DNA from: Lutibacter sp.
GTDB taxonomy: Bacteria > Bacteroidota > Bacteroidia > Flavobacteriales > Flavobacteriaceae
DNA: 38,114 nucleotides
Direction: 5' to 3'
Assembly (NCBI RefSeq): GCF_013041805.1
Contig: NZ_JABDRI010000038.1
Coordinates: 1 to 38,114 of the forward strand
The position numbers and the translations under genes are program-made. Positions 1-38,114 of this stretch are shown here, piece after piece. The number at the start of each line of letters is the position of its first letter. Positions within the stretch are counted from its first letter, which is position 1. The notes beneath the pieces are model-generated. The model was not told the DNA's origin. It worked only from the letters and a program-made list of their open reading frames with translations, and ran no database searches.

Positions 1-15
1 TTAATTCTTACTATA

Positions 16-147
16 ATGAAAAAACTAAAATTAATTTTCGGATTGCTTATGGTATCTGCATTTGTAGCGGTAGCAGTTTTAAGTTATACTTCTACAGATA
101 ATACAGCTATTAGAAAGGCAAATATTATTTTACCGACTAGAGGATAA
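16..147 (+). CDS. possible small membrane peptide (43 aa)
   Basis: An open frame of 43 codons from ATG to TAA encodes a basic N-terminus (MKKLK), a hydrophobic stretch at residues 6-23 and a short polar tail ending in PTRG. This looks like a signal peptide or single membrane anchor with almost no mature domain. A strong terminator follows 30 bases after the stop, which supports transcription here. No family is recognised. The frame stays open to the left window edge, so it could instead be the end of a longer gene. Confidence 0.4.
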   Translation: MKKLKLIFGLLMVSAFVAVAVLSYTSTDNTAIRKANIILPTRG

Positions 148-177
148 ATACTATTTATGCAACTATAAGCATTGATA

Positions 178-206
178 CCACAATAAAAATTTTATTGTGG
201 TTTTTT
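178..206 (+). terminator. intrinsic terminator
   Basis: A perfect 11-bp stem (CCACAATAAAA at 178-188 with its complement at 190-200) and a one-base loop are followed directly by six T. It closes whatever is transcribed through the small frame at 16-147. Confidence 0.8.
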
Positions 207-235
207 GCATGAACTAAAATAAAAAGGTATATTTG
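205..235 (+). promoter_or_regulatory. Bacteroidota-type promoter for the 164-aa membrane protein
   Basis: TTG at 205-207, a 20-base spacer and TATATTTG at 228-235 fit the Flavobacterium/Bacteroides form TTG-N17-23-TAnnTTTG exactly. The expected transcript start near 240 leaves almost no leader before the ATG at 247 and a normal one before the ATG at 259. The TTG lies at the end of the preceding terminator's T tract. Confidence 0.6.
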
Positions 236-258
236 AATAACCCTGAATGATTAACCCC

Positions 259-741
259 ATGAAAAACGATAGAAAAACCTCATTATGGACTGGAAGCATT
301 ATCATGCTGCTAGTCATATTTATTCCATATCTCTTATATATACATCAAAAAATACCAGAATCAATTGAGAATTATGAGACCGTATTTGGTGTAATAAAGG
401 GTGGACACTATATACGAGTTCAGACTTATATTTATTTTCTATTATCTAAATTTGTACCTCTTTCACTATTAATCATTTGGTTTTTAACAAATAAGCATTG
501 GTGGGTACATGCTATTCTTATACCAACTTCAGTTTATTTGTTTCAATTAATTTCCGTTATTAATGACAGTGAAAAGTACGCAGATGAAGTAGACTTTATT
601 TATACAGTGCCTATTACGGCTGCTATCATTGTAATCTTATATTTTTTACGTAGCAAATTGGCCATATATATACTTGCTTTGGACTTAAAAAAAGAAATGG
701 ATCAGAACATGAAGAACCCTAAAAAAATTGGTAAGGATTAA
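259..741 (+). CDS. hypothetical integral membrane protein
   Basis: This gene encodes a protein of about 160 residues that I do not recognise. It has four clear hydrophobic segments. Counting from the upstream ATG at 247 they lie near residues 13-32, 60-80, 86-105 and 117-134, and a lysine-rich tail follows (KNPKKIGKD). Loops between helices 1-2 and 3-4 are polar (IPESIENYET; NDSEKYADEVD). I chose the ATG at 259 because the promoter's -7 element ends at 235; a start at 247, adding four residues, is also possible. The gene stands alone between two terminators, so its context says nothing about its job. Confidence 0.75.
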   Translation: MKNDRKTSLWTGSIIMLLVIFIPYLLYIHQKIPESIENYETVFGVIKGGHYIRVQTYIYFLLSKFVPLSLLIIWFLTNKHWWVHAILIPTSVYLFQLISVINDSEKYADEVDFIYTVPITAAIIVILYFLRSKLAIYILALDLKKEMDQNMKNPKKIGKD

Positions 742-809
742 ATTTTAATCGTTGAAAATTCCATTTATCACTTACGAATTAGTATACAGTATATTCTATA
801 AACAAAAGA

Positions 810-837
810 CCTTATCAAAAATTTGATAAGGTTTTTT
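810..837 (+). terminator. intrinsic terminator
   Basis: A perfect 10-bp stem (CCTTATCAAA at 810-819 with its complement at 822-831), a two-base loop and six T. It ends the single-gene transcript of the membrane protein. Confidence 0.8.
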
Positions 838-908
838 GTGAGCCATATGGACCTGACTTCAAACCAAACTCTTGAATTATTTGAGAATTTAAACCGTGAA
901 AATTAACC

Positions 909-944
909 TAAAAAAGAAACCTCCAACTTTTTAGGTTGAAGGTT
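909..944 (-). terminator. terminator of the tRNA operon
   Basis: On the minus strand, AACCTTCAAC pairs with GTTGGAGGTT (10 bp with one U-G pair, loop of seven), followed by TCTTTTTT. It sits just past the 3' end of tRNA-Arg, so it ends the Ser-Pro-Arg tRNA transcript. Confidence 0.75.
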
Positions 945-950
945 CTATAG

Positions 951-1024
951 TGATCGCGACAGGATTCGAACCTGTGACCGTCTGCTTAGAAGGCAGATGC
1001 TCTATCCAGCTGAGCTACGCGACC
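951..1024 (-). tRNA. tRNA-Arg(TCT)
   Basis: The minus strand folds as a full cloverleaf: acceptor GGTCGCG/CGCGATC with one G-U pair, D arm, anticodon stem TCTGC/GCAGA with loop CTTCTAA, and T arm ACAGG-TTCGAAT-CCTGT. Anticodon TCT reads AGA/AGG. The discriminator is A; the CCA end is not encoded. It is last in a three-tRNA operon. Confidence 0.95.
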
Positions 1025-1047
1025 CTATTTTAGAGTATTTTACTTTG

Positions 1048-1122
1048 TCGGGGTGGCAGGATTCGAACCTGCGACCTCCGCGTCCCAAACGCGGCGCGAT
1101 AACCGGGCTACGCTACACCCCG
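1048..1122 (-). tRNA. tRNA-Pro(TGG)
   Basis: Acceptor CGGGGTG/CACCCCG is perfect. The anticodon stem CCGCG/CGCGG carries loop TTTGGGA, giving anticodon TGG, and the T arm is GCAGG-TTCGAAT-CCTGC. Discriminator A, no encoded CCA. It lies 23 bases before tRNA-Arg and 15 bases after tRNA-Ser. Confidence 0.95.
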
Positions 1123-1137
1123 AAAAATAAAAAAATG

Positions 1138-1221
1138 CGGAGAGACAGGGACTCGAACCCTGGCGACAGTTACCCGTCGACAGATTAGCAATCTGCTCCA
1201 TTACCACTCTGGCACCTCTCC
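1138..1221 (-). tRNA. tRNA-Ser(GCT)
   Basis: Acceptor GGAGAGG/TCTCTCC, anticodon loop TTGCTAA (anticodon GCT, reading AGC/AGT) and the long variable arm expected of a class II tRNA. Discriminator G is normal for serine. The CCA end is not encoded. It is first in the operon. Confidence 0.95.
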
Positions 1222-1253
1222 TAAATATGTTTATGAACGTATTTTTGCGAGTG

Positions 1254-1284
1254 CAAATGTAGCATTAGAAATGCATTTACACAA
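1254..1284 (-). promoter_or_regulatory. promoter of the tRNA operon
   Basis: On the minus strand TTG (1284-1282), 20 bases and TACATTTG (1261-1254) match TTG-N17-23-TAnnTTTG exactly. The tRNA-Ser 5' end is about 30 bases downstream. The spacer holds a small inverted repeat (GCATT-AGA-AATGC). Confidence 0.65.
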
Positions 1285-1321
1285 CATTTTTCTTCTTTTT
1301 TTACTTAAAATTGTAAGTTAT

Positions 1322-3379
1322 TTATTCTGGATATTCAATTCGTACGTGGTAAATATTTTTAAGCTTCTTCTTGAGAACCTTTTTTATAGTTTGCAATTCT
1401 TTAAAAGTAATATCTGCATTCATAAATTGACGATCCTCCATTTGCTTATTTACTATCTTTTCTACTAAATTATCAAAAGCAAGTGCACTAGGATCTTTTA
1501 CACTCTTAGATGCTGCCTCAACGGAATCACACATCATCAAAATTGCCGTTTCTTTAGAAAAAGGAATTGGACCAGGATATTGAAAATCTTCCGTTTTGAT
1601 ATTAGCTCCTAATAACTCCTCTTCTTTCTTATAAAAATAATAAACCAATGTAGTTCCATGATGCGTTCTAATAAAATCAATTATCCTATCTGGCAAATGA
1701 TTCTTTTTAGCCATCTCAACCCCCTTTATAATATGATCTATTATTATTTGAGCACTATCCCTAGGGGTTAATTCGTTGTGCGGATTTACATTTGTGGATT
1801 GATTTTCAGTAAAAAACATTGGATTGTCCATTTTTCCAATATCATGGTATAATGCTCCTGTGCGCACAAGCATTGAATTTGCTTGAATTTCGTTAGCGCA
1901 GGCCTCTGCCAAATTTGCAACTTGTAATGAGTGCTGAAATGTACCAGGAGCTTTTTCTGCTAACTCACGTAACAATTTTGAATTGGTATTTGACAATTCT
2001 TTCAATGACTCGTCAGAAATTAGACCAAATAATTTTTCAAATATATATATTAGAGGTAACACAAATAAGGTAGCTGCACCATTTAACGAGAAATATAAAA
2101 ACTTATCCCAGTCTAAATTTTGCGCGTTTCCCTCTTGAATAATCGAAAAAGCAAAATACGCTAGAAAATAAACAAATGTTATTTGTAAAACTGAAATAAA
2201 TAAATTTGCTCTTTTGTAAAGTTCTGAAATAGTTAAAATTGTAACAATACCTGCAATGATTTGTAAAAATATAAACTCAAAACTATTTGGGACTATAAAA
2301 CCGAGCAACAAAACAGTTAAAACATGAGTAAACAAACCCAATCTTGCATCAAAAAACGCTTTTAAAACTAGCGGTAATATAACTATTGGAGCTACATAAA
2401 TATACTTCACATCAAATTTTGCAATTAACGTAATCAAAAGAACTATCAAGATAATATTGAAAAATATAAAAGTAACTTTATTATTATTCTCAAAAATTTC
2501 CATTCTATATTTTCTTAAAAAAAGAAGTAACATTAAAAATGATAGTGCCACTAAAATAGTATAACCAAAAACAATCCAATTATAATTTGATTTGCTCCAT
2601 ACTTGTGATTCAAATTCACTTTTAATTGAATTTAACTTCATTAAATTTTCCCCTTCAACAATATCACCTTTAAATATTATTCGCTCTTTTTCAGAAATCA
2701 ATCCCTTTGTATAAGATATTTTACTTAAATTTTCTTGAAGTACTTTATCCGTAAAATTTTTATCATAGCTAACATTTGGCTTTAATTCTTCATAAATAAT
2801 ATTCATAATATTACTCTCTTCCTGTGTGTAAGGCTGAAATCCCATTACTGAATTAATAGCTGCTAAAATTTGAGAGGATTTGAATAATTTATTCGGGTGA
2901 ATGTCCTCTATCTTATTACCTCTTCTAAGTGTAATTATTTTATTTTCAATAGATTGAATGTTTGATGTTTCTAAATATCCATATTCGTAAATATTATCAA
3001 TTATTTCTAATGCCTTCTGATTTAAGTCAGTTTTAGCATTTTCTGACAACATAGAATTTGAAAGTAACTGTGCAATTTTATCTAGAACTGTACTTTTAAC
3101 GTTTATAGCAATTCCATCATCATATTTAAAAAATTGTTTTGAGTTATCCTTTATTTGATTGGTTTCTTTATCAATCTCTTCAGTTGTTTTTTTTATAGCA
3201 AAATCAAATGGAGCATAATAATTTTCATATTGCCATGGTTTTCCTTTTTGAAATTCATATTTGAATTGACCTCCTTTCGGAAAAAGATAAACAACTAAAA
3301 TTATTGTTACTATATATAAAAAAAGCTTATATATTAAAGAATGATTTACAAGTAATTTATTTATGAAATTTTTCACCAA
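1322..3379 (-). CDS. PgpH-type 7TM-HD phosphohydrolase (probable c-di-AMP phosphodiesterase)
   Basis: This 685-residue membrane protein has the PgpH/YqfF layout: one N-terminal helix (about 19-34), an extracytoplasmic domain to about residue 270, a block of seven or so helices, and a C-terminal cytosolic HD domain. The metal ligands are visible: H483, the H512-D513 pair in a YHDIGK motif, H573-H574 and D618. Known members hydrolyse cyclic di-AMP to pApA and so affect wall homeostasis and osmotic balance. The FAD oxidoreductase gene ends 36 bases upstream, so the two may be co-transcribed. Length matches the family. The c-di-AMP assignment rests on the family, not on a visible specificity residue. 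Confidence 0.85.
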   Translation of the reverse strand: MVKNFINKLLVNHSLIYKLFLYIVTIILVVYLFPKGGQFKYEFQKGKPWQYENYYAPFDFAIKKTTEEIDKETNQIKDNSKQFFKYDDGIAINVKSTVLDKIAQLLSNSMLSENAKTDLNQKALEIIDNIYEYGYLETSNIQSIENKIITLRRGNKIEDIHPNKLFKSSQILAAINSVMGFQPYTQEESNIMNIIYEELKPNVSYDKNFTDKVLQENLSKISYTKGLISEKERIIFKGDIVEGENLMKLNSIKSEFESQVWSKSNYNWIVFGYTILVALSFLMLLLFLRKYRMEIFENNNKVTFIFFNIILIVLLITLIAKFDVKYIYVAPIVILPLVLKAFFDARLGLFTHVLTVLLLGFIVPNSFEFIFLQIIAGIVTILTISELYKRANLFISVLQITFVYFLAYFAFSIIQEGNAQNLDWDKFLYFSLNGAATLFVLPLIYIFEKLFGLISDESLKELSNTNSKLLRELAEKAPGTFQHSLQVANLAEACANEIQANSMLVRTGALYHDIGKMDNPMFFTENQSTNVNPHNELTPRDSAQIIIDHIIKGVEMAKKNHLPDRIIDFIRTHHGTTLVYYFYKKEEELLGANIKTEDFQYPGPIPFSKETAILMMCDSVEAASKSVKDPSALAFDNLVEKIVNKQMEDRQFMNADITFKELQTIKKVLKKKLKNIYHVRIEYPE

Positions 3380-3415
3380 GTTAGCATTTGCCCATCAAAA
3401 ATAACAATTATTCTG

Positions 3416-4813
3416 TTATATACATTTGCAATCTGTTTTATTTTTTAAGATATCCTCTAATCGTTCAGGCATATTGCTTTGTATCCAGTCTTTATAATTG
3501 GTAAAATTAATTCGTCTATGAATCTCATCCGTTCTCTTTACAATTGTATTTAAAATTGTTTTGGATAGAACTGGAAGACTGGAAATTTCGTTAAAAATTG
3601 TATTTATTTGTTTATTTATGTTCGTTTTAATTTCATCATTATAGATTATTAACCATTTTTCAAGTTCATCTTCAGTTAAATGATTATCTATTATTAAAGA
3701 TGTCATTTGTTTACCATGCCGCTTCGAATCTTGTATGTTTCCTTTACCTGTTATTGCATTACCTACTGCAAAAATATTGTCAAAACCTTCAACTAAATAA
3801 TCAGAATTTTTCGCCAATTTTAATGATGAATTAGTATACTCTAAACCTTCTATTTGCTCAGGTACACTTCCTATTGAAGAAATTAATAATGATGTATTTA
3901 TCTCAAAAAACCTATTTTCTATAGGTTGTATTTTTCCGTTTTTACTTATTACCTTTTGAAATATAACACCTGATAATTTATTATTTTTTTCAGTATATTT
4001 AACTGGAATACTTAAAGGAATAAATTCAAAAACATATTTTTCAATGTACTTATTTAATAATTTTTCTGATACTAATTGAGCGGACTCCATACTTTCAAGT
4101 GTATCATCTTTTGGCGATTTTAAGGGCATTTCTTTTGCAGTTCTTCTATATACAAGCTTAGCCTTTTCTATATTCAACTCGTCATAAGAAACATTATGCT
4201 CTTCTAAAGTTATAGGAATACCTTTTTTCTCAAGAGTAAATAAATCTACATCAATACCTTTTTTTATAAATAATTGCTTTTTAACTAACTCAATCATCAC
4301 AATTTTAACTACATCTAAAGACGCTAATCCTCCTCCAACAACTACGGTGCAATCTTTAATGAAGTAATTTTTTCCACTATAATTAGGTTCATGTTTATGA
4401 TTAAACCAATGAATAAAAGAATTCTGATAAATTAACTCCTTATCGAGAAATTTTTCAATTTTTGGAATTGGCAAAGCTCTGTCCTTCCATGAACCATTTG
4501 CTAAAATTATTGCCGTAAACCCCCAAGTTTCCAATAAGTCTGAAAAAATTATATCTTTTCCAATTTTTGTATTAGGTACAAATGTTATATTTGGGTGGCT
4601 TAACTTAATATCTATTTCATTAATTTGACGATTCCTTAAATTCATATGCCAATTTGGTAATCCATCTTCAATTTTACCATAAGGTAATTTGTTCATATCA
4701 AAAACAATTACTTTAAACCCCTTTTCAGCAAGTAAATTTGCAGCTTCTGAACCTGATATTGAACCTCCAATAATTGCAATATAGTGTTTGTTAAAAGTAT
4801 CATTTACACGCAT
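3416..4813 (-). CDS. FAD/NAD(P)-dependent oxidoreductase, adrenodoxin-reductase-like
   Basis: A soluble 465-residue flavoprotein with two dinucleotide-binding folds. The N-terminal one starts at about residue 12 (IAIIGGSISGSEAANLL). The second begins near residue 155 (VVVGGGLASLDVV). A late motif (NIFAVGNAITGKG) resembles the third FAD contact of the glutamate-synthase-small-subunit and adrenodoxin/ferredoxin-NADP reductase families. Such enzymes pass electrons between NADPH and a ferredoxin or another protein; the partner here is unknown. The extreme C-terminus carries a Cys-Lys-Cys motif (DCKCI). The gene is divergent from thiolase across a 149-base region with a perfect inverted repeat. 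The general class is clear and the substrate is not. Confidence 0.75.
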   Translation of the reverse strand: MRVNDTFNKHYIAIIGGSISGSEAANLLAEKGFKVIVFDMNKLPYGKIEDGLPNWHMNLRNRQINEIDIKLSHPNITFVPNTKIGKDIIFSDLLETWGFTAIILANGSWKDRALPIPKIEKFLDKELIYQNSFIHWFNHKHEPNYSGKNYFIKDCTVVVGGGLASLDVVKIVMIELVKKQLFIKKGIDVDLFTLEKKGIPITLEEHNVSYDELNIEKAKLVYRRTAKEMPLKSPKDDTLESMESAQLVSEKLLNKYIEKYVFEFIPLSIPVKYTEKNNKLSGVIFQKVISKNGKIQPIENRFFEINTSLLISSIGSVPEQIEGLEYTNSSLKLAKNSDYLVEGFDNIFAVGNAITGKGNIQDSKRHGKQMTSLIIDNHLTEDELEKWLIIYNDEIKTNINKQINTIFNEISSLPVLSKTILNTIVKRTDEIHRRINFTNYKDWIQSNMPERLEDILKNKTDCKCI

Positions 4814-4866
4814 AACTAATTGTTTTTAAATAACTCAAGCAAATTAATAAAGAAAAATTTTTATAA

Positions 4867-4882
4867 TGTAATGTTTATTACA
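4867..4882. promoter_or_regulatory. Crp/Fnr-like inverted repeat between oxidoreductase and thiolase
   Basis: TGTAA-N6-TTACA is the centre of a perfect 7-bp inverted repeat (ATGTAAT, GTTT, ATTACAT; 4866-4883). It has the half-site order and spacing of Crp/Fnr-superfamily operators (TGTnA-N6-TnACA). It lies 53 bases from the minus-strand start and 80 from the plus-strand start, so one regulator could act on both genes. Inference from form and position only. Confidence 0.4.
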
Positions 4883-4962
4883 TGCAATAAACTCTATTTT
4901 AATGTTCTAAAAATCATTAAAAATTACTTAAATTCGCAATAGAATTATTCTAAGAATCAAAT

Positions 4963-6138
4963 ATGAAAGAAATTGTAATTGTATCAGTGGCTAGAACACC
5001 TATTGGAAGTTTTTTAGGAACTCTAGCTAATATTCCTGCACCTAAACTTGGTGCTATTTCCATAAAAGGAGCATTAAATAAAATAAATTTAGATCCTAAA
5101 TTAGTAGATGAAGTTTTAATGGGAAATGTTGTTTCTTCTGGGTTAGGACAAGCTCCTGCTAGACAGGCTGCTATTTTTGCTGGTATTCCTGATACAGTTC
5201 CTTGTACAACTATAAATAAAGTATGCGCCTCAGGTATGAAAGCTATAATGATTGCAGCTCAAACGATTAAAGCAGGTGATGCTGAAATTATTGTAGCAGG
5301 TGGAATGGAAAATATGAGTAGTATCCCTCACTATGTAGCTGGAAGAACAGGAACAAAATTAGGTAATATTTCGATGGCTGATGGACTTTTAGTTGATGGA
5401 TTGACAGACGTTTATGATCAAAAACATATGGGAACATGTGGTGATTTATGTGCTGCCGAATATGATTTCACAAGAGAAGATCAAGACAATTTTGCAATAG
5501 AATCATATAATAGATCTGCAGAAGCTTGGGCCAAAGGTAATTTTAAGAATGAAGTTGTCCCTGTTGAAATTCCTCAAAGAAGAGGAGAACCTATTTTATT
5601 TTCTGAAGATGAGGAATACAAAAACGTAAAAATGGAAAAAATTCCAACCTTACGTCCTGTTTTTTCAAAAGACGGTACAGTAACTGCTGCAAATGCTTCA
5701 ACATTAAATGATGGTGCTGCTGCTTTGGTTATCATGAGTTTAGATAAAGCTAAAGAATTAAATTTAAAACCAATAGCAAAAATTATTGGTTATGCTGATG
5801 CAGCACACGAACCGAAATGGTTTACTACGGCTCCTGCAAAAGCGTTACCAAAAGCATTAGCTAAAGCTGGAATCGCTCAAAGTGAGGTTGACTTTTTTGA
5901 GCTGAACGAAGCATTCTCAGTTGTAGGACTGGCAAATATCAAAATTTTAAATTTAGACGCTGAAAAAGTAAATGTTAATGGTGGGGCTGTTTCTTTGGGT
6001 CACCCTCTTGGAATGTCAGGTGCAAGAATTATTATTGCTTTAACTTCAATATTAGAGCAAAATAACGCCAAAATTGGGGCAGCTGCAATTTGTAATGGTG
6101 GTGGCGGAGCAAGTGCTATGGTAATTGAAAGAATATAA
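4963..6138 (+). CDS. acetyl-CoA C-acetyltransferase (thiolase II)
   Basis: Thiolase joins or cleaves acyl-CoAs, usually two acetyl-CoA to acetoacetyl-CoA. At 391 residues it has the usual length for the family. The acyl-carrying cysteine is C88 (NKVCASGM). The catalytic histidine is H347 (SLGHPLGMSG), and the second cysteine is C377 in the C-terminal CNGGGGAS motif. It has no signal peptide and should be cytosolic. The NlpC/P60 gene begins nine bases after the stop, so they are probably co-transcribed. Biosynthetic and degradative roles cannot be separated from the sequence. Confidence 0.93.
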   Translation: MKEIVIVSVARTPIGSFLGTLANIPAPKLGAISIKGALNKINLDPKLVDEVLMGNVVSSGLGQAPARQAAIFAGIPDTVPCTTINKVCASGMKAIMIAAQTIKAGDAEIIVAGGMENMSSIPHYVAGRTGTKLGNISMADGLLVDGLTDVYDQKHMGTCGDLCAAEYDFTREDQDNFAIESYNRSAEAWAKGNFKNEVVPVEIPQRRGEPILFSEDEEYKNVKMEKIPTLRPVFSKDGTVTAANASTLNDGAAALVIMSLDKAKELNLKPIAKIIGYADAAHEPKWFTTAPAKALPKALAKAGIAQSEVDFFELNEAFSVVGLANIKILNLDAEKVNVNGGAVSLGHPLGMSGARIIIALTSILEQNNAKIGAAAICNGGGGASAMVIERI

Positions 6139-6147
6139 TATATTTAT

Positions 6148-6918
6148 ATGCACTACGGTATTTGTAATTTAAGTATTGTTCCAATTAGAATTGAACCGAT
6201 TGATAATAGTGAAATGATTTCACAATTATTATTTGGAGAGCATTTTAAACTACTAGAAATACGTAAAAATTGGAGTAAAATTAGAGTTGCTTTTGATAAT
6301 TATGAAGGTTGGGTTGATAACAAACAATTTGAAGAAATTTCAGAGGAATTGTATACAAAAATTCAAAATAGTACTCCTACTTATGCTAATGAATTAATTG
6401 AATTTGCAACCTATCATAAAGACAACTACATAACTTTACCTCTCGGATCTTCATTACCTCTTTATTTTGATAAAAAATTACTTATAAATACGACAGATTA
6501 TTTTTATGAAGGGACTATAATTACTGCGAAACAATCAAAAGAAAGTATTGTAAATACTGCATTTAAATATTTGAATACTCCTTATTTGTGGGGAGGAAAA
6601 ACTCCTTTTGGCATAGATTGTTCTGGCTTTACACAAATGGTTTATAAACTTTGTGGGTATAAATTATTGCGAGATGCAAGGCAGCAAGCCACTCAGGGAG
6701 AAGCCCTTAGCTTTATTGAAGAAAGTGAACCAGGTGATTTAGCTTTTTTTGATGATAATGAAGGCACAATTACTCATGTTGGAATTATTATGAAAGATAA
6801 TTATATAATTCATGCATATGGAAAAATTAGAGTTGATAGAATTGACCATAGTGGTATCTTTAATATCGATACTCAAAAGCATACTCACAAATTAAGAGTT
6901 ATTAAAAAAATTATATAA
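6148..6918 (+). CDS. NlpC/P60 family peptidase with N-terminal SH3 region
   Basis: A 256-residue cysteine peptidase. Residues 10-65 look like a bacterial SH3 domain (ending GWVDNKQF), a second SH3-like segment may span about 85-125, and the NlpC/P60 domain covers 132-250. Catalytic residues are C158 (GIDCSGF), H210 (THVGII) and a polar third residue at or near H222. Relatives such as the dipeptidyl peptidase VI/YkfC group cut the D-Glu-diamino-acid bond of murein peptides. No signal peptide is visible, which favours a cytosolic role in recycling imported peptides. It follows thiolase by nine bases and ends in a two-way terminator. Confidence 0.87.
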   Translation: MHYGICNLSIVPIRIEPIDNSEMISQLLFGEHFKLLEIRKNWSKIRVAFDNYEGWVDNKQFEEISEELYTKIQNSTPTYANELIEFATYHKDNYITLPLGSSLPLYFDKKLLINTTDYFYEGTIITAKQSKESIVNTAFKYLNTPYLWGGKTPFGIDCSGFTQMVYKLCGYKLLRDARQQATQGEALSFIEESEPGDLAFFDDNEGTITHVGIIMKDNYIIHAYGKIRVDRIDHSGIFNIDTQKHTHKLRVIKKII

Positions 6919-6947
6919 AAAAAGCTCATAAAATATGAGCTTTTTTT
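6917..6947. terminator. bidirectional terminator
   Basis: GCTCATA (6924-6930), loop AAA and TATGAGC (6934-6940) are flanked by seven A and seven T. It serves both the NlpC/P60 gene and the convergent TPR gene, and overlaps the last bases of the former. Confidence 0.85.
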
Positions 6948-6966
6948 AACAAAGATTTCTATAAAA

Positions 6967-8244
6967 CTATTGCTTTAAACTATCGTAAACCTCGTGAATC
7001 TTTTCTAATTTTTCCTTCATTTCTAAATTTTCATATAAGCCCATTAATGTTTGAATAACACCAATATTATCTGGACTTAATTCATAAGCTTTTTCATAAT
7101 AAGGAACAGCTTCTTTATATATTTCAAATTGTTGTGCTTGTAATTTATCATATTTATCAAAATCTGATAAACTTTTGTTCATTTCTTCTATTATAGGAGT
7201 CACTTTATCTATTATTGCAGCCCCAATATTATTATAAGCATCAACATAGTCAGGTTTTAATTCAATAGCTTTGTTGAAGAACGTAATTGCTTCATCAATT
7301 TTTCCTTGATCCATATTCATTACACCAACATTGTAATATAAAGTTGGATCCGTTGGATTCATTTTAATAGCGTCTTCTAAATGTTCTTTAAACTTTACAT
7401 TATCACCTAATTTGTAATATACATTAGCTTCATCAATTAATAATGAATAGCTTTCAGGAAATTCAGCTCTTCCATCAGCAATTACTTCTAATGCTTTTTG
7501 ATTGTCTTCTAGGTTTGAATAGTTCATAGCTAAATTTTTATAAATGAATTCACGACGTGATTCTTTAGCTTCTTCTCTTGGATTTTCAGCTAAACCTAAT
7601 TTTACTTGTAAATCCATTGCTTTTTTATCAGCAAAAGTAAGCTCTTTACCATCTTCAACACTATTGGCTTTAAAAACCGTTGTAATTCCAGTATAATTTA
7701 AGTCTAATAATTTATGATATAACTTTTTTGAAGTTTCATAATCTTTTGCAAAATAATATACCAACGCTGCATTATCAAGAAACGATGTATCTCGTGGGCT
7801 TAATGAATATACTTGGTGAAACTTTTTAGCTGCACTCAAATAATCAGCATCTTCTTTAGTTTGGATTGCCAAGCTATAATCACTAGAAGCCTTTTCAGCA
7901 ACACTGCTTATTAATTTATTTAATAATTCTCCAAACTCATTTGTATATTTTTGTTTCGTTTCTTTCTCATAATCAATTAATTTGTTAAAAGCTTCACCTA
8001 CTTTTGAAATATCTGCACTAGCAGCACCATTTTGATATAATGCTTTTCCTTTTAAATAGTAAAACTTGGCAGTTGTTTTTTGATCTGCATTTGAAATTAA
8101 ACTTTCCGCTTTGTTCAACACATCAAGTGCCGTAGTAAAATCGTTAGATTTAATTGCTTTTTCAGCAATTTTTAGTTCGTTTTTTTGACCGAAAACTGTT
8201 AAGCTTATAAATAAAGCAGACAGTATTAATAATTGTTTTCTCAT
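6967..8244 (-). CDS. secreted tetratricopeptide-repeat protein
   Basis: The start is set at 8244 because it gives a clean Sec signal peptide (MRKQLLILSALFISLTVFGQ). An in-frame ATG farther upstream would run 28 residues into the end of gyrA and hide that signal. The mature part of about 405 residues is helical with several TPR units, clearest near residues 40-75, 265-345 (for example DPTLYYNVGVMNMDQGKIDE followed by a repeat with NPTD/KPDY turns) and 380-415. TPR proteins bind other proteins; the partner is unknown. It starts 10 bases after gyrA, so the two are probably one operon. It is likely periplasmic, as no lipobox is present. Confidence 0.85.
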   Translation of the reverse strand: MRKQLLILSALFISLTVFGQKNELKIAEKAIKSNDFTTALDVLNKAESLISNADQKTTAKFYYLKGKALYQNGAASADISKVGEAFNKLIDYEKETKQKYTNEFGELLNKLISSVAEKASSDYSLAIQTKEDADYLSAAKKFHQVYSLSPRDTSFLDNAALVYYFAKDYETSKKLYHKLLDLNYTGITTVFKANSVEDGKELTFADKKAMDLQVKLGLAENPREEAKESRREFIYKNLAMNYSNLEDNQKALEVIADGRAEFPESYSLLIDEANVYYKLGDNVKFKEHLEDAIKMNPTDPTLYYNVGVMNMDQGKIDEAITFFNKAIELKPDYVDAYNNIGAAIIDKVTPIIEEMNKSLSDFDKYDKLQAQQFEIYKEAVPYYEKAYELSPDNIGVIQTLMGLYENLEMKEKLEKIHEVYDSLKQ

Positions 8245-8254
8245 GTTAATTGGT

Positions 8255-10777
8255 TTATTCTTGATTTGTATTCTCTTCGTTATTGTTCTCTTCATTATTT
8301 TCAATTTCCGTGCCATTTTCAATTTCATCTAATTCTTCATCCTCATGCAATACTTTTGCAACCGCTGCAATTGAGTCACTATCTTTTATATTTATCAGTT
8401 TCACACCCTGAGTAGCTCGTCCCATCACTCTTAAATCTGCAACAGCCATTCTAATCGTAATTCCAGATTTATTAATAATCATTAAATCATCTTCATCTGT
8501 TACATTTTTAATTGCTACTAAACCACCAGTTTTTTCAGTAATATTAATAGTTTTGACACCTTTACCACCACGATTTGTAATTCTATAATCTTCTAGGCTT
8601 GAACGCTTTCCATATCCTTTTTCTGAAACTACTAATACATTACTATCAATATCATTAACAGCAATCATACCAACAACCTCATCATCTTTATGATTTAAAG
8701 TAATACCTCTAACTCCTGAAGCATTTCTACCCATTGGTCGAGTTTTACTTTCTTCAAAACGAATTGATTTACCCGATTTTAAAGCAATCATTATTTGACT
8801 ATCACCTGTGGTTAATTTAGCTTCTAATAATTCATCTCCATCTTTAATAGTAATAGCATTGATACCGTTTGTTCTTGGACGAGAATATTGTTCTAATGAA
8901 GTCTTTTTAACTTGACCATTTTTAGTAGCCATAATTATATAATGACTGTTCACATATTCTTCATTCTTCAAATCTTCAGTAACTAAAAATGCTTTAACAA
9001 CATCGTCTTGTTCAATATTAACAAGGTTTTGAATAGCCCTACCTTTAGAAGTTTTTCCTCCTTCAGGAATTTCATAAACACGCATCCAAAATACTTTTCC
9101 TTTTTGCGTAAAGAAAAGCATATATTGATGGTTTGTACCTATAAATAAATGCTCAAGGAAATCTTCATTTCTAGTAGCAACACCTTTTTGACCTCTTCCA
9201 CCTCTATTTTGAACTTTATATTCGTCTAAATTAGTACGTTTAACATATCCAGCATGTGAAATAGTTACCACTACTTGTGAGTTCGGAATCATATCTTCAA
9301 TAGATAAATCTCCACCCGCATATTCAATAACTGATCGGCGCTCATCGCCATATTTATCTCTAACTGCTACTAATTCTTCTTTAATAATTTCGTAACGTCT
9401 ATCTTCATTAGCTAAAATATCTTTCAAATCAATGATTAATTTCATAATATCGTCATATTCAGCTCGCAATTTATCTTGCTCTAAACCTGTTAATTGACGC
9501 AAACGCATTTCAACTATGGCTTTGGCCTGAATTTCAGTTAATTCAAAACGCTCGATTAAATTTTCTCTAGCCTCATCCGCATTTGATGAAGCTCTAATTA
9601 TTTTAATAACTTCATCAATGTTATCACTTGCTATAATTAAACCTTCTAAAATATGAGCTCTAGCCTCTGCTTTTTTAAGTTCAAATTCAGTTCTTCTTAC
9701 AACTACCTCATGTCTATGCTCAACAAAATAATGAATTAATTCTTTTAAGTTTAATTGTTGCGGGCGGCCATTCACTAAGGCAATATTATTAACGCTAAAT
9801 GATGTCTGAAGACCTGTATATTTATATAATTTATTTAAAACAATGTTTGGTATAGCATCACGTTTCAACACATAAACTACGCGCATTCCATTTCTATCAG
9901 ACTCATCACGTATATTGGCAATACCTTCTAATTTTTTATCATTAACTAAATCTGCAGTTTTTTTAATCATTTCTGCTTTGTTAACCTGATATGGAATTTC
10001 GGTAACGATGATACATTCTCTTCCCGCAACTTCCTCAATAACAGCCTTAGCACGCATTACAATTCTTCCTCTACCGGTTTCAAAAGCATCTTTAACACCT
10101 TCGTAACCATAAATAATACCTCCAGTTGGAAAATCTGGAGCTTTTATATGCTGCATTAATTCAGAAATTTCAATATCTCTATTATTAATATAAGCTAATG
10201 TTCCGTCAATAACTTCAGTTAAATTATGAGGAGCCATATTTGTAGCCATACCAACAGCAATACCAGATGCCCCATTTACCAATAAATTTGGAATACGTGT
10301 TGGTAAAACTACAGGTTCATTTAATGTATCATCAAAATTTAATTTATGATCCACAGTGTCTTTCTCAATATCAGAAAGCATATCCTCAGATATTTTGCGC
10401 ATACGAACTTCTGTATAACGCATTGCTGCCGGACTATCACCATCTACAGATCCAAAGTTACCTTGACCATCAACCATCATATATCTTACACTCCAATCCT
10501 GTGCCATACGCACCATAGAATCATAGACCGAAGTATCACCGTGCGGGTGATATTTACCTAATACTTCACCAACTATTCTTGCTGATTTTTTGTAAGATCC
10601 AGTAGCTTTAACACCTAATTCATGCATTCCATACAAAACTCTTCTATGCACTGGTTTTAAACCATCTCTTACATCGGGTAATGCTCTTGAAACTATTACT
10701 GACATTGAATAATCAATGTAAGCAGATTTCATTTCATCTTCAATATTTATAGGAATCAATTTTTCTCCGTCTGCCAT
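8255..10777 (-). CDS. gyrA: DNA gyrase subunit A
   Basis: The breakage-rejoining subunit of gyrase, which with GyrB introduces negative supercoils. It is 840 residues, a normal length. The catalytic tyrosine is Y121 ([10 protein letters not shown]), preceded by the quinolone-determining region with T82 and D86 ([10 protein letters not shown]). The C-terminal pinwheel domain carries the GyrA box (NRGGRGQKG), which separates it from topoisomerase IV ParC. The C-terminus is a low-complexity acidic tail rich in Glu and Asn. The gene is divergent from clpC across 259 bases in which I found no exact consensus promoter. Confidence 0.97.
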
Positions 10778-11036
10778 ATGTTTTTTTTAATTTATTTTAG
10801 TCTTATTTTTCAACAAAGCAATATACAATTTTTACATTTTTTACAAGTTATTTGAACAGCTGTTTTTGTAATATTTATTAACAATAAAACGTTAAAAAAA
10901 TCAACAGTAACTATTTGATTATCAAGCTTTTTAAATTCTATTATTTCACTATTTTAATGATTTTTTAGAAAGTGGTGCTGTTTTTGCACATAAAAAAGAA
11001 AAAAATCAGTTAATTTTACATTATAAATAGAAAACA

Positions 11037-13571
11037 ATGGACGATAATTTTTCACCAAAAGTAAAAGATGTTATTGCATACAGTAAAGAAGAAGCCTTAC
11101 GATTAGGTCATGATTTTATTGGAACAGAACATTTAATGCTTGGATTATTAAGAAAGGGAGCTGGAAAAGCAATTGAGATTTTAAATTCCTTAGATATAAA
11201 CCTTGATCACCTTAGAAGGAAAATTGAAGTATTAAGCCCGGCAAACCCATCTTTAGATGAAAACAACAAAAAAAGTTTACATTTAACAAGGCAAGCTGAA
11301 AAAGCCCTTAAGACAACATTTTTAGAAGCAAAATTATATCAAAGTGACTCTGTTAATACTGCGCACTTATTGCTTTGTGTATTGAGAAACGAAAATGACC
11401 CAACTACAAAATTATTGAATAATTTTGGAGCTAGTTATGAAGATGTAAAAACTATATTTAAACAATCTTATTTAAACGAAGGAATGAATTTACCAAAAGC
11501 AGAAAATAGTTCAGATGATGATTTTGACACACCCAAGTCAAACCCTTTTGAACAACCTAAAGGAGCAAAACCCACTGATAAAAAATCTAAAACTCCAGTT
11601 TTAGATAACTTTGGGCGTGACTTAACAAGTTTGGCAGAAGAAGGTAATTTAGACCCAGTAGTTGGAAGAAAAAAAGAAATTGAGCGAGTATCTCAAATTT
11701 TAAGCCGTAGAAAAAAGAACAATCCAATGCTTATTGGCGAGCCTGGAGTTGGTAAATCTGCGATTGCTGAAGGGTTAGCGTTGCGAATTGTTCAACGTAA
11801 AGTATCACGTATATTATTCAACAAACGTATAGTTTCTCTCGATTTAGCAAGTTTAGTTGCAGGCACAAAATATCGTGGACAGTTTGAAGAAAGAATGAAA
11901 GCATTAATGAATGAATTAGAAAAAAATGATGATATCATTTTATTTATTGATGAAATTCATACCATTGTTGGAGCTGGTGGAGCAACAGGGTCATTAGACG
12001 CTTCAAATATGTTAAAACCTGCATTGGCAAGAGGAGAAATTCAATGTATTGGAGCTACAACTTTAGACGAATTTAGAACTAACATTGAAAAAGACGGAGC
12101 ATTAGAGCGAAGATTCCAAAAAATTATTGTGGAACCTACGTCAGTTGATGAAACAGTTCAAATTTTACAAAACATAAAAGATAAGTACGAGGAACATCAT
12201 AACGTTGATTATACAGATGCAGCTATTGTAGCTTGTGTAAAATTAACAAATAGATACATGACAGATCGTTTTTTACCAGATAAAGCAATTGATGCTTTAG
12301 ATGAAGCTGGCTCTCGAATTCACATTACAAATATTGTTGTTCCAAAAGAAGTGTTAACACTTGAAACTCAATTAGAAAAAATTAAAGACGACAAATCTGC
12401 TGCTGTAAACGGTCAAAAATATGAAGAAGCAGCTCGTTTACGCGATGATGAAAAACGTGTTGAAGGTTTACTTTTAGCCGCTCAATTAAGATGGGAAGAA
12501 GCATCTAAGTTAAATAGAGAAATTGTAACTGAAGATAACGTTGCTGAAGTTGTTTCTATGATGACAGGTATTCCAGTAAATAGAGTTGCTGAAGCAGAAA
12601 GTACAAGACTGCACGATTTACCTGAACTTATTAAAGGTAAAGTTGTTGGTCAAGATAATGCTGTTGCTAAGGTTGTTAAGGCTATTCAAAGGAATAGAGT
12701 TGGATTAAAAGATCCAAATAAGCCAATTGGGTCATTTATATTTTTGGGACAAACAGGAGTGGGAAAAACGCAGCTTGCAAAGGTTTTAGCTACTGAGTTA
12801 TTTGATAATGAAGATGCACTTGTTAGAATTGACATGAGTGAGTACATGGAAAAATTTGCTATTTCACGCCTTATTGGAGCACCTCCGGGGTACGTTGGTT
12901 ATGAAGAAGGTGGTCAACTTACAGAAAAAATCAGACGTAAGCCTTATGCTGTAGTGTTATTAGATGAGATTGAAAAAGCACATCCAGATGTTTTTAACAT
13001 GCTACTTCAAATATTAGATGATGGTCATATTACTGACAGTCTAGGAAGAAGAATTGATTTTAGAAATACTATAATCATTATGACGTCAAATATAGGTTCT
13101 AGACAACTAAAAGACTTTGGTGCTGGTGTTGGATTTGGTACTGCTTCTAAAGTAGCTCAAGCTGATGCGAATGCTAAAAGCATGATAGAAAACGCTTTGA
13201 AAAAATCTTTTGCTCCTGAATTTTTAAATAGAATTGATGATGTTGTAGTTTTTAATGCATTGGAAAGAGAAGATATACATTCTATAATCGATATTGAATT
13301 AAAGAAACTTATTTTGCGTATCGAAGATTTAGGGTATAAACTTACACTAACAGATAAAGCTAAAGATTATATTGCAGATAAAGGTTTTGATAAACAATAC
13401 GGAGCTAGACCTTTAAAACGTGCAATTCAAAAATATATTGAAGATGCTTTAGCTGAAGAAATTGTGAATTCTAAATTAAGTGAAGGAGATTCAATTTCAA
13501 TGGATTTAGATAAAAAAACAAACGAGCTAACTATCAAAATTAGTAAGGGTAAAAAAAAGGTTGAAGAATAA
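11037..13571 (+). CDS. clpC: ATP-dependent Clp protease ATPase subunit ClpC
   Basis: An AAA+ unfoldase that feeds substrates to ClpP. The 844 residues show the double Clp-N domain (about 3-145), a first AAA+ module with Walker A at 234-241 (GEPGVGKS) and Walker B (LFIDEIH), a UVR-type middle segment ([17 protein letters not shown]), and a second module with Walker A near 570-577 (GQTGVGKT). The loop GVGFGT in the second module fits the ClpP-docking tripeptide, so this is ClpC rather than ClpB. No CtsR gene and no CIRCE repeat were seen upstream. It ends in a two-way terminator shared with the glycosyltransferase. Confidence 0.95.
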
Positions 13572-13590
13572 TACCTTCCTTTTTAAAATT

Positions 13591-13629
13591 AAAAAAATCC
13601 AGATATTTTAAAAATATCTGGATTTTTTT
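13591..13629. terminator. bidirectional terminator
   Basis: A perfect 12-bp stem (TCCAGATATTTT at 13598-13609 with its complement at 13611-13622) is flanked by seven A and seven T. It separates convergent clpC and the glycosyltransferase gene and overlaps the latter's stop codon. Confidence 0.88.
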
Positions 13630-14578
13630 ATTCCTGAATTAATCCTTTGATAAAACCTAAACCATATCCAAAAAATTGTATTAAAGTTGTTATCACGCTA
13701 TAAAACGCCACAGAAAAATTTTGATTTTTTACCAATGAATCTAAAAATATAGCTATAAAGTAAATCGCAAAAAAAACTAAAAATATATTTATACCTACCA
13801 TATAAAATAAAATTGCACTTACCAATGTAGTTATGAATAAGGAAGGAAACCAATAAGTAATTTTTGCTGTATGTGGATATTTTCTATTTAAAAATGGACG
13901 CCCATTCCCAAATGCAAAAGTTTGCTTAAAAAATTGTTGAAATGTTGATCTTCGCTTATGATAAACAAAAGCATTATTAATAAATTGAGTTTCAAAATTA
14001 TGTTCCCATAAACGAAAAGTAAGATCTATATCCTCTCCTATTTTCATTTTACTAAAACCTTGCGTTGTTTCAAATGCTTTTTTAGATATACCAAAATTAA
14101 AACTTCTAGGCTGAAATTTATCTACCGCTTGTTTACTTCCTCTAATTCCTCCAGTTGTCATAAAGGAAGTCATACTATAATTTATAGCTTTTTGAATTGT
14201 GGTAAAAGAATAATGAGCTGCATCAGCACCACCATAAGCATCGGTAAAATTTAAGTTCAACGCTTTTTCAACCTCAACTAAATAATTTGATGGAATAATA
14301 CAATCTGAATCAAAAATGATGAAATAATTCCCAGATGCATGTTGCATTCCGAAATTTCTGCTTGGACCTGCTCCAGTATTTTCTTTATAAAAATAGTTTA
14401 TATTTAATTCTTTAGCATATTTTGAAACAACGGTATCAGATTTTAATGTTGAACCATCTTCAATAATTAGTACTTCGAAATTAGCAGTATATGTTTGTTT
14501 GGTTAGACTTTGAAGCAACTCTTCAATCTCCGAAGGTCTATTAAAAACAGGTATTATTATAGAAAATTGTAACTCCAC
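13628..14578 (-). CDS. family 2 glycosyltransferase, membrane-anchored
   Basis: The N-terminal 220 residues are a GT-A fold: strand IIIPVFNRP at the start, the nucleotide-binding acid pair E40-D41 (IIEDGS) and a metal-binding D90-S-D92. Later GEDIDLTFRLW fits the ED-x-D catalytic-base region. Residues 245-310 hold two or three membrane helices. Such enzymes transfer a sugar from a nucleotide sugar to a lipid or glycan at the cytosolic face; donor and acceptor are not predictable. It stands alone, between the clpC terminator and the terminator of the acyl-CoA dehydrogenase operon. Confidence 0.85.
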   Translation of the reverse strand: MELQFSIIIPVFNRPSEIEELLQSLTKQTYTANFEVLIIEDGSTLKSDTVVSKYAKELNINYFYKENTGAGPSRNFGMQHASGNYFIIFDSDCIIPSNYLVEVEKALNLNFTDAYGGADAAHYSFTTIQKAINYSMTSFMTTGGIRGSKQAVDKFQPRSFNFGISKKAFETTQGFSKMKIGEDIDLTFRLWEHNFETQFINNAFVYHKRRSTFQQFFKQTFAFGNGRPFLNRKYPHTAKITYWFPSLFITTLVSAILFYMVGINIFLVFFAIYFIAIFLDSLVKNQNFSVAFYSVITTLIQFFGYGLGFIKGLIQE

Positions 14579-14643
14579 TATTATTTATTTTACAATTTCA
14601 AATTTACTTTATTTATTTAAACTAAACAGCTTAATTTAAAATG

Positions 14644-14678
14644 AAAAACCTATTCTGAAAAATTTCAGAATAGGTTTT
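14644..14678 (-). terminator. terminator of the etf/acyl-CoA dehydrogenase operon
   Basis: AAAACCTATTCTGAAA (14645-14660) pairs with its exact complement at 14663-14678 around a two-base loop. On the minus strand the stem ends in a run of T. It lies 24 bases past the acyl-CoA dehydrogenase stop. Confidence 0.75.
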
Positions 14679-14701
14679 CAATCAATTAAAAATAAATTGA
14701 A

Positions 14702-16429
14702 TTAATGTTCCAAAACTGTTGTATCAACTTCCTTATACATTTCTAAATTCTCTAATCTAAAATTCGCCATATAATCAAATCGTTCTCTATTTTCTGAACG
14801 GACTAAATTCACATATAACCTAGCAGATTTTGTAAATGATTCATCTCTTTGACTATTAATCACTAATAGATATCCCATAATGATATTACCAGCCATTTCA
14901 ACTAACCTTGTTGAATGAAAATCAATCAACTCAGTACTATCCATATCTATTACTCGCTGAACAATTGTTCCATATTCTTCAGTCATTTTATGCAACTTTG
15001 TTCTAATCTCACAGTTTTTATCTAAGATTTCAGCGTCGTACTTTTTAATTTGTTCTAAAAAAACTCCAGTAGTAACACCTTTAATTGCCGCAACTGCCTG
15101 CAACTGTGATGTTCCTTCGTAAATTGATGTAATACGGGCATCTCTATAAATTCGTTCAATTGGAAAATCTTTCATAAACCCTGTTCCTCCGTGAATTTGT
15201 AAAGAATCATAAGCAATTCTATTACAAGCTTCACTTGCAGTTAGTTTAATTAATGGAGTAAAAACATTTGCCAATCTTGCATAATGTTTCATTTCCATAC
15301 GCTCTTCTTTCTCCAAAGAGCGAATGTTTTTTACCTCTTCATACACTTTAGTAATATCAACAAAACGAGTAGTTTCATACAACAAAGAACGAAGTGCATC
15401 TATACGAATTTTCATATTTGTCAACATTTCGTACACTGCAGGGAAATTCACGATTTCTTTTCCAAATTGAGCTCTGTCCTCTGCATATTTTAAAGCTTCT
15501 CTATAAGCAGCATCAGCAATCCCAACAGATTGAGCCCCCACACCTAAACGTGCAGAATTCATCAACGCCATTACATATTTTATCAAACCAAAACGTTCTT
15601 TCCCAACCAATTCAGCTGGTGCATCTTTAAAAACCAACTCACAAGTTGGAGAGCCTTTAATTCCTAATTTTTTTTCTAAATGTCTAACCTCAACTGCGTG
15701 ATCATTTCTGTCATAAATAAACATTGACAATCCACGAGCATCTAATGTTCCTTCTTCTGAACGTGCTAAAACTAAAGAGATATCTGCATCTCCATTGGTA
15801 ATAAAACGCTTTACACCATTTAAAATCCACGTGTTTTTTTCTTCATCAAAAACCGCTTTTAATTTTACAGCTTGTAAATCTGATCCTGCATCTGGTTCAG
15901 TCAGCACCATAGCAGCTGTTGCTCCATCACGATTAAAACGCGGTAAATATTTTTTACGTTGCTCTTCTGAACCAAATTCATAAATAGTTTCTGCACAATC
16001 TTGTAAACCCCAAATATTGGCAAAACCAGCATCGGCACGTGCTACCATTTCGGCAGCCATTACGTATGGCAATAATGGAAAGTTCAATCCTCCATATTTT
16101 CTTGGTAACGACATTCCTATTAAACCAGCATCATGTAATGCTTTATAATCGGCGGTTGTTCCTTTTGCATAAATAACTTCATTATTTTCAATATGTGGAC
16201 CTTCTAAATCGACAGATTCAGCATTTTTAGCTATTATTTTTGAGCAAATATCACCAACAATTTCTAATATTTTCTCATAAGTATCTATAGCATCGTCATG
16301 ATTCAAGGGTGCAAAATCAAACTCTTCTGATTCCTTAAAATCATTTTCCTTTAATTTTACTATTTTTTGTACAATTGGATCTTTCAAATGAAATTTAAAA
16401 TCGGGTGTATCTGTGAAAAAATTATCCAT
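14702..16429 (-). CDS. acyl-CoA dehydrogenase with C-terminal extension
   Basis: A flavoenzyme that makes an alpha-beta double bond in acyl-CoA and gives its electrons to ETF. The 575 residues contain the N-terminal helical domain, the FAD/substrate signature (AMVLTEPDAGSDL) near 175-190, and the catalytic glutamate E438 in IYEGTSQLQ. About 130 residues follow that site, well beyond the roughly 380-residue core enzymes, as in long ACAD-type members. It is third in an operon behind etfB and etfA, so those are its likely electron acceptors. Chain-length preference is not readable from the sequence. Confidence 0.92.
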   Translation of the reverse strand: MDNFFTDTPDFKFHLKDPIVQKIVKLKENDFKESEEFDFAPLNHDDAIDTYEKILEIVGDICSKIIAKNAESVDLEGPHIENNEVIYAKGTTADYKALHDAGLIGMSLPRKYGGLNFPLLPYVMAAEMVARADAGFANIWGLQDCAETIYEFGSEEQRKKYLPRFNRDGATAAMVLTEPDAGSDLQAVKLKAVFDEEKNTWILNGVKRFITNGDADISLVLARSEEGTLDARGLSMFIYDRNDHAVEVRHLEKKLGIKGSPTCELVFKDAPAELVGKERFGLIKYVMALMNSARLGVGAQSVGIADAAYREALKYAEDRAQFGKEIVNFPAVYEMLTNMKIRIDALRSLLYETTRFVDITKVYEEVKNIRSLEKEERMEMKHYARLANVFTPLIKLTASEACNRIAYDSLQIHGGTGFMKDFPIERIYRDARITSIYEGTSQLQAVAAIKGVTTGVFLEQIKKYDAEILDKNCEIRTKLHKMTEEYGTIVQRVIDMDSTELIDFHSTRLVEMAGNIIMGYLLVINSQRDESFTKSARLYVNLVRSENRERFDYMANFRLENLEMYKEVDTTVLEH

Positions 16430-16487
16430 TTTTTTCTATTTTATATTTAGAGTTTTCCTAAAAAAAACTCATCATTTAATTATTAAT

Positions 16488-17516
16488 CTACTTAGCGTTT
16501 TCCTTGTAATATTTAATCATTTTTGGAAGCACGACTCCTAAATCACCTGTTATTACATAATCTGCAATAGCATTAATTGGAGCATCTGGATCATTATTTA
16601 TTGAAATAATCATAGAAGCATCTTGCATACCAGCTGTATGTTGAATAGCCCCTGAAATACCAGCTGCAATATATAATTTAGGCCTAACGGTAGTACCAGT
16701 TTGTCCAATTTGACGATTGTGATCTATAAAACCAGCATCAACTGCTGCTCTAGAGCCACCTACTTCTCCGCCTAAAATATTGGCTAAATTTCTAAGTAAA
16801 TCAAAATTTTCTTTTGATCCTACACCGTAACCTCCCGCAACAATAATTGGCGATTCTTTTAAATTTACACCAGATTCTTCAATATGACGTTCAATAACCT
16901 CTACAACAAAGTCTTCATCTGATAAAACTTCATTTGCATTTATCTCAATTATTTCCGTTTTATAATTTTCGTCAATAATTTCTTTTTTCATGACACCTTC
17001 TCTAACAGTTGCCATTTGAGGGTGCATATCCCAGTTTATAATATTTGCCATAATACTTCCTCCAAAGGCTGGACGAATTGCATATAACAAATCGGTATAT
17101 TCTTTCTTCTCTTTTTTTACAAAATGATCTCCAATATCCAATATTGTAGTATCAGCCGTTAATCCGCAATTTAATTTTGAAGCCAATCTTGGCGCTAAAT
17201 CTCTCCCTACGGAAGTTGCTCCAAACAATACAATTTGAGGATCTTGTTCTTTTAATATTTTATAAGCTAAAGCTGCATGTGGCAAAGTTCTATAAGGGTC
17301 TAACTTCGAATCATCAGCAATAAATAGTTTATCAACTCCATAAGGTGAAATTTGACTTTCGATTCCGTTTAGATTATTTCCAAAAACCATAGCTTCTAAA
17401 GGAGCTCCTAATTTTTGAGCTAATCTTTTTCCAGCTGATAATAACTCCTGACTTATTTCTGCTACATTTTCATTTTCTATTTCGCAATAAACAAATACAC
17501 TTTTCATTTTATTCAT
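16488..17516 (-). CDS. etfA: electron transfer flavoprotein subunit alpha
   Basis: The FAD-binding subunit of ETF, which takes electrons from acyl-CoA dehydrogenase. It is 342 residues from the first ATG; an ATG three codons in (17507) is an equally good start. The C-terminal FAD domain is typical: GGSRAAVDAG, then GQTGTTVRPKLYIAAGISGA, IQHTAGM and ADYVITGDL. It follows etfB by 15 bases and precedes the dehydrogenase by 58. It should be cytosolic and dimerise with EtfB. Confidence 0.93.
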   Translation of the reverse strand: MNKMKSVFVYCEIENENVAEISQELLSAGKRLAQKLGAPLEAMVFGNNLNGIESQISPYGVDKLFIADDSKLDPYRTLPHAALAYKILKEQDPQIVLFGATSVGRDLAPRLASKLNCGLTADTTILDIGDHFVKKEKKEYTDLLYAIRPAFGGSIMANIINWDMHPQMATVREGVMKKEIIDENYKTEIIEINANEVLSDEDFVVEVIERHIEESGVNLKESPIIVAGGYGVGSKENFDLLRNLANILGGEVGGSRAAVDAGFIDHNRQIGQTGTTVRPKLYIAAGISGAIQHTAGMQDASMIISINNDPDAPINAIADYVITGDLGVVLPKMIKYYKENAK

Positions 17517-17531
17517 TTTAAGTTATATCAA

Positions 17532-18407
17532 CTACCCAATGGTGTGATGTTTAATTAATTCTTTAATCATTCCTTCAATATCGCTATCTGAATCAGTTAA
17601 AACTTTAGACTCATTTGCAGTTAATACGATACTTGAAACACTTTTTACCTTTGTAGGAGAACCTGCTAAACCAATTTTATTGATATCCGCATCAATATCT
17701 TCTACACTCCATTCTGGAATCACTAAATGTGGTCTTTTCTTATGCAATTTTTCTAATACCGGATCACCTTTTCTCATTTCGGTTTTAGTTCTCGCATATT
17801 TATACCTCATAACATTTTTAGCAATTCTTGATCTACACTCTGGTGAAGATCCATGAACTGTCATTAAACAAGGAAAAGGTGACGAAACTGTTTCCACTCC
17901 TTTAGACAATCGTCTTCTTGCTATAATTTGAGTATCATTGAAATCTAATATTTCTTCAACATATGTTACTTGTGGAATATTTAATTTATCAGCACATTGT
18001 GGTCCAACTTGTGCTGTGTCTCCATCAATAGCTTGTCTACCTCCTACGATTAAATCGTAATCAGCAATTTTTTTAATTCCTTGAACAATGGTATAACTAG
18101 TTGCCAATGTATCAGCGCCTCCAAAACGACGATCGGAAATCATAATTCCATCATCCACACCTCTGTAATATCCTTCACGGATTATATCAGCAGCTTTTTG
18201 TGGCCCCATCGTTAATATGGTAACTTTCGTACCAGGTATGCGATCTTTGATGTTTAACGCTAATTCTAATGCGTGCAAATCATCTGGATTAAATACTGTT
18301 GAAAGTTTACCTCTGTTAACAGTTCCATCTGGCTTCATTGCGTCAGGTCCAACATGTCTAGTGTCTGGTACTTGTTTTGCTAGCACAATTATTTTAAGTG
18401 GTCTCAT
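17532..18407 (-). CDS. etfB: electron transfer flavoprotein subunit beta
   Basis: EtfB pairs with EtfA. The N-terminal motif IIVLAKQVPDTR and the later GGRQAIDGDTAQVGP region with DRRFGGADTLATSYT are family hallmarks. At 291 residues it is longer than the common form of about 250; the extra length lies mainly in the C-terminal half. It is first in the operon etfB-etfA-acyl-CoA dehydrogenase. Whether this ETF is of the ordinary or the bifurcating class cannot be judged by eye. Confidence 0.92.
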   Translation of the reverse strand: MRPLKIIVLAKQVPDTRHVGPDAMKPDGTVNRGKLSTVFNPDDLHALELALNIKDRIPGTKVTILTMGPQKAADIIREGYYRGVDDGIMISDRRFGGADTLATSYTIVQGIKKIADYDLIVGGRQAIDGDTAQVGPQCADKLNIPQVTYVEEILDFNDTQIIARRRLSKGVETVSSPFPCLMTVHGSSPECRSRIAKNVMRYKYARTKTEMRKGDPVLEKLHKKRPHLVIPEWSVEDIDADINKIGLAGSPTKVKSVSSIVLTANESKVLTDSDSDIEGMIKELIKHHTIG

Positions 18408-18440
18408 ACGATTATTTTAAATCATTTTTTTTAAACTTAC

Positions 18441-18467
18441 CAAATTTAGATTAAATAATTCGTTCAA
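18441..18467 (-). promoter_or_regulatory. probable promoter of the etf operon
   Basis: On the minus strand TAAATTTG (18448-18441) is a perfect -7 element. A TTG at 18467-18465 is 16 bases upstream, one base short of the usual 17-23. The etfB start is 34 bases downstream. Confidence 0.45.
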
Positions 18468-18531
18468 AAAATGACAATACTCATACTTTGAAATTAATAG
18501 TTTTCTATTTAGTTTTCAAAACATTATGTAC

Positions 18532-18563
18532 AAAAAAAGCGATGATATCTAATCATCGCTTTT
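18532..18563 (-). terminator. terminator of fabI
   Basis: GCGATGAT (18539-18546) pairs with ATCATCGC (18552-18559). On the minus strand the hairpin is followed by seven T, 25 bases past the fabI stop. It separates fabI from the etf operon. Confidence 0.8.
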
Positions 18564-18587
18564 AAAAATAACAATTATTATTGTCTA

Positions 18588-19445
18588 TTATTTTTTAGTT
18601 TTTGCTTCTTCTGAAGAATCTTCTTTACCTGTATAATTTTCCATAAAAGTATCCATTATGGCAGTACTTACACCCATATTAGAGAATCCTCCATCATGAA
18701 ATAAGTTTTGTAATGTAACTTTCTTGGTTAAATCAGAAAATAGACTTATTGTGTAGTCTGCACATTCTAAAGCTGTTGCATTTCCTAGTGGTGACATTTC
18801 CTCAGCATAAGCAATAAAACCATCGAAACCTTTTACTCCGCTTCCTGCAGTTGTAGGTGTAGGTGATTGAGAAATTGTATTTACTCTTACTTTTTTATCA
18901 CGTCCAAAGAAATATCCAAAACTTCGTGCTACTGATTCTAAATAAGCTTTATTATCTGCCATATCATTATAGTCTGGAAATACACGTTGAGCCGCCATAT
19001 AGGTTAATGCGACAACACTTCCCCATTCATTCATTGCATCTTTTTTGTACAACATACTCATTAATCTATGAAAAGATAAAGCCGAAACATCCCAACCAGT
19101 TTTGGTGAAATTATAATCTTGATTTGTATAATGATTACCTCTACGAACGTTTACAGACATTCCAATTGAATGTAAAACAAAATCTATTTTGCCGCCTAAA
19201 ATTTCCATAGATTTATCAATTAAATTTTCTAAATCCATCATAGAAGTAGCGTCAGCTGGAATAACTTGAGACCCTGTTTTATCTGCTAACTCAGAAATAG
19301 TTCCTAATCTTAAAGCGACTGGTGCATTTGTTAAAACAAATGTTGCTCCTTCTTCATGTGCTCTTTCTGCCACTTTCCAAGCAATAGATTTTGAATCTAA
19401 TGCTCCAAATATAATTCCTCGTTTTCCTTTTAATAAGTTATACAT
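18588..19445 (-). CDS. fabI: enoyl-[acyl-carrier-protein] reductase (NADH)
   Basis: FabI reduces trans-2-enoyl-ACP in the last step of each fatty-acid elongation round. It is a short-chain dehydrogenase fold with the FabI-type nucleotide motif (IIFGALDSKSIAW) in place of a classical GxxxGxG. The catalytic pair is Y159 and K166 (Y-x6-K, in YNDMADNK), with the FabI second tyrosine Y149 ahead of it. SQSPTPTTAGSG is the substrate-loop region. The 285 residues exceed the usual 260-270 because of a charged C-terminal tail (KEDSSEEAKTKK). It has its own promoter inside the end of recN. Confidence 0.93.
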   Translation of the reverse strand: MYNLLKGKRGIIFGALDSKSIAWKVAERAHEEGATFVLTNAPVALRLGTISELADKTGSQVIPADATSMMDLENLIDKSMEILGGKIDFVLHSIGMSVNVRRGNHYTNQDYNFTKTGWDVSALSFHRLMSMLYKKDAMNEWGSVVALTYMAAQRVFPDYNDMADNKAYLESVARSFGYFFGRDKKVRVNTISQSPTPTTAGSGVKGFDGFIAYAEEMSPLGNATALECADYTISLFSDLTKKVTLQNLFHDGGFSNMGVSTAIMDTFMENYTGKEDSSEEAKTKK

Positions 19446-19481
19446 AATTGTATTTTATTTGATTTTATTTAAAATAGGCTG

Positions 19482-19510
19482 CAAATATAGTTAAAATATT
19501 AATTTAACAA
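19482..19510 (-). promoter_or_regulatory. promoter of fabI
   Basis: On the minus strand TTG (19510-19508), 18 bases and TATATTTG (19489-19482) match the Bacteroidota form exactly. The -33 element is inside the last codons of recN. The fabI start codon lies 36 bases downstream, so fabI can be expressed apart from the recN operon. Confidence 0.65.
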
Positions 19511-21151
19511 TTGCTTTGCATGCTCCACAGCAGTTTCACTGATGTTTTTACCTCCTAACATCTCTGCAATTTCATCTATTCTCTCAGTATAAGTTAACTC
19601 AGTTAGTTTCGTAACAATATTATTTGCTATATCTTCCTTATAAACTTTATAATGCTGTTTACCTTTAGCTGCTATTTGAGGTAAATGAGTAATGGTTATT
19701 ACTTGCATATTATTACTCATCTCTTTCATAATTTCAGCCATTTTTTGCGAAACGTCTCCAGAAACACCTGTATCAATTTCGTCAAAAATAATAGTTGGTA
19801 ATTTTAAATATTCAGAAAGAATTGACTTTACTGAAAGCATAATTCTAGATAATTCACCTCCCGAAGCTATTTTCTTTAATTCACCAAAATTAACTCCTTT
19901 ATTCGCAGAAATCAGTAACTGTAATTCATCTTTTCCGTTATAAAAATACTGATCAAGATGCACTAAATTAAATTGAAAACGAGTATTTTCCATACCTAAA
20001 TACATCAGCTTATTTTCTAACTTTTCCGTAAGAACTGGAATTGCTTTTTGTCGTTCTTTAAAAATTATTTTTGCAAGATGATCTATTTTATCAGATACAT
20101 TTTTAATTTCAGCTTCCTTTTCAGAAATTTGTTTCGAAGAATTTTTTACTTGGTCAACCTTTACAGAGAGCTCTTCTTCAATTCTAATTAATTCACTTAT
20201 TGAACTTACTGAATGCTTTTTTTGTAAATTATAAATTAATTGTAATCTATCATTTAAATTCTCTAATTCTGATGTGTCAAAATCAATTTCTTCATTTGCC
20301 CTTTCAATTTCACTACCAATATCTTCAAATTCAATTTTAACACTTAAGGCTCTTTCATAAAAGGCTCCATACTCTTTAGAAAAACCTTTAATTTTTTGTA
20401 GGTTATTAACTACCGATGTTAACAATGCATTTATCCCAATTTCATCATTAAAAGTAACTGATTGAACTTCTGATAAACTTAACTTAATTTCTTCTATATT
20501 ATTTAATTTATCCAGTTTCTGTTCAATAGCTTGTTGTTCTTCTATCTTTAAATTTGCTTTTGACAATTCTTCAAATAAATGTAAATTATAGTCGAATTGC
20601 TCCTGAGCTAATTTTTGACTTTTTATAAGCTCTTTCAATTCTTTTAACAACTTTTTATATACAATTAAACCTCTTTTATAAGATTCAATTTTTTCAGAAT
20701 TATTTGCTATGGCGTCTAAAATCTGAAACTGAAAACTAACATCTGATAATTGCATTGTTTGATGTTGAGAATGCACATCAATTAATTTTTCACTCAACGA
20801 GTTCAAAACTTGTAATGTTGTAGGTGTATCATTAATAAATGCTCTTGATTTTCCACTAGGCAAAATTTCACGTCGAATAATCGTTTCTTTTTCAAAATCT
20901 AAATCATTCTCTTGAAAAAAATCCTCCAAAGAATAATTTGATATTGAAAATTGCCCTTCAATTACACACTTAACTTCTTTATTCTTTAAAGTTGTTGAAT
21001 CTGCTCTTTTTCCTAAAACCAACCCAAGTGCCCCTAGCAAAATAGATTTACCAGCCCCTGTTTCACCAGTAATAATTGATAATTTATCTTTAAAATTAAC
21101 AGATAAACTTTCAATTAATGCATAATTTTTTATAGAAAGATTTGTAAGCAT
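19499..21151 (-). CDS. recN: DNA repair protein RecN
   Basis: RecN is an SMC-like ATPase acting in double-strand-break repair. The 550 residues show Walker A at 29-36 (GETGAGKS), a long coiled coil over roughly 150-370, the ABC signature (IASGGELSRIML) and Walker B (IIFDEIDTGVSG). It opens with the usual LTNLSIKNYALIESL. It is the last gene of the bamD-rpoZ-coaBC-DUF4835-recN run, 22 bases after DUF4835. Confidence 0.95.
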   Translation of the reverse strand: MLTNLSIKNYALIESLSVNFKDKLSIITGETGAGKSILLGALGLVLGKRADSTTLKNKEVKCVIEGQFSISNYSLEDFFQENDLDFEKETIIRREILPSGKSRAFINDTPTTLQVLNSLSEKLIDVHSQHQTMQLSDVSFQFQILDAIANNSEKIESYKRGLIVYKKLLKELKELIKSQKLAQEQFDYNLHLFEELSKANLKIEEQQAIEQKLDKLNNIEEIKLSLSEVQSVTFNDEIGINALLTSVVNNLQKIKGFSKEYGAFYERALSVKIEFEDIGSEIERANEEIDFDTSELENLNDRLQLIYNLQKKHSVSSISELIRIEEELSVKVDQVKNSSKQISEKEAEIKNVSDKIDHLAKIIFKERQKAIPVLTEKLENKLMYLGMENTRFQFNLVHLDQYFYNGKDELQLLISANKGVNFGELKKIASGGELSRIMLSVKSILSEYLKLPTIIFDEIDTGVSGDVSQKMAEIMKEMSNNMQVITITHLPQIAAKGKQHYKVYKEDIANNIVTKLTELTYTERIDEIAEMLGGKNISETAVEHAKQLLN

Positions 21152-21173
21152 TTTTATATTTTAAATTTAAAAC

Positions 21174-22061
21174 TTACTTTATTTCATTCCACTTCCCTGC
21201 ATTAATAGGTGAAATTTGTAACAAATCATCCTTTAATGTTTTTGTGTCATAAATAGGTCCATCTGAAAATACACTTACAATTTCAGTAGCTTTTGAGTCC
21301 ATAAAAACACGTAACAAAAATGCATTTGGCCGAACGCTAAAAATCGATTTTAAATCCATTATAGATTCAGCTATTTTTTCTTTTGCTTTACGATTATCAT
21401 CGCTCATAACATCCAAACCTTGTAAATGATAGGTGTACAAAGCTTTTCTAAACAAACTATATGTTGGAGATAGTATATTATCAATTAACATAAATCGTGT
21501 TCCAGGTCCATCATTTTGATTCCAACCAGCATATCCACTTTGCTGTGATTGAACAAGAATATCTTGTGCTCTTGTAAAAAAGGAAGTTCCTCCATTTAAA
21601 GAAAAAGTATCAGCGTCAAAACCTAAAATAGTATAAACATAAAATGACAGTATAGATATCAAATTAGACTCAAAGATATTTTCATTGAACTGCAACGGTT
21701 GAAACTCTGCATAATTAAATGAAAAATTATCATCCTTAAAGTTAAATACTGGTGTTAAATAAGATGAATTGTAAATAGGGCGTGAAGATTGAATTTGAAT
21801 ATGTCCTTTAAATTCATTGCCACTTTGTTCTAAAATTGTCAATGTTAGGTTACAATCTATTCGCTCTTGAGGTTTATATGCATAACTTGTCCAACGTCTT
21901 TGGTTTACAAATTCATTTAATGCATTTTCAAGCGTTGTGAAAATTTGTCTATTTGAACCAGGTATTCTATCAGAAACAACAGCCACTGTACATTTTAACT
22001 CTTGTGAGTTTACTTGTGCAATAGAAAAAATAATTAAGACAACATTGAAAAATTTACGCAT
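21174..22061 (-). CDS. DUF4835 family secreted protein (PorD-like)
   Basis: A 295-residue protein with a Sec signal peptide (MRKFFNVVLIIFSIAQVNSQ), found in Bacteroidota between coaBC and recN. Homologues are annotated as DUF4835 and as the type IX secretion-associated PorD; a precise function is not established to my knowledge. The mature protein is probably periplasmic, with family features such as the cysteines of ELKCTV and IDCNLT and the segment DNILSPTYSLFRKALYTYH. Its first codons overlap the end of coaBC by eight bases, suggesting translational coupling. Confidence 0.8.
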   Translation of the reverse strand: MRKFFNVVLIIFSIAQVNSQELKCTVAVVSDRIPGSNRQIFTTLENALNEFVNQRRWTSYAYKPQERIDCNLTLTILEQSGNEFKGHIQIQSSRPIYNSSYLTPVFNFKDDNFSFNYAEFQPLQFNENIFESNLISILSFYVYTILGFDADTFSLNGGTSFFTRAQDILVQSQQSGYAGWNQNDGPGTRFMLIDNILSPTYSLFRKALYTYHLQGLDVMSDDNRKAKEKIAESIMDLKSIFSVRPNAFLLRVFMDSKATEIVSVFSDGPIYDTKTLKDDLLQISPINAGKWNEIK

Positions 22062-23265
22062 AATGTCTGTTTAAAATTTCACTAAATATATCTTTAGCAA
22101 CAGCTGCTTTAGATTTTAGACTAAATTCAGAAATTTTTTCGGATTTATCTATAATTGTAATTTTATTTGTTTCTTTCTTAAATCCCGCTCCTTCGTCTTT
22201 CAGAGAATTTAGCACAATTAAGTCTAGATTTTTTTTCTTTAGTTTAAGTAATGCATTTTCAATTTCGTTATCGGTTTCGAGTGCAAAACCAACTAAAAAC
22301 TGAGTTGTTTTAATTTCACCTAAAGAAGCTAAAATATCGTGAGTTTTTACCAATTCAATACGCATTGAATTCTCTGTCTTTTTAATTTTAGATGTTGCTA
22401 TATTACTTGGTTTATAATCAGACACCGCAGCAGAAAGTATTGCAATATCAACTAAACCAAAAAGCTGATGAACTTCATCATACATTTCTTCTGCACTTAC
22501 AATATCAATTCGATGTATTGAAGAGTGAGAAACAACTTCGCTAGATGGACCAGTTATCAAATAAACCTTCGCTCCCAAATTAGCAGCTGCTTTAGCGATT
22601 TCAAATCCCATTTTACCAGAAGAATGATTTCCAATAAAACGAACTGGATCAATAGCCTCATAAGTTGGGCCCGCCGTTATTAAAACACTTTTATTATATA
22701 GCGGTAAGCCTATTATAATGTCATTTTCAATAAATGAAATAATATTTTCAGGTTCTTCCATTCTCCCTTCTCCAATCAATCCACTTGCTAATTCACCACT
22801 TGAAGGTGGAATAAAAACATTTCCAAAACTTTGTAATTTTTTAACGTTTTGCTGTGTGGTTGGATGTTGATACATATCTAAATCCATCGCTGGTGCAAAA
22901 TAAACTTTACATTTTGCAGATAAATAGGTTGCTAATAATAAATTATCGCAAACCCCATTTGACATTTTGGATAATGTATTTGCTGTGGCTGGAGCAACAA
23001 CCATATAATCAGCCCAAAGACCTAAATCTACGTGACTATTCCATTGCTCATTTTCATCTTCTTTATCAAAAAAAGTAGAAACTACAGGATTATTAGATAA
23101 TGTTGAAAGTGTAAGTGGAGTCACAAAATCTTTTGAAGCAGGGGTCATAACAACTTTGACATCTGCACCCGCTTTTACAAAAAATCGTACTAAATGAGCC
23201 GTTTTATAAGCAGCAATACCAGCAGTTACGCCAATAAGTATATTTTTACCACTTAAAACTGACAT
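22054..23265 (-). CDS. coaBC: bifunctional phosphopantothenoylcysteine decarboxylase / phosphopantothenate-cysteine ligase
   Basis: CoaBC makes 4'-phosphopantetheine for coenzyme A in two steps. Residues 1-180 are the flavin-dependent decarboxylase (CoaC), with the catalytic histidine H78 (NSHVDLG). Residues 190-400 are the ligase (CoaB), with ITAGPTYEAIDPVRFI and NHSSGKMG. The CoaC motif usually PxMN reads PAMD (D128), and the position of the E. coli catalytic cysteine appears to be S161 (GELASGLIGEGRM). I believe this variant is common in Bacteroidota. The start abuts the rpoZ stop with no gap. Confidence 0.93.
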   Translation of the reverse strand: MSVLSGKNILIGVTAGIAAYKTAHLVRFFVKAGADVKVVMTPASKDFVTPLTLSTLSNNPVVSTFFDKEDENEQWNSHVDLGLWADYMVVAPATANTLSKMSNGVCDNLLLATYLSAKCKVYFAPAMDLDMYQHPTTQQNVKKLQSFGNVFIPPSSGELASGLIGEGRMEEPENIISFIENDIIIGLPLYNKSVLITAGPTYEAIDPVRFIGNHSSGKMGFEIAKAAANLGAKVYLITGPSSEVVSHSSIHRIDIVSAEEMYDEVHQLFGLVDIAILSAAVSDYKPSNIATSKIKKTENSMRIELVKTHDILASLGEIKTTQFLVGFALETDNEIENALLKLKKKNLDLIVLNSLKDEGAGFKKETNKITIIDKSEKISEFSLKSKAAVAKDIFSEILNRHYA

Positions 23266-23592
23266 CTACTCTTGTATATCTTCTGGATTTCTATAATAAA
23301 CTTTACCTTCTAACCATTCTTCAACAGCTATTGCAGTAGCTTTAGGTAATTTTTCATAAAATTTAGAAACTTCTATTTGTTCTTTATTTTCAAAAACCTC
23401 ATCTAGACTATCAGTATAAGTTGCAAATTCTTCTAATTTCTCAACTAGTTCACTTTTTAGATCACCACTAATTTGCTCAGCTCTTTTAGCTATAATTGTA
23501 ATAGCTTCATATATATTTTGTGTAGGAGCTTCAATTTCATTTTTGTCATACGTTACAGTTGTGGTAGCTGCTTTTGAGTTTTTATAGTCCAT
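23266..23592 (-). CDS. rpoZ: DNA-directed RNA polymerase subunit omega (Bacteroidota type)
   Basis: A 108-residue protein of the Bacteroidota RpoZ family, which aids assembly of RNA polymerase around beta'. The IYEAITIIAKRAEQI helix matches the conserved core of omega. The rest is acidic and helical, ending VYYRNPEDIQE. It overlaps the end of bamD by 11 bases and abuts coaBC, so expression is coupled to both. The assignment relies on the core motif and on this conserved gene order. Confidence 0.82.
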   Translation of the reverse strand: MDYKNSKAATTTVTYDKNEIEAPTQNIYEAITIIAKRAEQISGDLKSELVEKLEEFATYTDSLDEVFENKEQIEVSKFYEKLPKATAIAVEEWLEGKVYYRNPEDIQE

Positions 23593-24409
23593 TGGTTTCT
23601 GTTTTTAGTGCTGTTAAAGAATTGTATTCTTCATTTAAATTTATAGATAATTTATCTGTTTCATTTATATATTCAGAGTTTGGAAAACTCCTCTTAAATC
23701 TTTCATGTATTTTTATTGCATTTAAAAGACGCTCTTCCTTTTTCGCAATATAGCTATTTATAGCTAATTCATAAGCTGATTTAAATTTATAGTATAAAGC
23801 TTCTTCTTTATAAGAAGTTCCCAAATAATCAGACAATAAATTATCAAATGCAACTATTGCGGCAATATAATCAGTCGTATGATAATATTGCTTTGCTATT
23901 TCAAACGATTTTTTTTCTAATTTATGCGTTAACTCTTTAATAAGTTTATTTGCATCTACTATATTTGGGGAATTTGGATACTTGTAAATAAAGTTTTGTA
24001 AAGCTGTAATAGCCTCATAACTATCCTTTTGATCTAAACTAAAAATTGGAGATGCCAAATAATAACTTTGAGCTGATAAATATGCAGATTCTTCAACTTT
24101 TGAACTTTTTGGATAATTTTTTACAAACTTATCAAAATAATATGCCGCTAAAGTATATTGCTTCGTATTATAGTGCGCTTGAGCAATCATATATTGAATA
24201 CGTTCCATTTGCGGTTTACCCCTATAGCTAGGAGTAATCTTTTCAAATAATTGAATGGCTTTATTGTATTTCTGACTTTCATACATTTTTGTAGCCATTT
24301 GATACTGATCTTGGACAGTACCTTTATTCAAAACTTTTTGATATTCACTACAAGATGAAACACCTATAGCAATCAACAAAATGAAAATATAAATTTTATT
24401 TTTTTGCAT
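23582..24409 (-). CDS. bamD: outer-membrane assembly lipoprotein BamD
   Basis: BamD is the TPR lipoprotein of the BAM complex, which inserts beta-barrel proteins in the outer membrane. The lipobox ends at C20 (GVSSCSEY). The 255-residue mature part is built of TPR-like helix pairs, for example KYNKAIQLFEKI and TLAAYYFDKFVKNYPKSSKV. It is first in the bamD-rpoZ-coaBC-DUF4835-recN run. A TATTTTTG element at 24478-24471 on the minus strand could be its -7 element, but no TTG sits at a proper distance. Confidence 0.9.
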   Translation of the reverse strand: MQKNKIYIFILLIAIGVSSCSEYQKVLNKGTVQDQYQMATKMYESQKYNKAIQLFEKITPSYRGKPQMERIQYMIAQAHYNTKQYTLAAYYFDKFVKNYPKSSKVEESAYLSAQSYYLASPIFSLDQKDSYEAITALQNFIYKYPNSPNIVDANKLIKELTHKLEKKSFEIAKQYYHTTDYIAAIVAFDNLLSDYLGTSYKEEALYYKFKSAYELAINSYIAKKEERLLNAIKIHERFKRSFPNSEYINETDKLSINLNEEYNSLTALKTETNGL

Positions 24410-24533
24410 TTGGCAAAATTAGTTATTTAATATGGATTATTAAAATGATTTTTTTAGTATCACTTTACCACAAAAATAACTGTGTTTGATAATAAATATC
24501 TATTAACAATCTTAATTCTTTGTTAATTATAAA

Positions 24534-25049
24534 TTATGCTTCTGGAGCAACTGAACTTACAACTGATAGTTGTTTAATATCATTATCAAATAAATACAAT
24601 CCTCCTTTATCATCACCAATCAAGTTTATTTTGTCTAAGATAGTTCTAGCTTGCGCTTCTTCTTCTATTTGCTCAGCTACGTACCATTGTAAAAAGTTAT
24701 GAGTAGCGTAATCTTTTTCCTCTAAAGCAATATGAACTAATTCATTAATACTTTGAGAAACAAACACTTCATGATTGAACAAAGTCTCAAACATTTCTTT
24801 AATAGAACCAAACTCCAATTCTGGACCATTTAACTCAGTTACTTTCGCGTGCCCACCTCTTTCATTGATATATTTAAACAATTTCATCATATGCTGACGT
24901 TCCTCATCAGATTGATCATACATAAATTCTGAAACACCTTCTAACCCTTTTTGCTCGGCCCAAGATGCCATTGCCAAATATACTTGAGAAGATTCAGCTT
25001 CAATTCTTACTTGTTTATTTAAAACAGTTTGCATTCTTTCTGATAACAT
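24534..25049 (-). CDS. ferritin (iron storage)
   Basis: A non-haem ferritin of 171 residues that oxidises and stores iron in a 24-mer shell. The ferroxidase ligands fall at the same numbers as in E. coli FtnA: E17, Y24, E50, H53, E94 and Q127, so it should be active. No haem-binding methionine of bacterioferritin type is evident. It stands alone between bamD and dapA. TATTTTTG at 25094-25087 on the minus strand is a good -7 element without a clear -33 partner. Confidence 0.93.
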   Translation of the reverse strand: MLSERMQTVLNKQVRIEAESSQVYLAMASWAEQKGLEGVSEFMYDQSDEERQHMMKLFKYINERGGHAKVTELNGPELEFGSIKEMFETLFNHEVFVSQSINELVHIALEEKDYATHNFLQWYVAEQIEEEAQARTILDKINLIGDDKGGLYLFDNDIKQLSVVSSVAPEA

Positions 25050-25094
25050 AATCTTATTTTTATTTATTCTGATTAAATTTGAGTTGCAAAAATA

Positions 25095-25970
25095 CTAATA
25101 ATTATCAATAAAATTAGTTAATTTTTGGTGTAAATTTTGAGAGGCATTTACTAGTGGTAATCGAACATTTTCTGAACAAATTGAAAACTTCTGCAACAAT
25201 GCCTTAATGCCTGCAGGATTTCCTTCTTCAAAAATATAATCAATGCTATCTAACATTTTATAAAATAAATTGTTAGCATCATTTACTTGATTCTTCAAAC
25301 CATATTGAATCATTTTTGAAAAATCTTTGGGTAAACCTTGCCCAATCACTGAAATAACTCCAGCTCCACCAGCCAGCACAATTGGAAGTGCAATCATATC
25401 ATCACCAGAAATAACTAAGAAATCTTTAGGCTTCTTTTGTATCAATCGTTGCGCTTGAACTATATCTCCAGCAGCTTCTTTAATCGCAATAATATTTTTA
25501 AAATCGTTTGCAAGTCTAACAACGGTAGTTGGTTGAACATTCAAACCCGTCCTACCAGGAACGTTATATACAATTATTGGTTTTGGACTTGCTTCAGAAA
25601 TTGCTTTAAAATGCTGATAAATTCCTTCTTGTGTTGGTTTATTATAATAAGGACATACAGAAAGTATGGCACAATAATTAGATAAATCTGTGGTTTTTAA
25701 TTCTTCAACCACAGCCATTGTATTATTTCCCCCAACACCTAAAACAATCGGTAATCTTCCATTATTTACTTCAACAATTGTAGCTTTTACTAGCTCCTTT
25801 TCTTCATTTGTTAAAGTAGCTGGTTCACCTGTTGTACCTAAAACTACAAGATAATCAATACCATTATCAATTTGATAATTTACCAAACGTTTCAAACCTT
25901 CAAAATCAACTGATTTATCACTTTTAAAAGGGGTTACTAAAGCCACTCCTGTTCCTATCAATTCTTTCAT
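25095..25970 (-). CDS. dapA: 4-hydroxy-tetrahydrodipicolinate synthase
   Basis: DapA condenses pyruvate with aspartate semialdehyde, the first step specific to lysine and diaminopimelate synthesis. The 291-residue TIM barrel has the Schiff-base lysine K164 (IAIKEAAGD), the catalytic tyrosine Y135 (VYNVPGRTG) and T46-T47 in LGTTGEP. Its start overlaps the stop of the DUF6913 gene by four bases (ATGA), so the two are translationally coupled. Confidence 0.94.
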
Positions 25971-26491
25971 TCAATTAAATTTAAGATAGATAAATATTTT
26001 TTTAATTCTTCTGTAAAAATATCTATCTCATCAGTTTTACAATTAATTAATAAATTATAATAGTCAGTATTTAAATGAGAAAACCCTGCTTTAAATCCAA
26101 CTTTGCTGTGCAATAATAGAAGATTGATATATACACAATCAATTTTACTGTAATTAATTAACAAATCGTATTTTTTTGTTAAAATATTAGTCAAATTTTC
26201 AGACTTAATTTTACCATACCAACCAAAATCTTTCGGTGAAATTATGTCATCCAACTCCAATTCTTTTGGTAATTTTTGCTGAAAAAACAACCACTTTATA
26301 TCCTTTTCAACTAGTGTAAACATTTTTAGTAGCTCTTCTCTAATGATTTCTTTTTTAGAATAATCATCACAAACAACGAGTATTTTTTTAATTTTCTTTA
26401 AAGAAACAACATTAGTCTTATTGACTAATTTAGACTGTCTCTTATTTAAAAAAATTTGATTGCTTTTTCTCTTAAATCCTGTAAAAATCAT
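25967..26491 (-). CDS. DUF6913 family protein
   Basis: A 174-residue protein of a family I know only from Bacteroidota, with no established function. It has a basic N-terminal 40 residues and then an alternating fold with [14 protein letters not shown] and [10 protein letters not shown] strands and hydrophobic turns. There is no signal peptide or membrane helix. It sits directly upstream of dapA and overlaps it by four bases. That order suggests an old link to dapA but does not reveal the role. Confidence 0.75.
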
Positions 26492-26512
26492 CTATATTTA
26501 CCCTTGAATTCA

Positions 26513-26545
26513 CAAAATTAATTAAAATCATTAGTATTTCAGCAA
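26513..26545 (-). promoter_or_regulatory. promoter of the DUF6913-dapA operon
   Basis: On the minus strand TTG (26545-26543), 22 bases and TAATTTTG (26520-26513) match the consensus. The start codon at 26491 is 21 bases downstream. The TTG overlaps the divergent gene's start codon. Confidence 0.5.
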
Positions 26546-27297
26546 TGAAAAAATTTATAATTTTAATTTTTACACTATTCATAATTTTTAGTTGTAAAAA
26601 TGATCCTCATCATTTAGTCAGAATTGAAGGAAAACTAATCCCTATTAGTGAAGAATTAAATCCGAAAGAAGTATTTGAAACTACAATTGAGCCTTATAAA
26701 GTAAAGGTCGAAGCTGAAATGAATGCTGTTTTAAGTTTTACTCCAAATGAACTAAATAGGCTTGATGGAAAACTCGAAAGTTCCTTAGGAAATTTAATGG
26801 CAGACTTGTGTTATGAAAAAGCAGATCCAGTCTTTAATTCTAGAACAAGTAAAAATATTGATTTTACAATGTTAAATTTTGGAGGAATAAGAGCTGGAAT
26901 TTCCAAAGGCGATATTACTATGGAACACGCGTTTAATTTAATGCCTTTTGAAAATGAGTTAGTTGTGGTTGAATTAACAACTGATAAACTATATGAATTA
27001 ATAAATTACTTAATCACTGAAAATAGAGCACATCCTATTTCTAAACATCTAAATTTAGAAATAACAAAAAATGGATATAATCTAAAGATTAACAATCAGC
27101 CAATTGAAGCTTCTAAAACCTATTACGTGTTAACATCAGATTATTTACAAAATGGAGGTGATAATATGATTTTCTTTAAAAATCCAGTGAATTTATACAA
27201 AACCGATTATAAAGTTCGGAATGCAATTATTGATTATTTTAAAGAAAATGATACCATAAAAGTTAACCTAGACGGAAGATTCCGTAGTGAAATTTAA
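26545..27297 (+). CDS. 5'-nucleotidase C-terminal-domain lipoprotein
   Basis: A 250-residue lipoprotein with lipobox cysteine C17 (IIFSCKND). The body matches the nucleotide-binding C-terminal domain of UshA-type 5'-nucleotidases: GNLMADLCYE, the FGGIRAG motif, AFNLMPFENELVVVEL and the late SDYLQNGGDNM. The metal-binding catalytic half is absent and is encoded by the next gene, which starts five bases after this stop. Together they should make one nucleotidase at the periplasmic or outer-membrane face. Split pairs of this sort are known in Bacteroidota. Confidence 0.87.
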   Translation: MKKFIILIFTLFIIFSCKNDPHHLVRIEGKLIPISEELNPKEVFETTIEPYKVKVEAEMNAVLSFTPNELNRLDGKLESSLGNLMADLCYEKADPVFNSRTSKNIDFTMLNFGGIRAGISKGDITMEHAFNLMPFENELVVVELTTDKLYELINYLITENRAHPISKHLNLEITKNGYNLKINNQPIEASKTYYVLTSDYLQNGGDNMIFFKNPVNLYKTDYKVRNAIIDYFKENDTIKVNLDGRFRSEI

Positions 27298-27301
27298 TAG
27301 T

Positions 27302-28216
27302 ATGAAAAGAAGAAATTTTATTCAAAAATCTACTGCAGCAACAGCTTTTTTAACATTAGGCGGTCTATCACTTGAATCGTTTTCTAGCAATAACACCAAA
27401 CATATTACGATTTTACATACCAATGACACCCATAGTCATATAGAGCCATTCCCAAGCAATCATTCTAGATATGCAAATAAAGGAGGGGTAGCCAGACGCG
27501 CAACTTTAGTTGAACGAATAAGAAAAGAAAATCCGAATACTTTACTGCTAGATGCTGGAGATATTTTTCAAGGAACACCTTATTTTAACTTCTATGGTGG
27601 CGAATTAGAGTTTAAATTAATGAGTATGCTTAAATATGATGCTGTAACCATTGGAAATCATGACTTTGATAATGGTGTTGGCGGTTTATACGCTCAATTA
27701 CCTCACGCAAAATTTGATTTTATAAGCTCTAACTATGATTTTAAGAATACTATTTTAGATACACATACCAAACCATATAAAGTTTTTATAAAAGACGGAA
27801 TTAAAATCGGAATTTTTGGAGTTGGAATAAAACTCAAAGGTTTGGTTAGTGAAAAAAATTATAAAGAAACTAAGTATTTAAATCCAATTGAAATTGCTCA
27901 AGATATGAGTCGAATTTTAAAAGACGAAGAACATTGCGATTTGATAATTTGCTTATCTCACTTAGGATATCATTATGCACCTGAACGACAGGAAATTGGT
28001 GATTTAGAATTGGCATCAAAAACAAAAGATATCGATTTAATTATTGGCGGACATACGCATACATTTTTACCAAAACCAACGGTTACAAAAAATAGCGAAG
28101 GGGAAAATGTATTGGTAAACCAAGTAGGTTGTTATGGAATTAATGTTGGTAGAATCGATTTTTATTTTGATAATGATAAAAATAAAGCTAGTAAAGGAAA
28201 AAGTATAATTGTTTAA
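27302..28216 (+). CDS. 5'-nucleotidase metallophosphatase-domain protein (Tat-like signal)
   Basis: The catalytic half of a split UshA-type nucleotidase. I chose the ATG at 27302 because it opens a twin-arginine-like signal ([10 protein letters not shown], then a hydrophobic core). Dimetal ligands are visible: [10 protein letters not shown] (D and H), [12 protein letters not shown] (D), [10 protein letters not shown] (N-H-D) and IIGGHTHTF (H-x-H). The 304-residue protein ends where the C-terminal domain would start. It follows the lipoprotein half by four bases and precedes guaC by 14, a possible purine-salvage operon. Confidence 0.88.
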
Positions 28217-28230
28217 TACAACAGATTAAA

Positions 28231-29271
28231 ATGCGCATAGAAACTGGATTAAAATTAGGCTTTAAAGATGTAATGATTCGTCCAAAACGATCAACATTAA
28301 GCTCTAGATCTCAAGTTGATTTAAATAGAAAATTTACTTTTTTACATAGTAAACTCAAGTGGAATGGAGTTCCTATCATGGCGGCAAACATGGATACGGT
28401 TGGTACTTTTGAAATGGCAAAAGAATTAGCAAAACATAAAATATTTACAGCTATTCATAAGCATTACTCGTTAAAAGATTGGAAAAAATTTATAGATTCA
28501 TCTACATCAGATATAACCGATTATTTTGCCGTTAGTACTGGAACAGGAAAAGATGATTCAGCAAAACTTTTAGCAATTTTTAAACAACATCCTCAAATTA
28601 AATTTATTTGCATTGATGTAGCAAATGGTTACTCCGAACATTTTGTGAATTTTGTAAAAAAAACAAGAGAACAATATCCAACTAAAGTAATTATGGCCGG
28701 TAATGTTGTTACTGGTGAAATGGTTGAAGAATTATTACTAGCTGGGGCTGACATTATTAAAGTTGGCATTGGACCAGGTTCAGTTTGCACTACTCGCGTA
28801 AAAACAGGTGTGGGCTATCCACAGCTTTCAGCAATTATAGAATGTGCAGACGCTGCACATGGTTTAGGTGGTCAAATAGTATCAGATGGGGGTTGCAAAG
28901 TACCTGGTGATATTGCCAAAGCTTTTGGTGGTGGAGCAGATTTTGTGATGCTTGGCGGAATGCTTGCAGGACATACAGAAAGTGGAGGAAAAACAGTTAA
29001 AATAGACGGTGAAAAATTCAAACAATTTTACGGAATGAGTTCTGAAACTGCCATGAACAAACATGTTGGTGGTGTTGCCAATTATAGGGCTTCTGAAGGA
29101 AAGACGGTTGAAATTCCTTATCGAGGTGAAGTAGAACATACTGTACAAGATTTTTTAGGTAGTTTACGGTCTACGTGCACGTATGTTGGAGCTAAAAGAT
29201 TAAAGGAACTGACAAAAAGAACAACTTTTATAAGGGTGCAAGAACAACACAACGAAGTGTTTTCTAAATAA
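28231..29271 (+). CDS. guaC: GMP reductase
   Basis: GuaC converts GMP to IMP with NADPH and releases ammonia, returning guanine nucleotides to the common pool. The 346-residue TIM barrel has the catalytic cysteine C186 ([11 protein letters not shown]), at the same number as in E. coli GuaC, plus [15 protein letters not shown] and [14 protein letters not shown]. Absence of CBS domains separates it from IMP dehydrogenase. It sits 14 bases behind the nucleotidase pair, which would deliver nucleosides, so the three may form a purine-salvage unit. Confidence 0.94.
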
Positions 29272-29311
29272 TTTTTTTTGATTTTCCCTATTAATAATAC
29301 CAAAACTAAGA

Positions 29312-29986
29312 CTATTCATTTTCTTTGGTATCCGTTATCTCATTTCCAAAAATCATAGAGCGAAATATTAAATATTGAGCTAACACATAAGTAAACATGA
29401 TGACAATTTTATTAAAATGCTCTTCGAAATAAAATTTATCTATTGCTAATACTGAGTCTGATAACATAAAAACAATAGCTCCTAAAAACATTAATAATGA
29501 TTTTCTTGATTTATTATTCATAAAATCAATTAAAGAAACTACGCCTAATGTTGAAATAGTTAATCCATAAATTATTACAGGTATAAGCATTTCATCAAGC
29601 GAATTTTTTAAAGTAAAAATCAACAAACTAAATACTATAAAAAATGGAATAATTGAAAATATAATTTTTAAAACAGAGTACTTTTGAATACGAGATAATA
29701 CAATCTTTATAAATAAAAAATGAGCTATTAAAAATGAAACCAATCCAGTAATAAAAAATAGTTCTCCTTCAAACATCAATAAAACATCTCCCAAAAATGA
29801 AAATCCTAAAGCAAATAAGTACCATTTCAATCTTTTTTGTACAGAAAATGTATATAAAAAGAGTAATGATAAAATAATTAACGGTTTAAAAATATATCTG
29901 AGAAATGGTATTTCTAAAATAATTCCTATAATATCTAAAATTGATACAAGTACAAATACAAAAAAGGTAACCTTAATTTTATCCAT
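29312..29986 (-). CDS. YhhN family membrane protein (lysoplasmalogenase-like)
   Basis: About 224 residues and seven or eight hydrophobic segments, with FLGDVLLMFEG near residue 70 and FMLSDSVLAIDKF near 175, the conserved acidic motifs of the YhhN/TMEM86 family. Mammalian TMEM86B is a lysoplasmalogenase; the activity in bacteria is less certain. The ATG at 29986 is chosen, 10 bases after the cytochrome stop; an in-frame ATG farther up would overlap that gene. It is probably co-transcribed with the 12-heme cytochrome. Confidence 0.8.
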   Translation of the reverse strand: MDKIKVTFFVFVLVSILDIIGIILEIPFLRYIFKPLIILSLLFLYTFSVQKRLKWYLFALGFSFLGDVLLMFEGELFFITGLVSFLIAHFLFIKIVLSRIQKYSVLKIIFSIIPFFIVFSLLIFTLKNSLDEMLIPVIIYGLTISTLGVVSLIDFMNNKSRKSLLMFLGAIVFMLSDSVLAIDKFYFEEHFNKIVIMFTYVLAQYLIFRSMIFGNEITDTKENE

Positions 29987-29996
29987 TATAAATTTA

Positions 29997-31892
29997 TTAA
30001 TCCCACGCAGGCAAAACACAATCTTCACTTAATCTATTTAATAAAGGCTGAATACCCTTAATTAAACTTTCTTGCATTAGTTTAGAATCATCTTTATGAC
30101 ATTTTAAACAAGCTCCTACAAATAATAATTTTTTTTGTTCTTCAATGGTAAATGGCCTAAAATCTAATCTCGTAGAGTTTATGACACCCTTTTCTGTTTC
30201 ACCTAAAAATGGAATCCAAGCATCTTCAGGCAAATTATCATTTGGATTTAAAGCATACTCCGAGGTGAATGACCATTTCCCAATTCCATTTTCAATAGTA
30301 TACGTTAATTCTCCTTTTCCATACCCTAAAGTTGCAGAATTAGAATGGCACGACTTACAATCTCTAACTATACTAGTTGTTGTATGTGGTGAATTTGGAG
30401 CGTATAACCTATGAAATGAAACATCAGTGCCTATTTCTTTTCCTGCATAACTACCCTTATCAATAGTCATAATCATGCCAGGTATAGCAGGTTCAATGTG
30501 ATCTCCTTCCTTGGTTGAACGAACTCCCATAGCAGGAATTGAGGAAGAAAATTCAGCTACATGCTCTTTCCATTGCCCCTTCCCATATTTTTTATCTAGT
30601 AAATCAAAAGCTCTTGGTTCATCTTTATCAAATTCATTATGACAACCTATACAGCGAGATGTCCAAGAAGAATGACACGTAGCACAACTCACATTTTGAT
30701 GAGCATTATCTCTAGAACAAATTTCAGGCTGAGGATTCAATGGATGAAGTACACCATCTTTTTTTCCTATCAAAAAAGCATTGCCTTCAGCATCTATAAA
30801 TGTGTTTACCAAAGGATGATTATCTTTTTTAACAGCAATCATTTCTTTATCATAATGTTTATAATCTCTATGCAAAAAGACTAAAATACTTTCGGCATCT
30901 AAAGAATCATAGGATATGGTGTTTGGCTTTTCTTTAAAATGACAATCTGCACATTGTAAAGTAACCGCTTGTTCTTCATGAGCATATTTTTTACCTGTAC
31001 CCATAACTTCATGCGAAGAATGGCAATCTATACATAACATTCCTTTTGTATGGTGTATATCTTCTTCAATATATTTATAAACACGCTTGTCTTCAGCAGT
31101 TTTATAACCGTTCAAATTTTTAATTTCATCCTCATTTAACATGGTTTCTTGCCAACCTTCGTAATTAGTTGAAATTCTACTAGAACGACTATGACAACCA
31201 TAACAATGTTCATTTTTAACAAAAATATCTGTTGATGGATGAAACTTTGGTAACTCCATTTTATCTGAAGACATATAAGTAGTTAAATCAGTTTTAGCCT
31301 CTTCAGAATAATTTAAATGACACGCATTGCAACCTCCTCCTCTACTCATTTCCGTAATCTCTCCAAACTCTTTTTTCTCAGCACCTAAATGACAGTTTGC
31401 ACATAAATCACGCATATGCTTATCTGCAGGAGAATATTTTAAATCTTTAATATGGTAATGGTAATCTGGAGAATCTGATTCACCAAATATATATTTATCA
31501 ACAGCAACTAGACCACTATTAGTAGTCATTAATGAATTTTCAATTTTAGATAATTCGTTTGGATGACACTTTCCACAAGTTTCAGCAGCATCTGATAAAT
31601 TTCCTGGTATTAGAACCATTCCTTTATGTGAATCTTCTTTGTTTAATGTATTTGGATTTCCCAAATGACAACTAATGCAACCAATTAATTCGGGATTATG
31701 ATACTCCGAATATCCTTTTGTATTTGAATGGCAACTTAAACAAGATTCTTCATCAATGTTATCAATTTTTACATATTCTATTTTCTCATTTGAATTAGAA
31801 CTAAAATATGTTTCATTTTTCAAATAAAAAACACTAATTAAACCAAAAATGAGTAGTGTAAAAAAACCTGTTTTTATATATTTAATTTTCAT
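29997..31892 (-). CDS. dodecaheme cytochrome c, membrane-anchored
   Basis: A 631-residue protein with an N-terminal helix (residues 8-24) that serves as a signal or anchor, leaving the bulk in the periplasm. Twelve CxxCH haem sites start at C51, C72, C106, C164, C188, C230, C287, C314, C403, C414, C512 and C595. The gap between the tenth and eleventh sites (about 95 residues) is a separate, less haem-dense segment. Two other cysteines (C392, C625) lie outside the motifs. I do not match it to a named family. It is divergent from a molybdoenzyme operon, so it likely trades electrons with it or carries them onward. Confidence 0.9.
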   Translation of the reverse strand: MKIKYIKTGFFTLLIFGLISVFYLKNETYFSSNSNEKIEYVKIDNIDEESCLSCHSNTKGYSEYHNPELIGCISCHLGNPNTLNKEDSHKGMVLIPGNLSDAAETCGKCHPNELSKIENSLMTTNSGLVAVDKYIFGESDSPDYHYHIKDLKYSPADKHMRDLCANCHLGAEKKEFGEITEMSRGGGCNACHLNYSEEAKTDLTTYMSSDKMELPKFHPSTDIFVKNEHCYGCHSRSSRISTNYEGWQETMLNEDEIKNLNGYKTAEDKRVYKYIEEDIHHTKGMLCIDCHSSHEVMGTGKKYAHEEQAVTLQCADCHFKEKPNTISYDSLDAESILVFLHRDYKHYDKEMIAVKKDNHPLVNTFIDAEGNAFLIGKKDGVLHPLNPQPEICSRDNAHQNVSCATCHSSWTSRCIGCHNEFDKDEPRAFDLLDKKYGKGQWKEHVAEFSSSIPAMGVRSTKEGDHIEPAIPGMIMTIDKGSYAGKEIGTDVSFHRLYAPNSPHTTTSIVRDCKSCHSNSATLGYGKGELTYTIENGIGKWSFTSEYALNPNDNLPEDAWIPFLGETEKGVINSTRLDFRPFTIEEQKKLLFVGACLKCHKDDSKLMQESLIKGIQPLLNRLSEDCVLPAWD

Positions 31893-31932
31893 AAATAAAT
31901 TGTTGGATCAAATTTACAATAAATAAATTGTT
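31891..31932. repeat. 14-bp direct repeat at the cytochrome start
   Basis: ATAAATAAATTGTT occurs at 31891-31904 and again at 31919-31932, with starts 28 bases apart. The first copy overlaps the cytochrome start codon and the second lies between its -7 and -33 elements. Confidence 0.7.
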
Positions 31933-31940
31933 AGGAACAA
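31909..31940 (-). promoter_or_regulatory. promoter of the dodecaheme cytochrome gene
   Basis: On the minus strand TTG (31940-31938), 21 bases and TAAATTTG (31916-31909) match the consensus exactly. The start codon at 31892 is 16 bases downstream, so the leader is very short. Confidence 0.6.
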
Positions 31941-31952
31941 TTCAATAATAAA

Positions 31953-31968
31953 TGTTAACGTTATGACA
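31953..31968. promoter_or_regulatory. Crp/Fnr-like site upstream of the cytochrome promoter
   Basis: TGTTA-N6-TGACA fits TGTnA-N6-TnACA in all specified positions. Its edge is 12 bases upstream of the cytochrome's -33 element, a usual place for an activator. It overlaps the palindrome TAACGTTA. Confidence 0.4.
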
Positions 31969-32042
31969 TCTAAAGAATTAACTATTTTTTTAAAATATTT
32001 TGCTACTTTTATCACATAAAAACCTTCGCTAGCACCTTAAAA

Positions 32043-32121
32043 TGCTACAAATGTTACATTACATAATTTACATAGGTGACATTTGTCATATTCTAGATTA
32101 CCTCATGTAAGTAACTTTACC
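32043..32121. promoter_or_regulatory. cluster of three Crp/Fnr-like inverted repeats before the molybdoenzyme operon
   Basis: Three near-matches to TGTnA-N6-TnACA: TGCTA-N6-TTACA (32043-32058), GGTGA-N6-TCATA (32075-32090, which also reads as TGAC-N4-GTCA) and TGTAA-N6-TTACC (32106-32121). Start-to-start distances are 32 and 31 bases, about three helical turns. A weak -7-like element TAACTTTA (32112-32119) overlaps the last site. If transcription starts near 32125, the middle site is centred about 42 bases upstream, as for class II activation. Each match is imperfect. Confidence 0.4.
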
Positions 32122-32143
32122 TCAGAAAAAAAATGAATAACTT

Positions 32144-34387
32144 ATGACTACTTCAAGAAGAAAATTTATTAAAATTTCTGCCTTAGGATTAGGAGGTGTT
32201 GCGGCTTCAACTGGTGCAATTAATGTATTAGGAGCTAATTCATATTTAGATGATTTAGTAAAACCAAAAGGCACTAAAGAATTTAAAAGAACTCCTACTT
32301 ATTGCGAAGTTTGCTTTTGGAAATGTGCTGCCTGGACATATTCTAACGAAGAAGGCGAAATTAAAAAAATTATCGGTAATGATAATGACCCCCATTGTTA
32401 TGGCCGTTTGTGCCCAAGAGGAACAGGTGGTGTAGGAATGTATAACGATGAAGATAGACTTAAAACTCCTCTAATTCGTACTACAGTAAATGGAGAAGAT
32501 ACTTTTAGAAAAGCTAGTTGGGAAGAGGCGTTAGATTTAATTGCCTCTAAATTTAAAGATGTAAAAGAAAATTATGGTCCGGAGTCTGTTGCTTTAATAA
32601 AACATGGTTCGCCAGGTGCTCATTTAGAGCATTTATTTAAAGCCTTCGGTTCTGATACTATAGCTGAACCTGCTTATGCTCAATGCAGAGGTCCGCGCGA
32701 AACTGGATTTAAATCAACATTTGGTTCTTGGGTTGGTTCTCCTGAACCAACAGATATTAGAGATACTAAATGTTTAGTATTAATAGGATCACATATTGGT
32801 GAAAACATGCACAACTCACAAGTGCAGGAAATGTCTGATGCTATAGACAATGGCGCTACAATTATAACGGTTGACCCAAGACTTTCGACAGCTGCAAGTA
32901 AATCTGAACATTGGTTAGCAATTAAACCAGCAACCGATATCGCCTTAATGCTCTCTTGGATGAATGTATTAATTGAAGAAGGTTTATATGATAAAGAATA
33001 TGTTGAAAAATACGGCTTAGGATTTAATGAATTAAAAGAACACGTTCAAAAATTCACACCTGAATGGGCTTACGGTATTACAACTATTAAACCAGAAGAA
33101 ATTAGAAAAACTGCAAGAGTTATGGCGCACGCCGCTCCAGCAGTAATTATTCACCCTGGTCGTCATGTTGTATGGTATGGAGATGATTCTCAAAGAGCAA
33201 GAGCAATGGCTATTTTAAATGGCTTATTAGGATCTTGGGGACGTCGAGGAGGTTTCTATTTTAAAGAAAAAATAGCAGTTCCTAAATTTCCACACCCAGC
33301 TTATCCACATCCAAAATGGGGTTGGGAAGAAATAGGAGAAAAATATCCTTTAGCTGAAATGGGTATCACTACTGAAGTTTTAAAAGCTGCGATTCCAAGT
33401 GATGATAATAAATACCCAGTAAAAGCAATGATGATTGCTGGTACTAACATTACAAAATCTATTCCCGATCATAAAATAATAGAAGAAGCGATTGAAGCAT
33501 TAGATTTTATGGTAGTTATTGATACAATGCCAATGGATGTGACTGGTTATGCCGATGTTGTTTTACCTGAATGTACTTATTTAGAACGATATGATGGTAT
33601 TAGATCTGCAACAAATAGAGAACCTTCGATTGCTGTAAGAGTCCCTGCTGTTGCTCCAAAATACGATTCTAAACCAGTATGGTGGATAGCTAAGCAAATT
33701 GGCGAAAGATTAGGCTTAGGAGAATATTTTAACTATGATGACTTTAAAGAAGTTATTGAATGGCAATTAAATAAAATGGGATCTTCATTAGAGGAAATGG
33801 AGAAAATTGGTGTTAAAAATTTCCCTCGTAAATCTGGTTCAATGTATATGAACGAAAATGAAACTTACGAGTTTCCTTCAATGAGCGGAAAGATTGAATT
33901 TTATTCTCAAGAATTAAAAGATTTAGGTTTTGACCCAATGCCAGTATATACTCCACACCCTGAAGCACCTCAAGGATTTTATAGATTAAACTATGGTAGA
34001 GCACCAATGCATACCTTTAGTAGAACTGCAAATAACCCAAATCTTAATGACTTAAAAGATGAAAATAATTTGTGGGTAAATCCTAAAGTTGCAAGGATAA
34101 TAGGTTTAAAAACCGGTCAAGAAGTTTGGCTAAAAAATCAAGATGATGTTATTTCTAACTTCTCGATTAAAGTGAGGATTACAGAACGAGTTCGATGGGA
34201 TTCAGTTTATATGGTTCACGGTTTTGGTCACGACAATAAAAAATTAAGTAGAGCTTATGGTAAAGGTATAAATGATACAAAATTAATTTCAAAAGTAGCG
34301 GTTGATCCTATTATGGGTGGAACTGGAATGAGAGGGAATTTTGTAACAATTTTAACTGAAAATCCACATAAAAATATTGAGATATGA
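32144..34387 (+). CDS. Tat-exported molybdopterin oxidoreductase (Psr/Phs/Ttr-like catalytic subunit)
   Basis: The 747-residue catalytic subunit of a complex iron-sulfur molybdoenzyme. A twin-arginine signal opens it (TSRRKFIKISALGLGG). A [4Fe-4S] motif follows at C54, C57, C61 and C90 (ending LCPRG), then the bis-MGD domains. C181 (YAQCRGPRETGF) lies where polysulfide, thiosulfate and arsenate reductase-type enzymes place the molybdenum ligand, so Mo-Cys coordination is likely. The C-terminal dinucleotide domain is intact. It overlaps the ferredoxin subunit by four bases. The YeeE and rhodanese genes behind it favour a sulfur oxyanion or polysulfide as substrate; direction is open. Confidence 0.88.
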   Translation: MTTSRRKFIKISALGLGGVAASTGAINVLGANSYLDDLVKPKGTKEFKRTPTYCEVCFWKCAAWTYSNEEGEIKKIIGNDNDPHCYGRLCPRGTGGVGMYNDEDRLKTPLIRTTVNGEDTFRKASWEEALDLIASKFKDVKENYGPESVALIKHGSPGAHLEHLFKAFGSDTIAEPAYAQCRGPRETGFKSTFGSWVGSPEPTDIRDTKCLVLIGSHIGENMHNSQVQEMSDAIDNGATIITVDPRLSTAASKSEHWLAIKPATDIALMLSWMNVLIEEGLYDKEYVEKYGLGFNELKEHVQKFTPEWAYGITTIKPEEIRKTARVMAHAAPAVIIHPGRHVVWYGDDSQRARAMAILNGLLGSWGRRGGFYFKEKIAVPKFPHPAYPHPKWGWEEIGEKYPLAEMGITTEVLKAAIPSDDNKYPVKAMMIAGTNITKSIPDHKIIEEAIEALDFMVVIDTMPMDVTGYADVVLPECTYLERYDGIRSATNREPSIAVRVPAVAPKYDSKPVWWIAKQIGERLGLGEYFNYDDFKEVIEWQLNKMGSSLEEMEKIGVKNFPRKSGSMYMNENETYEFPSMSGKIEFYSQELKDLGFDPMPVYTPHPEAPQGFYRLNYGRAPMHTFSRTANNPNLNDLKDENNLWVNPKVARIIGLKTGQEVWLKNQDDVISNFSIKVRITERVRWDSVYMVHGFGHDNKKLSRAYGKGINDTKLISKVAVDPIMGGTGMRGNFVTILTENPHKNIEI

Positions 34388-34917
34388 GATATGCAATGGT
34401 AATAGACACATTAAAATGTGTTGGATGTAGTGATTGTGTAGTTGCTTGTCAAACGGAAAACGATGTTCCAGTTGGATATTGTAGAGATTGGATTACTGAA
34501 AGGGTAGATGGGTCTTACCCAAATCTAGAATTAGAGCTTAGATCTGAAAGATGTAACCACTGTGATAATGCACCATGTGTAAGATGTTGCCCTACTGGAG
34601 CAAGTCACATTGTTGATGGTGGAGTTGTAATGGTAACTGAAAATGAATGTATTGGATGTGGTGCATGTATAGAATCCTGCCCTTACGATGCTCGTTTTCA
34701 ACACCCAGATGGTTATGTAGATAAATGTACTTTCTGTCATCATAGATTAGAAAAAGGCCAACTCCCTGCTTGTGTATCAGTTTGTCCAACAAAATGTATG
34801 TATTTCGGAGATTTAGACAATCCAAATAGCGAAGTTTCACAATTATTAAAAAACAGAAAGTATAAAACATTAGCTCCTGAAGCAGGGACTAATCCACATG
34901 TTTTTTACTTAATTTAA
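34384..34917 (+). CDS. 4Fe-4S ferredoxin subunit of the molybdoenzyme (PsrB/TtrB-like)
   Basis: A 177-residue electron-transfer subunit with sixteen cysteines in four groups for four [4Fe-4S] clusters: C12/15/18/22, C57/60/65/69, C89/92/95/99 and C115/118/130/134. This is the DmsB/PsrB pattern. It has no signal peptide of its own and is expected to cross the membrane with the Tat-bearing catalytic subunit. It links the molybdenum site to the NrfD membrane subunit, encoded 10 bases downstream. Confidence 0.92.
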   Translation: MRYAMVIDTLKCVGCSDCVVACQTENDVPVGYCRDWITERVDGSYPNLELELRSERCNHCDNAPCVRCCPTGASHIVDGGVVMVTENECIGCGACIESCPYDARFQHPDGYVDKCTFCHHRLEKGQLPACVSVCPTKCMYFGDLDNPNSEVSQLLKNRKYKTLAPEAGTNPHVFYLI

Positions 34918-34927
34918 AATTAAAATT

Positions 34928-35887
34928 ATGCAAGAAGAATTATTTACAAGTGGAAGAAACATACCACATATAGATCCTTCATTGGAAATTTGGCACTGGC
35001 CAATATCCTTATATTTATTTCTAGGTGGTTTATCTGCGGGATTGTTATTTTTTGCTGCCTTATTTTATATATTAGGTAAGGATAAAGAATACCCAACTAC
35101 TGTTAAAATAGCATCTATTGTTCCGCCTATAGCATTGTCAATCGGTTTATTAGCATTAGTTTACGATTTAACTCATAAATTGTATACTTGGCAGTTATAT
35201 ATGACCTTTAGAATTGAATCTCCAATGTCTTGGGGAGCTTGGGTTTTATTAATTGTAACTCCAATATCTTTTATTTGGACATTTAGTTATTATAGAGAGA
35301 TTTATCCAAGATGGGAACAAAAACTTCAGGTATTTAAAAGATTTAAATTTTTAAATACCGTTGAGAAATTTGCTCAAGATAACAGAATTTACATGGCATA
35401 TGCCTTAATTCCATTAACGCTAGTTTTAGGTATTTATACAGGTATTTTACTATCTGCTTTCAATGCTAGACCGTTATGGAATAATGCAATTTTAGGCCCA
35501 CTATTCTTAGTATCAGGTTTATCAACAGGAGCTGCAGCTATTATTTTATTATCGAAAAATAAATTAGAACAACACACTTTTGGAAAAATAGATTTAGCGC
35601 TGATTATTGTTGAATTAGCCTTAATAGTTCATATGATTATGGGATATTATGCAGGTTCTCAAGTACAACTAGAAGCTATGGAGTTATTAGTAAATGGTGA
35701 GTTTACATTAATGTTCTTCGGTTTTGTAGTAATTCTTGGGCTCATTATTCCAGCAATTATGGAACTTATTGAATTAATTGGCTTCAAAGTTCCTGCAATG
35801 GTTCCAGCTTTACTTGTCCTTCTAGGAGGGTTAGTATTTAGGTTCGTAATGGTTGAAGCCGGACAAATAACTAGATTCCTTTATTAA
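34928..35887 (+). CDS. NrfD/PsrC family quinone-reactive membrane subunit
   Basis: The 319-residue membrane subunit of the complex. It has about eight to nine hydrophobic helices and opens with the family pattern IWHWPISLYLFLGGLSAG. Such subunits bind menaquinone or menaquinol and exchange electrons with the ferredoxin subunit at the periplasmic side. With the two preceding genes it forms a complete A-B-C respiratory module. Spacing is 10 bases on either side, which supports one operon. Confidence 0.9.
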   Translation: MQEELFTSGRNIPHIDPSLEIWHWPISLYLFLGGLSAGLLFFAALFYILGKDKEYPTTVKIASIVPPIALSIGLLALVYDLTHKLYTWQLYMTFRIESPMSWGAWVLLIVTPISFIWTFSYYREIYPRWEQKLQVFKRFKFLNTVEKFAQDNRIYMAYALIPLTLVLGIYTGILLSAFNARPLWNNAILGPLFLVSGLSTGAAAIILLSKNKLEQHTFGKIDLALIIVELALIVHMIMGYYAGSQVQLEAMELLVNGEFTLMFFGFVVILGLIIPAIMELIELIGFKVPAMVPALLVLLGGLVFRFVMVEAGQITRFLY

Positions 35888-35897
35888 AAAGTAACTT

Positions 35898-36425
35898 ATG
35901 AAAAATAATCAAAAAAATAGACACGTATATTGGAACCCATACTTTGGTGGTTTCCTCCTAGGAATTTTAATCTTATTTACTTTTTATATAACTGGTAGAG
36001 GATTAGGAGCAAGTGGAGCAATGAAAAGTAGTGTTGTAACAATAGTTGACACTGTAGCACCAACACATGCCGAAAACAACACATATTATAGTAGATTTAT
36101 TAATGAAGAAAAATCTCCAATGAATACTTGGTTAGTATTTGAAGCATTAGGTGTTTTAATTGGCGCATTTTTGTCTGGTGGATTAACTGGTAGAATAGGT
36201 TGGAGAACACAACACTCACCTAAAATAACTCCAAAAAGAAGGCTAGCTTTTGCTTTGGGTGGAGGAATTTTATTTGGGCTTGGTGCTCAAATTGCACGAG
36301 GATGCACAAGCGGTGCAGCATTAAGTGGTATGGCGGTATTGTCAACAGGTGGCTTTATAACAATGCTAGCCATTTTTGGTTCTGCATTTGCGTTTGCTTA
36401 CTTTTTTAGAAAAAATTGGATTTAA
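35898..36425 (+). CDS. YeeE/YedE family sulfur transporter, half-size (first of pair)
   Basis: A 175-residue membrane protein with an N-terminal helix (17-33) and helices near 78-96, 117-133 and 143-168. C136 in the ARGCTSG motif corresponds to the sulfur-relay cysteine motif of YeeE/YedE transporters. YeeE (TsuA) moves thiosulfate inward. Full-length proteins carry two such halves in one chain, and here the second half is the next gene. The polar segment at about 48-75 is unusually long for the family. Confidence 0.85.
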   Translation: MKNNQKNRHVYWNPYFGGFLLGILILFTFYITGRGLGASGAMKSSVVTIVDTVAPTHAENNTYYSRFINEEKSPMNTWLVFEALGVLIGAFLSGGLTGRIGWRTQHSPKITPKRRLAFALGGGILFGLGAQIARGCTSGAALSGMAVLSTGGFITMLAIFGSAFAFAYFFRKNWI

Positions 36426-36446
36426 TTAAATAAAAAATAAAAATAT

Positions 36447-37037
36447 ATGGGACCATTAATTCCTAACGGAGTAATTCCTGCAGAGTGGGATAGTATAATT
36501 GCCATTTTAATTGGTATTGTTTTCGGATTTGTTTTAGAATCATCTGGATTTTCATCTTCCAGAAAATTAGCTGGAGTATTTTACGGCTATGATTTCGCAG
36601 TATTAAAAGTGTTTTTTACCGCTGCATTAGTATCATTAATAGGTATGTATTACATGGATTATTTAGGCTATGTAGATATAAACCAAATGTATGTTCACCC
36701 TACATATTTATGGGGAGCAATTATTGGAGGTGTAATTATGGGATTAGGTTTTGTTACTGGAGGTTTTTGCCCCGGAACAAGCCTATGTGCAGTTGCAATT
36801 GGTAAAATTGATGCTATAGTTTATGTTGTTGGTATAATGATAGGAGTATTTATTTTCTCCGAATTATTTGTATTATTTCAACCATTATATGAGGGGTCAT
36901 TTTTAGGAAATATAACACTTGAAGATTCTTTAGGTGTCAATCCTTACTGGTTTGTATTTATATTCACCATCATTGCAATTGTATCGTTTGTAATATCTGA
37001 TATGATTCGTAAAAGAAATAAAAAAATATTTTACTAA
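36447..37037 (+). CDS. YeeE/YedE family sulfur transporter, half-size (second of pair)
   Basis: A 196-residue membrane protein with about five helices. C108 and C114 lie in GGFCPGTSLCA, the other conserved cysteine motif of this family. ESSGFSSSRKLAG near residue 31 is a further family signature. With the preceding gene it should make a complete two-part transporter for thiosulfate or another sulfane-sulfur compound. It is encoded 21 bases after its partner and 15 before the rhodanese gene. Confidence 0.87.
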   Translation: MGPLIPNGVIPAEWDSIIAILIGIVFGFVLESSGFSSSRKLAGVFYGYDFAVLKVFFTAALVSLIGMYYMDYLGYVDINQMYVHPTYLWGAIIGGVIMGLGFVTGGFCPGTSLCAVAIGKIDAIVYVVGIMIGVFIFSELFVLFQPLYEGSFLGNITLEDSLGVNPYWFVFIFTIIAIVSFVISDMIRKRNKKIFY

Positions 37038-37052
37038 TATAACAATAACACA

Positions 37053-37712
37053 ATGGTTAAAAAAAAGGTAGCAAAAGTTTTAGCTTTTAGATATATGATT
37101 CTTGCCGGAATACTAGTTATACTTGCTGGTGGGTTAGTTTTATTACCTAAATACGAAAAACATGAAGGTATTAAAACAGAGCAACTTCTAAGCAACATAA
37201 TTAGCCCTGAAAGATATATTTCAACAGACAATTTAGCTGACAAATTAATAAATCAAGATCCTTCTTATTTATTAATTGATGTTAGAGATGAAAAAAGTTT
37301 TAATAAATATACACTTCCAAATGCAATTAACATTCCTTTGGCTAAGTTACTTGATGAAGATTCAGAAATGTATTTAAATCAAGGTCAATATGATGTAGTA
37401 CTATTTTCAAATGATAATTTTTATGCAGATCAGGCCTGGATATTATGTAATAGATTAGACTATAAAAATCTACATGTATTAAAAGGTGGTGTCAATGAAT
37501 GGTATAATACGATTATTAATCCATTAAAACCAGCTGAAACAATGCCAGCTGAAGCATTTGAGCTATATACATTTAGAAAAGCTGCGAGTATGTATTTTGG
37601 TGTTGCTTATCCTGAACAGTTTAAGACTGTTATTAAAAAAGCACCTCCAAAACCTAAAAAGGTAATTACGGTTAAAAAGAAAAAGAAAGCACCAGCAGAA
37701 GGTGGTTGTTAA
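37053..37712 (+). CDS. membrane-anchored rhodanese-like protein, catalytic Cys replaced
   Basis: A 219-residue protein with a basic N-terminus, one helix (about 14-31) and a rhodanese fold at about 58-155 (LLIDVRDEKSF, LPNAINIPL, HVLKGGVNEW). The charge pattern puts the domain in the periplasm. Where active rhodaneses have Cys in a C-x-x-G-x-R loop, this reads LFSNDNFY, so S119 replaces Cys. The C-terminus is lysine-rich (VKKKKKAPAEGGC) and ends in cysteine. It is unlikely to act as a classical sulfurtransferase and may bind a sulfur species or the complex instead. Confidence 0.85.
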   Translation: MVKKKVAKVLAFRYMILAGILVILAGGLVLLPKYEKHEGIKTEQLLSNIISPERYISTDNLADKLINQDPSYLLIDVRDEKSFNKYTLPNAINIPLAKLLDEDSEMYLNQGQYDVVLFSNDNFYADQAWILCNRLDYKNLHVLKGGVNEWYNTIINPLKPAETMPAEAFELYTFRKAASMYFGVAYPEQFKTVIKKAPPKPKKVITVKKKKKAPAEGGC

Positions 37713-37739
37713 TTTTAAACACTTTACAAAAAACTCTTT

Positions 37740-38114
37740 ATGAAAGAATTAGAAAAAACCAAACGGATATCAATAGCTGGGACGCTTTTCATATTGATAA
37801 TACTTATAGCTGTTTTATCATATGAACGACCTAAACATTTATACAAGGTTAATAGTGCTGCTACACTAGAAAAAATAATCACTGCAGACTATTTTGTATC
37901 ATTAGATGAAATTGAAAACCCTAATTATATTTTAGTTGATGTAAGAGATCAAATTGAATATGAAAAAGGGCATTTAGAAAATGCAATTAATATTACCACT
38001 ACCGAAATATTAAGCGATGATAATACAGATATTCTAAACGAAATTGTAGAAAAAGAAAAAGTGGCTCTCTTATATGGAAAAAATCCTAATGAAGTAAATG
38101 GTGCTTTTTTAATG
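37740..38114 (+). CDS. second membrane-anchored rhodanese-like protein (partial)
   Basis: The frame starts at an ATG 27 bases after the previous stop and runs off the window after 125 codons. It has an N-terminal helix (about 11-28) and the start of a rhodanese domain (YILVDVRDQIEYEKGHLENA). The active-site strand reads VALLYGKNPNEV, so glycine seems to stand in place of the catalytic cysteine. It is a likely paralogue of the preceding protein. A second domain or a C-terminal cysteine may lie beyond the edge. Confidence 0.82.
   Translation, partial: MKELEKTKRISIAGTLFILIILIAVLSYERPKHLYKVNSAATLEKIITADYFVSLDEIENPNYILVDVRDQIEYEKGHLENAINITTTEILSDDNTDILNEIVEKEKVALLYGKNPNEVNGAFLM

Follow-up and report, generated by a model that had tools for sequence, protein, structure and literature searches.

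The locus described here raises the question of which group carries the sulfur in an operon that joins a Psr-type molybdoenzyme and a split YeeE channel to two rhodanese-fold proteins whose catalytic cysteine is missing. The window, meaning the whole stretch of DNA that was analyzed, is the 38,114-base contig C41 of a Lutibacter-like genome. A preliminary description had placed on it an A-B-C enzyme module, a pair of half-YeeE genes, a pair of rhodanese-fold genes, and a divergent 12-haem cytochrome, and all eight genes were confirmed at their places (Table 1). The gaps between the genes from A through R2 are short (-4, 10, 10, 21, 15, and 27 bases), which makes a single operon plausible. The remainder of R2, with its GGC tail, was found on the minus strand of contig C52 at 71900-72268, where that contig ends; this end duplicates the last 127 bases of the window exactly, and the terminus of the remainder reads KKKKKAPAEGGC.

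Table 1. Positions in the window of the genes and sequence features discussed in the text.
Feature	Position	Strand	Basis
Divergently oriented 12-haem c-type cytochrome, distantly homologous to ExtM	29997..31892	-	12 CXXCH, NCBIfam ExtM
Divergent intergenic region, 251 bases, common to both units	31893..32143		Gene coordinates
A, Tat-exported PsrA-like molybdopterin catalytic subunit	32144..34387	+	Thermus PsrA 2vpw, PhsA model
B, 4Fe-4S electron-transfer subunit, PsrB/NrfC type	34384..34917	+	4Fe-4S domain matches (Pfam, NCBIfam), 19 Cys
C, NrfD/PsrC membrane quinone subunit	34928..35887	+	NrfD match, PF03916, 2.7e-48
Y1, YeeE/TsuA channel C-terminal half, PmpA-like	35898..36425	+	Sulf_transp 175-308 of 310
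Y2, YeeE/TsuA channel N-terminal half, PmpB-like	36447..37037	+	Sulf_transp 8-150 of 310
R1, predicted membrane-anchored rhodanese-fold protein without catalytic Cys	37053..37712	+	Pfam Rhodanese, AlphaFold, Foldseek
R1 arm, residues 182-219, lysine-rich, low-confidence in the model	37596..37709	+	38 residues, 11 Lys/Arg
R1 final three residues, Gly-Gly-Cys	37701..37709	+	G218 and C219 invariant in 29-row alignment
R2, second predicted rhodanese-fold protein without catalytic Cys, truncated by contig end	37740..38114	+	Remainder on C52

A scan of genome contigs gave 565 confirmed relatives, and the best 80 of these served as the locus sample. The gene set recurs, whole or interrupted by contig ends, in these 80 loci, so the association is not one of chance. 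Among the loci of this best-80 sample with enough flank, the genes downstream of the enzyme include YeeE halves in 63 of 66 and the rhodanese gene in 66 of 66. The preliminary description had looked to co-occurrence across Bacteroidota and had named loss of the transporter and rhodanese genes in relatives as one adverse outcome; instead, both were found to stay with the enzyme. In 57 of the 65 loci with enough flank, the cytochrome is found no more than 3 kb upstream of A, and its relatives longer than 550 aa carry 12 CXXCH motifs in 58 of 61 cases and 11 in the remaining three (best 80 of 565 loci). The window's own cytochrome has exactly 12, and its closest family is ExtM (NF040943; 226.6 bits, below the 800-bit cut-off), which carries 12 haems according to the excerpted text of PMC5877670.

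The enzyme itself has the PsrABC/CISM layout: a single operon encodes a Tat-exported A, a 4Fe-4S-rich B, and an NrfD-type C. The N-terminus of A carries a twin-arginine motif, RRKFIK, at residue 5, and its closest solved enzyme by far is Thermus thermophilus PsrA (2vpw; 621 bits, next structure 173). The Cys of YAQCRGPRE in A aligns with that of SLCTAPRE in 2vpw, which we take to be the Mo ligand. The PhsA model (NF012032) gave 464.6 bits, below its cut-off of 694; the TtrA and ArrA models gave A 27.5 and 153.6 bits, far under their cut-offs of 1750 and 1600 bits. These scores support the sulfur-linked, quinone-connected module first proposed. The other adverse outcome, nesting of A within a clade of known non-sulfur function, was not seen in a 28-row tree; its rows do not include TtrA, SoeA, or ArrA, and the deep forks, where long branches meet, leave a grouping of A with PsrA tentative.

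In Pfam, Rhodanese was the sole match of R1 and R2 at the thresholds applied. The AlphaFold model of R1 reached a pLDDT of 85.3, its top Foldseek matches were rhodanese-domain proteins (3gk5, TM by target 0.80), and a full-length R2 relative (L034) was modelled at 83.8; judged by these models, both proteins have the rhodanese fold. However, the catalytic column held Cys in 0 of 73 R1 and 0 of 69 R2 proteins, and only 3 of the 69 R2 had any Cys within 4 columns of it (best 80 of 565 loci). With the loop Cys missing, these domains cannot serve as ordinary rhodanese carriers. The paired periplasmic sulfur carriers of the preliminary description therefore stand as to fold and conserved pairing, but not as to the ordinary rhodanese mechanism.

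The sulfur-carrying group is likely to be the C-terminal GGC, which had gone unnoticed. R1 was called in 73 of the 80 loci and ends in GC in all 73 (70 GGC and 3 EGC), while R2 does so in 67 of 70, the tailless ones being L062, L066, and L071 (best 80 of 565 loci). At L066, where the R2 tail is lost, a tandem rhodanese downstream terminates in GGC. In both proteins the -(G/E)GC ends a lysine-rich tail, and in an alignment of 29 chosen R1 and R2 rows, all of them tailed, only D76, R78, G218, and C219 were invariant. A further Cys is common in R1: position 132 (numbered as in the window's R1) is Cys in 39 of 72, and only 26 of 72 R1 proteins have no cysteine besides the terminal one (best 80 of 565 loci). 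It was noted that the tails of R1 and R2 match each other better within an operon than between loci (0.773 versus 0.499; 0 of 10000 permutations), and that their domain scores are the same within and between loci (96.6 and 96.1; best 80 of 565). Codon identity was 64% against 55% expected. In only 34 of 67 loci, however, was the R1 tail matched best, or equally well, by the R2 tail of its own locus (best 80 of 565). Three proteins share KAVSGGCG at L178 and L180.

We then scanned 395 Bacteroidota genomes, including that of the window, with a threshold of 60 bits for R homologues. A Psr-type gene was present in 43 genomes and an octahaem tetrathionate reductase gene above the cut-off in 54. Of the 65 R homologues of at least 60 bits, 29 have A and 30 have the octahaem gene within a distance of 7 kb, and 6 are near neither enzyme; two of these six are on contigs separated from their own operon and four sit beside ExtH-like and YeeE genes. 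R is thus encountered in three settings, with PsrABC, as a YeeE-half fusion with the octahaem enzyme, and with ExtH/SseA-like sulfurtransferases. At octahaem loci L190-L197, L207, and L209, Y2 and R are joined in one polypeptide whose C-terminus is GGC, with or without one further residue. The octahaem enzyme had no match in the window's genome. A PhsC-like cytochrome b scored 110 bits against a cut-off of 204.

Of the distinct R homologues with a stop and at least 60 bits (395 genomes and fetched loci), Cys is last in 57 of 71 and penultimate in 12 of 71. The search profile includes the tail, a small bias, which is addressed by the 35 stop-bearing hits with model matches reaching no further than column 205 of 219: Cys is kept in 34 of them. 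Below 60 bits, Cys was present in 7 and absent in 10 of 17 distinct homologues, and among the 29 hits scoring 49-60 bits, 25 were near neither enzyme; many of these weaker homologues are probably ordinary rhodaneses. Across the 395 genomes, no R was found within 7 kb of 17 of 43 A genes (14 of them in one family, f32) or of 25 of 59 octahaem genes (13 in f32).

The channel halves retain the cysteines of TsuA, since the sole Cys of Y1 (136) aligns with TsuA Cys293 and Cys108 of Y2 with TsuA Cys91. Against TsuA (NF052577 and NF041049; 400-bit cut-off), the scores were 36.3 and 22.4 bits, with matches to halves only and not to a full-length TsuA. YeeE halves were absent beside R in six loci (L090, L092, L093, L109, L111, and L113; best 80 of 565), so the tail would not always depend on YeeE in its own operon.

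Taken together, R1 and R2 are best read as carriers of sulfane sulfur that are coupled to YeeE and have a swinging arm at the C-terminus, and we lean toward the operon being a quinol-linked PsrABC-type sulfane-sulfur reductase with a dedicated carrier module. An N-terminal helix would anchor each carrier in the inner membrane with its body in the periplasm, and the body would serve for docking or as a scaffold. The terminal Gly-Gly-Cys, on its arm of roughly 38 residues, would be the functional group; sulfane sulfur may be bound to its thiol in persulfide or S-thiosulfonate form. The arm could swing between partners of three kinds. One is the opening of the split YeeE channel, another is the tandem rhodaneses with intact active sites whose genes lie next to the operon or elsewhere, and the third is the molybdenum site of A. 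At this third site, electrons passing from menaquinol through C and B to A would reduce the arm-bound sulfur, free the thiol, and release sulfide; the 12-haem protein may also take part, and its exchange of electrons with the quinone pool, as put forward in the preliminary description, is a candidate step. In other members of the phylum, an arm of this type would work with the octahaem tetrathionate reductase.

The same carriers might work in reverse, with the complex oxidizing sulfane sulfur or sulfide to feed menaquinone as a supplementary donor system of marine heterotrophs. Many named hosts in the best 80 of 565 loci are marine Flavobacteriaceae, usually grown aerobically, and the host genera include Polaribacter and Maribacter, which are usually regarded as aerobic, so oxidation or detoxification fits them as well as respiration. 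SoxY, the nearest functional analogue, acts in oxidation, and a TauE-type sulfite exporter gene near the L056 locus, of a cluster found in 8 of 80 loci (best 80 of 565), fits sulfite release. However, the nearest enzymes are reductive (PsrA, PhsA, octahaem tetrathionate reductase, and PhsC-like cytochrome b), and the SoxY domain (PF13501) had no match in R1, R2, or anywhere in the window's genome. We consider this direction rather unlikely.

A still less probable reading has the terminal Cys serve for tethering or assembly, through a disulfide with a YeeE half or with the enzyme, and not for carrying sulfur. The R-Y2 fusion and the matched basic tails would suit docking, but the thiol is kept amid changed flanking residues (GGC, EGC, GGCG/A/S/T, MGC, and FQC) and the tail is present on different rhodaneses.

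The Geobacter extHIJKLMNOPQS cluster offers a third reading, in which the system handles selenite or tellurite; loss of extI reduces the reduction of both in Geobacter, as stated in the excerpts of PMC5877670. Like that cluster, the locus has a 12-haem, ExtM-like cytochrome, and relatives encode an ExtI-like porin (L034; 51.6 bits, with a 65% identical copy in the window's genome at G000:C44:726-1766) and an ExtH-like sulfurtransferase (L104; 93.9 bits). However, the ExtM, ExtI, and ExtH scores are all under the curated cut-offs of 800, 150, and 200, and the molybdoenzyme and YeeE are additions here, neither being named in the cluster's gene list in those excerpts (PMC5877670). We therefore regard this reading as highly unlikely. 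A C-terminal sorting or lipid-attachment signal is scarcely credible: although Gly-Gly-Cys stands at the extreme C-terminus, invariant in the 29 chosen rows, we know of no such signal, and the predicted membrane-anchor-like N-terminal helix of R1 and R2, or the multi-pass YeeE half preceding R in fusions, would make a second anchor superfluous.

Returning to the carrier reading, we give about even weight to the proposal that these proteins form a new class, in which a rhodanese fold has moved its Cys from the loop to the end of an arm, convergently with SoxY, and is coupled to split YeeE. The class would have been exchanged among three or more enzyme systems, those of the Psr-type molybdoenzyme, the octahaem tetrathionate reductase, and the ExtH/SseA-type sulfurtransferase, across Bacteroidota and on one Gemmatimonadota plasmid, and the channel may take sulfur directly off the arm rather than as a free anion. 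Tail-Cys rhodaneses may represent a distinct way of carrying sulfur between transporter and respiratory enzyme. A rhodanese domain without loop Cys and with a terminal GGC would provide a simple sequence mark for finding the system and a functional handle on Bacteroidota sulfur metabolism, and the fusion of a YeeE half and a protein with a SoxY-like GGC tail in one polypeptide makes carrier-to-channel hand-over directly testable.

Among known systems, PsrABC of Thermus thermophilus (2vpw-2vpz) shares the A-B-C layout with NrfD, whereas here the enzyme is joined by a 12-haem cytochrome, by two half-YeeE proteins, and by a pair of rhodanese-fold proteins with GGC tails. Sud of Wolinella is a periplasmic rhodanese-fold carrier that feeds Psr and keeps the Cys in its rhodanese loop; R1 and R2 have lost the loop Cys and gained one in the tail. 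The YTD and MOLY clusters of sulfur disproportionators likewise contain a YedE-type transporter, sulfur transferases, and a molybdoenzyme in the portions of PMC12998232 consulted. There, YTD contains TusA and DsrE, neither of which is among the genes of the present operon (Pfam, NCBIfam), and MOLY is described as A and B subunits with a chaperone and without NrfD, whereas the operon has an NrfD-type C. A split YeeE is already known from PmpAB, whose separate N- and C-terminal halves share with Y2 and Y1 the cysteines at TsuA positions 91 and 293 (excerpts of PMC11582611). At 196 and 175 aa, Y2 and Y1 exceed those halves, which have about 130, and, unlike PmpAB and TsuA/YeeE, they are coupled or fused to a GGC-tailed rhodanese. 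SoxY, too, has a GGC near its C-terminus, borne on a swinging arm and described as a functional motif in the excerpted PMC11237559, which also reports divergent SoxY genes adjoining YeeE/D or octahaem tetrathionate reductase genes in some symbionts. In contrast to SoxYZ, R1 and R2 have the predicted rhodanese fold, usually end in the Cys itself, and appear to be membrane anchored. The octahaem tetrathionate reductase (1sp3), an enzyme unrelated to A, is accompanied in other Bacteroidota by the same module of YeeE and GGC-tailed rhodanese.

Seven plus-strand genes, with spacings of -4 to 27 bases, diverge from a multihaem cytochrome gene at the end of the window and encode a PsrABC-type molybdoenzyme (A, B and C), the two halves of a YeeE/TsuA channel (Y1, C-terminal and PmpA-like; Y2, N-terminal and PmpB-like) and two rhodanese-fold proteins (R1 and R2). 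The catalytic subunit A is 88% identical in Lutibacter sp. B1, the closest named relative among the matches listed. The window spans the whole of contig C41 in a draft genome of 2.81 Mb, and R2, the last gene, runs past the contig end. The rest of R2 was located at the end of contig C52, where the last 127 bases of the window are repeated exactly, and it terminates in KKKKKAPAEGGC, identical to the last twelve residues of R1. Many related loci extend into two tandem rhodaneses, an ExtI-like porin and Crp/Fnr regulators, which in this genome lie on other contigs (C52 and C44). The second tandem rhodanese was found as two similar, non-identical copies at contig ends, so the assembly seems to be broken inside a duplicated stretch. 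Past one opposite-strand gene downstream of the R2 remainder, C52 carries a further cluster with a 6-CXXCH cytochrome, a ferredoxin-type Fe-S protein, an NrfD-like protein (25% to C) and small cytochromes; no molybdoenzyme was seen in that stretch.

Positions of the sulfur operon, its neighbours and related features on other contigs
Feature	Contig or locus	Position	Strand	Remark
GMP reductase gene (GMP_reduct_1 type)	window	28231-29271		upstream of cytochrome; looks unrelated
YhhN-family gene	window	29312-30028		adjoins GMP reductase gene
12-CXXCH cytochrome gene	window	29997-31892	minus	divergent from operon
PsrA-like molybdoenzyme (A)	window		plus	first in order
4Fe-4S-rich ferredoxin subunit (B)	window		plus	second
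NrfD (C)	window		plus	third
Two half-YeeE genes	window		plus	fourth and fifth
Two rhodanese-fold protein genes	window		plus	sixth and seventh
Second tandem rhodanese, one copy	C52 (L129)	1-840		contig end
Second tandem rhodanese, other copy	C44 (L130)	3-599		contig end
Further cytochrome and NrfD-like cluster	C52 (L170)	3330-9788		downstream of R2 remainder
MerR-family regulator	L174	3562-4002		immediately upstream of A
MerR-family regulator	L173	11897-12364		immediately upstream of A

A scan of genome contigs confirmed at least 565 relatives, and the best 80 loci were retained. These span Lutibacter, Polaribacter, Maribacter, other Flavobacteriaceae, Saprospiraceae, Cyclobacteriaceae, Bacteroidales and a MAG labelled Chlorobiota. 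The preliminary description of a candidate sulfur-respiration island would have been refuted had relatives not kept the transporter and rhodanese genes beside A, and this was not the outcome among the best 80 of at least 565 relatives: where the flank sufficed, both YeeE halves lay downstream of A in 63 of 66 loci and a rhodanese gene in 66 of 66, with a cytochrome within 3 kb upstream in 57 of 65. The distribution is patchy, with A detected at E 1e-100 in 32 of 100 near genomes (the window's own included) and in 2 of 48 genera. A deep tree of A, which includes few function-tested references and in which long branches meet, proved of little use. The ExtI-like porin cluster is present in 30 of the best 80 loci, and the tandem rhodaneses that were read retain an active-site loop of the CYSGQ/CYTGQ type. 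One locus (L056) has genes for molybdenum-cofactor synthesis or handling and for a TauE-type sulfite exporter next to it, and clusters of these genes recur in 6 to 8 of the best 80. It was also noted that a MerR-family regulator precedes A in both distant loci tested, that several Flavobacteriaceae carry Crp/Fnr regulators with a GDTCAIS..NC stretch at the opposite end of the locus, and that a contig labelled Candidatus Gracilibacteria (L082) carries a 75% identical A, which looks like misbinning.

R1 and R2 are predicted to have a rhodanese fold, with mean pLDDT of 85.3 for R1 and 83.8 for the R2 protein of locus L034, and the top Foldseek matches of the models are rhodanese-domain proteins. 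The catalytic column holds cysteine in 0 of 73 R1 and 0 of 69 R2, counts that, like the 29-row alignment below, predate or omit the reassigned R2 of L048 and R1 of L103; with this loop cysteine absent, ordinary rhodaneses are ruled out. R1 was called in all but seven of the 80 loci. A C-terminal -GC was found in all 73 R1 and in 67 of 70 R2, nearly always as -EGGC after a lysine-rich stretch; these totals take in R1 and R2 of L048 and the R1 of L103, which all terminate in GGC. This terminal cysteine is the sole cysteine of the protein in 46 of 69 R2 and 26 of 72 R1, while a second one (position 132 in the window's R1) occurs in 39 of 72 R1. In 29 chosen R1 and R2 sequences only four columns never vary: two hold the D and R of the rhodanese DxR motif, the other two the closing Gly-Cys pair. 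Model confidence is low over the 38 C-terminal residues of R1, as would be expected of a flexible arm. Three R2 are tail-less: in L071 the tail lies in another frame, L062 has none, and in L066 it is lost and the adjoining tandem rhodanese carries an -EGGC end. In L178 and L180, two genomes that belong to a different family of the order, KAVSGGCG closes all three proteins, R1, R2 and the tandem rhodanese.

The arms of one operon resemble each other. Over the 15-residue stretch that precedes the final three residues, compared in 67 loci, R1 and R2 share 77% identity when they come from one locus and 50% when they come from different loci, and the own-locus R2 tail is the best or a tied match for the R1 tail in 34 of 67. 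The rhodanese domains, judged on 23 of the 67 loci, show no such within-locus resemblance (scores of 96.6 within and 96.1 between loci). Codons agree at 64% of identical residues, against 55% expected from codon usage, which indicates that the match is held mainly in the protein sequence, as would fit docking of the two arms to the same partners. Gene conversion may have contributed in part; recent conversion as the only cause is rejected by the same codon figures. Chance or low-complexity drift is ruled out, since the within-locus tail identity was reached in 0 of 10000 permutations, the terminal cysteine is kept while the remainder of the protein diverges, and just 1 of 65 other rhodanese ORFs of at least 270 aa in the loci ends in Cys, namely the one beside the tail-less R2 of L066.

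We then searched 395 Bacteroidota genomes, the window's own among them, with a profile built from R1 and R2. In each genome, scoring was limited to a few top first-look candidates, at most 2 in the A scan, 7 with the R profile and 4 in the octahaem scan, so all counts are lower bounds. At least 65 R matches reached 60 bits; an A homologue lies no more than 7 kb from 29 of them, an octahaem tetrathionate reductase gene is equally close to 30, and the other 6 have neither gene nearby. The octahaem setting has the order octahaem cytochrome (590 bits, cut-off 375; 438 bits to 1sp3), cytochrome b, Y1 and a single Y2-R fusion protein. Two of the 6 are on contigs split from the operon, the window genome's C52 and a 3.4 kb contig of G110 with Y1, Y2 and R. 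The remaining four represent a third setting, with an ExtH/SseA-like sulfurtransferase, Y2 and an R ending in MGC or FQC; Y1 was called in 2 of 4. Outside Bacteroidota, a tblastn search of plasmids found one Gemmatimonadota copy of this setting, on a Gemmatirosa plasmid, with both YeeE halves and an R ending in RRRGC.

The terminal cysteine is shared across these settings. Among 71 distinct homologues of at least 60 bits with a stop (from the 395-genome scan and loci fetched alongside, identical last 120 residues merged), 57 end in Cys, 12 have a penultimate Cys (GGCG, GGCA, GGCS or GGCT; six are from the two related genomes of L178 and L180) and 2 have neither: the one in L179 is an ExtH-like paralogue, and the L233 frame contains several stops in the genome. 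For 35 hits with a stop, the match to the 219-column profile reached no further than column 205, which means that they were found independently of the GGC; 34 of them carry a terminal or penultimate Cys, and the window's cut R2, counted as open, was omitted from this subset. Below 60 bits, against the general rule, 10 of 17 distinct homologues are without Cys.

Of at least 43 A genes and at least 59 octahaem genes across the 395 genomes, 17 and 25 respectively have no R within 7 kb. Among these R-less genes, 14 A and 13 octahaem genes are in one family (f32, probably Chlorobia, judging by SoxY and genome size), where SoxY is common. Two f32 loci that were read (L176, L177) have A-B-C at about 44% identity and no YeeE halves or tailed rhodaneses. 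Three R-less A genes lie outside f32: one is on the split contig of G110, and another (G232, L186) is neighboured by a lower-scoring R-like protein that terminates in NEGC. SoxY and R coincide in 1 of 395 genomes, with 6.6 expected. This low overlap was not used as proof that R replaces SoxY, because f32 accounts for 43 of the 45 genomes whose SoxY exceeds the cut-off and the pattern is confounded with kinship.

In the mechanism that we propose, A, which has a Tat signal, would be in the periplasm, seated on B and the quinone subunit C. Y1 and Y2 each carry one of two cysteines matching TsuA Cys91 and Cys293, described as indispensable in PMC11582611, and together could form one YeeE channel. 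The N-terminal helix of R1 and R2, with its positive end, would place the rhodanese body on A's side. The arm's terminal thiol may pick up sulfane sulfur and shuttle it among the channel, the active rhodaneses and the enzyme, a proposal that draws on two precedents, one being Sud, the rhodanese-fold protein that serves as donor for Psr in Wolinella. The other is the GGC arm of SoxY, a sulfur carrier in oxidation according to PMC11237559. The reductive direction is the most uncertain step; it is suggested by the kinship of A and by the association with octahaem tetrathionate reductase. The ExtM-like cytochrome may connect the complex to other acceptors or donors in the periplasm.

Our literature search, mostly outside subscription journals and covering sources in part, found no description of this gene set or of GGC-tailed rhodaneses, nor of the coupling or fusion of a Cys-less GGC rhodanese to YeeE or its sharing by three enzyme systems. 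The accessible parts of PMC5317093 and PMC10045233 do not describe Wolinella Sud. The YTD and MOLY clusters of sulfur disproportionators, as far as covered by the accessible text of PMC12998232, do not fit. YeeE, rhodaneses and PsrABC are described in cable bacteria (PMC13047784), in a text whose accessible part does not contain the term GGC. Individually, the Psr-type enzyme, the PmpAB-type halves and the ExtM-like cytochrome are of described kinds; there is a fair chance that the rhodanese without loop Cys, ending in a GGC arm, is a new class of carrier.
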